NCBI GenBank assembly: GCA_022925895.1
Contig: JAKSYS010000262.1
Span: 1 to 64,000, forward strand
Source of the DNA: Fragilaria crotonensis
Taxonomy: Eukaryota; Bacillariophyta; Fragilariophyceae; Fragilariales; Fragilariaceae
Direction of reading: 5' to 3'
DNA length: 64,000 nt
The notes under the pieces are model-generated. The model saw nothing but the letters and a program-made list of their open reading frames with translations, was not told the DNA's origin and did not search any database. A program made the translations under genes and the position numbers. This document shows positions 1 through 64,000 of this stretch, piece by piece. Each line of letters begins with the position of its first letter. The first letter of the stretch is position 1.

Positions 1-792
1 CAGGTACCGGTACGTTGGCTGTGACAGGCGTCGATACAATGAAGTGAATCGTGAATCACGGCCCTACAGTATGGATGAACTCCAACAGTGCGCAATAACT
101 GTATACGGTAAACGGAGTATACTTATCAGCAGGAGACAGGTGGATAATGTACTGTACCTGGTATATTGGATGATGGGGAGCTTGTTGAAGATTAACCACG
201 TACTCCAGGACCATGGTCTACGCTGGTACCTGGTACATACTGACAAACCTCATGCGACCTCAGTTGCTTGGTCTCGCCCTTATCGCCAAATTGAATGAAG
301 GATTCAATTATTGGAAGAGGAACAGAGCGTGAATTTTCCAGCAGGAACAGGAAAGGATATTGGAATCAAAATGTTGATTGACGATTCGTTTTGTGAAACG
401 GAGTCAATGACAGACAAGCACACAAAGTCAGTACCAGGTATATAATTTTGGGTCATCAATTGAGCCCGCCTTCATGCAGCGGGGTGCAATAGGTCTGAGG
501 TTGACAAAGGGATTGATTAGTTGGTCAGAATTAAAGGTCTAGATACCTTCACAACCTGCTTTGATACATTCAACCTCATTGGGGAGTACTACATGCTGCA
601 GGGCTCTTTTGTATGGCAGTACATTTGATGATCTTCTTGTGATGATCTTGGAGAAGTTGACATTAAAAATGCTCTCAGACCTCCACATTGTGACAAAAGG
701 TGGAATAGACAATTTGTTTATCAACAATAGTTGATGACCCGCTGGAGGAGTTTCCTTCCTTTGCTCTCATTGCAATGGATGGTCTGTCCCTT
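1..792. other. Flank of the first transposon, no firm gene
   Basis: No gene can be supported here. The stretch from about 541 to 790 has a faintly coding look, and its plus-strand reading toward the transposon end (LIAMDGLSLHQK) might continue beyond the other end of the element near 12508. That would fit insertion into an older, decayed coding sequence. This is only an inference, since stops interrupt every frame. Confidence 0.3.
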
Positions 793-816
793 CATCAGAA
801 GGTGGCGGGTTTTACA
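793..816 (+). repeat. Left terminal inverted repeat of the Plavaka-like element
   Basis: This 24-bp segment, starting CATCAGAAGGTGG, is the exact reverse complement of 12482-12505. It lies outside the outermost gene of the element. Confidence 0.75.
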
Positions 817-1176
817 TGTAACAAATTTGGTACACTGTACCGTTTTTTTTTAAGTCCAGTACAGTGCGTAATATTTTTTTCCACTGTAATATGAAAAGGT
901 TTATGTAATATCTCTTGTATCTTGAATAATTTTTTTCGAGTCCAGTACAGCTGTGTACCCTCTTATGCTACACCCAGCATCCAATTGTTTCTGTACCTTG
1001 GCTGTTGATGTCATAACATCTAGCTGTGGCTGTAAAACCCCTTTTTGGTCGGGTGTAACATCCATTTACGGTTCCTCCTGTATACAGTATGACAGTAGTT
1101 CAATAGTACAGTGCTCCACTAGTGCAGTTCGCAATACATTCAACGTGTGCTTCTTCCAACCAGTGCTATTTATAAC

Positions 1177-2915
1177 TCAATGAAGGCATTGACTACCGGT
1201 TGATTCGTCCTCTCCAAACTCCGCTGTAAAGCAGTGTGATCTGTCTCTCTCTTGGCCCATTCGTGCTCCAGCACCTCCAGCCTGTTGCCTCAAACTGTTC
1301 ATCAGCCACTCCTCTGCGTCCCTTGCATTTCGACTCGCTCTGTCCTCTTGCACCATCTCACACAATACATTGAATTGGAGAATCCCCTCTTCAGTCCAGC
1401 CCCCATATTCGTTTGACGTACCACCATCTGTATGTGTGTATTTTCCCACAATTCGTTTAGACCTTGGGTCCCCCCTTCTGTCTTCGTGATACCTTTTGAT
1501 CCACTTGTCAATGTAGGCATCGTAAAGCAGCAACGCAAATGCCTCATCTGAAACTGTGACTACGGGTGCGCCCGTATCATTCGATTTTGCGTCAGATATG
1601 GTAGCCTTGTACTTCTTCCTGTTACCCCATCCCCTCTTTCCACACACATTCTAGTAGTTCACCTGCGAACCACAGGAAAGCCTCCTTTTCCTCCACCGTC
1701 TGCGACTGGCGAAGTTTGCAAAGAGTGTCCATCGAATATGGTGGGGGATCCACCTCATCCACATGATTCTTGATCTTCAGCAGTTTCATCGCTGCTTCTT
1801 GTGCCGACTGTTCGCATGTGCTCCGTTTTGTATTGAGGGCACCCATGACGATGGTCTTGTACATCCTCACAAACTGTGGTGTATCGGCGGGCTTCTCTTG
1901 ATCAAGAATCACCTGCATCACCATATCGAAGTATTCTTTACATGTTATGAACTTGACCCCCCGAAAGATAACTGTTTTCACCGTAACTTGTATGCGATCC
2001 CTGATGTTTTTCTTTGTCAATCCCTTGGCAGTTCTGTATGACATGGCGCGTCTCTCTTGTTGTTGTGGCAACAACGTCACTCCATGCTGTTCAATACCTC
2101 CACCTTCCTGCACTTCTTGCGCTGTCCATTCCTGCAAGCCATGGAGACCATTCCCATCTCCAACGAGTCGTTGTTGTCCGTCAACTTGCCTGCCTTGGAA
2201 TGGATTTGAGGAGCTCCTGTTGTCAGCTCTTTGTTGGCCTTCACGTCTGACGCCAACTAGGGTATAGTCTCTGGATGGAAGCCCTCCATTGTTGACAACG
2301 TTCGCACCAGTTCCAGCAACATTGCCGTCTCCAACCTTGCCGCCATGCCTGCTGTCAACAAGTGGATAGTCTCTGGATGGAAGCCCTCCATTGTTGACAA
2401 CGTTCGCACCAGTTCAGCAGCAACATTGCCGTTTCCAACCTGGCTGCCACGCCTGCTGTCAACAAGTGGATAGTCTCTGGATGGAACCCTCCATTGTTGA
2501 CAACGTTGGCACCAGTTCCAACATTCCCGTTTCCAACCTGGCTACCACGTCCGCCGCCAACAAATGGAAAGTCTCTGGATGGAGGCCGTCCATTGTCAAC
2601 AACGTTTGCAGGGGGTGCAACGTTCATATTTCCAATCTGGCCACAGGTTCTGTTGTCAACAATTGGAGGTCCTCTGGATGGACGCCCTCCATTGTTCCTT
2701 TGAAGTACAACAGGATCATCATCATCGTCTTCGTCACTTACGTTGCTGTCTCCCTCATGCGATGGCGTTTCGAGTTCTGCAGCTCTACTACTTCTTGTTG
2801 CTCTCGTGTTCACGTTGTTTCCTGCGCGTCTCTTCTTCTGCACACCACCAATCTGACCCACACACTCTGTTTCTGGGTCCTCGTTTTCTTCATTCTGCGT
2901 CCGTTTGTGCGCCAT
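1177..2915 (-). CDS. Unknown transposon-borne protein, frame-broken
   Basis: I do not recognise this protein. Reading starts at an ATG at 2915 with a hydrophilic, basic and acidic segment (MAHKRTQNEENEDPE). It runs through a repeat region rich in Asn, Gly and Arg (2264-2700), then a helical part (TKKNIRDRIQVTVKTVIFRG) and a C-terminal part with SDEAFALLLYDAYIDKWIKRYHEDRRG and YGGWTEEGI. The frame changes near 2480 and near 1640. The first break sits where one repeat copy has lost a G that the others keep (GGAACCC against GGAAGCCC), so an indel is likely and one continuous protein of about 570 residues is inferred. It lies inside the element, with its 3' end toward the left terminus. A DNA-binding or accessory role in transposition is only a guess. 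Confidence 0.5.
2264..2700 (-). repeat. Coding tandem repeat, about 100 bp x 4-5
   Basis: Copies begin near 2268, 2369, 2470, 2569 and 2668, each with CTCTGGATGGA followed by CTCCATTGTTGACAACGTT or a close variant. On the minus strand they encode low-complexity repeats with NVVNNGG and PSRD. The later copies diverge, and the fifth is partial. Confidence 0.8.
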
Positions 2916-3925
2916 GGCTGCTTACCTAATGATTTGTGACAGTACTTGTCGTTTGGGGATTTTTTCCTTATGGCCGATGCAGTTTTGAGTTTGATGTATG
3001 AGCCTTCCCGCACGTATCTGGTTTTGAATGATAGTGTACGTAGTCATGTTACACAAGACCTCTTGTCTGTTTGTGTAATATTGTATTTATAATGTATACT
3101 ATTCTACTTTCTGTAACCTGCACACAGTAACTGTAGTATGTCGTGTTTGCAACATGGTTTTTAAATTGTTTTCTACAGTGCTGTACGTAGCATGTACTGT
3201 TGTGTTTTACGGATGTTCGTGTTTTGAATTGCTGCGCATGAAAGATAAACTACTCCCTGCATATGCATGCATGTAAATAATTTCTTTTATTGGCATTGTT
3301 CGTTAAGCACGCTTATATTGTTACATATGTACGATAAACGTGGTAAGGATGTCAGTATGTACCATGTAGGAAATCGAATTTTTATGTCCTAATAGTCCCA
3401 CTACATGATAATTTCATCTGTTGTACTGGCTGCTACATATAAAATGATGTATATAATTAATACAATTTGTTAACAAAGTGTATCCTGTGATGTCGCATTC
3501 GTTAAGTATGTGTATCTCTAAATTTTGGATGTCATGCAATTAAATCCCTTGTAGTAAATGTGTCATGTATATTAACATGCAAATGATGCACCCAATTTTC
3601 TGTTTCAGAATAAGTGGTTCAATGATATATTCTGTACTGCGTACTCCAATGTATAGAATCTTTCTAGTTCCGTCCTATGTATTCCATATATAAAAATTCA
3701 TTGCTGTCTGTAAAGTTTGTTGCCTTGCATGTAGCATTGTAGTAAATCAATTTCATGTTTATCCATTGTCGGAATGAAGTCCCACATCGCTGTCTTGTAC
3801 ATATCTTGTTTTCTTTGGTATGTCACGTACTGATTCCCACCGTGAATGTTTTCTCGCACGTTTCCCGCAAAGTTTGCGAATGCTCTCACATCATCACTCA
3901 AGCTCGTCGATCTTCAAAGCAATCG
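2916..3925. other. AT-rich spacer inside the transposon
   Basis: This is about 1 kb of AT-rich DNA between the divergently placed unknown genes. I see no conserved coding frame. It probably holds the promoters of both genes, but no specific element can be named. Confidence 0.5.
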
Positions 3926-4402
3926 TTACCATCCAGTAACACTTGTTTTGTTGTATCTATTGTTGCCATAGTAACAAGTGCTTTGTTTTGTCCATTGTTG
4001 CCATCCAGTAACAGGAGATTGAATACGAGGTGATAGGTACTGACGAGGATTCCTCCTTTTGAATTTGTCCTGCGTAAGTGTTGCTGTTGATTTGTTACCA
4101 TCCAGTAACAATCTTTGGTTCTACACTCGCTCGATTCCAAAGTAGTGGCATTTCAACAAGCTTGTCACGCGGTTCGTTTGCTTATCTCGCCAGTGTCTGG
4201 GTGCTTTTGATTCGTTGCCATCCAGTGACGTTGATGTGTACCACAAGGGAAGAGATTGGCCACGAATCACATTCGTTGTATCAGGCTTTGATTTGCCATC
4301 CAGTAATGATCACTTGCTGTGCAATTGAATGGCAATCATGTTGAGATGTGTTGACATTTGTCTGCTTGCCTCAGAAGACATTCGTTGCCAGCATCCAGTA
4401 AC
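3926..4402. repeat. Cluster of 16-bp palindromic motifs GTTACCATCCAGTAAC
   Basis: Full or near copies occur at 3926-3941, 3963-3976 (degenerate), 3998-4013, 4094-4109, 4214-4229, 4293-4306 and 4384-4402. The arms GTTAC and GTAAC are inverted around CATCCA. They stop about 40 bases before the ATG of the large plus-strand gene. Candidate roles are transposase or regulator binding sites or an upstream promoter array. Regularly repeated short sites near ends and promoters are known in CACTA-type elements. Confidence 0.75.
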
Positions 4403-4443
4403 TATGTTTACCTGCACTGAACGACATTTTGTCACCAGGGATC

Positions 4444-7400
4444 ATGTCCCCATCTCCTTCGGATAACAAACAACGAGGAAAACGCTCTTCACCACATCGG
4501 AAGAAGAGCGTGCAGCGAGACAGTGCGGGCGACCGCAAGCGCAAGGCCAAAGGTTACGAACGTGGTCGTGGTGGTGCGTCACGACGTCGCGTTTCTCGCG
4601 CTGTGTCTGATGTTGTGGGTGGCCGCACTTTCCCCGGTGAGCTCTCCCGTTACATCATTGCTGGGTACGAGAATCCCCGTGTCTTTCCTGGTGTGCCATC
4701 AACCAAAGCTGACGGCCAAACCAAGGGCAAACGCAAGGTCTTCGTCCCCAGTGGCGGACAAAGCGCCGCCGTTTTGTCCAAGGGCCTGCCGAGGCACGTA
4801 TCCGCTTTTTTCACCGAGCGCTTTCTTCATTACCAGAAGGCACCGGATACTGCTTCTCTGTCTGTCGGGGGTGGTGTCCCAATTGGTGCCAAAATCTGCA
4901 AGACAACATTTGTTGCGAGTATTCACTTCGCGTTCCTTGATACGTTCGGAATTGATAACGTTACTGTGGAGCGGTGTGAACACATGCGTAGCATCCAATA
5001 CAAGACAGGAGTTGTGGTCGTCCCTCATGCTCTTGAGGTTGTTGTTCTAGACGCGGTGTTGGCACGGTCCCGAACACACCCGAAGCCACTGTGTAACACA
5101 CGTGCCACTGTCGACAAGCCTGTCAAGATGCATGTCGATGACGATGCTCTCCTCGATCCATGTCATGATGCCCGTTTCAGGGCAATGGTGGTAGTCCTTC
5201 CCGAAGCTGGTGTGTTCTACTGCCACCGCGAACGCAGGAAAGCTTGCGTGGGAGTCTTGAACAGTCTCGTTCCACTGGACATGAACTGGCTTCGCACACT
5301 ACGGAATGGCACTTCTCTGAAGAGGTTTGCTAAGAATGGATACATCACCCATCTCTGGGAAGGTGATGGCAACTGCATCTGGAAGTGGAAGGTCAACCGT
5401 GGGTCGCCTGCGTTCAACATACCTTGCAGTCAGTTTGCATCTTTGTCTTCCGCTGTCTTCCGCTTCAACAAATGTCGAAACAAGACTGTGTATCACGTTC
5501 AACAATGTGCTGACGAAGATTCGCCACGTTTGCCGCCTGACTTTATTGATGGAGAGGATTGCTCTTCCACAATGAGTCGCAAAGAGCTTCGACGATTGTA
5601 CCTGATGAAGTACGTCCGGTCGCCATCGGCGCGAAGGGGTTGTCGTCATTATGTTGCGGGTTTCCTCCACCGCAACGTTGACCCAGAATCAGTTTGGGTC
5701 GTAGATGCAGAGATGGAGGGTGACGTTGATCTGAACGTATCAACACACATTCGCCACCCTAGTAAGGGAATGATTCGGTTGCCCTTTTCGTGATTCCATG
5801 GTTCAGGTCAGACACCTTCCTGCACTTGGTGAAAGAGCTGTTGCTCTGCTGCGAGACATACACCAGCACGCCACTTCTGTTCGTGAACGTCGAGGGTCGA
5901 GAGGCGTCAGGGGTAATCACGGTGACCACGGTTCCATGCATCCGGTTGGGACCCGAATAATGAAAGATCGCACTGGCCCCTGGAGAACTCGATATGTGAC
6001 ATCATCATCACCGCGCGAACAACCGGCTCTTGCAGCCTGTGTTCGTGCAGCCGCGCAGCTTGCATCGACGTCTGTTCCTGCTGTCCTCCGAGTGATGCAG
6101 GACATGGAGGATGATGCGGACCTCAAGCCTTCTGGGGGCATGGCCGGTGATGGAACATTTGCTCGCGTGGCGCACACGATGGATGTTAGTGTGGACTTGT
6201 CGAATGCATCACACTATGACGTCAACGACGCCTCGTCATCATTTGCCATCTGGACGGAAGATTCGCCGGGTACCACGAACAATTGGTATCTCGTGCTTCC
6301 TAATGTATTTGGTAAGAAAACTAGAACTGGTCGCACCTACAACGGTGTTGCGATTAAGTTGACTCATGGTACACTTATATCATGGGATGGCCGGCTGATC
6401 AGGCACGCCACATCAATAATGGACAGGAAGCCTGGTTGTCATGTTTATGGTACCTTTTTTGGTGCAAAGGCTGCAATTGTGCATTATGGCGTTCGACGTG
6501 CCATCGCTGCGGAGCGACAACGCCGTGCATACGCAATCGCGCGAAGAACTGTCGTGAACTGCGATGATGGTGAACCTATTGTTGATATAGTTCCGTCGCC
6601 TGAATCAAAAGTCATAGTGGACAGCGACGAAGTTGGCTTGGATGGCTCCGTATCTTCCGCGGAGTCGGACGATGACTCATGGATTGCTGCGTTGGGGAGT
6701 GACCTGCATCTCGGTGATGACGTACACTACGACGACGACGACAGCACTGGTGATGATGGCGTGCCTGTCCCTGATGCCGTTGAGGGCGATCAGGTCTCCG
6801 ATAGTGGAATTTGGGACGAGCCTGATATTGCTGCTTGGAGGATTCCTCGACGATCGTTACCCGAGGTGCTGGATGTTGATGATGACGAGGAGACTCATTC
6901 ATCGTCACGATTGGGATCACCATCCAAATCCGGCGATGCATCCTCTGCAAAGTTGCTAAAGTCGCATGTGATTGCATCCGCTTTTGACAAGCATCTACCC
7001 GACTTGATGGCTCCAGGTACGGAATGTTGGAGTTGTGTGGCATGCCACTCACTGTGCATCGACGGTGGTGAAACTTCTTGTCGAGATGCCCTACGCTTTG
7101 TCAGCTCAGGTGGCTCCTTCCGTGGGACTGTGGATGCAAGGAAACACGTCATCCGAATCAGATGCGCCTTACGAATCGACAGAGGTTGCAACCCTTCTGT
7201 CCATTCCTTGGAGGTTGGATGGATGGTAATCGGGTTATCATCCGTGTGTACTACCCGTACTTCCGTGTCAAAAATGGGGAGGTTGGCTCTCTTTGATGTC
7301 TTCCACCCACGAAAGGTCACTGCCTTCCATTTGATTCGCGCATCTCGTGTGTTGGTTCCATGTCCCCATCTCCAATTCCATTTCGAAGAGTTTTGAAACT

Positions 7401-8544
7401 GTTGTTGCCAGAGTTCACGACGCTGAGAACTGGCATTGAGTGGGTTGATGAGGTGGCATGGTATTACATTCAGATGGTCAGGTGCAAGACAAGGTATCCG
7501 CACATCCTCTCGACTCCACCGGCCTTTGACACATGGATTTATGTCAACGACTACGATTGGGCTGAGTTCAAAAAAGCAACCTCTCAGAATGTCATGGTTG
7601 GCGTTTCCGGTGATGGTGAGGCGGATGCACGGATGGTTGCCATCGAATCCCTCACTCCCGGAACTTACCTTGGTGGGAAATGCATCTACTTCCCATCAAT
7701 ACGCCTACGAGAAGTCTTCGCAAGGAAATTTGAACCCTTTCTGCCTGAGGGTGCTCGAACTCATGCTGGCCAAGAGGAAAGTGATGGCTCCCCTTCCCGC
7801 CCTCATGGAATTGACCATCAAAGTATCATGTACTACTTCATGGTCAAGGTGACTGACAGCGATGTTGCCCGTCGCGTGCTTCGGAAGTGCGATGACGATT
7901 CTGATGTGATGATGCGGGAGGCAAAAGGACACCATACCCAGTGGTCTCGCGAAGTAACCAGTGGGGCGCTGACGAGGTATGATGAGGACGACGCCTTCTT
8001 CTGTTATGACCTCAACTCTGAATTGTACGACCGGCGTTTCCGTTGGTATGAACTCAGTAGGTTTGAAGCGGCGAAGGAAGTAGGTCCAACATTCCAATGG
8101 AAATCTCTTCAGAACCTGTCCAAAGCCATGCATCAGATCTTGACTTTGCGAAAGCCCCCCGGTATTCTTGGACTCAATGGGGATAGACATGCAGCTTTGG
8201 CAACCGAAACGCTGATCGATGCCTTATGGGAAATGATGACATTCGGATTGAGGTTTGCGATGGTGTTCGACAGGATGTGTCTTTGTGTGAAAACAGCAAT
8301 TCCGTGCCTGGCTTCTCCACAGGTTGGTGATCTTCTGTCTGCATTCGCATCAATGATCATAACAAGGGTGCCAGAAGTCGTTCCACGGTATGCCTTCGCC
8401 TGCGATGATGCATTCCTACTCGAGTCATTGGCACTGAACATGGTGCGCATTCTTCCCTTCAGCAATAGAGATGCTTTCGGTATCCGGGACACGTTTGCCA
8501 GGATACTGCCAAGACATGGGGTGCGACGCAGGAATGGAAGGTAG
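4444..8544 (+). CDS. Large unknown protein of the Plavaka-like element
   Basis: I do not recognise the family. The first ATG, at 4444, opens a basic, disordered N-terminus (MSPSPSDNKQRGKRSS). A conserved core follows, with YCHRERR, CRHYVAGFLHR and NVDPES, then an acidic middle (about 6600-6900) and a helical C-terminal region to 8544. Two frame changes occur, at TTTT near 5785 and at TTTT near 7393. Correcting one T at each would give about 1366 residues, consistent with indel error rather than decay. A second copy at 62506-64000 aligns along the core and spans the first break without interruption (its ESVLQVRYL matches DSMVQVRHL here), which supports one protein. It converges on the transposase gene, 31 bases apart. 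Its role in transposition is unknown. Confidence 0.65.
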
Positions 8545-8574
8545 TACATTTTATATGTTAGAGGACTACATGTT

Positions 8575-11500
8575 TTACATTCCAAACAAGACTTGTTCTG
8601 ATGTACTATGTACGTTGTCGCTTATCTGTGCTTCCTCGATGTCTGGCAGATCCCGATTCTCCATCTCCAATGGTGGCTGCCTTTCTTCGCTTTCCAACGG
8701 TGGGCTTTCGGACAGCGCTCCTGGAACCCTTACGGCGACTGCGGCGGGAAGCTGGGGATGGGGGGATGATTCTGTCCGGTCTGTGGAAACCTTCATCTCC
8801 ACTTTCGTCAGACTCTGCTTTCTTCTTTGTTATGACAATTTCCTTGTACTTTTGGTGAATGAACAAGTCCCATGTTTTCGACCATTCTGTTTGGGGAAGC
8901 ATCATGAAGATGTACATTGCATTCGGGATGGTCTGACCATCATTTTTGTGGACACAATCACTGAAATTGTCGGCAACTGCGACAGTCGGTCTTTTTATCG
9001 AGTCGACGTGGACAAGATAGAGAATCGGTTGGAGGCTGTTGGGGATCAAATCTAGTTGAAACTTCCGGAATATAGATCGGTCTCCTCTTCATCTGCTTCC
9101 TCCTCGTCATCGCCAATTCCCGGGCTCCTCGTCATCACCATCGTCTTCACTGTCGTCACCATCGGGGAGTACCTCGTTGTATGATTCAATGACAGCATAG
9201 AAACCAGGGTTCGGGACAGAAACCTCTTGGCCAGAATGCGGAAGTCTTATCTTGGAGCCATTCGTTACGTTGCAAAGATTGAGGAATGCATGAATGCGTG
9301 CAGGGAAGAGATCATCGTATCCATGCCATTTAACGAGAGCGTAATCATACCAGGGTTTACCATGGTAACATGGATGAGCACGATAGATCTGACCATCCGC
9401 CGACTTGTACTCTGTATGACAATGAAGAATACGTGGAGTCGTATGGGGAAGTACATGTTTTGCAAGACATGTTGATACGTGAGATGTCAAGTGATAGTCC
9501 TCTGGAGGGATCGTCAGCCTTCTTCTTCTTTGATGCATTACGCTTACAGACGATGACACCGTCAACATCTTCTTCCAAAGAGAATCTCTTGCCCTGGAGC
9601 CGATGAGTGTCAAGCATCATTGTAGGGATTTGCAACATGTCAGTTATACTTGATGCGCACTTCCGGATTGCAAGATTTTCGATGTAACGCATGGCAGCCT
9701 GGAGTGTGAACGTTCCTTGACGCTTCTGGGTATTGCGTGTTGTATCCTTTGAGATGGTTATATGGGCAGACTCCGCATAACTACTGTTCATAACCTCAGG
9801 AACGCCAAAGTTGAGCATGTCTTCATCCATGTGCAAGACGAGATGTGTCTTGATTGTTGTATTTCCCATGGTGCCAGAAAGTCGGGGGGGCAACAAACTT
9901 CAGCGATCGCATTAGGGACGACACTGCAAGCCCAGATCGGGAGACAGATAGACGCGAGATGCGACTTTGCTTAAGCCATGCATGCCACTCGAGCAGGGAA
10001 CTCAGAAACATTTTCCAGTCCTCGACAAAATCAGGGTTGCTGAGGCTCATGTCCACTTCAACTTCTGGCGTGTGAGATGTGGGCTTTGACAACGTCGACT
10101 TCGATGAATGATGCTTCCTTCGCTTCGACATCTTTGATGACTTGAAGATTTCCGAAAAATGAGTAGTATGCAACGAGATGAGCATGATGAATATGCAACC
10201 GGCGTACTCATGTCCGGGGATGTTGGCACCCGATGTAAAACCTTTTGTGACCGTTGTCCTGGGAACAAGTCGATCACTTTGACGACCTACGCGCCGGTTG
10301 ATGTCCAACAGCAGATTATCATACCTCTTGCCGGACTCGGATGCCTTTCCAATTTGCTTGAAGAAGGAATCAAGAACATTCTTGAACCAACCCAGGAGGA
10401 TCAAGTGAAGGATCTCCCCCCTGGACATGCACCAAAAATCCCACGATTGTTGTGCGCACCAAACCTGACCGAATCGAATGCATTGATGAGATACTGTTGT
10501 GAATTGGACTTCAACTCCAAAAACTGTCTGTTGGTGACCATTTGGTTAACTGAATGGGGAGTGCGTTTTGCATATGCCCTGGCCTTTGAATAACCGGATT
10601 TATCGGTCGGACATACACACGAACGACAAAGCTGAGCAACAGTTGAGGTCCGAGATTGGTAATGACCACAAAGAGCATCATGGCCAACCGTATCTCCAAC
10701 TATGAATGGAACATAAAGGTGGAGGTGAACAGGGAAAGACTTTCCACGGTAATGGAGGTTCCATTTCAAACCAGATTCCTGGAGATCGAGATACCCAGAC
10801 TCGCGCAAAATGAAGTCAATTTGAATGTGATACTCATTCAGTCGGTAGCAGGCTTCCGAAACATGGGGAGGACCCACAATGGGGAGTGGTGTATTCGGTC
10901 TGACTTCTCCAGGTTGGAAAGCACGTTCCTTGACTGGAGTTGTATTGATGAAACCCAAAACTCTCATTGCTGCGGGGGTTTTGCGGATGTCGTGCGCCAT
11001 CAGTCCATACGATACGACGATGGGTTCAAGGCTTAGCTTTCCACCACCTCCGATGTCGCAGGTCGTCTTATCAATTGCAAGCACACATGGAAGTAACATA
11101 TCTTCAGCTTTCTTTATCAGCAAGTCATATGTTTTCAGGTAGGACTTGCCTGTGTTTATGTCACCCAAAACCGAACCACATGGTCGCGCAAAAGGGTTAA
11201 CATCCGGATTGTCAGGGTCGTGGAATATATAGTTCTCATCCCGGTTCAGCTCAGCACACGAAAGGAAAGAATTAAAAACAGCATGGGCACTGAAATAAAC
11301 GATATCAACCTGACAGTTTGAGTATGGGAGATAAAGCTGCTTCAACATGGGGGTCAAACCTTCAAAGTCAACACGATTTTGCAACTTGCCCATGACGGTC
11401 TTTCGAGAACAGATGGGGATGTCACGAAAGGAATGTCCTCGAGAGCATGATCTGACGGCCCACTTCATCACCTCATCAAACGCAATCATCGGACATCTCA

Positions 11501-12132
11501 ACCTCTTCAACGTCTGAAGTAGGTCCACCTGGACCTCCTCTTCCAAAGAAAACGTTTGGAGGTTGAGACCGTCATCATCATCTCTCTGGACCAAGCGTCA
11601 CCAAATGTATTGGGGAGAGTGAGTGGTGACTCAGAATTGTCGGAAAATGGTGCAACATTGCGGTCAGGATGGTCGGAAAATGGTGCAACATTGCTGACAG
11701 GATGTTCCGATTCCTCGTTGTTCAACGTGGCATCCACAGCATCGGTAAATAATTGCTCCCGGTCATCGTCCAGATCCGAAAAAGTGGAAGTACCAAAATC
11801 ATCATCATCGACGGGTAGACGTGCGTAGTTATTTGACTTCAAGGACGGAGGAGCATAAGAAACACCAGTTTGACAGGTGGAAACGGGAAGGTGATCGCCA
11901 CTCTGCTGTGCTTTGTTTGTCATTGTGCCGTCCAACAAACTTGGATCCCCTGAGTAATCCAAAGAACACTGAGGATGACTCGAGAAATGACGGAGAGTCC
12001 CATTGAACCAGCAACGACATATCGACCACAGGAGAGGCATTGCTCTTTCTCTGGTGATGACATTAGAACCTTTTTTGCATTTCTCTTGCGTGCATTCTCA
12101 ATCTTACGTGAAAGTTTTGCTTGGAGACTCAT
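8575..12132 (-). CDS. Plavaka/CMC-like transposase, frame-broken
   Basis: Reading starts at the ATG at 12132. In order it shows a cysteine-histidine cluster (CLSCGR, then RHFSSHPQC after a break near 12010), an acidic linker, the segment VLAIDKTTCDIGGGGKLSLEP, then PFIVGDTVGHDALCGHY with a Cys-rich tail, PGEILHLILLGWFK, KTHLVLHMDED with ESAHITISKDTTRNTQKRQGTF, and YRAHPCYHGKPWYDYALVKWHGYDD. Order and spacing are those of Plavaka-type DDE transposases of the CACTA/Mirage/Chapaev group. The frame changes near 12010, 11560, 10415 (a G6 run), 9890 (a C7 run), 9600 and 9060. Several of these fall on homopolymers. The C-terminus could end at 8606 or 8575, depending on frame. It would cut and paste the element in the nucleus by binding its ends. 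Confidence 0.75.
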
Positions 12133-12481
12133 GATTGTTTAGACAACAAAATTAGAATGATGAGCTGAGATGGTGAAAAAGAGGAGCTGTCAAATCGATG
12201 AAATTAAGATATCGCGGGTCCACGGGACATGAAATGTGAAGAGTACTTGAGGGTAGGGACTCGGATGTCTTGATGAGTGCAAAAGAAACAGTGCACACGT
12301 AACATAGAAATGTACAGCGCACATCTGGATTTGTGCTACCGTACCAGGTGGTGTACCAAAAATGGAACACCAACTGGAAATGGGGTGTATTTACACTTAA
12401 ATATTACAGTGACATATAGGTATGTAGAATTTGTAACAAAATTGCCTACTTTTGTAAAATAATGTACTACGAAATACTAGG

Positions 12482-12505
12482 TGTAAAACCCGCCACCTTC
12501 TGATG
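12482..12505 (-). repeat. Right terminal inverted repeat of the Plavaka-like element
   Basis: This is the exact reverse complement of 793-816. It lies 350 bases upstream of the transposase start codon, so the transposase promoter must sit just inside this end. Confidence 0.75.
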
Positions 12506-14037
12506 TTGGTGTGCTGGCAAGCAGCATCAAATTTTCAACTGGACAAAAGCATACCTTGCATTATCTCATGCCCAGAGTCCTGGAAGGTAAATTTGTTGAA
12601 TGCTTTAATCATAGCAATTGCAGAACCAAGTCATCATATATCTTGGCTGAGTCCCCAGGTCTTGTTAGAGTCGTGCTCACTTAGCTAAGCAATCCAGGGG
12701 ATGTATGCACTATTCAACAAGGAGCTGGTGGTTGTTGTTGACAGGGCTTGCCCAGAAAACTCTGATGAATCTTTTGAACAAGCAAATTGCGAAGAACATT
12801 ATGGATGTTTCCAGGTGTGATGCACTAGCATTCTTGTGGATCTCAATTGATGGACTTTTGCGCCTTTGAGGAAGCACAAGCAACGCTACAGAATTTGCAC
12901 AATATTCTGATCCTCCTCCTATCTTTGTTGATATTGTTCATTCAGAAAACAGGCGACCCTTGCTTCTAAGAGCAGACTTCCACAGGAATAGTGTGTTGGC
13001 AAGGGATTTGGAGTGTTGGGTGCACTTTGGTTACTGGTGTCGCAGCCCAACAACAAGGGGACTTGTTTTTTAACATAATTTCCGATGTTGTATGACCATT
13101 GAGAATATGATCATGAGAAGAAAACCATCTTTCAATGCATGGGTGCTTCTGAAATGTGTCATTTGTATGGTCATTTGCTACCCACCACCATCTAGTACCT
13201 TGTTGTTCCATTTATGTGGCTGCTACACCTGCATTGAATTTTATGGCAGACAATCAAATGAGTCATTATGAAGACAGAGTGGGATGACATGCTCCTAATG
13301 AATTACTTATTTAGACAGCATGCATTACACTTAGGTTAGGCTTCTTGAGAACAATGCAGGCATTGTTTTTTCCTGGTTTGTTTTTGTGCCATTCTCATCA
13401 AAAGTGCTGCAGTCATTCTACATGAGAAGTTTCCCTATGAAAACTCTCATTAAATCCCAACCTCATCTTCAATTTTATCTTCACCATATTCAGTCTCCTC
13501 CATTCATGATGAGATGATTCCTTGACAACCCAATCGGATCACTCAATAGTCAGAGTTCGCTATCCTCTACTAGAGCCATAGTATATGCATGTATATGATA
13601 CATACTCCGAGTAGAGAGAAAGTACAAGGTAGTACAAGACGTGTCTTGCTATGCATGCTGTGTACTACAAATGCGAAAAACGAGTGTATGATATAAACGC
13701 CGTACAAGTACTCCGAGTCTCCGAGTACGAGTAGACCTACCGGTAGTTGTACTGGACAATTGTACCTTGTACTCGGAGTAGTAGACTCGACACGTTGTTG
13801 ACGCAGCACTGTACGTGTTTTTACTGGAATACGTACGAGTACTTGATATTGTGACCTCAGTAAAACACGCGTTTGAAGTTTGAATACAAAAATCTGGTAC
13901 TAGATAGTAGTACTGAAATACATACCAGAACTGTACCAGGTACTGAGTACACGTTGTGTGACCGAACACCGAACTATCTGGTGTCAACTTGTCGCACGTT
14001 GATTGTTCATTTCCTTTACAAGTACCATCGATCCAAG
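12506..14037. other. Flank and galactokinase upstream region
   Basis: From 12506 to about 13500 no complete gene is visible, only scattered short readings that may be the continuation of the decayed sequence left of the element. From about 13570 the base composition changes to the GTAC-rich, CGGAGTA-rich spacer type seen near other host genes. This is where the galactokinase promoter should be. Confidence 0.4.
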
Positions 14038-15318
14038 ATGACCATTACCCTCAGCACTCTCTCACCCGCTCTCCAAAAGCTTGTTGAAGAAGCCAGAGGG
14101 CTGTATATCCAGAGCTACGGCTCCTCCACTGAGAACTTTTGCACCGTCGCTCCAGGGCGCGTCAATCTGATTGGTGAGCACACCGATTACACAGGTGGAT
14201 TTGTCTTGCCGTTAGCAATCGACTATGGTACTGTCGTCTACGGTAGTGGTGCAATTTTGGAGGATGAATCAACAAGAACAAGTGAGATTGAATTGATTAG
14301 CGGCATGGCTCCTGATAAGGTTGAGAAGTTGACGATTGACGCAGATACAAAACCTCCGTCTGCCGATGAACACAACCATTGGACCAATTACGTGTTGGGT
14401 GTGGTTGCACAGTATCTTCCTGACTTGCCTCAAGGTACCTCGTTTTCCATCAAGATTGCCATCGCTGGCAATGTACCTCTCGGGGGAGGCTTGAGCAGCA
14501 GTGCCTCGCTCGAAGTGGCAACCGCTCGCTTCCTAGAGTGTATCTTGGGCGATTCAGCGTTTTCCAGTTCCACGGACAAGCTCGCCGCAAAGGTTCGAGC
14601 CCTTCGTTGTCAGAAAGCTGAGAACGTATGGTGCCATTCGCCATGCGGGATCATGGATCAATATGTTAGCTCGGCAGCCTCGGAAGGCGCCTTGCTGCTT
14701 ATTGATTGCACCTCCTTTGAATACCAAAAAGTCCATGTCAAGCAGCCGTCGTCTGTCGTTTTGGTGGTGACCAATTCCAACGTCAAGCACGACATTGCGG
14801 GTGGTGAATATCCCGTGCGTGTGGCACAGTGTCGGACGGCAACGGTCGCCCTGCAAAAGTTCAACAAGGGCATATCCACCCTCCGCGATGCGACGTTGCA
14901 GGACGTGCTTGCTGCGGAAGCGGACATGGACGAGATCTCCTTCCGACGTGCGAGACATGTTGTGACGGAAAATGCAAGGACGCTGGCAGCAAAGGATGCC
15001 TTGGAGGATGGAGACTGGGCGCTGCTTGGAAGTCTCATGAATGACTCACACACGAGTATGCGCGATGATTATGAAGTAAGTTGCTCGGAGATAGATGTTC
15101 TTGTGGACTTGGCACAGACGTTCAGTGGTGTATACGGAAGTCGCTTGACTGGAGGCGGCTTCGGAGGGTGCACTGTCACCTTGGTGGAAAAGGAAAGCGC
15201 GCCCGCTTTGATGGAGTATTTGAAGAAGGAGTACAAGGTACAGACTGGCACTGATTGCGACTGTTTTGAGACTAGTCCTGGTCCCGGTGCCAGACTTCTT
15301 GGTACTGATAGTGTCTAA
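14038..15318 (+). CDS. galK: Galactokinase
   Basis: The product phosphorylates alpha-galactose with ATP to galactose-1-phosphate, the first committed step of the Leloir pathway, in the cytosol. The 426-residue frame is intact and near the usual family length. Visible GHMP-kinase signatures are the galactokinase motif GRVNLIGEHTDYTGG (residues 40-54), the ATP loop GGGLSSSAS (149-157) and the C-terminal LTGGGFGG (370-377). The ATG at 14038 gives a normal N-terminus; the frame is open further upstream, but without an ATG. There is no intron. It converges with the ORC6-like gene, 335 bases away. No targeting peptide is evident. The identification is firm; preference among related sugars such as N-acetylgalactosamine is not settled by sequence. 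Confidence 0.93.
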   Translation: MTITLSTLSPALQKLVEEARGLYIQSYGSSTENFCTVAPGRVNLIGEHTDYTGGFVLPLAIDYGTVVYGSGAILEDESTRTSEIELISGMAPDKVEKLTIDADTKPPSADEHNHWTNYVLGVVAQYLPDLPQGTSFSIKIAIAGNVPLGGGLSSSASLEVATARFLECILGDSAFSSSTDKLAAKVRALRCQKAENVWCHSPCGIMDQYVSSAASEGALLLIDCTSFEYQKVHVKQPSSVVLVVTNSNVKHDIAGGEYPVRVAQCRTATVALQKFNKGISTLRDATLQDVLAAEADMDEISFRRARHVVTENARTLAAKDALEDGDWALLGSLMNDSHTSMRDDYEVSCSEIDVLVDLAQTFSGVYGSRLTGGGFGGCTVTLVEKESAPALMEYLKKEYKVQTGTDCDCFETSPGPGARLLGTDSV

Positions 15319-15653
15319 AACGATAGTAGTAAGTCGATAGCTAGAGGCCTCTACGTTTGCAAAATTCGCTGTAAGCTTCAAATCTCGATTCGCTGAGGAA
15401 ATTGAGTGCTCCCCACTCTACACTGGCCACGACAACCAGCCCTGATTCAGATGGGGTTGGACGGCAGAAGATGCACGTGCGTCACCGTCGCTCACATGAT
15501 TAGGCCTTCGGAGTTTGGCTTGATTCCAATGAAACGAATCGAAATTCCTGAAGCGAAAAAAAGGGAACGCATTTGTAAGGAAGTTGTGGACAATCCTTTC
15601 CTCGACGACGACCAAGACAGGCGGCATCCGAAGGTTCGGTAACCCGCCACTTC
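15319..15653. other. 3' spacer between convergent genes
   Basis: This lies between the stop codons of galactokinase and the ORC6-like gene. Weak open frames exist on both strands but start only at GTG or TTG and match nothing I know. I treat the segment as shared 3' untranslated DNA. Confidence 0.5.
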
Positions 15654-16733
15654 TCAAGACACGGCCCTCCCAAATCGGCGCAAAACGGCATCGGCTGCCT
15701 TTTGCAGCGCTTGTGAGTCTGACAAGTCGCCCTCCTTATCTCGCGCTTGGCTTATAGCAGTTGCAAGAGTTTGCGACCTCCATGAACTGAAAGCGTCGCT
15801 ATAGGTGTAAGTGGCAAGTGATGCATGCCCGGTGGCGCCGGCGACTGACGAGACACCATTTTCCATGGATTCTGCCAATTCCGTCAGGTCAGCCGCAATT
15901 ATGTTTTGACTAGACGAACTCGGCTGCCTCTTTAGCCGTTTTGTTGACCCGACCATCTCTGGTAGCAATCTTCTCTTTTTAAGTCTCACAATCTCATAAA
16001 ACTTCTTGGCTTCCTTGTATATATCTTCGAATTCTTGTGACTGGACGTTTGCTACCTCCATCAGCATGGGCTTCAATTGATCCATGTGTTTAACTTGATT
16101 CTCCTCCATTACTAAACAGAAACATGCAGATTCGTACCCTGGCTTCTTACGCTCCATGTCTTGTAGAAACCCGGATCGTTTAAATTTGTCTTTTAATCCC
16201 CAAACATGCAGCTGTATGTCCTTTATCAAATGCTGTGTAAGCTTCGCGAAACCGAAACTGTCTGGAATATGAGACCCTAATTTGATAGAGAGAATGGGGA
16301 TGATGCTGCTGTTGTCCTTCCCGAAGGGTCTCTGCGGCTTGAGGGCGCGTAAATTTGAATCGAGAAGGCGCGCGCCCACCTCGAGATTGCGGCGCATGCT
16401 GTCTGTTCTGTCGTGGGTACTATCCATGTAGTTACCAATTTTTGCCGACATGGACTCAAAATCTTTCTTCTTCATCGTACATATCTTGCTCAGATTTGAT
16501 TTGATCGCTATGCCATTCCGACGAAGGATCAAATCAAGCACAATAGCAGCTCGATTCTCGACACTGTCGCCCTTTCCAAGTCCTCCCACCTTGATCTTGA
16601 TGGCAACCTTACGCAGCGTCTCTTCGGACGTGATTATGATATCTTTGGTAACCACGGTTCGATCATCGGAAGATATCTTCTCTACTATATTTTCTACAAC
16701 AGAAGTCGCGGGGCGAGGCGGCGGTGGTGCCAT
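15654..16733 (-). CDS. ORC6-like protein (origin recognition complex subunit 6)
   Basis: An intact 359-residue frame starts at the ATG at 16733 (MAPPPPRPATS); the frame is open 22 codons further but that start is less natural. Two helical regions resemble the cyclin/TFIIB-like repeats of ORC6. The first (about residues 15-130) includes ENRAAIVLDLILRRNGIAI and TMKKKDFESMSAKIGNYM. The second (about 165-265) includes GFAKLTQHLIKDIQ and ACFCLVMEENQVKHMDQLKP. The C-terminal third is low complexity, with a basic KKRRLL and a RLKRQPSSSSQ stretch, plausible as a nuclear signal. ORC6 helps load the MCM helicase at replication origins. ORC6 sequences are poorly conserved, so this call rests on pattern and could be wrong. 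The alternative is an unrelated lineage-specific nuclear protein. Confidence 0.45.
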   Translation of the reverse strand: MAPPPPRPATSVVENIVEKISSDDRTVVTKDIIITSEETLRKVAIKIKVGGLGKGDSVENRAAIVLDLILRRNGIAIKSNLSKICTMKKKDFESMSAKIGNYMDSTHDRTDSMRRNLEVGARLLDSNLRALKPQRPFGKDNSSIIPILSIKLGSHIPDSFGFAKLTQHLIKDIQLHVWGLKDKFKRSGFLQDMERKKPGYESACFCLVMEENQVKHMDQLKPMLMEVANVQSQEFEDIYKEAKKFYEIVRLKKRRLLPEMVGSTKRLKRQPSSSSQNIIAADLTELAESMENGVSSVAGATGHASLATYTYSDAFSSWRSQTLATAISQARDKEGDLSDSQALQKAADAVLRRFGRAVS

Positions 16734-17176
16734 TGCGATCACTGAACAAAGGGAGCTGGGTGAGATTTTTGTCACATGTGCCGCCTTCAATTGTCGCATC
16801 TGCGAGTACTGTACAATTTACGTTGCGACATACTGGTAGATCACTTTACATGTATGTGTACCGGTACTATCGGTAGTCTCTGCGAAATACTCCCAGTACA
16901 CAGTACAGTACAGAATATGTATATACATGTATGTATAGCAGCACATGTAGAAATGACTCAGGACACTGGTATTGTACCGGCTACGTGTAGACCCTTGTGA
17001 TTACGGTATGTTGTAGGGAGTACTGGAATACTATACTTGGCGTACTACAAGTACCAAATCAAATGTGTCCGAAGCTGTTTTGGCCGTTGCTCCGCCGCCA
17101 TCGGGAAAACTGTTAGATTCAAACGACGAAACCGATCCTCATTCTTTTCCAACACGACCTCAAAGGATTTCGCGCC
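16734..17176. promoter_or_regulatory. Divergent promoter region, ORC6-like and kinesin genes
   Basis: The two genes diverge from this 443-base spacer, whose middle (16800-17060) is dense in GTAC and TACCGG palindromes. Both products act in the chromosome cycle, so shared cell-cycle control is an appealing inference. No specific factor site can be named. Confidence 0.4.
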
Positions 17177-20100
17177 ATGACGAAGACGACAACGGCGTCT
17201 TCAAGCACAACTCAAGTCCGCGTCGCGGTCCGAGTGCGACCCTTGACAACTAAGGAGCGAGATTGCAAGGCCGTAGTAGATGTTCGCCCTCCGGCATCCG
17301 TAGGAATCGCGGCACGCACTTTCACTTACGATTTAGTGTTTGATGCAAGAGTGCCACAAGCTGCGCTGTATGATAAGGTGTCTCCCAATTTGCTCTCTTC
17401 ATTTCTGGAAGGATATAATGCAACTATTATGGCATATGGACAGACCGGATCAGGAAAGACGTTTACCATGGGGAGTGAGGTTCACAGCGCGGACGGTGAA
17501 GCTGGTTTGATTCCCCGATTCATGACTTCCATCTTTGAATCGTTGGCGGAAAAGAAAGAAGCGCTTGTAGACTTTACTGTTCAAGCTAGTTTTTTGGAAG
17601 TCTACGGAGAGGATGTGCATGATTTACTTGATCAAGACCGAAAGACGCTTCCGTTACGAGACGATGCGAATGGTGGAGTTGTTGTAGCCGGTTTGACATA
17701 CCGAGCCATTTCGTCGGCAGACGAAGCTCTTGACGTATTGAATCAAGGAACATTAAACCGCACTACCGCTGCGACCTTAATGAATCTCACCAGCAGTCGC
17801 TCTCATGCAGTGTTTACGATATACTTATCACAGACAACTCGTGCAGACAACATTGATGTCACCACAACATCTAAGTTTACGTTAGTGGATCTAGCGGGAA
17901 GCGAGCGCATGAAAAAGACTGGAGCAGTCGGCGAGAGAGCTCTTGAAGGAATAAAGATCAATGAGGGGTCTCCTAGCACTTGGGAATGTTATCAATGCCC
18001 TGGCAGATGAAGAACGTATCTCCAAGGAGAGGAAGATCCATGTGCCCTATCGTCAGTCAAAGTTGACACGACTCTTACAAGATGCTCTTGGCGGAAATTC
18101 TCAGACTCTATTTATTGCTTGTGTCTCGTCTGCTGACATCAATGTCAGTGAAACTCTATCGACGCTGCACTACGCAAACCGGGCTCGCAACATCAAGAAT
18201 GCCCTGACAAAAAATGTCGACGGAGCTGCCTTGGAACTACAACGTTTGCAGGCTCTCAATGCCTTGTACTGCAAAGAATTAGTGCGACACAAATTCGATA
18301 CTGATGATATGGAGAGCCCTGAGGTCAGGGAATATTTTGAAGCTTTGCATGATGCGGCTGCTATTGATGACGCCGCTTTCCCCGTTCTGCGGCCCCCAAT
18401 GGCGGCACTACCAATCGATAAGCAGGGATTCGGAGAGTCCTCATTTGGCCCTGCATTCTCCGGCGCCACCACAGCAGTCGCTGCAACGCCGTCGAGAACG
18501 AATGCTAGTTTCATCGATGACATCTTGGATGAGTCAATCTTGGAGGAGGTCAACCCAGCAGAAGAACTTGCAATTCCTAGATCAGTTGCTCGAGCTCCAA
18601 AACCAGGACCACGAATTCAGCAAGAAGCACCGACAGAGCCAAGTCGAACTGAAACAAGTTCAGGGAGAGTTAGACGAACAGGAAGCCCTTTTGTTGCAAC
18701 TACGGGACAGTCTCAAAGTCTATCACAACATGAAGGAGAAGTATCAAATGCTGATGGCAGAGGTGCAGCAACTCGAGGTGGAAAAACTGTCGCTTGCTGA
18801 TCAGCTTGAGAAAGTATCGGTGGATCCAACCAAGGGCTGTTCACTGGCTATCAAGAAGAAGTTGGAGCGTGTCGAAGCCAGTCTCGTGCGTGCCAGAAGC
18901 GATACTCGCAAGCACCAGCAGAAGTATCGCGAAGCTGAACAACAGGCCCAAAAATGCAAAGCCCTGGAACGCAAGATTTCTCAGTTGAAAAAAGATAAGA
19001 TTTCCATGATCAAGAAGCAGAAAGAGGACACAATTCGTCATCGCGAGTTTACTGAGCAAAAAACCCGAGAATTGCTTGTTCTGAAAAGAAAAGAACGCAC
19101 AGCCGGAATGAAAGTAACCAAGTTGCAAACGCAGATCCAGAACCATAGAAACGACCTTGCGAAACGCAAGCTGTACGCCGAAAAAGTGACGAACAAATTG
19201 AAGGAGACGGAAGCTCACTTGATGAAACTCTTGTCTATGCGCAGTCGAGAATTACAAAATCGCCATGCGTCTCCTGGGCGTCGCAAGTCCATCCGTGTCC
19301 CACTTCTCAATGATGGATTTGCCACGAATTCACAGGAATTGGAGTCTATGATGTTTCTCTTGAATCGTTTGGTTGTTGATCGAGTTACGCTCGAACAGAC
19401 GAGAGTCCAGTATGAAGATCGTGTTGCTGAGTACAGTGAAATTATGCGAAAGATCAGGGAAGAAGTCAAGGTTCTAGACATAACAAAACAAGGTAGCGAC
19501 GAGGCTGGCGAACAAGAACAGGTTGTTGAGGATCTTGAACTGAAGTTGGAAATTGTCAGTGGGGAAATAGAGATGTTGAATGCCAAGGTTGGGACGACTT
19601 CCATGACCAACGAAGAATCTGACATTGAGATGAAAGCCAAGCAAACAATTGGAACCCTTAGCGCACCTACAGTCCGTTCACTTCTATGGGATTTTGTTGG
19701 AAAGCTAGCTGATTCAGAACTTGAACGTCAAAGTCAATCCTGATCCATGGAAAAGAAGGATCGTGTTATTGAAAGCTTCGAAGCGGAGGTCAGATCCCTG
19801 AATCAACGGGTTGCTCTTCTAACAAGCGACCTTGCTGAACGCCGAAAGCTAGCGGCCGGCGATGACGATCCGTTGGAGTTGATTCGCGACCTCAGGAAAC
19901 AGCTTGAGGCTGCAAACGCGTCGTTGGGAGAATCAAAGGCGCTATCCCAGGAAAAGGAAAAGTTAACGACTGCCCTCAAGAAGGATCTTGCCACTGCTCG
20001 CTTAGAGTTACTTGAAATCAGCGAAAAGCTAGCGTTGTCGGACACAATCGTTCGCCAACGTTTGGATGATAACACGTCGGAGCGCACCTTGGATGTTTTA

Positions 20101-22210
20101 CAAACCCTTTGGAAACGAATTGGTGTCCCAGACGACCAGCGGAATAAGTCTCGACTTGCCATCATGTCTTGTTTGGACGACACGTGTCAACGCCAAGTCC
20201 GCGATGCAAGAAAGCTCAAGCACGATACTGAAATGGAGATCAATAGTCTCCGTGAGAAGCTGCGTATGATGTCGCAGGCTCTCGGAAAGTCCATTGCTTT
20301 GGACGATCCTATCGACCAGTCAACTCTTACGCAAGAACGAGACCAGCTCCAAGGCCAGGTCGATCTTGTAACGCCTGAATATGAGAGTATGCTTGATCGT
20401 AAACATCGAATCATGAAGAGTGTGCGCAGTTTGACGCATGCAATGAACATCTCTTTGGAGGACCTTTCTCCCGACCTGAGAATGCTTCTGAGTGACGGTG
20501 ACAGTGAAGGACAAGTTCCGCGCACAGGCAAGGATATGCGCGCGTCGATGAGAAAGGGAGTTGAAGGCATACTCCAAGCGTTGGAAGAGGGTTATCCCGT
20601 TGACGATCGAATTGTATCAGCAGAAACTATTGCAGCTCCAAGATCGCTCCAATCAGAGTTCCTTGATCGATGCGAGCAAGACTTGACAAGCCTTCGAATG
20701 CAGAAATCGAGAAAGGCGGTGGCGAACTCTGACAAACGGAAGGAGGTCCACTCCCTGGTAATGGAAATGCACGTCACCGAAGGTGATATCAATAGCCTTA
20801 TCTCGACTTCGACTGTTCATCCTATCCCGAGCTGGTGGGAGAAAGATGTAGCCGCACACGTTGTTGACGTTATTGTGAAAGAAGATGACATGGTCGACGT
20901 GTCCCCGATGTTCACACAGCACCTCGACCATATCTGTGCAGTTCTAACGCTAGTGTCGGAACAACGAAAGAAATTATCAACTGCGCTGAAGGACGCTATC
21001 GATCGAGCTCAGAGGACGCTGTTGTCCACAGTTGGCGAAGAGGTGGATGCAAGCGAAGCGTATGCTAGCTTTCACGAAGCCTTGTTCAATCTTCCAACCC
21101 TTTCGAAGGAACATATACAAACGTGTATCGAGGAAATCAATGCACTTACGGCCGGAGTCGAAGTCATGACACAAAGCGAAATCGAGGCCCTTACAGTTGT
21201 GTGGGAAGCCCTTCACATCACGACGAAAGAAAAAGGAAATTTTTGGGGCGACATCGAGGATTTTTCCAAGGTTGCTGGATCCAAGGAAAAATCAATGTTC
21301 GAATCAATCCAGTCTTCGTCAGAAGAATGGGTTTCGGAGGCCGTGAAAGAAGCATCAACTGCCTACCAATTACTAAGCACTCGCCTTCACAAGCTCGAGC
21401 AGATACACCTTGAGGTCGAGAAACTTCGTTCAAAACAGGATGCCAAAAGTCTGATCATTTCACTTGACTCTGAAATAAGGATCTTGACCTCAAGTCTTGC
21501 TGAATTTGAGGACAAGAAGTGCCACAAGCAGCGACTTTTGACAAAGAAAGCCGGAAGCTCAACTCTCTTGCGAGAGGAACGCTTTCGGAAACAAATGCAA
21601 GGAAAGTTTGCGACTAAGTTACATCAACTCAAAGCTGCAGTAAAGTCTTGGAAAGAAAGCGATGGCGATGATTTTGAAGACGACGTGCTAAGCGAAGAAG
21701 TTCGCATGCTCCTTGACAACCCTGACAAAATGGATACGCTAGTGAAAAAGCGCACAGGCTTCATGCACCTTCGCACAGTTCAGACAAAAGTGCCATTGGG
21801 AAAAAGGGCAGCCCTACATTTGACACCAGTGTCAGAGTCTCCTGTTGTGAAGAAACAACGATCAAGCGAGAATTCGTCGGAAGGGTCGACGGGTAGTGTT
21901 GGGTAACAATAGCGTTCATGGATCGAGAACGGTTCCAACTCGAGAGGCGCTCAATTCCAGCAGACCAGGGGTCGAGAATCGACCACCATCCGCATCGAGC
22001 TCCTCCAACTCCAGGAAACGAAAGCCAGAGACCACGCAGACACGAAGCCCAACTAAAATGAGATCGAGAGGCCGAAATGGAACTTCGAATAGCCCACTCG
22101 CGTCGCAAGGTGGGACTGCATCCATTAAGCGAAAGAAAACGGACCTGCACATTGCAAAACGAGGCTCTATGATGCCCTTTGGAAACGTTCTCGGAGGCGA
22201 CGACTTCTGA
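17177..22210 (+). CDS. Kinesin-4 motor joined to a PRC1/Ase1/MAP65 module
   Basis: The start is the ATG at 17177. The N-terminal motor has RVAVRVRPL, the P-loop GQTGSGKT (residues 88-95), SSRSH and LVDLAGSER, then [12 protein letters not shown] across a break. A coiled coil follows whose basic stretches ([24 protein letters not shown]) resemble kinesin-4/KIF4. After a single in-frame TGA at 19741-19743 the same frame continues at 19744 with more coil, then [20 protein letters not shown] and later [24 protein letters not shown], the first and last conserved blocks of PRC1/Ase1/MAP65. The tail (21904-22210) is basic (RKRKPE, IKRKKTD), likely nuclear. Kinesin-4 and PRC1 are known partners on antiparallel microtubules of the anaphase midzone. 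One-base expansions shift the frame at GGGG 17965-17968, CCC 18554-18556 and GGG 21901-21903. Two adjacent genes remain an alternative, but ATG follows TGA by three bases, leaving no promoter. Confidence 0.75.
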
Positions 22211-22270
22211 TGGAAACAGCACGATTCCATAGGCATAAATGCGCATACCACTGTATAACAAAAGTAGCAT

Positions 22271-23742
22271 CTATTGATTCAATGGTTTTAACCAAACTAT
22301 CACAACACAAATGTTGTCTCCACTTCCTCGATTCAAAGCCTCAGAAGCAATATAACGTGACATGTTCTTTCGTCTCACATCCTGCATTCTTCGCGCAATC
22401 TTGTATCCTTCGCTGCCGGGCTCGAGGGACCCACTCGGCTTGACGGCCTCCATTTTCCGATGAACGAATTGCACAACTTGCTCCGAGGTCATGACATCCC
22501 ACACACCATCAGATGCAAGAACAATGAACTCATCATCCTCCCTTAGCGGGAAAAGTTGAATTTCTGCCTCGCCGCTAACAGTGGGTTTCGCAAAACGATC
22601 GCCAATGGCTCGCGACAAGGATAAATTCTTGACTCGGTGAATCTTGCCATAATTATCCCACTCGATTTGCTCACCCATGTTCTCGATCCTCGCCCGCTCC
22701 CGTTCATCACCGGGTTTGTGATCTCGAGTCATATCTACCGCCATTCCACGACGACACAGCACTGCCCGACTATCGCCAACATTCGCCGACACCAGAGTTT
22801 TCGATCCATCTTCCCCTTCATGAATGGCTACCGCCACAGCCGTGGATCCCTGATATTGCATCGCATCCTTGCCCAGCACTTCCGCATCGATCGACAGAAA
22901 CGCCGCACGCAGCGCCATGACGAGCGAGTGGAGAGAGGAATGTTCCATTTCCCACGACGTGCGTTTCCACTCGCGCTGAAAGCGTTGGTACAAGTGATGG
23001 CGCAAGTGTCGTGACACGTCGCTCCCACCGTGTCCATCAAAGACTCCCACAAACTTTCCGCCGTTTCCGATGAAGTAATCATCTTCCATGTAAAGACGGC
23101 CGCCTTGAATGGCGCGGACAGAAACCTATGGGATAGGAAAGAGACAAGGCGTAGCGTGAGCAAGGAGCAGTGCTCGCGTGAAAGAGAGAATAAACAAAAC
23201 GCGGAAGGACACGAGTTCAACAAGACATTAGGACTTACATCAAACGAGGTGCCGCCTTCACTGTTTGTTGCAACCGTAGGTTCTTCCTCATCGTCGTGCT
23301 CCTGAGCACGCTTGGACCCCAACAACAGAGTTTTTCCCTGAAAAGGGGGCAAGGAGCTCCCACCACCTCCACCTCCCCACGAAGCGAATCCAAACTCTGA
23401 GGATGGCGTTGGTCCACCCATGCTACTGGTTGTGTAGCAAATGGCCGCACCACTGACAAAGGCTGCCACAACGGAAGATACGAGGAGTTCCCATGATGAC
23501 CACCATAGCGAAGTGTCGGTTTCGTGGAGTGTTGACGATGCGCAGCGTAGTACACCGTTCGACGGAAGTGCGACGGATTGATTGGGAATAGAATCCTGTA
23601 GTGCTGCAAATGAAGGAAGCGACAAAATGCTGTAACTTCTTGTTGCTCGAACAGAATCATCCAAAGTTGCGTATGATCTCTTTGCTAGGATGGCAACCAA
23701 TCGAGATGAGGATGTCACGGACAGGCTTTGTGCTATCATCAT
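22271..23742 (-). CDS. PP2C-type protein phosphatase, membrane-anchored
   Basis: Two exons, 23742-23239 and 23125-22271, are separated by a 113-base GT..AG intron in phase 0; they join as FD|VSVRAIQGG and give 452 residues. The C-terminal domain has the metal-dependent PP2C motifs RLYMEDDYF, VFDGHGG, GSTAVAVAI, NVGDSRAVL, DHKP, ASDGVWDVM and GSGDNICVV, so it should remove phosphate from Ser/Thr with Mn or Mg. The N-terminus (MMIAQSLSVTSSSRLVAILAKRSYATL) looks like a mitochondrial presequence. A hydrophobic segment at residues 84-104 is probably a membrane anchor, followed by a Gly-rich linker. A mitochondrial inner-membrane phosphatase is inferred; a plastid or ER site is possible. It converges with the kinesin gene, 60 bases apart. 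Frame and splice signals are clean. Confidence 0.88.
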
Positions 23743-26302
23743 GCTGAATTAGCAGGATATCGTTCCAGGTTCCTTGATCCAAGTAGCCGCTGCTGATAGA
23801 CTGGTAACTGGTAGTACGATGTTCGAATACAAGATTGATCTCAACAGGACGGCGATAGACGTCAAGACTCAAATAACTGTGAAAGCTCAAAGATCGAGGA
23901 AGAATTAATGATGTCAATGGAGCACTCCTAGTCTCACACGCTCACTCTCGCGTTGATCAGCTACACCAATACGAGTTGCACAAGAGTTCTTTGTTATGGC
24001 AGGTCGGAAATGCGAGATACGATATGCGATCACCAAAGATGAGATGTTCAACTATCCTGCAGTATTCTGACTTGTGACGCTCGGTGTACGTTGCTAAGAA
24101 CTTAAGAATATGCATGTGCAGTACACAGAACACACAAACAACCAGAACTTGAGATTTGAGATCCTCCGGAACACCCGCGTCAAAGGCTGGATCGTTTTAA
24201 AGCTTTCTCACGAACTCTGGCCTCTGACACGCTTCTGGAGGTTAGCGGTAAGCCCCACTCAGAATTGATGGAACTTGGAGTACCTGGTACCACGATGACA
24301 TCAGGATGACGTCCTTGTGTTTCGCAGTGACAGCTATCGAGAAAACTCTTCGTATGACATTTCATAGGTCCACTCTATCACTATATATGCGTACACTACT
24401 ACTTGTAGAAGAATTCGGTCTTCTACAGTAGTATGATATATGCATCAGGGATTGGAAGTAAATAACCACCGGTACCGGTAACCAAATACCGACGGTATTA
24501 TACTGTACCACTACTGTGATTTTTAAAATGCCCAATAACTGGTTACCTGCAAGTTGCAATATACCAATCAGTAACCAGGACCCATGGTTATTTTCTACTG
24601 AGTTTAGTCGGTAGTCGGTAGTATTTTGAATTCCGGTGTTCGGGAATACCAGCCTGAATTTCTATAAATGTTCTGTCCTGCATCAGTGTGTATACGGTTC
24701 ATTTCTGTACTGTAGTACTGCAGTTTACTGTTACTGTAGTGTTTTTACTACCATTATACCTACCGGACGAAACCAATGGAACTGAGAAAGTACTGCGCTT
24801 CCAAAAATGAAGAGAAGTTATATTTATACCGGACTGAAGGATTTTTCAATACCAAAATACCTCCCAGTGCAACAGCACAATACCATTCTACCTACCGGAG
24901 GACTGTAATACCAGATTCAACGTGGGACAGTATTATTTTTCCAATCCCTGATATGCATACTGAAATTGAGTGGAGGTGTCAATACTACGACAAGTACCGG
25001 TACATGAAGCATATATTCCAGAGTTCAGGGATAAAGATGTACAGTACAGTAGATGTATGATGCACTCAACTCCGAGCATGCTTTTAGAGATTTCCAGTAC
25101 CGGTAGCTTTCACTCCGAACTCAGAACCGATTCTGAGTCAAAGCTACAGTACTGTAGCGGTAGAGTAAAAGGATTGTTTACTCAACAGTACTTGCTAATT
25201 GCACTGTACACTATAGAGTAACCGAAATTTGCCGAATTTCGCCTACCTGCCTTAGCTTGCCTATCATCGACGTGTTCCTTTCATCATAATTGAACTCCGC
25301 AAGGACCATCATTTTAGTGCCGCAGCTCCTCAAGACCACACAGTTGCTAGTACAAAAAAGACTTCAATCCTCAGCAGAAGAAATCCATTCATCTGCATAG
25401 AACAAACAGCATGCAACACAATGAGAGGGTCTGAAATGATTGCTGAATCCAACATGGAACAAGGGACATAACTTCAGATTTAAAATTTTGTCCATCTTGC
25501 TGTTGTTAGGATAACAGAGGTGGCTGCATGCAAGGTTTGGCTCCTGCAAAAGGTAGGTTTCTTTACGGTCAACGAATTGCATTTGTGATGAGACTCGAGT
25601 TTTGCTGCCAAGACTTGAACAAATCAGGAACCAACCTCAACATTGACATCTCAACAATGGTAAAACTTCAAACTAGTTCTTGAGTTCAAGACTTTGTCAA
25701 ATTCATATAAGTGGTTACAATGATATAAACAAGATGTGCTGGCTGTGCAAAGTTTGGTTGCACAAGATGAGAGTCTTCACTGTCAAAGAAATCAAGTATT
25801 TCTGACAAGACTTTATCAAATTAGAAACCAGCATCAACATTGATATCTCAACAAAGCAATACATAAGACTATTAGACAACTTTGCCAGAGAATACTTGTT
25901 GGTTACGTCCTCAACAAGCCATATGCGAAGCATGGTTCTTGTAAATACTTCCGTAGACACTTCAGTACTGGGGCATCTAGGGCATAGCCCGTTTCCACCA
26001 CGAGCTCCTGGTTCCTAACTCAAACCCTGTCACAACGTCACGACATACGTGGTATATACTTGTAGAACATGAATGTCATACTCCCGAACCCGTGCGTGGC
26101 AGGAGGGCAACTGGATCCAACAAGACAACAGGACACAGCCCAAACCGCATCATTTCAGTCACATCCACGTATCGATAGTAATCATATCCACATATCTACG
26201 ACTACTACACAGCGAAACAGGGTTAACTGCACAGCTGCAAAGCCACTGTTTTTGCTTTGATTGTACCGACGACTTGCATCTGAAAACAAACGAACGCGCA
26301 CC
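23743..26302. other. 2.5 kb intergenic region
   Basis: No gene is supported. From about 24260 to 25220 the DNA is rich in GTAC, ACCGGT and TACTGTA motifs. From about 25360 to 25960 it changes character: two stretches near 25522-25660 and 25740-25855 are a diverged direct duplication (shared pieces include AACATTGA and ATCTCAACAA), possibly an old repeat remnant. The final 300 bases should contain the metacaspase promoter. Confidence 0.5.
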
Positions 26303-27558
26303 ATGGCCTCCAGTTTCGACGCTCAAGTTGAAAAGAGCATCCCAGCCGAGATCCATATGATCTCGGGATCTCATGATTCTCAAAGTAAGTACAAGTACTG
26401 TAGTACTTTACCTACCGGAAACTACGTGTACCCCTGGTAGTTGTAGGAACCGATGAATGATGAGCGAATCAGCTTTTTACGTCCCACGTCAATTGCTTCA
26501 CCAAGATTCTCCATGGTCGTCGTTGGAGTATCGCATATTCTTGGTTTTGATGGCATGGCACGCAGAAGCATCACAAACTAACACGCGCTGCCCTCTTCAT
26601 CTCGTGTGAATCGAATCACAGCCAGTGCCGACGTGAGCAACGTATCCCAATTTCAACTCCCCGACCCTGCTGGCCGTGCAGGTGGCGCTTGTACGTCTGC
26701 AATTTTGCAGGTTTTGTATAAGGACAAGCATCAACAGGCTGAGAGTTTGACGTGGGTCGAGCTCTTGCGTCGGATGCGTTCCGTCTTGCTCAATATGGGA
26801 TTTGATCAAGTTCCCCAGTTGACGTCCTCCCGATTGATTGATGTACACAAGCCCATGTACATTGTTCCACCCGGATCGAACGGTACGAGGCGAGCGATTC
26901 TTATCGGCATTAACTACAAAGGACAGCAGGGACAGTTGAGTGGATGTCACAATGATGCGTCCAACATTGGAGAGTTTCTCGAGAGGGTGCACGGATTTTC
27001 GCGATCCAACATGCTCATCCTTATGGATGATGGTAAGAATCATTCTCCTACGAAGGACAACATCATCAATGCCTTTAAACGGATTGCAGACTACAGCAAA
27101 GCCGGAGATGTCGTATTTCTTCATTATTCTGGTGAGTGCCCTTCTATCAAGTAATGTGAGGATCAATTCCAACTAAGCACAATGACAAGTTTCTAACACA
27201 TGCATCATTCCATGGCTCTTTTCTCTCGAAATGGGTAGGCCACGGCAGTCGTGTTCGAGATCAAGATGGCGACGAAGACGACGGGTATGACGAAACATTG
27301 GTTCCCGTCGATTTCCAGCGCAGCGGCCAGATTCGCGACGATGACATTTTCAAGATTCTCGTCCAACCCCTTCGTGCAGGCGTCACCATGACCTGTTTGA
27401 TGGATTGTTGCCATTCCGGCACTGTCTTGGATTTGCCATATCGCTTTACTGCCGATGGCGATGTCATGCAGCGCAATGACAGGTTTCAACTCTTCGACAG
27501 CCCTGAGGGTGCCATTGCTGCTGCCTGTTGTCTTTGCACTGTTGTCTTGCATACTTGA
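26303..27558 (+). CDS. Type III metacaspase
   Basis: Three exons, 26303-26384, 26622-27131 and 27239-27558, use GT..AG introns of 237 and 107 bases and give 303 residues with an exact reading frame. The exon junctions create DSQTSADVSN and HYSGHGSR. The p10-like block with DSQTSADVSN and [12 protein letters not shown] comes first (residues 20-60). The p20 block follows, with the catalytic histidine in SGHG (H199) and cysteine in DCCHSG (C255). This p10-before-p20 order defines type III metacaspases of algae with secondary plastids, which are Ca-dependent Arg/Lys-specific cysteine proteases linked to stress and cell-death responses. An acidic loop ([12 protein letters not shown]) lies between the catalytic residues. 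The EME1-like gene ends 78 bases downstream on the other strand. Confidence 0.88.
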
Positions 27559-27635
27559 CGCGTAAAGTGATGGTGAGCAGTTTAAGTAGTGCCGAGATTA
27601 ACTGATTGTAGGTTTACCGCGAATTTCACCTTGCC

Positions 27636-29067
27636 CTACAACAACAGTTCATTCCGATTGTCGCATGTCATTGTCCTGTATATCTGTTCCGACAATTTCT
27701 TGCGGTGCCCTCGTTCACCAAACAAGTGTGCCACCATATGTTCCTTAGGGGAGTCGTCGTCTTCCCCCAGGACAGCTCCAGGTGCCGTCGCACCTACAGG
27801 CTTCTGATAGGCCTGCCAGAGCGATCTAGCCGTCGGATAGTACTGTGCCAGTTGTTCAGCACGAGCGGCACTCATTCGTGGAATTTGTTGCAACATGCGT
27901 ATCCATGCATCCTGAGCACGAGCTAGGGGAGGCGCCGTGGCAGGTAGGGCGCATTTTAGTTTCCGGACACAGTCCAATTCCGTCACCTGTTGGGCATAGG
28001 GTTGTTCGGAAATGGCACGAGCCAGATCACGCAGGAATTCAATCAATTGGTTTTCGGATTTCAGGATTTGGCATTCGACGCAGAAGGCCACTTGCAGCCA
28101 AACAAGTGTCGTTGATGTCGCCTTCAGTGACCAAATGCCACCGTTGGGCCTGGGATGCAGCGTTCCAGTGACGACGAATCGTATCAATGATGCCAGGCAA
28201 CAGAACAATTTTCGTTTCTTGGAAGCCTTCCAATTGTTTCCATGAGGCGTAAATCTCCTCCAACCATTCTTCGAGTCGTGGGTAGTCATCTTCTAATTCC
28301 GATCGTTCTAACAATCTCAGAAAGTCATCTGGATCCGAGAATACAATCAGAAGACGGTCGACAAGTTGATAGCCATCGGCATTGACATCCTGAAACGCCC
28401 GGATTGCGGCCTTGGCACCGCCTGCAAGATAATCTCGGCGGAGAAAATGAATGGCTCTCTTGTCAACTCCTTCTGTTTCCATCACATGAGGACGCGTTTG
28501 GATCAGTGTGGTCCACGCCTCTTCAGACCAGCTTTGTCTCAATGCTGGGTGCAGGAGGAGTCCAACTTCTTCCTTGGCAAACTTGCCAGAGATCTGTTGT
28601 GCCGCCAATTTTCGATTCAGCTTGTCCTCTTTAAGAGAAATTCGCTGCGATTCGCGTTCTTGTCGCTCATTTTCTCTGAGCACTTCCTTTTCTCTCTTTC
28701 GCCGTTGCAATTCGAGCTCCTTGAGACGTCGACGCTCTGCGGTGGCAAGCTGGCGTTCGAGTGCCTTGTCCGGTGATTTGTGTGCTTTCGGACGCAGGCG
28801 TTTTGCAGCCAACGACTCGACGTGAGTAGTACTGTCGTCATCGTCAGAAGAAGGAGAGTCGATCCGCGCGACTCTTGGTCGTCGTTTGGCAACAGTTGGT
28901 TTTGAAAAGATGGACTCGGTCGGAATGTCAAAATCTGAATCATCCGAGGAGGATTTCACGGATAATGCAGCACTGGCCTTCGACTTCTTTTTCGCTGGCA
29001 ACACCACCAAACTATCATCAGAGGACGATGAATCGGAGGAAGAAAGGAGGCTAATGGGGTCTGTCAT
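27636..29067 (-). CDS. EME1/MMS4-like partner of the MUS81 junction endonuclease
   Basis: The ATG at 29067 opens an acidic, Ser-rich N-terminus, then a long charged coil (ALERQLATAERRRLKELELQ). An ERCC4-like region follows, including GIIDTIRRHWNAASQAQRWHLVTEGD and, after a break, WLQVAFCVECQILKSENQLIEFL. The end has a helix-hairpin-helix-type segment LQQIPRMSAARAEQLAQYYPT. No ERKxxxD nuclease motif is seen, as expected for the non-catalytic partner. With MUS81 it cleaves branched DNA in recombination and fork repair. The frame shifts at AAA 28100-28102 (plus strand), one base longer than the conserved reading needs; the first frame otherwise ends at 28039. Expected length is about 476 residues. 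The assignment rests on domain order; a diverged MUS81/XPF relative is the alternative. Confidence 0.65.
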
Positions 29068-29412
29068 TGGTCATTCCGTCATTTCCGAATGGATTTCTGG
29101 TTACGTTTCGCTTTTTCATGTGTAATGAAATCGTGCCATGTGAAAAGTTTCCAAAATTCAAATCTGGAATTTGTCCGAGGAGTACACGCGACAAGTACAA
29201 GTACCGGAATCTATGCAGTACGACGTAGGAGAGTAATCCATGATACTGTACTATGGAATACTCCTGCTACTGGAGTACTACTAGCACATAAATTAAAGTC
29301 TACCGTACTCGCAGTACTGTACCTGGTAATCAATGAATGTGCACTTTTGTCGTGTACTACAGTATAGTAGAACCCAAGGTAATACGTGCTACTCGGAGCA
29401 GGGATGCGCACA
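29068..29412. other. GTAC-rich upstream spacer of the EME1-like gene
   Basis: This is 345 bases rich in GTAC, TACTGTAC and ACTCC motifs, without any supportable coding frame. It holds the EME1-like promoter and ends at the large foldback repeat. Confidence 0.4.
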
Positions 29413-31018
29413 ATAATATCCTACTATATTATAAATTAATTGTGTGCGTGCGTGAGTCCGTGTGTTACGGAGTATGACCACTCTGGGGTACTGGATGAAA
29501 TGCATACAGTGGTCTCATACTCGGAGTATATGTCATACGTCATACATGCATACTGTACTAAAACTCGGAGTATGAATATATGTCATACATGCATACTGGA
29601 GTACTCCGTAAGTACGTTGTTGCGTCACCAGTGCGTGCGTCTTTTACGGAGTATGACCACTCTGGGGTACTGCACTACTTGCGTATAGTACTGAACTGTA
29701 CAAACAGTAACTACGGAGCTTCGCCAGGGTTGAGTACTGAAAGTAAACAGTAACAGTAAAAGTAGTGGTACGGAGTACGACCAGGTTGGGGGTACTGTAC
29801 GTCCAGTTTCCTGTAGTAGACACTCCGATCAAATGTGAGGTACCCACTAGTTGTCAATATATTGCAATACACGTTTCTTGCAATACAATATATTGCAATA
29901 CTCGTTTATGCCAATACAATATATTGGTATTGTGATTCGAACCAATACAATATATTGTATTGTCAGGACAAACCAATACAATATATTGTATTGTCAGGAC
30001 GAAGCAATACAATATATTGTTAACAATATATTGCAATACAATATATATTGTGCACATCACGGTGCACATCCCTTGTGATCCTGAGATACAGTTGTATTAG
30101 TACAGTGCTGTACTTCGAGTACACCAGTAACACCAAACAGTCGCTGCTTTTGCACGTATCCGTCAGTATCATCCTACTTACAATATATTGTACAATATAT
30201 TGCAATACTTGTCAACGACAATACAATATATTGGTATTGTAAGATGAACCAATACAATATATTGTATTGTCAGGTCGGACCAATACAATATATTGTATTA
30301 TCAGATCGAACCAATACAATATATTGTATTGCCAGATCGAACCAATACAATATATTGTTAACAATATATTGCAATATATCCTACTATATTATAAATTAAT
30401 TGTGTGTGTGTGCGTGCGTCTGCCTGTTATGGAGTATGACCACTCTGGGTACTGGACCGAATACTGTCTGAATTTTTGGAGCTGCCAGGTTGGAGTACCG
30501 AAAGTAAACAGTAAAGTGCGCAGGGTACGGAGCACCACCAGGCGGGGAAGAACAGACGTTCATTTTGTAGGATGACTCTGATCGAATAGGAAATTCCACT
30601 AGTTATAATACAACTAGTGGGTACTGGGCTACTTGACCTGGAGTGTCTACTACAGGAAACTGGATGTACAGTACCCACAACCTGGTCGTACTCCGTACCA
30701 CTACTTTTACTGTTACTGTTTACTTTCAGTACTCAACCCTGGCGAAGCTCCGTAGTCTTTCTGTTTGTACAGTTCAGTACTATACGCAAGTAGTGCAGTA
30801 CCCCAGAGTGGTCATACTCCGTAACAGACGCACGCACTGATATCCATGTATTCATATGACATATACTCCGAGTATGAGACCACTGTACTGCGCATTGCGC
30901 ACAGTGAAAAAATTCTGACAGTATTCATTTGATCCAGTACCCCAGAGTGGTCATACTCCGTAACAGACGGACGCACGCACACAATTAATTTATAATATAG
31001 TAGGATATATTGTTGCGC
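29413..31018. repeat. 1.6 kb foldback element with three related arms
   Basis: The left arm (about 29413-29862) is matched in inverted orientation by the right arm (about 30604-31018). Shared blocks include TATTATAAATTAATTGTG, TATGACCACTCTGGGGTACT, GCTTCGCCAGGGTTGAGTAC and TTTCCTGTAGTAGACACTCC. A third, shorter copy in the left-arm orientation lies at about 30370-30600. No protein is encoded. Foldback DNA transposons and MITEs have such structure; no clear target duplication was found. Confidence 0.8.
29855..30400. repeat. AT-rich hairpin array (AATACAATATATTGTATT)
   Basis: Two clusters (about 29860-30045 and 30180-30380) consist of many copies of the palindrome CAATACAATATATTGTATTG or shorter forms, separated by 7-10-base linkers such as TCAGGAC. 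They form the centre of the foldback element. Each unit can form a hairpin. Confidence 0.85.
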
Positions 31019-31211
31019 ATCCCTCTCTGAGTACTCCGTTGTACTTGTACCAGTACCAGGTACCGTACAAGAAGAACGTTGATCCGAAGTCGGATTTTCA
31101 TCACACCGAGTTCCCCCCAACAGTCAACGGTAACAGTAGAACAGTGGCAAGTGACCAGTAGGAAATCCCACAGCACAATCAAACTCCGCAGAAGTCACAA
31201 AGAAATCGACG

Positions 31212-31668
31212 ATGCTCTCTAAGGTGCTGTCACCAACGACAGGAAGAATAGCATCGCCATTTGCAAAGTTACTGATTCGTACCATGACCTCGGTAGCAGC
31301 ATCCATCGAATTCAAACTGACCAAAGAGCTTCAACCACTGCACCTAGAAATCCGCAATGAATCCCATATGCACAACGTTCCCAAAAATTCTGAACACATT
31401 TCAAGGTAATTGTCGTTAGCGACCAATTCGCAAACTCCCAACACCCTTGCAGCGACATCGTCGAGTTAATGAAATCTTGAAAGAAGAATTGCAAGGTCCT
31501 GTGCATGCTCTTTCGATTGTGACCAAGACGCCGGAACAGTGGAAAAGCATGCAAGAGAGCGGCGCAGAAATTGGAGCGTCGCCAAAGTGTAGAGGAGGGG
31601 ATGGAAGCTTGCCGCCGAAAGGAGGAGTGGAGTTTAAGATAGTATCAAAGTTGATTACCGTTAGTTAA
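31212..31668 (+). CDS. BolA-like protein
   Basis: The ATG at 31212 gives a basic, hydroxylated N-terminus (MLSKVLSPTTGRIASPFAKL) that may be an organelle presequence. The BolA fold shows as LQPLHLEIRNESHMHNV, then HFKVIVVSDQFANS and RHRRVNEILKEEL..PVHALSIVTKTPEQW. The family works with monothiol glutaredoxins in handling Fe-S clusters in mitochondria, plastids and cytosol. Two one-base contractions in A runs (near 31392 and 31443) break the frame while every conserved residue is kept, so I infer assembly error and an intact gene of roughly 150 residues. It converges with the isocitrate dehydrogenase gene. The C-terminus beyond TPEQW is variable and Gly/Lys-rich. Confidence 0.82.
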
Positions 31669-31897
31669 ATTTTACGTTAAGTATGGCCATGAGGTACGCT
31701 GCTTTCATCGCCATATGTCGTGATGGCTACAACGGCCAAATTGACAATCGTTAGGGATTCAACTAGAACGAGTGCGATAAGGCCAAAGTATTCTTCTCTT
31801 AGTCCATCACCTAGTATCCTATGCAAATCAAAATCAAGTGCACCAAACAAAAATTCAAGTCCAATCTTCGACGTAGGTGTGGAGGAACAACATTCCA

Positions 31898-33884
31898 TTA
31901 GACATCAGGATTCTTCACCTTCGCTGCCTTCGTCGGTGCGACACCCATCTTGACCAGCATTCTAGTAAACTCCACAATATCAATTTGTCCGTTTCCATCC
32001 ACGTCGTATGTGTCAAATAGTGTCTTGACAGCATCTTCATCAACAGAGAAGTTACGACGGAATTCACGAGACGGCTCCGACAAGGTGGGAGGCGGAGCTT
32101 CATCCAATTGAGCGGCCAAATATCGATTCAATCTCCATTCCACCTTGTCAATAAATGCTTCAGTCGAAAATCCGGATGGACCAGACATATCCTTGGTACC
32201 TTGACCATATCTGAAAGTGTTGTGAATTGCCCTTCGCAACGTTTCCGTGAAGTTGAGCACCTTGTCCTTGACAGCCTGCTTTTCGGAGCTCTCGGGATGA
32301 GCATCGGCATCGAGCATGGCGGCATGATTCATCGCACCAATCATTGCCTCAACCAAACCCAGGATTCAAAGACGTTTCTTGACCAGCCAAATGCGCATGC
32401 CAGAGATCAGACACAGTGCCGTGGGAGGCTTCGAATTCCTTGATAAGTCTGCCATCATCAGTGACACCAACGAGGTTAGAGGTGATGAAACCAGGAGAAC
32501 GATGCACTTGAGCAATCTGATCAGTCAACATATCTCCGTCGTAGTTGTGAGCGGCCATTCCAAAACCGCCATCAGTCCAACGAATCAACTGCATAGTTGC
32601 AGCATCGGAGATGAGATGTTGCAGCTCCCTCCGCATCTTTCCAGCAAGCCAGCTTTGAGGAACTGCTCCTTGTATTCAGCATCGAAGATTTCTTTCATAG
32701 TGGCCCAGAATCCCTCCTGCCACTTGAAGACAGTTTTCTTGGTAACCACGTAGGAGTGATGCCAGCTTCGAAGCAACGCTTGAAAACAAATGAGCAAGCG
32801 GTTTGACATTGTCGTAAGGGTTGTGATAGACGACTACAACGTTGTTGTCATCCGTCAGCCTCTCTTGTCGACAATGAATGGAGCGTCTCCATCGGACGGT
32901 AGATAGTGGTCAACAACGTTCCGCGCCCAACTTTGTTCCAACCTGCTCCGTACTCTCCCCAACAGCATGTCGCTCGAAGAAAACAGGCTTCTTGTACCCA
33001 AGTTCAATCCCATCAATATGAATTGTATCACGGCTGATGGTGATACCATTCCAACCGCGTCGCATGGCTCCATTCGGAGATCCGTAACTCTTCGAGAGTC
33101 CCATTTCCTTCACTTGCAGGGCAGAGGGAGTAATGGTTGGTTCCTTGAAAATGGCACCAATTCGAGAGCCGGCTTCGACAGCGTCATGTAAGACTTTATC
33201 GTTGGAAGCATCGCGAGCCTTGCAGGACAAGTCGTATCGTTCCCAAGTCGACGTATCGAAGTATGGCTCAATCCACTGCTTTACGATAAGATTGCAGGCA
33301 TAGTTGGTCATCTCTTCTCCACTGATGTATACCATAGGTGGTGCCAGGACTTTCTGACCTGGAACCAGAGTCGACTTGAATCTGAAAAATGATTGGAATG
33401 GGCCATGATTGGAAGTGCCTGAAGGGCGAAATGAAAATGTGAGTCGTCGACAATGGGATAGACTTTGCTCCGACACAGAGATTGCGAAAAAAGTCGATAG
33501 TGACGTCAACGAGCGACCGATAAAGGATTCTGGTTCGAAATCGCCTTAACGGCATCGTGAAGATATCGGTGCAGATATGGTGATCAAGGATATGGGCACA
33601 GATGCTACGATCATACGAGTCGTAGCGATTAACAGCGGCATGACGATGCAAATACAATCGCTTTGGAATGGCGCCGGTGGAAGGATCGCTTAGAAGAAAG
33701 ACGAATCGAATTCGGTGCATTGACTTCCACCTGCAGAATCTCTCATTGGGATAATTTTTATCTCCTTTTCTATCTGATAAGCTCCCTAGTAGTACGCATA
33801 GATGCACTCACAGCTAGGCGAGAAGGGTGATGCTCCGCGAACAGCCCCTTGGGCAGCGCGAGATAAGGCGATGCGGAACGCCAT
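31898..33884 (-). CDS. Isocitrate dehydrogenase with C-terminal EF-hand
   Basis: Exon 1 is 33884-33812 and exon 2 runs 33418-31898, with a 393-base GT..AG intron in phase 1. The N-terminus (MAFRIALSRAAQGAVRG) is a likely mitochondrial presequence. The core converts isocitrate to 2-oxoglutarate and CO2; visible blocks are MVYISGEEMTNYA, GSPNGAMRRGWNGITISRDT, AATMQLIRWTDGGFGMAAHNYDGDM and EFEASHGTVSDLW. After about 60 further residues comes a canonical EF-hand loop, DVDGNGQIDIVE, suggesting calcium control of the TCA step. Similar EF-hand enzymes are known in marine algae, from memory mostly NAD-dependent; cofactor use is not settled here. At least five one-base contractions (near 32957, 32904, 32784, 32753, 32627) plus changes near 32862 and 32360 break the frame. 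Confidence 0.85.
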
Positions 33885-34974
33885 GATTGTCGGAGTCCCA
33901 AATCTGGATTTGTGCGTTTCGTTTTCTTCTCCTTTTTTTCTTGCAGATGTCGTTTTCTGATGGTTGTTGGGCGATAGCACTTGTCACTGTTTGGCTGTGA
34001 AGTGCTTCAAGCTGCTGGGCACTGCGCATTTCCACCTCTGCACGGGACCGCGTGAAAACTCAAAAGTGCAAGAATCCTTGCGTTTTTTTTTACCTGGCAC
34101 TGGGTAGTACTTGTACTTGGCACTTGGCACCAGTAAGTATTAACGTACATTTGCTGTCGCCTACTACCGGTAGTAGTCTACTGTACATAGTGCTTGGTTC
34201 TCGTATCCGCATATACCCACAGACGAACATTCCGAATTGCAGTGAAACCAGTACTACCGGTATTGTGCTATGAGACAGAAATGCTTGTTTGGATTTTGGA
34301 TCTTTGAAAATATAACTATTAGGTCTACTGGTAGACCCTACCGGTACATGCGTACCGCGTTCTAATCGAATATAGAATATAGTACTCGGAGTTCGGAGTA
34401 TACGATATACGATACTACAGTACACAGTATGATGCATAAAATGCATATCATAGAGGTACTTCCATCTACTGGCGTACTCTGTAGCAGTGGTGTACTTCGA
34501 CAAATGTTTGTAGGGTACAAGGTACATGTACAAGTATTTGTATCTTGTATCCCTTGTAACTGGCACTTGTATATACTACATGTATATAGTATATACCCAT
34601 ACCCTTTCCAAGATTCTATCATACTTCCCCATTTTCCTACAGTACCATGTAGTACTTTGCGTACCGGCGGGACCAGGCATTAAACATTGAAACATGAGAA
34701 TCGACGGAATTTGTCGAAACGCCGACATGCATGGGGACCACCTGGTACTTGGTGTCAGGTACATAGATGTCATACAACTACAAGAGTACGGGTGCTCTAC
34801 TTTGTATATGCATAGAGACTACAAGTCCAAACTGCCATCCGCCATCCGTTATAAATGCGGTTCTACTGCACCGTAACTACTGTCAGAGTTTAGATGGAAT
34901 AGGCAGAAAGGCAATTAGCAATCGGTAGTCTACCTTTAGGCAATCCGCCAAATTCAGTCATGCAGGAGGTAATT
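33885..34974. other. Intergenic region upstream of IDH
   Basis: This is 1.1 kb without a supportable gene, between the IDH start and the arginase stop. It is rich in GTAC, ACCGGT and TATA-like palindromes (34120-34830), the spacer style common to host genes in this window. Confidence 0.45.
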
Positions 34975-36066
34975 CTAAAGAATACTCTTGCCCATCATAG
35001 AGGTGATTATTTGGAGTCCAAGCTCAACAGTATCCTCCGCGCCCTTGCCATCGGCAAGGGTAGGGTTGAGCTCAACCAAATCGGCTGAAGCTAGATTGCC
35101 ACTCATGGCCATCGCTTCTGCCACGTAGTGAGCTTCACGAAAGTTGAGCCCTCCACGGACGGCCGTTCCGGTGGCTGGAGCCAAGAATGGATCCACAGCG
35201 TCAATGTCGTAGGATAGGTGAAGTGGTCTGTTGGGATCGTCTTTCAGCAACTGGCCGAGCGCCATGTCCATAACTGCTCCAATTCCATAGTGATCAATGT
35301 CATGCATGGTGAAAGCAGTAATGCCAAGCTTTCGAATAATATTGCGTTCTGCCACATCTACATCGCGGAGTCCAACATATACCAGGGAGTCCGGTGACAG
35401 CCTTGGTCCATCGATCAACCAGCTCATACCAGGAAGCTCCGAAAAATCGGGAGCGACTCCCTCCATCAGAAGACCCACGGGCATGCCATGCATATTACCG
35501 GACTCTGAAATCGCAGGTGTGTTAAGGTCAGCATGAGCATCTACCCACAGAACACCTGTGTTTGGTCTCGCACGTAGGACGCCGGCAAGGGATCCAATTC
35601 CAATCGAATGATCACCTCCTAGAAGGAGAGGGAAGCGCCCATCAAATATCTTTTCCTCGACTACCTTGGACAGATGCTCGTTGACAGCACCGACAATACC
35701 ACAGTTTCGCGCACTCGGTATCGCAGTTTTGATGGCTCGATGTGCAATTTGCTCAAAATCAATATCGCCGATGTCATCGACCCTCCAACCCAACGACGTC
35801 AGCATGTTTCGAAGTCCACCCTCACGAAGCAAAAGCGGTCCCGTATCAGTTCCCACGAATGGCTGCCCATACGTCATTGGAGCACCAAGAATGGACACAG
35901 TTTTAGGAAAGGTGGCATGCTGAAAGAGATCCGTTTGATGCAATGACGGCATCATCTGATCCCGCACATTTCCAAGTCCTGCACCCCCGCCGGTTGAAAA
36001 ACATCTTTGGGAGGTCCTCAATGTGGACGTGGATCTCATTTCAGTTATTACAACGTTGCGGATCAT
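34975..36066 (-). CDS. Arginase, probably mitochondrial
   Basis: An intact, intron-less frame of 363 residues starts at the ATG at 36066. It hydrolyses arginine to ornithine and urea with a binuclear Mn centre. The metal ligands are visible in GGDHSIG (H153), WVDAHADLNTP (D176, H178, D180) and LSYDIDAVDP (D287, D289). GNMHGMPVG and the C-terminal ATGTAVRGGL favour arginase over agmatinase. Residues 1-25 (MIRNVVITEMRSTSTLRTSQ) lack acidic clusters and are rich in Arg, Ser and Thr, like a mitochondrial presequence. In diatoms arginase feeds the urea cycle. No frame break is present, in contrast to the neighbouring IDH. Confidence 0.92.
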   Translation of the reverse strand: MIRNVVITEMRSTSTLRTSQRCFSTGGGAGLGNVRDQMMPSLHQTDLFQHATFPKTVSILGAPMTYGQPFVGTDTGPLLLREGGLRNMLTSLGWRVDDIGDIDFEQIAHRAIKTAIPSARNCGIVGAVNEHLSKVVEEKIFDGRFPLLLGGDHSIGIGSLAGVLRARPNTGVLWVDAHADLNTPAISESGNMHGMPVGLLMEGVAPDFSELPGMSWLIDGPRLSPDSLVYVGLRDVDVAERNIIRKLGITAFTMHDIDHYGIGAVMDMALGQLLKDDPNRPLHLSYDIDAVDPFLAPATGTAVRGGLNFREAHYVAEAMAMSGNLASADLVELNPTLADGKGAEDTVELGLQIITSMMGKSIL

Positions 36067-36380
36067 CTGCAGACAACAATATTTGTATTCGTTCGTAGTT
36101 GTATGAAACGCTAAAAGTTGTGAACCCGACTGAGAGCTTCCAGATTCCAGATCACTGACGATTCAGAATCCAGTACTTGTACTTGTACAAAATGTGCGGT
36201 ACACCACATTTACCGGCAGAATTGTACGAGTACCTGGTACAAGTACTTGTGACACCTGTTATAGATGTTATGAAACACGTGACGTCGTAATCGTACATAC
36301 ATCTACGGGTAGTGCTCGTACTGGTACCATTCGTTCGTGTGATGAGCCTTCGGGGGTTGTGGTTTGTGGTGTGTGGTTGT

Positions 36381-36717
36381 GTGGGGTGCAGAGACGGGAA
36401 TTTCAAACCCAGCCCACCCAAACCCACGGCCCACCCAAACCCATTGGGTTAAGGGTGGGTTTTGGGTGAGCTCAGGATTTCATGGGTGGGTCTGGGTGGG
36501 CCGGCAAATCATAGCAAAAAATGACAGTAGATGTTTGCTACCGGTAGTAGTAGAACCATGTACTCCAGGACTGGCTACTGGGTTTGGGTGGGTTTGGGTT
36601 GGTCTTGGTAGATCGTATGGGTTCTGGGTGGGTTTGGGCTGGTACTTCCGTGAGCGTAGCTTTACGTGGGTACCCATGGGTTTGATGTTTTCAGAAATTC
36701 CCGTCTCTGGTGGGGTG
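36381..36717. mobile_element. hAT-type MITE with 8-bp target duplication
   Basis: Perfect 16-bp inverted ends CAGAGACGGGAATTTC lie at 36389-36404 and (complement) 36694-36709. Directly outside each end stands the same octamer GTGGGGTG (36381-36388 and 36710-36717). An 8-bp duplication and ends starting CAG are hallmarks of the hAT superfamily. The 321-base interior encodes nothing and is made of CCCACCC/AAACCC on the left and GGGTTTGGGTGGG on the right, able to pair or to form G-quadruplexes. Confidence 0.9.
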
Positions 36718-37237
36718 TCGTCTTATCTCGAATCACGAGTCACGAGTGGTCACAGGTCTTACGAGCTGTTTCACCAGCCATACGGTACAAGGTACAATTG
36801 TACCTGGAACAAGTATTTATGCATACAATTCTGGAGTATTGGTGTGATACGGAATGCGGAGTGCAGACGAAGATATCGAATACGTCGTAAAAATTAAAGT
36901 GAGCCGTTCGGAGTTGGGGGAGTTTGACTGACCGTGGCGTATCGATGTGCATCGACTCTGGGTTCTCCAGTACTTGTACTGTACCTTGTACTCCAGTACT
37001 GCATTAAGCACTTTTAAATACAGTAAATGGTTCGGGAATTGTGAATGAATAATGAATACAAAGACGTGCAGACGTGCAGTGAACTTGCTACAAGTACTTG
37101 TACCTGGCATACACTCGACACCCGATGCTTCGCCTATCACCTATCACGCTATCACCTTTTGCGATTGCAGTACTGCCTCCTCGGTTGATGACGATGATGC
37201 CAGTAGCTTTCGCTCAAGCCTTTGTTCGTACCTCATC
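36718..37237. other. Upstream region of the hydroxylase gene
   Basis: About 520 bases of GTAC-rich DNA precede the preferred start codon. An in-frame ATG at 37052 would extend the protein by 62 residues, but those residues are poorly protein-like and would hide the signal peptide. The segment is therefore read as promoter and 5' leader. Confidence 0.45.
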
Positions 37238-38092
37238 ATGACATCAACCCTCGCATTTTGCTTTATTATGCTGTTACATGCATGCTCGGCGTTGAAGGCG
37301 TACGCGCCCGTGAGAAACGAGAGACTCATAGGCAGCAGTCACTCAAGCGCTAGATGTGACTGCACGGCCATCACGACTAATGTCGACTTTCAAACGTATG
37401 GTCGTGGTGGTAAATACATCCCACTCGTCTGCATCGAACATTCCCTATCAGAAGAAGCTATTTCAGGCTTACGGCAAGACGCGTCGTCACTGCGGGCTGC
37501 TGGGTTCGGTGCTGCGTCAGGCGTTGCCAGCAAATTAACATCGCAGAACATTCGTCATGGAGTGCACCAAATCTGGCTGCAGTCACCTGGATCACCCAGT
37601 CTACAAGCTCTTGTGGGAAGTATTGATAGCCGAAAGGAACTCCAACGTCTCATAGAGACTATTCGACAACAGTTGTGCAATGACGATCGCATCCTCGCGG
37701 CTGAGTTCGTTGAGCTGAGCTACGTGTTCTATGATGAAGGTTCGTTCTACAAGAAGCACATCGACACCATCATCCAAAGAAACGAGAAAGGCTTCGAACG
37801 ATGTGTCAGCCTGATATTGTATTTGGGAGATCCTAGCTTCGATGAGCGGCCCTGGGACTGCGAGCTCGACGGAGGAGCCTTACGTGTCTACAACAACGAC
37901 CTATTTAAGGTAGAGGACTTCGTCGAAAGCTTTGTTGTCAACCGTGACGACGGGCACGCCGATATTACTCCCAACCCAGGAACGTTAGTCCTCTTTGATT
38001 CGGCGGTGGTTCCCCACGAAGTTTTGGCGACGTACAGGCCGAGAACAGCGATTGTGGGCTGGTTTGGTAAGGAAATTGACGCCACCTACTAG
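37238..38092 (+). CDS. Prolyl-4-hydroxylase-like 2-oxoglutarate/Fe(II) dioxygenase
   Basis: The chosen ATG at 37238 begins a typical signal peptide (TLAFCFIMLLHACSALKAYA), giving 284 residues. The double-stranded beta-helix core shows the HxD iron pair in YKKHID (H174, D176), the distal histidine in DSAVVPHEV (H260) and the 2-oxoglutarate-binding arginine in RPRTAIVGW. The family hydroxylates prolines or related residues in secreted proteins, in the ER or Golgi. Substrate is unknown here. The frame is intact and intron-less. The first 60 mature residues are not conserved. Confidence 0.8.
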   Translation: MTSTLAFCFIMLLHACSALKAYAPVRNERLIGSSHSSARCDCTAITTNVDFQTYGRGGKYIPLVCIEHSLSEEAISGLRQDASSLRAAGFGAASGVASKLTSQNIRHGVHQIWLQSPGSPSLQALVGSIDSRKELQRLIETIRQQLCNDDRILAAEFVELSYVFYDEGSFYKKHIDTIIQRNEKGFERCVSLILYLGDPSFDERPWDCELDGGALRVYNNDLFKVEDFVESFVVNRDDGHADITPNPGTLVLFDSAVVPHEVLATYRPRTAIVGWFGKEIDATY

Positions 38093-38470
38093 AGAGGAAT
38101 CCTTTAATAATTGGGCACATGCGAGAAATGCCATTACGGACGTCGTAGATGGAGCTTCTCTGTCATGGTTTGCAGTCGCACACTACAAACTGCGGTATCA
38201 AGTAGTAGTACTCGTGAACTCGTTTACCCCTTGTTGAATGGGTCCTAAGCTACGACTACGTCTCTCGCAAAAGTTTGGAATGAATGTTTCCGTAGCGACA
38301 AAGGCTTTGACATGTTTTATCATAGAGTCCTTGTACTACTACTACCGGTAGCTAGCACGTCGTAGTAGCCTGCAAATGCACGCCAGCACTGTACCCGGAC
38401 GACATTGTATGATACAGAATACAGACAGTACTTCGTCTGCACTGCAGTGCATGACATCGGGGCCCGTTAG

Positions 38471-38826
38471 CCGCAGCCGGCCAGAAACCGTGGGCCGGCC
38501 GTGGTTTCGGGCGGCTGCGGTCCATGTATTTAGGTCCCGGCCGGTTCCGGCCGGCTCCGATCGATTCCTATCACATTTTGGCTCATCGCGGGTCAAGCGC
38601 GGATCAACTGTCATTTTTCACGGTTACGGTGGTTGCTGATTACGTACTGTTATTGCTGTACTGTGTACTACGATTGTACTACGTACTGTACTTCTGTGCG
38701 ACTGCGGCCGGGTACGGGTACATGTACGGGCTGTGACAGTCCGACTGCGGCCCTGTGCGGGCAGGGACGTTCGGACTGCGGACCGGCTGCGGCCAAAAGC
38801 CTCGGCGAAAAATCGGCCGGCTGCGG
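38471..38826. repeat. GC-rich foldback repeat
   Basis: The 12-mer CCGCAGCCGGCC (38471-38482) returns inverted at 38815-38826. The interior is dense in CGGCCGG and CTGCGG, far richer in G+C than its surroundings. It is probably a non-coding mobile element or its remnant. I found no target duplication. Confidence 0.55.
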
Positions 38827-38957
38827 GTTCGGGTGTCGTTTTCATCTCATCAGATGTCAGATGTCATGCACTGCTGCACTGGTATTGTCGTGCTGTAGTC
38901 GTGTGGTGTTTTGGTGTTTTGGACGTTGGACGTATCATAAACTTCGTACGCAGCATA

Positions 38958-39004
38958 GGGGTTGCGGGAAACACCAACCACGGTAAGACCTGTCCCGCAA
39001 CCCC
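38958..39004. repeat. Short inverted repeat GGGGTTGCGGGA
   Basis: The 12-mer stands at 38958-38969 and inverted at 38993-39004, with a 23-base loop. Further single copies, each preceded by C and followed by A, occur at 51688-51699 and 53289-53300. It flanks the MULE-like element outside its left end. Confidence 0.7.
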
Positions 39005-39039
39005 GCCAGAAATTTTAGAGGTACTCGTACGAGACCGGG

Positions 39040-39071
39040 TCCGATTAGGTTTCACCAATTTGACGTCAGCA
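39040..39071 (+). repeat. Left inverted end of the MULE-like element
   Basis: This 32-bp sequence (beginning TCCGATTAGG, ending GACGTCAGCA) is repeated exactly as its reverse complement at 51258-51289, about 12.2 kb away. Confidence 0.8.
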
Positions 39072-39539
39072 TTTTTTAGCACTTTAGTTGTGGAATTTAA
39101 CTTGCACGGAATCTTTCTCTTTGACTTTATCACCGCCCTCTTTTCAAACCAACTCTTGTGCAAAACTACGTTCTAGATAAGGAACATAAATCTGCTCCAC
39201 ATTTGTTTGAATAGAAATAAAAATGATCGTGTCTAGATGTGTATAAAACATGGTACCAGTAGTGGATTTGAGTTTACTCGCACAAAACTCATCATTTTGA
39301 TATTTTACGACCACGATGGTATGGCACTTTGTCTCCCTGTCATTATTGTTTCTCTTGTTGTTCTTGCTCTCCTTGCTGCTTTTGTTTCTCTTGTTGCCCT
39401 TGTTCTGTTTTCGCTCTTGTTTGCTCTCTATCTGTTGTCATTTTGCTTGCATTACTATAGCAACCACCTACCGATTAATTTGTTGCCAACCCCATGTTTC
39501 GGTCTCTTTAGGATCATCCACAACAAGAAGTACCATTGA

Positions 39540-42500
39540 TGCAGGATCCCATGCTGTGGACCAGACTCTATCTGCTCTCAAGGCTATGTCATGGACTGCT
39601 TCTTTGCCTTTCAAAGGTCATTTTGTCATGCAACCGATGATTTCAATGCATCATTGGAAACGGGTACGACCTCTTTCAGTACACTACCTCCATGTACAAG
39701 GGTTCCAAGCATATTATTCGGTTCAGTCCATCTCTTTATCCCATCAATGGTGGATTTCAAAGGATTCAGGAGGCCATAGTCTTATCACTGACTTACTCAA
39801 GCTGCCAAATCTGTTGGGAATTGTGCCCTTGTTTCCAATGGTTATGGTTTGCGTTCCCCAACCAATGTCACAGATGTACTACTGACTGACCAACGCGTAT
39901 TGAAATGCAGTAATTTCCGCCAGTATTCATCAGAAGAAGGAGGAATGTCCTGCACACCGAACCAAAGTACTGGAACCGATTCTTATCGTGTTACCACCTA
40001 CACTGGTGATAAGAAGAATGCCCGTGGGTGCAAGAGTTCTGGCATCGGATTGAAACGTCGCAATTCAACTCTACGTGGTAACTCCTGCACTTGTCGTGTC
40101 AAATTCACACTCGAATTGACCATAATAGCTTTTCCTTGTTTGCGGAATTGGAAACAATCAGCACACTGGCCATCCTCCTCTTCTTTCCAATGAAATAAGG
40201 AATCGTAAACGCTTTCTTGACATTACAACCCTGGAAACTGTTGCTGCAATGAGTGTTGCCAACATCCAGCCTGCCCAAGCGGCTCTGTTTACTAAAACCC
40301 GTACGGGTCAGATTTTTACTCGTGGTCAGATGGCATATGTGCAAGGATTTACAAAAATGGCAAAAGACTTCATGGCTTCCCCAAATGTTCATGCTACCAC
40401 AACAGCATCGGAGTCTTCACCCTGTGAGAATATGTTGAGTTACTTACAAAAAAGTGGTGCCTCGTATGTCTGTCTGTATCATCATGGCAAATCAAAAGAA
40501 CTACGTGGTAACAGTGTAAAGGCTGCACGTACTGAAGCCATTCCTCATGATTTATCAGGTGAACTAACCAGCCTTTCTGTTATCCCAACTGATGATGACA
40601 CTGATGACACTTCACCTATTCACGAGAAGCCAGTACCTCTGGAGGTGGCAGAGACATCCACTTTTAAGAAATATGCTTTGGAAAGCAGACTTGCGGTTGG
40701 TGCAAGGGAAGACCAGGATATACTCATTGCCTGTTGTTGGGTTTTACCAGAAGGCAGGCGCCTGTTCCACGCTTTTCCTGAAGTTGTATGCGTTGACGGC
40801 ACTCATGAGACGAACAATGAAAGCAGACCATTGCTGACACTCTCTGTGAAAGATTCAAATGGAAAGGTGACTGTGGTTGTTAGGTGCATTGCCCCGAATG
40901 AACGATCTTGGTTCTTCCGTTGGCTATTCCAAGAAGCCATTCCTGTTCTTCTTGGTGCACAATCACTACATGCTGTGAAACTTATCATGACTGACGGTGA
41001 TTCCCAAGAAATGACACAAGTTGACTATGCCATCTCCACACATTTTGTCAATGCAGTACGTACTCGATGTGGGTGGCACCTTGTTGATCAAGGCTGGCGA
41101 CGAAATTGTAAAGGCTTGGGTTATCGGAGAGGCAAGGATGATGCCGCCAAGAGGCAGGTAAGAGTAATAAAAACCTGGATCTACAGCTGGATGCGCCGAG
41201 GGATACTTTTCCAAGACGAGTACGAAATGTGAGTACACCTACATGTTTATTCTGTGTGTTATCTGTGATACCATTTTTCTAAAAGAATCGTCAACATCAA
41301 AGAAGTTACGCCCTTTTACATATGTACTTGAAATCAGACACTATTAAGGCAATTTTTGGGGAGGACGGTGGAGAAAAGATATTGCACTTTATCCGCAATT
41401 ACATAATTCCACAAGAGCAGAGTTATTGCTTTTATCTGAGGAAGGGGGTGAGACACTTCGAGACCAACACAAATTCTGGGCACGAAGGTACAAATAATGC
41501 TATCAAAGCTGGTCCTTCCTGTGTGCTTCCACAGCACGGTGTTGACAAATCTGTCAAAATTCAAGTTGACACCGATTCCAACAAATTTGACCTATACCAA
41601 CGATATATGGCTAGTGCCCTGTTTGGAAGAGCAACCTGGAGTAACTCTCCCACCGTCAATGATGTCACCCTTCCTGCAGAGTTCATGTTGAAATTCGCTC
41701 TTGATCAATGCGAGAGCTATGCTTCTTGGAGAGCAAGCCCTTTCAAATGGCTTGTTGTTCGGTCAGTTGACCGTGATGTCCATTCTTTGATTCCATGCTT
41801 CCACAGAGTGTACACTGTCACCTCACAAGACTTTGACAACAGGGTTTGTCTGATGTGTGACTGCAACTACTACGAATGCAATGGTGTCATCTGCCCACAC
41901 ATGATGCATGTGAAGAAGTATTATGCAAGCAATCCAAACATCAGTCACCACGACATTTCAGTACGTTGGTGGAAATCATATATTTATTTCTCAATGAAGA
42001 AGGAGAGTGATTGCTCACTAACTGAGAAAGAGATAAAGCAGAAGCTGGAATCAATACGTGAGAATGATTGCAAAGGCCCAAACTTTATTCCAAAGAATGA
42101 CGATCATACTTTCTCTCCATTCCATCGTGTCTACAAGTGTGGGAAGAATTCAAATGAGCAATTCAGAAATGCCACTGAAAGTACCATTGACTCCCTTTTC
42201 CAAAAACCCTCAAAACTGGACAGTGTCGTAAACTACACCAGGGATGAGGTTGAGATTGCCCTGAAGAATGCCAAAAATACTGTTCCCGTATCAATGTCGC
42301 AAGAGATCCACTTGCCTGAGGAACCACTCATCGGCTGGTCATGAAACTGAGCACACGAATACTCATCTTGACGACAATGACGACATCCTCATGGAATCTA
42401 CGAGTTTAGAAACTGACTGCATTGATTTTGGATCACGTGCTCTTCACCATGAAGACGTATCCGAATTGGAACGTTACAATGCGTACGACAGCATTATGCC

Positions 42501-42766
42501 AAGAGCAAAGGAACTAGTTAGTCTTGTTGATGCCTCAAAAAGCCCACAAGAGAGGTCTTCTTGTTGAGGAGGCACTCGACAAGATTATCTTCACCGAGAA
42601 AGCCAACATGGCTTCTGAGAAACCACCACCCAAAGGGTCCCTAGTTTCGGGTGTCCTGTTGGCAAGGTGTGCAAAACATATGTCTCATCATGGAGTTTTT
42701 AAAAGTAGTACATTTAGAATTAATAACAATGTTGACTTAGACTTTCGTTCTTGTTCGACATCATGA
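39540..42766 (+). CDS. MULE transposase with SWIM zinc finger
   Basis: The N-terminal part (about 39840-40200) has a WRKY/FAR1-like block with NSTLRGNSCTCRVKF. The MULE DDE domain follows, with VCVDGTHETN, LIMTDGDSQEMTQ and CGWHLVDQGW (about 40780-41120). An intron at 41229-41302 (74 bases, GT..AG) joins DEYEI to SYALLHMYLKSDTI. Exon 2 ends in a SWIM finger of the CxC..CxH type (MCDCNYYECNGVICPH), then an acidic tail. The start codon is uncertain because the frame is broken several times between 39540 and 40249. It also breaks near 42330 and 42545, after which a C-terminal reading continues to 42766. The central 40249-42344 portion is clean. The protein would excise and insert the element by binding its ends in the nucleus. 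Confidence 0.82.
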
Positions 42767-42775
42767 CTAGGATGG

Positions 42776-43935
42776 GGACTATTTGGTGATCGAAATTCGA
42801 TCTTCAAATAGTCATCACATACGAGTATCACAAGTACAGTACAAGGTGACTATTTGGTGATCGAAATCGATCTTCAAATAGTCATCACAGTACGAGTATC
42901 ACCAGTACAGTACAATGGCGACTATTTGGTGATCGAAATTCGATCTTCAAATAGTCGTCACAGTACGAGTATCACCAGTACAGTACAATGGCGACTATTT
43001 GGTGATCGAAATTCGATCTTCAAATAGTCATCACAGTACGAGTACCACCAGTACAGTACGACGGTGACTATTTGGTGATCGAAATTCGATCTTCAAATAG
43101 TCGTCACAGTACGAGTATCACCAGTACAGTACAATGGCGACTATTTGGTGATCGAAATTCGATCTTCAAATAGTCGTCACAGTACGAGTATCACCAGTAC
43201 AGTACAATGGCGACTATTTGGTGATCGTAATTCGATCTTCAAATAGTCGTCACAGTACGAGTATCACCAGTACAGTACAATGGCGACTATTTGGTGATCG
43301 AAATTCGATCTTCAAATAGTCATCACAGTACGAGTACCACCAGTACAGTACGACGGTGACTATTTGGTGATCGAAATTCGATCTTCAAATAGTCATCACA
43401 GTCTGAAATATCAAGTACAGTACGAAGGTGACTATTTGGTGATCGAAATTCGATCTTCAAATAGTCATCACAGTACAAGTATCACCAGTACAGTACAATG
43501 GCGACTATTTGGTGATCGAAATTCGATCTTCAAATAGTCGTCAGTCTGAGTATCACCAGTACAGTACAATGGCGACTATTTGGTGATCGAAATCGATCTT
43601 CAAATAGTCATCACAGTACGAGTACCACCAGTACAGTACGACGGTGACTATTTGGTGATCGAAATTGATCTTCAAATAGTCGTCACAGTACAGTATCACC
43701 AGTACAGTACAATGGCGACTATTTGGTGATCGAAATTCGATCTTCAAATAGTCGTCACAGTACGAGTATCACCAGTACAGTACGAAGGTGACTATTTGGT
43801 GATCGAAATTCGATCTTCAAATAGTCATCACAGTCTGAGTACCACCAGTACAGTACAATGGCGACTATTTGGTGATCGATTCGATCTTCAAATAGTCGTC
43901 ACAGTCGGTATCACCAGTACAGTACGACGGCGACT
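42776..43935. repeat. Satellite array 1, palindromic units, about 16 copies
   Basis: The unit is about 72 bases: a 37-base core with arms GACTATTTG and CAAATAGTC around GATCGAAATTCGATC, plus a spacer with GAGTATCACCAGTACAGTAC. Units are nearly identical, with a few single-base differences (ATCA or GTCA, AATGGCG or GAAGGTG). The core is oriented opposite to arrays 2 and 3. It starts right after the MULE transposase gene. Confidence 0.95.
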
Positions 43936-43943
43936 ATTTGGTA

Positions 43944-45023
43944 TTATTGTTTCCTCCAACAACTGCTGTCTTCAGGTATAACGACACACAAAACACATCT
44001 TTCTCTTGATATTGCAATGTGCGGGATGTCAAACAGTGCTGATACAATGGATTGAAAAGTAACATATCTCCCGGCCTCAGTGCCACGGCAACCTTGTTCT
44101 GCAAATGCAAAGTAGTTCGTTACGTCGGCATCCAATCGGTATTTATCAAACCGACCCGGTTGCAATCCATGTTCGAAATAATGGTTGTCAAGGAATAGAA
44201 AAAATCCTCATCGGTATGCGAATTCAAACAATAGTTTTGCCACAGGCAAGACTACCCCAAATTGGTTCAGATGGCATACCTACCATACTTGGCCAATCGG
44301 CAAACCATTGGGCACTACGGAGTCCTCGAAGATCATTCCCTGGAATGAATCCTTTGCAACTTCATGACACCTCTTCATTAAGTCACGGATTTGTGTCTTG
44401 CTCCAGTCACTTAATGTTTTCGGCCAAGACTCGATAATACCAGTTGAACCACGGTTTGGCTTTAACCCAACAGTGGTGTATTTGCCATTATCTTCCGCAA
44501 CAGGTACTCGTTTAATTCCACGCACTTCTGCTTTGGATTCTGCATCCTCAAGTGCATGAAGTGCCTCGATGGTTTGGTTAACCCTTGTAAGTTTTTCAAC
44601 AACATACGGACGTGGGATCAAAGTGAATACGTTATCCCCACTCGGTAAAATCAAACGGGCACCAGACATAGTGTCAATGACTTTAAGATCATTGATTGCA
44701 AACAGCATGTGCGCATCACCTATGCATTTGCGAAGTCTCGTTGAGTTTTCCATATCGGCTCCACTATAGAATAATGGTTTACAACTGTTCTGCAACAGTG
44801 TTTTGCCCAGTGAATGCTCATGGGACGCGAAACTTGCATCAAACTATCTAGCCTTTTCTTCTTCAAATAATTGCGCTTCTTTGCATAAACACTCTTTGGC
44901 TTGCCATTTTCTATTGCCTTCTTGTATGCTTCCTGCGTCGTGATGCTTGACTTTTCCTTGATTTATATACATGTTGAAAACCTCGTTTTCCAGTCTTGCC
45001 AATGTTCTCACTTGTGGTATCAT
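43944..45023 (-). CDS. Unknown cargo protein, possible 2OG-dioxygenase-like C-terminus
   Basis: I do not recognise this gene with confidence. From an ATG at 45023 (MIPQVRTLARLENEVF) the frame breaks near 44840. It then reads well from about 44795 to 44280 (including SGARLILPSGDNVFTLIPRPYVVEKLTR and WSKTQIRDLMKRCHEVAKDS) and breaks again. The end, reading toward 43965, contains LRPGDMLLFNPLYQHCL followed by DVFCVSLYLKTAVVGGNN, which resembles the second half of a double-stranded beta-helix oxygenase, with a candidate iron histidine in YQHCL. Fused TET/JBP-type oxygenases are known in some eukaryotic transposons, but the HxD half was not identified here, so function stays open. The gene is enclosed by the inverted satellite arrays 1 and 2. 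Confidence 0.45.
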
Positions 45024-45028
45024 TCTGT

Positions 45029-45267
45029 ACAACCGTACTCCTCATCATGCTTTTGTGACGTCAAGGTTGGAACTGCTGTTACTGTGCCCGAGTCACAGAT
45101 AACAGTGACCTGTTTTGACGTCCTCATGATGGTTTCCTCGTTGCTACATTTGCATTCCACAACCGTACTCCTCATCATGCTTTTGTGACGTCAAGGTTGG
45201 AACTGCTGTTACTGTGCCCGAGTCACAGATAACAGTGACCTGTTTTGACGTCCTCATGATGGTTTCC
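45029..45267. repeat. 109-bp direct repeat, two identical copies
   Basis: 45029-45137 and 45159-45267 are identical, spaced by a 21-base linker (period 130). Each copy contains GTGACGTCA and TTTGACGTCCTCATGATGG. It lies just upstream of the minus-strand cargo gene, a promoter-like position. Confidence 0.9.
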
Positions 45268-45424
45268 AAGTTGCTTCTGCCGTTTGATAACCATTCGCAA
45301 CAGCGTTGGGCAAGGAATCGAAGGAGGAAAATGTGATCAGAGTTTATACTTTCTGTCACGTCGCATGTGTCAGAAGTACGTCAGTGCTCAAGGGCGACAT
45401 CACTCAGAACACTCGTCAAAGAAC

Positions 45425-46480
45425 AAAATTCGTACACCAAATAGTCGTCATCGTACTGTCATACTGTTACTTGTCCATTCGTGACTATTTGAAGATCAAA
45501 TTGTACACCAAATAGTCGTCATCGTACTGTCATACTGTTACTTGTCCATTTGTGACTATTTGAAGATCGAAATTCGTACCAAATAGTCGTCTTCGTACTG
45601 TCATACTGTTACTTGTCCATTCGTGACTATTTGAAGATCAAATTCGTACACCAAATAGTCGTCATCGTACTGTCATACTGTTACTTGTCCATTCGTGACT
45701 ATTTGAAGATCGAAATTCGTACACCAAATAGTCGTCATCGTACTGACATACTGTTACTTGTCCATTCGTGACTATTTGAAGATCAAAATTCGTACACCAA
45801 ATAGTCGTCATCGTACCGTCATACTGTTACTTGTCCATTCGCGACTATTTGAAGATCGAAATTCGTACACCAAATAGTCGTCTTCGTACTGTCATACTGT
45901 TACTTGTCCATTCGTGACTATTTGAAGATCAAAATTCGTACACCAAATAGTCGTCATCGTACCGTCATACTGTTACTTGTCCATTCGCGACTATTTGAAG
46001 ATCGAAATTCGTACACCAAATAGTCGTCATCGTACTGACATACTGTTACTTGTCCATTCGTGACTATTTGAAGATCAAAATTCGTACACCAAATAGTCGT
46101 CTTCGTACTGACATACTGTTACTTGTCCATTCGCGACTATTTGAAGATCGAAATTCGTACACCAAATAGTCGTCATCGTACTGACATACTGTTACTTGTC
46201 CATTCGTGACTATTTGAAGATCGAAATTCGTACACCAAATAGTCGTCATCGTACTGACATACTGTTACTTGTCCATTCGTGACTATTTGAAGATCAAAAT
46301 TCGTACACCAAATAGTCGTCTTCGTACCGTCATACTGTTACTTGTCCATTCGCGACTATTTGAAGATCGAAATTCGTACACCAAATAGTCGTCTTCGTAC
46401 CGTCATACTGTTACTTGTCCATTCGTGACTATTTGAAGATCGAAATTACGGGTTACTTCGTCTAAGAAGACTATTTGAAG
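45425..46480. repeat. Satellite array 2, about 14 copies
   Basis: The unit is about 73-75 bases. Its core GACTATTTGAAGATCGAAAT, continuing TCGTACACCAAATAGTC, is followed by a spacer with CATACTGTTACTTGTCC. The core equals the reverse complement of the array 1 core except for a few bases, but the spacer is different. Confidence 0.95.
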
Positions 46481-46662
46481 ATCAGAATCTGTACACAATT
46501 AGTGCAATCGACACTGTGAGCATCTGCACCTGATTTGTATATGTTGAAGGTCGTCAAGTCTTAAACAACTCATCTCCTCAGTATGCCCCGAAGACAAAGA
46601 GCGCGCCGAAGGCAACCAGTACGCATGACGATGATCCATTTGACGGATGTGAACCCCCAGTA

Positions 46663-48614
46663 ATGAAGACGATGATTGAGATGATGAAATGGCACCACCG
46701 CATTCCACGTGATCAATTACCAACGTTCCTACAGGAATATCGTATTCTTCACTTTGTTGGAAGAGAAGATGAATACAATGCGAGTGATACTGTTTATGAA
46801 TTGTATCATGTTATATTCGACGACCATTCAGATCGGAAGTCACTGTCATCTTGCCTTGGTAAGGGCGAGACACTTAGTATATGGGAAAAGGAGAAACCCA
46901 CTGCTATATGCGCTATAACGTTTGTACAACGAGAGAACGCTGTTTTGGTTCTTTTTTTGGCAACAAAGGTTGACTATCAGGCCAACGGAATGGCAACTTT
47001 TTTGCTTTCGATTATGCATCAAGTTGTAAGGTGTAGGGTGGGTGTTGATGAAGTAAATGTTTATTTGAAAGCAAATCCGACCGCGAACAAAGTGGCATGG
47101 GGTTATTATTCAAGACGCAACTTTGCCGAAATGGCTGAAGGGACTGAAGCATTTCCTAAAGTTTTGAGAGACTGTTTTGTCAATGAGGTTGATGATAGTC
47201 CACTCAAGGACTATCTCGGATTCAGCAACGATTTGAAGTGGTTGACGATTTGCCTTACACGTGAATATTTTGCCTTCCCACAAGAATCCAGAAACCAGAT
47301 AGTATTGAAAAGGTTGTTCAACAATCCCAATGACAACACCATTGATTGTCCATCCGTGTATGCCTTCTTCCCGGGAAACTTAACATACGAAGAGGCAACA
47401 TTTTGTACACCAACTTATGATTGTTACTCGGGTGAATTTTGGGATGACAAGGCCTTCCATCCGAAGAACTCGATAATGGAAAAATACCTATTCCAAGGTC
47501 CAAGTGCTCGTCTGACTTGGATAGATCGTTGCCTTACGCGCAAAGGTGACGCTCTTTCTCCAGACTTTGTGGACATTGCTCTGGGATGGCTGCAGCGGTA
47601 TTGTAAAGCTGAAATTTGGTCGACCCTGACCATCATTCCTTGTAAGATCATGACTGAGGTGTCAACAATGGAGAGCCTTTTTACATCCTTCATTGAAGGA
47701 CGGAACGTTGCATCTTCGGTTCGCGACCTAAAAACCGATACAGAGAGAAGACAGTTTGTAAACCACATCTTTCATTACGAGATTGACCAAAAGAGGTTTA
47801 TGGAGGCAACAATTCTGGTGGTGGAGTTCATTATACAACACAAGGATCTCCTCACGAAGCCGTTTATTGTCATTCCTGCACAAGAGGATGAAGATTGTTC
47901 ATGGACTGTTTTCGTAGCGGTGAATTGTGGAAAAACTGGGAACAATGATAACGATACAAAATGTGGATATTTTTTGTTTGATCCAACTGGAAAACGTCGC
48001 CGTTCTGACCCACCGCCAATTTGCCGGTTCTTCCTCAAATTGGTGCACTTCATACTCAGTCCTGAGAATGATCCAAATGCAAAAGCACGAAAACCAAAAG
48101 AAGAAAAGAAAAGGGAAAGCTCACCATGGAAAGACAAGGTTGTTGCACCATGGTTTTTCAACATGCATTCGTTTTACGTCGGTTTCACACGGCAAAGCGT
48201 TAATTTTGGTTGTGTCGTCACTGACAAGAACAATGAGACATGTGACATCGAGAAGGGCGCTTCCGACCGTTGAGTTTACCGCCAGATTACATTCTAATTC
48301 AGGAAACGTCAAAGGATGTGGCGCAAAGTGGTTTAAAATCATTGATTTTCATCCGCGATTTTTGTGTCATGGTGCACGACGTCACATTCGACACGAGTGG
48401 GAATGTGAAAGGTGACATCACTTTTGACAGGAATGACAATGTCAAGGGCATGGGCAGGAACATTCCCACATCAACACGAAAATTTGCTCACTATTTGCAT
48501 GACGTGTACGTGAGCTTGTTTCAACTGATTGACAGAATAGCAAGCAGCAACTTTGGGTCGGTTCGAGAAGAAGCTCATGAGTACAAAAATATCTTCGTCC
48601 CAGCAAGGGGATAG
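46663..48614 (+). CDS. GNAT acetyltransferase-Ulp1-like protease fusion
   Basis: The first usable in-frame ATG is at 46663. The reading upstream (THDDDPFDGCEPPV) looks coding, so the true start may lie near 46582 with a one-base break. The N-terminal domain has the GNAT acetyl-CoA loop (VLFLATKVDYQANGMATFLL) and AWGYYSRRNF. The C-terminal domain has a segment like C48/Ulp1 cysteine proteases: WTVFVAVN..GYFLFDPTG and later QSVNFGCVV, a plausible Q..GC catalytic end; the usual HW is replaced by SW. Near 48262 a lost T shifts the frame; the continuation (FRPLSLPPDYILIQE) runs to 48614, giving about 650 residues. Ulp1-like proteases are common MULE cargo and act on SUMO-type conjugates. Acetyl-acceptor and protease targets are unknown, and the protease half may be degenerate. 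Confidence 0.6.
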
Positions 48615-48641
48615 AACGGTCGCTTTCGTTGGAAACTAACG

Positions 48642-50223
48642 ATGCCCGGACCACGACATGCGTTTCCTGATTTAGCCAAGATATTGCAGTGGCAACCTTT
48701 GTCGAAAGAAAGAGTGTTGCTTGGCAGGGAAACAGATTTGTGCCAGATGAATAATGATGATGTAGCGAAGCGGTTGCGAAAGACTTCGCGAAAGCCTCGA
48801 CAAACAAAGAAAAAAGGAAGACGGATAGTGGTGAAGAGCAGTCGGGTGGTCTAGGCCAGCGAAAGCAGGATGATCCATCGTTGACGAAGTCGCCAGCACG
48901 AAAGGGTGAAGCAGAGGCAGTACAGGAACAAGATCATACATCACCAGAAAGATTCAAGACACCGAAAAGATGCCTGATGGAGCACATACGACCACGGCGC
49001 TCGCAGGAAGTGAATTTGTGCCATTGTCTATACAGCATATTGCTACATTTATTTCAAGTTTAAAGAAGGACTTGAATATGCTGCATCAGAAGATGAGAAG
49101 AAGAATCTGTGTTGGCAAATCCTTGCTCTTTCACACGAGAAGTCTCCATTGCCATTTGTCGAAAATGCGTTGAAGTTTATACGCGATAATTTTGAAAAGG
49201 AAAATGAAAGTGTTTCGATAATCGCCAAACCTGGGAAAAAGGATGTACTGTGTGGGAAGGGGCACCGCAAATGCATTCCGTACCTTGATCGCACATTGGA
49301 CTTCAAGAAAATGCACTTGTCAGCAGCTAATCAGGCAGAAAAATATGAGGTGCAGCGTACCATTTACACAACTCTAAAAGGAGGGATTTCGTTTCCTCGA
49401 GATGACAGAAAAAAAGGGTGGAAGGAAAAAACGATGGTGGAATGGCGTATATTAGATCGCGAATGAAACGTGTGTGTAACGAAAAAGAAGGGGAGGGCAT
49501 GACGCCGTCAATAAATGAATTGGAGGCCGGACCAGGTCCATTTGAAAGTACATCTCTACCGCCAAATGGTATTGTAGTACGTAAACGCGATGAACCAAAG
49601 GGACATCCACCAAACATGGCTTTCCGTCGGATAATCCGAAGAGCTGCAGATGCCACGTTTGAAAGTCGAACAGAAAGCGCTAAGGACAATATTGCAGGTG
49701 AAGTGCTAGAGGAGATGCGGAAAAAAGGTTACATCTTTGTCAATAAAGAGGAAAACGTTTGGAAAGGTGTCAACACAGAAAAAGTAAGGAAAGAGGTTCG
49801 GGATCGTCTAAGGAAATCAGTGTACTTTGGGAAACAAAGTACGGTGACGAGAAAGAGGAAAGCTGGTGACGACAATGATGCTGGCATTGAATGCAAGCAA
49901 CCTTCAAAACAGCGGATGACAGGAAGTTTGAAAGCTGGTGAGAGGATGATGCTTGTATTGAATGCAATAAGCCTTCAAAAGAGCGGATGACAGGAAGTAA
50001 GAAAGCTGGTGACGAGGATGATGCTTGTATTGAATGCAATAAGCCTTCAAAGCACTCGTGTCGGAAATGTAAGAAGCATGTATGTTCCATGTGTTGCAAT
50101 GAAAAGAGAAAGCTCGAAAACACTTGGTGGTGCAACGTGTGTTTCAATAGACAAAGTGTTTGGAAGCAAACATTAATTCGGGACGGCAATTACAGTACTT
50201 CGGATGAAGAATGCAAGAAATGA
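48642..50223 (+). CDS. Protein with two DUF6824-like domains and a C-terminal zinc finger
   Basis: It starts at an ATG at 48642, followed by a basic stretch (RKTSRKPRQTKKKGRR). After breaks near 48815 and 49050 come EFVPLSIQHIATFISSF and a first DUF6824-like domain (KKDVLCGKGHRKC, then TLKGGISFPRDDRKKGW, about 49225-49430). After a break near 49455 comes a second such domain (GHPPNMAFRRIIRRAADATF..AKDNIAGEVLEEMRKKGYIF..VWKGV). Then a roughly 63-base repeat is present three times (49855-50060, AGDEDDACIECNKPSK), and a Cys-rich finger follows (CRKCKKHVCSMCC..WWCNVCF). DUF6824 is abundant in diatoms and thought to be nuclear; a DNA-binding regulator is an inference. The end resembles Cys-rich tails of some transposases. 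Confidence 0.55.
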
Positions 50224-50261
50224 GTTCATCGTAGTCGTACATGCTGTATGTAGTAGCCTAT

Positions 50262-50935
50262 TTGAAGGTCAAAATTTGTACACCAAATAGTCGTCTTCTT
50301 ACTGTCATAGTGTTACTTGTTCATTCGTGACTATTTGAAGAACAAAATTCGTACACCAAATAGTCGTCATCGTACTGTCATAGTGTTACTTGTTCATTCG
50401 TGACTATTTGAAGATCGAAATTCGTACACCATATAGTCGTCATCGTACTGTCATACTGTTACTTGTTCATTCGTGACTATTTGAAGATCGAAATTCGTAC
50501 ACCAAATAGTCGTCTTCTTACTGTCATACTGTTACTTGTCCATTCGCGACTATTTGAAGATCGAAATTTGTACACCAAATAGTCGCATCGTACTGACATA
50601 CTGTTACTTGTTCATTCGTGACTATTTGAAGATCGAAATTCGTACACCAAATAGTCGTCTTCTTACTGGCATACTGTTACTTGTCCATTCGCGACTATTT
50701 GAAGATCGAAATTTGTACACCAAATAGTCGCATCGTACTGACATACTGTTACTTGTTCATTCGTGACTATTTGAAGATCGAAATTCGTACACCAAATAGT
50801 CGTCTTCTTACTGGCATACTGTTACTTGTTCATTCGTGACTATTTGAAGATCGAAATTCGTACACAAAATAGTCGTCATCATACTGACACACTGTTACTT
50901 GTCCATTCGAGACTATTTGAAGATCGAAATTCGTA
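50262..50935. repeat. Satellite array 3, about 9 copies
   Basis: It has the same unit and orientation as array 2, with local variants (CATTCGTGAC and TTCATT in place of TCCATT, TCTTCTTACTG in some units). It lies just after the DUF6824 gene. Confidence 0.95.
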
Positions 50936-51257
50936 CAGAAAGAAAGTTCTGTTGGTGTTGATTAAGAAGAAAAGTGTACTTGTATTCAAGGAGATTTGCA
51001 ACCCTACTAGGTTGTAATCGAATACAAAGTAATGTAAGTTCGAGTGATTCAAAACAAGGGAAACACATGAATCACTGATAGAAGGAGATATGTAGCAGTT
51101 ATCTTTCTGGCATGACAAAGGGTTGACATGCGCGTTAGGAAAAGCGCCGACAGAAGTCAACAACAAAGATTCCGTGTTTTGTCAGCCATTCAAATTTCCG
51201 ATGTCTTCAAAAATCTTCTACAGGAGGACTCACTGTAGTTTATTACTGTGACGTGGG

Positions 51258-51289
51258 TGCTGACGTCAAATTGGTGAAACCTAATCGGA
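51258..51289 (-). repeat. Right inverted end of the MULE-like element
   Basis: Exact reverse complement of 39040-39071. Confidence 0.8.
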
Positions 51290-51383
51290 TCTGGTGCGTT
51301 GATATTCTGCAGTGTAGAGTACGCTGGAGTGCTACGGTAGGCACTTATAAAGCACTAATAAACTAGATCGCGAGTGCACACAG

Positions 51384-51606
51384 GAATAGCGACCAAAGGG
51401 AATTATGACCGAGGATGACCCAAAGTTAGAAACGGCCCTAGTTTTGCACCCAGCCGAGTTGACTGTTAACCGTTGTAATGGTGGCTTCCTATACCGTATA
51501 GGAAGCCACCATTACAACGGTTAACAGTCAACTCGGCTGGGTGCAAAACTAGGCCCGTTTCTAACTTTGGGTCATCCTCGGTCATAATTCCCTTTGGTCG
51601 CTATTC
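51384..51606. repeat. 223-bp near-perfect palindrome
   Basis: Two 111-base arms mirror each other around C51495 (centre CTATACCGTATAG), with one mismatch (CGGCCC against CGGGCC). There is no spacer and no coding. Such a structure fits a foldback MITE, a hairpin RNA source or an assembly artefact. Confidence 0.92.
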
Positions 51607-51895
51607 ATCTAACTTCTAAACAACATTGTACGGAGTACAGTACTTAGTACTGTACACACAATGAAGACGGTTTTGCAGTTTCGCCTCGGGGTTGCGGGAA
51701 GTGCGCAGGTGGTCTGCTGCTATAACGGCAATAAACACATCAAATCCTTGCTTACGCACTTTTACCACATACTGTAATACGTGTATGCATACGCATGAAT
51801 ATTTTTTAAGCAGCAGCACGATCCAGTCAAATTGTCACTCCAGCACTATCAAACAACACGTACTCATTGTAGTTAGACATTCAGACTAATGCAGT

Positions 51896-53044
51896 TCACA
51901 ATGAAGCAGAAACAAATGAGGCATCATCGGCATCATTACTGTCATCACTGCCAGGGGAAGCAAGAAAACGAAAAGCCAAGTCCCTGACTCTTGGTTTTCT
52001 GATCATCCTTGGTTTGACCATCGATATCAATTCCACAGTAAAAACAAACCAGTTCTGTCTTGCAATGCGGAGGTCTCTATTCCAATGCGGCATTCCAACT
52101 AGTTCAAAACCAGAAGGATTCTCTTCGCTCCCAAAGAAGTCCTGCTCAACCTTGTAAGGAAGCCTGACGGTCTGTACCATCTTGCAAGGTTCATCATATC
52201 CATTCACAGCTTTGAAGCGGTGAACAGCCTCGACAAAGCCGGCATATTTGGCATGGCTCGAAGTTACCAAACCAGAAGATGCAGTCGTGAGTCTGTTCGG
52301 AGAAAAAAAAATTTCTGGAACGATGTACTCAAGTTCCAAAGACATTCCATTCCTAGTGACTCTTGGAGTGAAGTCTGCCTGTGGCATGCCGACGACTAGA
52401 AAGTCAACGGTGAGATGCTGACGTCCGGCCACATCCGACCAATTGTTGACAAGATACTTCATCTCGTCCCTGTTGCTGCTACTAGTGCTTAGGAGTTCAA
52501 GCTCTTCAGCAGCCTCGTTGACGTTGTCGTCGTCGATCTCTTCTGCTTCGTCCTCCTCCTCGTCGTGTGTGCTGGCGTCGTCAATCTCCTCGTTTTCTTC
52601 CGAAGAAAAGGACAAATCCCGAGACGTATTCTTCGCTCGGATCGGAGCAGATGGCCCACCTCCCTTCTCTGTGGCGGGAGCGTCCTTTCCCTTTCCGGGT
52701 GTCGTAGTTGCCGGTTGCTTCTTGTCAGGGTCTGCTGGTGGTGGTGGTACAACACAAGAACAAGCAAGCAGAAAAGGTTAGCATCAAGTAACCAAGTAAC
52801 CACAACAATTTGAAGAAAAAGTAGACTTACCTCCTTTTGTCCGTTCACGTGCGACTGCCTGCTCAATTCTGAACTTGCGAATCTTTCTCCGTAACAACGG
52901 CGCGAAGCTCTTATACTGCCTTTCAGGAAAGTGCTCTGCTCGAATAAGCTCAATCGTATCGGCTCTGGTATCAATGGCCGGGTCAATCTTACCAGAAGTC
53001 AGCAATTGAAGGAGCACCCTATCGTCCTGATGTGACCAACGCAT
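51896..53044 (-). CDS. Unknown protein, two exons
   Basis: The family is not recognised. Exon 1, 53044-52831, and exon 2, 52734-51896, are joined across a 96-base GT..AG intron in phase 1. The exons sum to 1053 bases, exactly 350 codons plus stop, which supports the model. The first 70 residues (MRWSHQDDRVLLQLLTSGKIDP..LRRKIRKFRIEQA) form a basic helical, Myb/SANT-like or MADF-like segment, a weak resemblance. A Pro/Thr/Lys-rich linker and an acidic run (EEIDDASTHDEEEDEAEEIDDDN) follow, then about 170 residues with predicted strands (GMSLELEYIVPEIF) and a basic stretch KPRMIRKPRVRD. A nuclear protein is a reasonable inference. The frame is intact. GGGGTTGCGGGA motifs lie at both sides of the gene (51688, 53289). 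Confidence 0.7.
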
Positions 53045-53640
53045 TTTTTGTGAGATGATGGAATGTGGTGATTTGGTTGCAACGATCAAAAACTGCTGAT
53101 CCTCCTTCTCAGAGTACAGAGCTTCCACCAAACCATGACTTCTATGACATTACAGTCACACATTATGGCCTAGTTGTGGTGTCTTCTTGACCGAGTGTAC
53201 AAGTGTGACTAGGACAGCTATCGAGAAATGACAGACGGTTCTCTGCGAAACGTGAAATACGGGTATCGCAACAGGAACGTTTTTTTTCGGGGTTGCGGGA
53301 AAGGGCTCACAGCAATGCAACGGACCTTGAGCGAGTAACACTTCATGTAAAATGGACAAAAGGGATGGCATACATCAGATTTGTCCTGTGTCTGATGTCT
53401 TAGTACTAATCTCATGAAGAAATGACAGGCTTGCTTGTGATACGGTCACGGCACGACAGTCCGAATTTGTTATTACCTATATACCGTGATACCAACTTCG
53501 GTGCATGGTTCGTGAACAAATGATTTCTATAAAAAGAACTCGAGAAAACTCCGCAGATTCTACTGTTTATGAAAACGTTTTTTATCCCTAATGTTGACGT
53601 TGGTGATGTACAATGTGGTATTAGTCTACTGAGATTTCCC
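53045..53640. other. Upstream spacer of the two-exon gene
   Basis: About 600 bases with no supportable gene, including a T8 run followed by the GGGGTTGCGGGA motif at 53289-53300. It ends at the decamer repeat of the next element. Confidence 0.45.
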
Positions 53641-53710
53641 GACATCTTCTGACATCTTCTGACATAATCTGACATAATCTGACATCTTCTGACATCTTCT
53701 GACATCTTTT
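53641..53710 (+). repeat. Left decamer array, 7 units
   Basis: Seven 10-base units, GACATCTTCT or GACATAATCT, run head to tail; the last is GACATCTTTT. The order of the last units (AATCT, TTCT, TTTT) is mirrored in the right array. Confidence 0.9.
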
Positions 53711-55197
53711 CAACACGTCTGTAGAGATCCTACAGCTGTTTTCGTCATCAGATAACCGAGCGTAGGTCTTGGTAACTTTTGAACGTGTATAGGTTTTTAG
53801 CCTAAGTATAAAAGCTTCGTACTTTGGAGTACTCAAAACATTAACACGACGATTTCACGAGTTGATCATGGGGGAATAAGCAGGGCAATGAACCCCATGC
53901 TGTTGTAAACTGACAACATGCCCCATGTAAATGCCTTGTGCTCTGCCTTGAGGATTGAGCAACACAAGTGATGTTGTCAGTTTTGACATCCCAACCCCAC
54001 AAATTGAGATCATTAGGAGTGCCTTCATTGTGACTTTTTGCTCGGTGAATTTCAGGTGGGCCAGCATACCTGCAGCCGCAAAATCTGGAGGTAGAATGTG
54101 GCGATCAAAGTCTCTGCCTTCGGTATTCACAAGTTTGAACTGCATCTCCTGGAAAAGGGGGCAGGGATGGATTCTCTGGATGTGGCTGGCGTTGACTTCT
54201 TGTTTGGGCATGCGTTGTCGCCTTCTATACAGCAAGGATGTCAAACTTTTGTGGTTACCGACTTGTTGGAAAAGTGGGGGCTAGAATGCCCACAAGGGTG
54301 TCTGTGTCAATGCAGTGCTGCCCAATGTATGCGCTTTGCTGTGTCGGCGTTAGAGCTGGTTCGCTTCACGATGAAGCAGCAACGAGATAATGCCGGAGGA
54401 GAGAATGCGCGACGCTTACGATTGTTGCACAACTTGAGTTCCACGAAAGTGAATGGGTGCAATGGCACTGGCGTTGGTGTGGTCTTGATACCCAATTTTG
54501 CTTGCAATGGGCGGCTCTAATTGTTCGCAGGGCAGACTCCTCGAATGACGCGACACTCCATGAGGGGTTCTCTGATCCGAAATCTGACACTGGTGTTCGG
54601 TACCTCACTACTACTTTTATGCAATGCATTCTGGTACATCCGAATACTATGCCTACACATTGCAGCATGAAGGAGGAAGGTGAACCGCGGGCGGGATAAA
54701 TGTCAGCAATTGCATTATGTCGTCCTCCTCCTCGTTCTGATACTTTTATGTCATTTGCGTTATTGATTCATCATTTGTGCAAAATGCTGCTTCTGACTGT
54801 CCTGGCAACCTTGCGATTGGTACATGGGCGCAGATAATTTGTTTCGTTGCGTCTGGATTCGTCGTCGCTAAGCCGGACCGCCGCCAGAACGCCCTTCTTG
54901 ATCATCGCTGCGACGAATGACTCTGGGGCTGCCACGGAGGACATCTCCGATGCTCCTTGGGCGACAGAAGCGGTTTGATGTGATCTGATATCACTACTAG
55001 TATGCAAATGACTTTGACTCCCGAGGACATCATCGGGAGACAATCATAGTAGAGGTACAGCTAGCTTAGATAAACTAGAGTCGTTCAAAAAAGCGCTTTG
55101 ATCGTGGGGGAATGAAATGAATGGGTCAGTGATGCCCACCCCGTTGTAAACTGACGTGTCTCACATCATAGCTTGGCTGCTTTGCGGGTTGAGCATC
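53711..55197. other. Leader region of the IS630-like element, with internal duplication
   Basis: The stretch 53855-54060 and the stretch 55090-55330 are diverged direct copies: both contain GGGGGAAT, TTGTAAACTGAC, GAGTGATGTTGT-like blocks and GAGATCAT.AGGAGTGCCTTC. The first copy therefore encodes a remnant of the transposase N-terminus (SDVVSFDIPTPQIEIIRSAF against SDVVSVHHRTPKFEIIRSAF). The rest (54100-55060) has short open frames on both strands with no recognisable product. Confidence 0.6.
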
Positions 55198-58100
55198 ATG
55201 AGTGATGTTGTAAGCGTTCACCACCGAACTCCAAAATTTGAGATCATAAGGAGTGCCTTCATGCAACTTTGTGCCGATGAAGTGTTTCATCTGTCCGTAC
55301 GGAGAAAATGGTTGCCAGCGGAGACATGGGCAGCTGCAGTGACCTTGTCTCATCTCATCGATGGAAATGTGTGCACTGTCGATGCTAAAATGTTCAATGC
55401 AGCAATGATTCGCACCAAAGCTCCCTTTGATGGGTCTTCAATCGACAGATTTGACGGCACAAACGACTCTGGTGTCTTCCGGGTCAAATTCCAAAATATT
55501 CTGTACTACATGGTAACAGCTCCATTTGAACAGGCGGATTATCCGCATCCTCTTGATTCAAATTGGAAAGATAGCGTTGTTTCTATGGCTGCGGATGTGC
55601 TGTCAACCATCAGAACAAGATCAACGACATCGCTTGACAATTTTTTCTCCGCAATGTCATTCAAGGACAAACTTCAGGTAACGACCAATCTCACCAAAGA
55701 AACAACGACCACAACAATGCATGCTGCATCTCGCAGTTCCTCCCATTGTCATCAGCAACCAGAACAACGGCAAGAGGAAGGACAACAAGATGAAATAATG
55801 GGACAAACAATCCAGAAAACAGGTCCATCGTGTTTCTGGCGTAGCCGTGACGCTTGGAATCTGTTCGCAGGTGGAGGGGGTGGTTCTTTTGAGCAATTTT
55901 CAACCAACGTTTCAAACGTTGGTGGTGGTACTAGCGTTTTAGACATTTTGGAGGGCCATATTATGGTTCTACAATCCGTGAGCGAAACTCCGTATGGCTG
56001 GAAGAATGTGGTGCAAGGGCGCGATGAGGAAAATCTTTGTTCTCAACTGGAAATCTTTGTCATACAGAGCAGGTCCATTATTCTATGCTTGGCGTATCAG
56101 ACTGCCACTCGGCACATGAATTCATGGTCTTGGACGCAGTGTTGCATCGAGGCCTGCCGACAACTTAACGAGCTCGGGGTGGTGCAAGCAACAAAACCTC
56201 GCAGCGTTCAAGATTGGAATATGGAGTTCCGCAAGCACACGTCTTTCCTCCACCCCAATCATATTGTGAGATGTGGGCAACGCCCTATTCCACGACTCTT
56301 CATGAAGTATCCCGATGCAAAAGATCAAATTACCGCATTCGGTTTATGCAATCTGACGGTTCTGACTGTTGAATTGGTGCAGGTTTTCTGTATCGAAGAG
56401 CTCTTCCCAAAACTATTCGACCAGTGGCGCAATGACGTTGAAAAAAGCGACACTTCCATAAACTCAGCATTGCTGACACAAGAAGCATTTCTGAAGGAGC
56501 ACAACATCAGCAATTTCAGTATTCCAACATGCTGGAGATGGATGCGTCAACTTGGCTTCACCTACAGCATGCAACAAAAGTCATACTATGTTGACGGTCA
56601 TGAACGTGATGACGTTGTCGCAAGTCGAAAGCAATTCTGTCGCAAGTACCTCACCGAGCTTGAACCAAAATGTTTACGATGGGTTCAGTACAATTCTAGT
56701 GAACTGGAGGTAACACGTCTTGATCCTGCGTTTGGCTACAAGTATACGCACGATGAAAGCAACATCATTTTCTACGAGTTTCATATTGACTACTGTTACA
56801 GTTGTGATGCTATGAGTGGAAAAGTTGCATCAATGAGCGTGCGTGCTCCTCGTGGTTCAAGACCTCTTGAAATTTATGGTCAAGACGAATCGGTTTTCTC
56901 CCAATTCATGTTTCCCTCGAAGAGTTGGGTTGGCCCAAATCAAGAACGAGGATTGTTTCCGAAGTCGCTTGGTGAAGGACTGATGATCTCCGCATTTGTG
57001 TCTCGTGACACTGGATTTGGAATGCCGATGACGGATCAAGATCTGGCATTAGTTAATGCTTTGCGACAAGGAATGCACTATGTCGACACAACTGCTGCTC
57101 TGGAAGTTCACAAGCATACTCGGAAGCAGCCACTGACGCAGTCACCTTTCGTCCGAAATTTGCTTATTGGAGCAACCAAAGGTGGCTATTGGAATAGCTT
57201 TCATATGGCGATTCAATTGGAGGACGTCATCGATTGCTTGAAAGTTATCCGACCTCACGTTGAGTTTGTTTTCATGTTTGATCACAGCCAAGGCCATGCT
57301 CGGAAAAAGGACGGGGCTCTTGATGCACACGGTATGTCTCGGAGTTTTGGTGGCAAGCAACCCAAAATGCACTCAACTACGATATCCGACAACTGCCTTG
57401 GGCCATTTGAATCGATATTGAGGATTGGCGATCATCAAAGTATGGTTTTTCAAGCTGACGATCAAGGTCCATGGTGGTTTGCTTCAACCGAAGCTCGAGA
57501 GAGGCGGAAGCATGACATCCATGACAACAGTGGCCGAGCAAAAGTTGTGTCACGAACACGGGGTGAGTTAGCATCTGCACTTTTGCTGGAATCAGGCATC
57601 ACCGTAGAGCCCAATCGCCCATTGAACGAGCTGAAGGAACTCGCAGCTATTCATGGTGTCAGTCTGACACGAGAGAAAATCTGTGTCCTTGAAGGATGGT
57701 TCGGTAAAGCAAAAGGACTTCTGCAAGTCTTATGGGAGCGAGGGTGGATTGATACATCTAAATGCAACGAACAGACCGACAAAGAAGGAAACAAAGTGAG
57801 GAACACGTCATATTATACACTTATGGGACGAAAAGATCCCGTGACTGGCCAGATCATTGAATCATCTTCTCTTCGCGGGTTGATGGGCAACTGCTTTGAC
57901 TTTGTGACCGAGGAAACAGCTTTACAATACTTGGGTTCCCAACTCGGTTTACAAGTGATGCTCACACCAAAATTTCACTGTGAGTTTGCGGGAGAAGGAA
58001 TTGAGTATGCATGGGCGCAAGCCAAGGCGATGATGAGGAGAACTCCGATGCGAGAGAAGAAGGGTCGAGTCAATTTCATAAATGTTGTCATGCGGTGTCT

Positions 58101-58368
58101 TTGCCCTGCTACCGTTTTGACAAAAGAAAGAGTTAGAAAATTTGCCGCAAGAGCACGAGCATACATATGCACGTATTATTACCTTGAACGAGATACGAAC
58201 AGCAGCGATGACATTGATGACACCCCAGCTGCAAAACAGCAGCTCCTCTACAAGAAGATCGAACAACTCATGAAAAGATTTAAAGCACATCGCTGTGCTT
58301 TGGATTTTGACATGGGCTTTGTCCTAGCAGTCTTAAAGGGAAACCATGAAGACGAGAATGCTGTATGA
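55198..58368 (+). CDS. IS630/Tc1-superfamily transposase, intact
   Basis: The first ATG, at 55198, opens an unbroken frame of 1056 residues, long for the superfamily because of a roughly 400-residue N-terminal extension with low-complexity parts. A helix-turn-helix-like segment (TCWRWMRQLGFTYSMQQKSYYVDGHERDDVV) precedes the DDE core. The acids are visible as GQDESVF (D563), FMFDHSQGH (D695) and GEGIEYAWAQAK (E936). A zinc-binding or helical insertion with DVIDCLKVIRPHVEF and LLQVLWERGWIDTSKC lies in the core. The frame has no indels, unlike the other transposases here, so the copy may be recent or well polished. It would cut and paste elements carrying the decamer ends. Confidence 0.85.
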   Translation: MSDVVSVHHRTPKFEIIRSAFMQLCADEVFHLSVRRKWLPAETWAAAVTLSHLIDGNVCTVDAKMFNAAMIRTKAPFDGSSIDRFDGTNDSGVFRVKFQNILYYMVTAPFEQADYPHPLDSNWKDSVVSMAADVLSTIRTRSTTSLDNFFSAMSFKDKLQVTTNLTKETTTTTMHAASRSSSHCHQQPEQRQEEGQQDEIMGQTIQKTGPSCFWRSRDAWNLFAGGGGGSFEQFSTNVSNVGGGTSVLDILEGHIMVLQSVSETPYGWKNVVQGRDEENLCSQLEIFVIQSRSIILCLAYQTATRHMNSWSWTQCCIEACRQLNELGVVQATKPRSVQDWNMEFRKHTSFLHPNHIVRCGQRPIPRLFMKYPDAKDQITAFGLCNLTVLTVELVQVFCIEELFPKLFDQWRNDVEKSDTSINSALLTQEAFLKEHNISNFSIPTCWRWMRQLGFTYSMQQKSYYVDGHERDDVVASRKQFCRKYLTELEPKCLRWVQYNSSELEVTRLDPAFGYKYTHDESNIIFYEFHIDYCYSCDAMSGKVASMSVRAPRGSRPLEIYGQDESVFSQFMFPSKSWVGPNQERGLFPKSLGEGLMISAFVSRDTGFGMPMTDQDLALVNALRQGMHYVDTTAALEVHKHTRKQPLTQSPFVRNLLIGATKGGYWNSFHMAIQLEDVIDCLKVIRPHVEFVFMFDHSQGHARKKDGALDAHGMSRSFGGKQPKMHSTTISDNCLGPFESILRIGDHQSMVFQADDQGPWWFASTEARERRKHDIHDNSGRAKVVSRTRGELASALLLESGITVEPNRPLNELKELAAIHGVSLTREKICVLEGWFGKAKGLLQVLWERGWIDTSKCNEQTDKEGNKVRNTSYYTLMGRKDPVTGQIIESSSLRGLMGNCFDFVTEETALQYLGSQLGLQVMLTPKFHCEFAGEGIEYAWAQAKAMMRRTPMREKKGRVNFINVVMRCLCPATVLTKERVRKFAARARAYICTYYYLERDTNSSDDIDDTPAAKQQLLYKKIEQLMKRFKAHRCALDFDMGFVLAVLKGNHEDENAV

Positions 58369-58689
58369 GGGCATGCATACTTATCGACAGTCAACAAGAG
58401 CGTGTCACCTGGATTAACCAACTGAAACATGGCATGACTCAACAGAGAAGCAATAGATGGGGCCAATCACGGAACACAACGCCCTGTTTGCAATTAAAAA
58501 ACATAACCGCTTCAATTGGCATGATCAGCACTTGTTCCATCGTATGGTGGTCTCTTGTAAGCAACGCCATATTCAATGGCTGATAGCAATCCGTAGGTCA
58601 ACGGCTTTGTTCTTCTTCTTCAATCTGGTTCGATTAGCTTCTTGCATGGCGATTTCGCGTGCAGATGTCTCCGGCATTTGTTTGCGCTG

Positions 58690-60340
58690 TGAGCTCTTTG
58701 TTGTACAACTCCATCACCTGGTTTACCTTATCAGGCATGGCTGTAACCATGTCGGCGTTAGACATAAGAGGCTGAATAACCGCTGTCATCTATGTTAACA
58801 ATGAGTGAATTGATTCTCGAATCTCAGTAGCGTCACAAAAGCCAAACAACAATTTCCTGATGCCTCCAGAGATCGCGACACACGAACACACTTCTTGACT
58901 TAGTCGAGTGGAATTGATGAAGTCAACCGCATACTCTCCTCGGTGCCCATTGTCAACAACACATTGAGGTTGACGATGATGTCCTCAGGAGGAAATGAAA
59001 CCCCGCCCATTCACAAGAATATTACATCTGCGCTAGAGGCGCAACTTCTGGTCGCAGCCTGACCTTCGTTGCTCGCTGAATGCTAACATAACATCAGCCG
59101 CATCCTGCTTCTTCAGCAATGTTGCATAATCCTAAAAAAGATCCTCGCCAATCTTCCACAACAAGATGGAGTTGATTATGCAATTCCCTTGGCACAACTT
59201 CAACCCCCCAGCACAAAAAGAACATCAAACAACTTGGATGCGTCCGACATATAAAGGACCATCGCGATCTCAAGCTTAGTAACGGCAATCTTCACAAACG
59301 TCTACAATGCTGCGAGGCTGTCAAGCATGCTTTGCTTATTATGCCAACATTGCTGTCAATTATGTGCACTCCATTCTCCACTTATTTCTTCGCATAATCC
59401 GTGCCAGTTCCAAAGTCACGAGCCATCATGAGCTTCTTGAGCTTGATTGAACTGCTCAGGTGGCAATGCTTGCCTACATTCCATAGTGGCATGTGGCGTG
59501 TCATGTTTCGTTGTGCAGCACACCTTGGGAGGCCCATGTCAGGGGAATTTGCAGGGCCTATCGCTCGCAGCCATCTCGCGGATCGCCAGGATGCTAGTAG
59601 CTGGTGTCAACCAACTACAACCATCCACCATTTTCATCCACACCTTCTAAAAACACCTTTTGTGCTGTGCCATCAAATCGCGCGTGTCGTCGAAGTGCAT
59701 TATTGTACACATGCAGCCATGACACGCTTCCCCACCAGGTTCGCGAGACGCTCCACAAACGGAACCATGCGGTGTTGAGCACCCAGCGCATAGTTCAGTC
59801 CGAAACACAAGGGTTTGGTGTGCCGAATTGATGCACAGGCAGAATGCCACACCCGTCTATCTGTGCCGTTTGTCCCGATTTCTCAACAAATGTACCACTC
59901 ACAAGCACAGGAATGTCGAAACCTCCTCTGTATTCACAAAAAGTCGCTACTTGGATACAACGCTGCCCTCGCATTCAAGGTATCAAAGGTGGTCTCCACC
60001 ATCAAGATGTCCCCTCCGCCCCCATCAATCAACAACCCCACAGCCTGCTCCAGAGACATAGTATTGACCAGCTTGCCAAACGCCGTGTTGCAGGCAGTAG
60101 GATCAGCACTCGGACCGATACTGCCAGTGTGGTTCGTCGGTCCTAGTTCACCCACCACGAAACACGAAACGCGGTTTGGTGGGGTGCTTCGTCGTCACCT
60201 TGTCGCAGGCCTCACCCGCCAGCCGCACACGAACAAAGTTCAATTCGTAGCATGTGCGTCCATCGTAGTCGCTCCCCCATGGCAACGGTCGTCGACAAGA
60301 GTCCAATAAAGTTGGAACCAACTATTTCGAGGTCCTTGTT
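58690..60340 (-). pseudogene. metH: Cobalamin-dependent methionine synthase fragment (decayed)
   Basis: Read on the minus strand, conserved pieces appear in the order of MetH, in shifting frames. They are TCYELNF and GELGPTNHTGSIGPSADPTA with LLIDGGGGDILMVETTFDTLNA (near 59950-60270), DIPVLVSGTFVEKSGQT (near 59870), AIREMAASDRPCKFP (near 59560), then from the folate-binding domain FPPEDII, AVDFIN and ISGGIRKLLFGF (58830-59000). Frameshifts, stops and missing segments exclude a working enzyme. The intact gene would transfer the methyl group of methyltetrahydrofolate to homocysteine. It lies inside the IS630-like element, opposite in direction to the transposase, so capture by the transposon is inferred. 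Alternatively the element and its ends could be nested around an old host pseudogene. Confidence 0.8.
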
Positions 60341-60534
60341 GATGTCACTGATGATGTGCGTCAGGACAAGAACATGTCGTGGTTCCCCCTCAAAATGCTT
60401 GCTGACGTCTACTATAGAGATTATTGATAAGCAGTAGAAGTATTACTACATTCTACCCAATGTCATTTGATGAAGAAACCAGCTGTACATACCTTAGATA
60501 CTGAGTCCCGGTAAACACTAGGGATAAGCCTTTC

Positions 60535-60571
60535 AAAGATGTCAGAAGATGTCAGATTATGTCAGAAGATG
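60535..60571 (-). repeat. Right decamer array, about 4 units
   Basis: The units are AAAGAT, GTCAGAAGAT, GTCAGATTAT and GTCAGAAGAT, the reverse complement of the left array (53641-53710). Confidence 0.85.
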
Positions 60572-61858
60572 GCTCGAGTTCCAATAATTACTATCGCTAG
60601 GACATCGATGAGTTTTCTACGTTCTCGTTCATGAATTTTATTCTGGATCATCAACTACATACGTCATACCACGAAGATTGAAATCTGACATATTGTTTGA
60701 AGTGTGTATCATGAAGATAATCCGTTCAGTGTGTCTCGGATCCGTACATGACGTTCAGTTATGGTTGTCGTTGGATTTTGTACGACAATTCTGAGCACGT
60801 GGCAAAATCCTGAAAGCAATGACATTCCCGGAACCCCTAAAAAAGTTCCGGTTATCAATCACACAACTCCACATGCAATTTTTTTAGCAAGTGTGTGTCA
60901 AAGGTTAAGAAGTCACATTTGGGTATACTACAGTACGTACTTTCATACAAGTGTGTTAACGTAATCCCAGGTTGTGTTTATGATATGGACATCCAATCAG
61001 CAACACTTTTTCATAACACATGATTCTACGACAAGTTTGTTCAATGTTTGGTCCCAGGTACTCCGAGTACTGTGGCTGGCATAGTATGCGTATACATCTA
61101 AGTACAGTATGTTCCACACTACTGTATTCCTATACTGCTAGTGGTGTACCAGTTTCTGCGCGCGGTTCTTCAAGCATATGTTCATAAATGAACCACTCGT
61201 GCTCGAGAAAGCTTAACGTCTAGATATTTCGATCTATTTAAAATCTATATGGAAGATAAAATTATTACATCTCGTACATTTTTATGCTCATTTGTCCTAT
61301 TGCCTCGCAAACAACATCATCCACCAATCATCATGCTCGAAAAAATACATGTGTGTTCTTATTCACACGACCTGTTTTTACTCTTGTACGCCTACTTGTA
61401 CGTTGTTCGAGTATGTGTACACGGTATTGTGGTGGGACTAGGTACTGCCAGCTGCGAAGTATGCGTACATGCAATATGCATTAACATATTAAGGTAACAC
61501 ATAACTTGTGCCTTCATGCTGAATCTTGTATCTTCTGTCATAAAAGGAATGCCCGGTAGTACCAGCAGAGTACGTTGTACCTGGTACCTTGTATGCATAC
61601 AAGGCACAGGTACCTGGTACATGGTACATGTACCTGGAACTATACAACAGGTTTTGCATCTCACACGCGCGTATGCATATAATTTGTAGTCCCACATGTG
61701 TATCTTGTGGGAATACAAACTTGATCCCCATTAATCCCTATAGTGCGCGCACGCACAGCACTGTTCGTTCTTTCTTTTTTCACTCCAGCAGGAAGTGATT
61801 TTGCCTTGCTTTATGCTGCGAGGAACACACTTCGCAAGTTTCATTCATTTTCACTGTC
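60572..61858. other. GTAC-rich intergenic region
   Basis: No gene is supported. GTAC, GGTACCTGGTACATG-type palindromes (61070-61130, 61570-61640) and TATACTACAGTACGTAC are frequent, as in the spacers around host genes. It separates the IS630-like element from the next element. Confidence 0.45.
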
Positions 61859-62395
61859 AGTCTCCCATTAGGAGCTTGTGTGGATGGCAACTTTCCCCGT
61901 CAAAAGCAAGCTTCCACATCTAGTACTCCTACTGTCATACTCCCATTGTTTGGGGCTTTCATTGAAGTGCAAGTGACGATTGAAATTTCTCAGGATACCA
62001 CGCCTTACTTTGTTGAGCGAAGCAAACTGTCGACTGCTGCCAGAAACAAGAAGCATCATCTCGTGCTGTCAGACTCCCATTAGGAGCTTGCATGCTGATT
62101 GAAGTGCGACGTGCAAGTGATTGGAATAATTTTTCTCCCAGGAGGCGACCATCACAAGTGAAACTGTAGTAGCTGTGATTGGGTTTTTCAATTTTCACAG
62201 TCCTGAACCGACAATACAACACTCACCATCCAGTGGTGTTGTGGTGAATATTTGGATCTCCCTTTGGTTTCAAGGTTGGGCTAGAAACCTTGTCTGTCCC
62301 CCATCTCGGCTCACCATTAGTGGTCGCTTTGTGGTGACAATAACTCGGTTACCTTTTCTGCCAACACATATCGGCTCACCATTAGTGGTCGCTTT
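61859..62395. repeat. Repeats upstream of the second unknown gene copy
   Basis: Direct repeats CTCCCATTAGGAGCTTG occur near 61863 and 62075, with a related ACTCCCATTGTTTGG near 61938. Short palindromes follow: CACCATCCAGTGGTG (62224-62238) and ACCATTAGTGGT (62313-62324 and 62378-62389, each within the longer shared block TCGGCTCACC..GGTCGCTTT). Their position upstream of the gene mirrors the palindromes before the first copy at 4444. Confidence 0.75.
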
Positions 62396-62505
62396 TGTGT
62401 TTGGATTAGGTTGTCTACCCAACAAATCTTGAAGCATTGTACGCTGCCTTATTGCTGTGGAAATTCCTTTTGCAGCCTGTTTCCATTTCCTCGTCCATTG
62501 TTATC

Positions 62506-64000
62506 ATGACTCCGGAATGTAGTGGGAAATCTCTCCATTCTCCTGGCAAATGCCGTGGAAGCAAGAAGCGGAAGGCCCGTGGGGTTGGTGAGAAGGATGC
62601 CCCCCGAGTACAAGCTCCTTGGAGAGGAAGAGAACAACCTTTGCCCCCAGCTAGTAGTACTACTTGCGCTGAATTGCCACCAGTTATCCTTCCTCCGCTT
62701 CTTAAAGTACCAAATGTTGGTGGCAACCGTACTTTCCCAAGTGACAATGCACGACATCTGATTGCTGGAATGGCCAATCCTCGCATTTTCAACAATGCTA
62801 TTGGAGTGCTTGATGAAAGTACTATCCCTTCTCGTAATGATCATGGCCAGAAGAAGAACAAGAAGGTGCAAGGCGATTCTGTTCATCAACGCACATGCTT
62901 CCTGCCAAGTAAAAATCAGGTTGCTGCTACAATATCAAAGTGTCTTCCAAAGCAGGATGCTGCCCAATTTGAGGTACTGTTCAAAGGCTTTCAATGCAAC
63001 AACAAGAAGAATATCCCAACTGAGTTGTCAAACGCTGGTGTTGATCCCTTTGCAAGGGTTGTCAATACTCGAGTCGTGACCATACTCTGGTCTCTGCAGC
63101 GGCTGTATGGAACTGACAATGTTGCGATAACAATGTGTCCCCACATGAATAGTGATCACTCCAAGTTGAAGATTCTTAGTCGACGTGATTACTTGGAAAT
63201 CATCTTGATGGATTGCGTGTTGACACGCACTACGAGGCCACCCCGAAAAGTCACCGGCCGTGAGGAAGTTGATACTCCTGTCAAGTTTCAAGTAGGTGAT
63301 GCACAATTATTGGATACTAAATTTGACAAACAATTTCGCTCCCTTGTTGTCGTTGCTCCTGAGGCTGCAGTGTATTATTGTCACCGGGAGCGTCGGAACG
63401 AGTCCGTTGGCAAATGCAATAGACATATTGCCATGGATACATCATGGTTGCGTGTCATCAAGAATGGCAATCGCAGCTCTCGATTTGCTCTTGGTGGTTA
63501 TGTTGCACGCTTGTGGCCAGGCAAGGATGATTTCTTCTGGAAGTTTAAGATATGCCGCGGTGAATCTAACTTTCAACTTCCACCTCTTCCCCCTGTGAGG
63601 GACCGCCTGGATTGGAATTCCCAACGCTGTCGCAAGATTCTGCATGCAAGACAGTGTCCTGATGAGCTGGGCCCAAGGTTGCCAGCTGATAACATTGAAG
63701 GGGAAGACTTTAATAGCAGAATGTTGCGCGACTCCCTTCGCAGGGCGTATCGTGCGGCATTGCTGGAGTCCACTTCTCGAAAGATGGGTTGTCGTCACTA
63801 TTGCCCGGGTTTTCTCCATCGGCACATTGATCCCCAGTTCTCATTGGTGATCAATCCAATGGATGGTGATTTTGATGTGCACATTTCCGTTCAGATCAGC
63901 CGCCAAGGTATGGATGCTGACGGTTGCAACACGGCTGGGAGGAAACAAATGCACCACGTCGCACTTGCAAGGGAATCAGTGCTCCAGGTGAGGTACCTGC
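62506..64000 (+). CDS. Second copy of the large unknown transposon protein, cut by the window end
   Basis: An ATG at 62506 (MTPECSGKSLHSPG) opens a frame that stays open to the last base, about 498 residues. It aligns with the protein at 4444-8544 through many blocks: NRTFPSDNARHLIAGMANPR against GRTFPGELSRYIIAGYENPR, YCHRERR in both, CRHYCPGFLHRHIDPQ against CRHYVAGFLHRNVDPE, and ESVLQVRYL at the point where the first copy is broken. Identity is clearly partial, so the two elements are old relatives rather than recent copies. No function is known. It suggests that another element of the same family continues beyond the window. Confidence 0.75.
   Translation, partial: MTPECSGKSLHSPGKCRGSKKRKARGVGEKDAPRVQAPWRGREQPLPPASSTTCAELPPVILPPLLKVPNVGGNRTFPSDNARHLIAGMANPRIFNNAIGVLDESTIPSRNDHGQKKNKKVQGDSVHQRTCFLPSKNQVAATISKCLPKQDAAQFEVLFKGFQCNNKKNIPTELSNAGVDPFARVVNTRVVTILWSLQRLYGTDNVAITMCPHMNSDHSKLKILSRRDYLEIILMDCVLTRTTRPPRKVTGREEVDTPVKFQVGDAQLLDTKFDKQFRSLVVVAPEAAVYYCHRERRNESVGKCNRHIAMDTSWLRVIKNGNRSSRFALGGYVARLWPGKDDFFWKFKICRGESNFQLPPLPPVRDRLDWNSQRCRKILHARQCPDELGPRLPADNIEGEDFNSRMLRDSLRRAYRAALLESTSRKMGCRHYCPGFLHRHIDPQFSLVINPMDGDFDVHISVQISRQGMDADGCNTAGRKQMHHVALARESVLQVRYL

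Follow-up and report, generated by a model that had tools for sequence, protein, structure and literature searches.

A candidate kinesin-4/PRC1-type fusion gene in the diatom Fragilaria crotonensis

Organisation of the locus

The window, a stretch of 64,000 nucleotides, belongs to one contig (C183) of the Fragilaria crotonensis genome (62.1 Mb, 881 contigs) and carries on its plus strand what is apparently a single intron-free gene of 5,034 bases (17177-22210). The kinesin motor frame starts at the ATG at 17177, and in the open reading frame list for C183 the coding sequence falls into five plus-strand pieces, 17117-18010, 17955-18800, 18283-19743, 19744-21906 and 21851-22210. The best Pfam matches of the first four are, in order, kinesin, kinesin, KIF21A_4th and MAP65_ASE1; the last piece matches nothing above any Pfam cut-off. 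The frame of the coil ends at a TGA (19741-19743) and, beyond this codon, stays open from 19744 to 21906, in agreement with a preliminary description of this DNA. Its further statement that the two halves are joined in one frame is correct in the neighbourhood of the TGA but fails for the gene as a whole, since the C183 copy has frame shifts near 17965 and 18576, in motor and stalk, and a third near 21902. A TAA stands at 21904 in C183, and the tail up to 22210 is in another frame.

The same DNA is present once more, on contig C466, which is collinear with C183 over positions 1-9000 (99%), 15021-24445 (99.3%) and most of 24952-34400 (97-98%) of the window; C466 lacks two blocks present in C183, at 24446-24951 and at about 29395-31060. 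The two contigs are read here as alleles. The predicted features of the gene are listed below, together with the junction codons found in related fragments on two further contigs, C39 and C380.

17177-18194, plus strand: predicted kinesin-4 type motor domain (PF00225 matches at 17297-17965 and 17928-18194)
17438-17461, plus strand: P-loop, GQTGSGKT, read from the sequence
17783-17806, plus strand: switch I, NLTSSRSH, read from the sequence
17882-17905, plus strand: switch II, read from the sequence
18195-19740, plus strand: neck and coiled stalk, with a KIF21A_4th domain at 18595-19095
19741-19743, plus strand: junction codon, TGA in C183, CGA (Arg) in C466, CTA in C39 and CCA in C380
19744-20082, plus strand: helical coil extending the stalk, the linker from the motor to the PRC1-like part (continuous coding score; low-confidence single-sequence model)
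20083-20439, plus strand: first MAP65/PRC1 block (profile positions 2-122, 16.6 bits)
20440-21294, plus strand: middle part, mostly helical in a low-confidence model, without family signal of its own
21295-21675, plus strand: last MAP65/PRC1 block (profile positions 319-414, 15.1 bits), at the position of the spectrin-like microtubule-binding domain
21676-22210, plus strand: low-complexity tail of basic character, containing RKRK and KRKK clusters and a single SPTK site

The SPTK site of the tail fits the CDK consensus. PRC1 itself has a basic tail that is regulated, and the basic clusters and SPTK site found here are comparable to it.

Kinesin-4 motor and stalk

The sequence keeps all three motor motifs intact, namely the P-loop, switch I and switch II. 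The motor domain is unbroken in C466, where it scores 337.9 bits against PF00225. When compared with solved sequences only, its top match is KIF4 (3zfc) with 280.8 bits, as seen in the best 60 of 154 matches at E<=1e-30, followed by a 'kinesin-like protein' (7x4n, 267.7 bits), OSM-3 (257 bits) and KIF7 (254.8 bits). The stalk matches KIF21A_4th (PF25764) with 45.7 bits against a cut-off of 33.1, and with 42.2 bits in the scan of frame pieces; the C466 copy of this domain is interrupted by a frame break and reaches 21.3 bits, under the cut-off. The kinesin-4 identity proposed at first is borne out by the KIF4 match and by the stalk domain, and as judged from sequence likeness the protein would carry a kinesin-4 type motor with a KIF21A-type stalk.

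A second kinesin-4 is encoded on contig C146 by a frame of 1567 aa, with KIF4 again as its top match (314.7 bits) and a stalk scoring 102.8 bits against KIF21A_4th.

The PRC1/Ase1/MAP65-like part

When translated alone, the region 20056-21903 matches the PRC1/Ase1/MAP65 family (PF03999) with 33.5 bits and an E value of 2.5e-8, the family cut-off being 26.9 bits; the complete 720-aa frame scores 27.7 bits against the same cut-off. Taken separately, the first block (20056-20439) gives 24.6 bits (E 1.3e-5) and the last block (21151-21759) 19.1 bits (E 5.9e-4), and the reversed protein, used as a control, did not match the family. A six-frame PF03999 search of the 62.1 Mb genome found at least four stretches at E<=1 (three candidates scored), namely a stand-alone MAP65 on contig C166 (212.2 bits), both blocks of the gene described here, which stand in the order of the family, and one stretch of 14.3 bits. 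The first and last conserved blocks recognised in the preliminary description were thus recovered in order, together above the cut-off and with no counterpart in the reversed control, a signal that exceeds chance, and the onset of homology, placed there at roughly 110 residues past the TGA, lies at about 113 residues (20083).

Direct comparison with human PRC1 gave a graded picture. The first block aligns over 76 columns free of gaps with a score of 78, which none of 500 window shuffles (mean 38.7) and only 2 of 500 heptad permutations reached; in this alignment the block is matched to IWELIGIPEDQR of PRC1, with WELIGIPEDQR on the PRC1 side. The last block is weaker, its score of 64 being reached by 4 of 500 shuffles and 2 of 500 heptad permutations. 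Between them, residues 251-470 gave no signal against PRC1 (the score was reached in 34 of 500 shuffled windows and in 114 of 500 heptad permutations), and collinearity with PRC1/Ase1/MAP65 over the whole length, middle included, was not found; since the middle does not rise above shuffled sequence, this part of the protein is filed as PRC1-like and divergent. For residues 105-672 together the score was 93 (0 of 200 shuffles, 1 of 200 heptad permutations), as compared with 344 for the C166 MAP65 used as a positive control (0 of 200 in both tests).

Pairwise searches that would be expected to catch a close member of the family fail, and the part is therefore regarded as a remote, divergent relative. 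A phmmer search of the 720-aa piece against PDB did not find PRC1 at E<=10, and the likeness to the C166 MAP65 barely stands out from noise, with a BLAST E value of 0.031 and a score reached by 3 of 200 shuffles and by 10 of 200 heptad permutations. The two PRC1-like pieces of C466, whose frame is broken, have no Pfam match. Single-sequence AlphaFold models are helical, with mean pLDDT values of 47 and 59 that are too uncertain for comparison; the last block forms three long helices in its low-confidence model, and a Foldseek search with a 203-aa model gave nothing at E<=0.001, with PRC1 absent from the best 50 of 166 matches. On these grounds the predicted homology to PRC1 is remote and confined to the first and last blocks.

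With such weak pairwise scores and a silent middle region, the protein could be a kinesin-4 with an extended coiled tail, its likeness to PRC1 reflecting convergence of coiled coils and not descent. This reading is unlikely, because the PF03999 score exceeds the curated cut-off with two blocks in order, and no family match arises from the reversed control. In addition, the kinesin-4 on C146, which is also coiled, yields no match to MAP65 at E<=1 over the 1,180 aa that were scanned, and the motif LW..IGVP.DQR of the first block is unlike a heptad pattern. Descent from the PRC1/Ase1/MAP65 family is accordingly the reading retained below.

Second allele and frame breaks

In C466 the complete motor and a portion of the stalk lie in one frame of 605 aa, unbroken at 17965 and 18576. 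A second open frame, of 463 aa, extends from stalk sequence through the junction and on into PRC1-like sequence. The C466 frame also continues past the third break of C183 and into the tail. C466 has other frame breaks of its own further along, and neither contig carries the gene as one unbroken frame. The two contigs differ within the gene by 3 substitutions and 11 indels, of which 10 are frame-breaking; in the adjoining PP2C gene they differ by 1 substitution and 3 indels, of which 2 are not multiples of three. Because frame-breaking indels far outnumber substitutions, the breaks are read as noise of sequencing or assembly and not as decay. We infer that the frame breaks of each contig are assembly noise, and that the TGA is either the same or belongs to one faulty allele.

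A DNA search of the genome revealed three decayed fragments of the gene, on C39, C380 and C803. The C39 fragment (309 of 402 columns identical) covers 19702 to 20085 and the C380 fragment (261 of 361 columns identical) covers 19702 to 20049, neither with a TGA, and the fragment on C803 stops short of the junction. A fourth fragment, on C537, is a copy of the motor start.

Such decayed duplicates elsewhere in the genome, together with frame breaks in both allele contigs, might be taken to mean that the gene is itself a decaying pseudogene, with a genuine stop and genuine breaks, from which the whole protein is no longer made. This appears quite improbable: the breaks are not the same in C183 and C466, the excess of frame-breaking indels over substitutions in 5 kb, similar in the PP2C gene, is the pattern of sequencing noise, and the motor motifs are intact. 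Codon usage also remains coding-like from 19200 on, the in-frame score exceeding those of the other two forward frames in all 15 windows tested (150 bases each, starts 19200 to 20600, spanning the TGA). 

Junction between motor and PRC1-like part

Position 19741 is T in C183 and C in C466, so that the TGA of the former is a CGA (arginine) codon in the latter; the single TGA reported in the frame at first is therefore present in C183 and absent from C466. The junction codons of the C39 and C380 fragments, CTA and CCA, each differ by one change from CGA and by two from TGA. Both fragments span the junction, so the adjacency of the kinesin and PRC1-like parts is older than the duplications and is not an assembly chimera.

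Three further explanations of the junction were considered and rejected. A real stop common to both alleles is contradicted by the CGA of C466, recoding of the TGA is unneeded for the same reason, and a chimeric assembly is incompatible with a junction that recurs in both allele contigs and in a pair of diverged fragments.

A reading of the locus as two neighbouring genes, with a kinesin-4 that stops at the TGA (19743) and a PRC1-like gene beginning three bases on at ATG 19747, agrees with the TGA of C183 and the in-frame ATG directly after it but is very improbable, given the CGA of the other allele, a gap of three bases that leaves too little space for both 3' end and promoter, a coding score uninterrupted across the TGA, two fragments without the TGA, and a stretch after the TGA that is predicted, at low confidence, to be a helix extending the stalk.

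The fusion proposed in the preliminary description is therefore upheld by the CGA codon, by the 463-aa frame across the junction and by the fragments lacking the TGA. The parts, their order, an uninterrupted frame over the junction in one of the alleles and the age of the junction are shown directly by the sequences, and at the level of DNA the fusion has a good probability of being real. The gene probably encodes a single protein of about 1,680 residues, composed of a kinesin-4 motor, a coiled stalk, a divergent crosslinker of the PRC1/Ase1/MAP65 type joined by its N-terminus, and a basic tail.

Related genes in the genome

The MAP65 on C166 is a separate, canonical stand-alone protein with a frame of 638 aa. 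Because this MAP65 and the separate kinesin-4 on C146 exist, the fusion is an addition to them, and it looks like an extra, specialised protein. A search of the genome with the divergent PRC1-like part recovered the fusion gene, its allele and the fragments only (12 candidates scored), and no relatives of the gene were found in viral contigs or in prokaryote genome contigs. The silicon transporter family is represented in the same genome by 19 matches, 18 of them above the family cut-off, which bears out its diatom origin.

Comparison with known systems

The families of the parts are known, and we have not seen their combination described. No kinesin-MAP65 fusion was found in the titles, beginnings of abstracts and passages of the open-access literature, and within these limits the earlier statement that no such fusion is known to have been described holds. 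A survey reporting 105 kinesin architectures in 45 genomes (PMC2867816) does not contain the word MAP65 in its main text; its additional files could list such an architecture. A parallel is the Tetrahymena protein that joins a CENP-E-like kinesin to RCC1, as described in passages of PMC3143110: it too is a protist fusion of a mitotic kinesin with another mitotic protein, but both the partner and the kinesin class are different.

In its motor, nearest to KIF4, and in its KIF21A_4th stalk domain the fusion resembles the kinesin-4 proteins KIF4 and KIF21, from which it differs in that the tail is swapped for, or prolonged into, a crosslinker. It shares with PRC1/Ase1/MAP65 (PF03999) the ordered first and last blocks and the basic tail, but has an N-terminal kinesin motor and stalk, strong divergence and a signal-free middle. 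A close comparison is with the animal pair Kif4A/Xklp1-PRC1, in which the same two families meet, the C-terminal side of the kinesin with the N-terminal side of PRC1 (passages of PMC6200392 and PMC10620760). In that system two proteins are held by hydrophobic PhiPhi motifs with micromolar affinity, whereas the fusion would be one polypeptide in which the docking residues are partly changed.

In the account of PMC6200392, PRC1 is likely bound at its N-terminus by the C-terminus of Kif4A, and the two together slide antiparallel microtubules up to the point where the end-tags collide. The order of the parts in the fusion agrees with this contact, which was proposed for the proteins in vitro. Docking is ascribed in passages of PMC10620760 to PhiPhi motifs and to PRC1 residues I25, W26, M54, E57 and E58, and loss of the acidic pair together with M54 in human PRC1 is stated there to abolish CENP-E binding. 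The five positions are L, W, Q, D and A in the fusion and V, W, K, E and E in the C166 MAP65, where M54 is changed as well (K); the free MAP65 keeps the acidic pair, of which half is gone in the fusion. A search of 18283-21903 for FF and YF motifs found neither. The change of docking residues, seen in one sequence only, fits what might be expected if docking in trans had been superseded by a covalent link.

Possible role in the diatom spindle

The central spindle of diatoms is a classic model of anaphase B. In animals the kinesin-4 tail would dock in trans on the N-terminal dimerisation and rod part of PRC1, and the pair would then slide antiparallel microtubules and set the length of their overlap. 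In the fusion, the covalent link may stand in for docking, and each crosslinker is predicted thereby to bear its own plus-end motor in a fixed 1:1 ratio. The likeliest site of work would be the antiparallel overlap (midzone) of the central spindle, where the protein could act as a regulator of overlap length or as a slider in anaphase B. For this spindle, passages of PMC5192431 offer the guess that the midzone matrix contains Ase1 and leave the sliding kinesin unnamed.

As a tentative proposal, the kinesin-4/PRC1 pair may have been made one molecule in diatoms and may constitute the motor-bearing matrix of the paracrystalline central spindle, sliding or capping antiparallel overlaps; the site at which PRC1 docks other motors would have decayed because the motor need not find it. 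A single molecule combining a kinesin with an Ase1-like part would provide a direct candidate amenable to tagging and deletion, and would offer a ready-made PRC1-Kif4A system of fixed ratio in vitro. The fusion would also be natural Rosetta-stone evidence that the kinesin-4/PRC1 contact of animals is functionally basic.

Genomic context and partial copies of the fusion gene

The gene joining a kinesin-4 motor and stalk to a PRC1/Ase1/MAP65-like part (window 17177-22210, +) is flanked by two minus-strand frames, and related sequences lie on other contigs of the genome.

Features by position (window unless a contig is named)
15654-16817, -, possible ORC6 frame (match of 14.8 bits, below the cut-off of 27)
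22271-23125, -, PP2C phosphatase (PF00481, E 2.9e-50)
24446-24951, block of about 500 bases, missing from allele C466
29395-31060, block of about 1.7 kb, present in C183 (the window's contig), missing from allele C466
C39:6824-7224, decayed partial duplicate of a fusion-gene piece
C380:13626-13966, the same
C803:8947-9042, the same
C537:91393-91558, the same
C146:11000-14000, separate kinesin-4 locus

The upstream frame, possibly ORC6, is divergent from the fusion gene (head-to-head). The PP2C gene meets the fusion gene tail-to-tail, and in both of them indels that distinguish the alleles break the reading frame. A VFERL motif recurs in the C-terminal part of the separate kinesin-4.

Upstream of the C39 and C380 duplicates are related frames (MEHSG/MENSG...ADDVAKD), the C380 member with leucine-rich repeats, as if duplicates and frames had been copied jointly.

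Repeated, probably mobile segments

The 1.7 kb block has similar copies at other genome sites as well as inverted matches, and looks like a heterozygous mobile element. The shorter block has at least 30 copies, 92-98% identical to it across the portion that was searched (scores cover 39 of 484 candidates), and is read as a short, recently active mobile element. Besides allele C466, window 1-9000 has 99% identical copies on C265 and C124, the latter beginning at window 790; this repeat is read as a recent mobile element or duplication.
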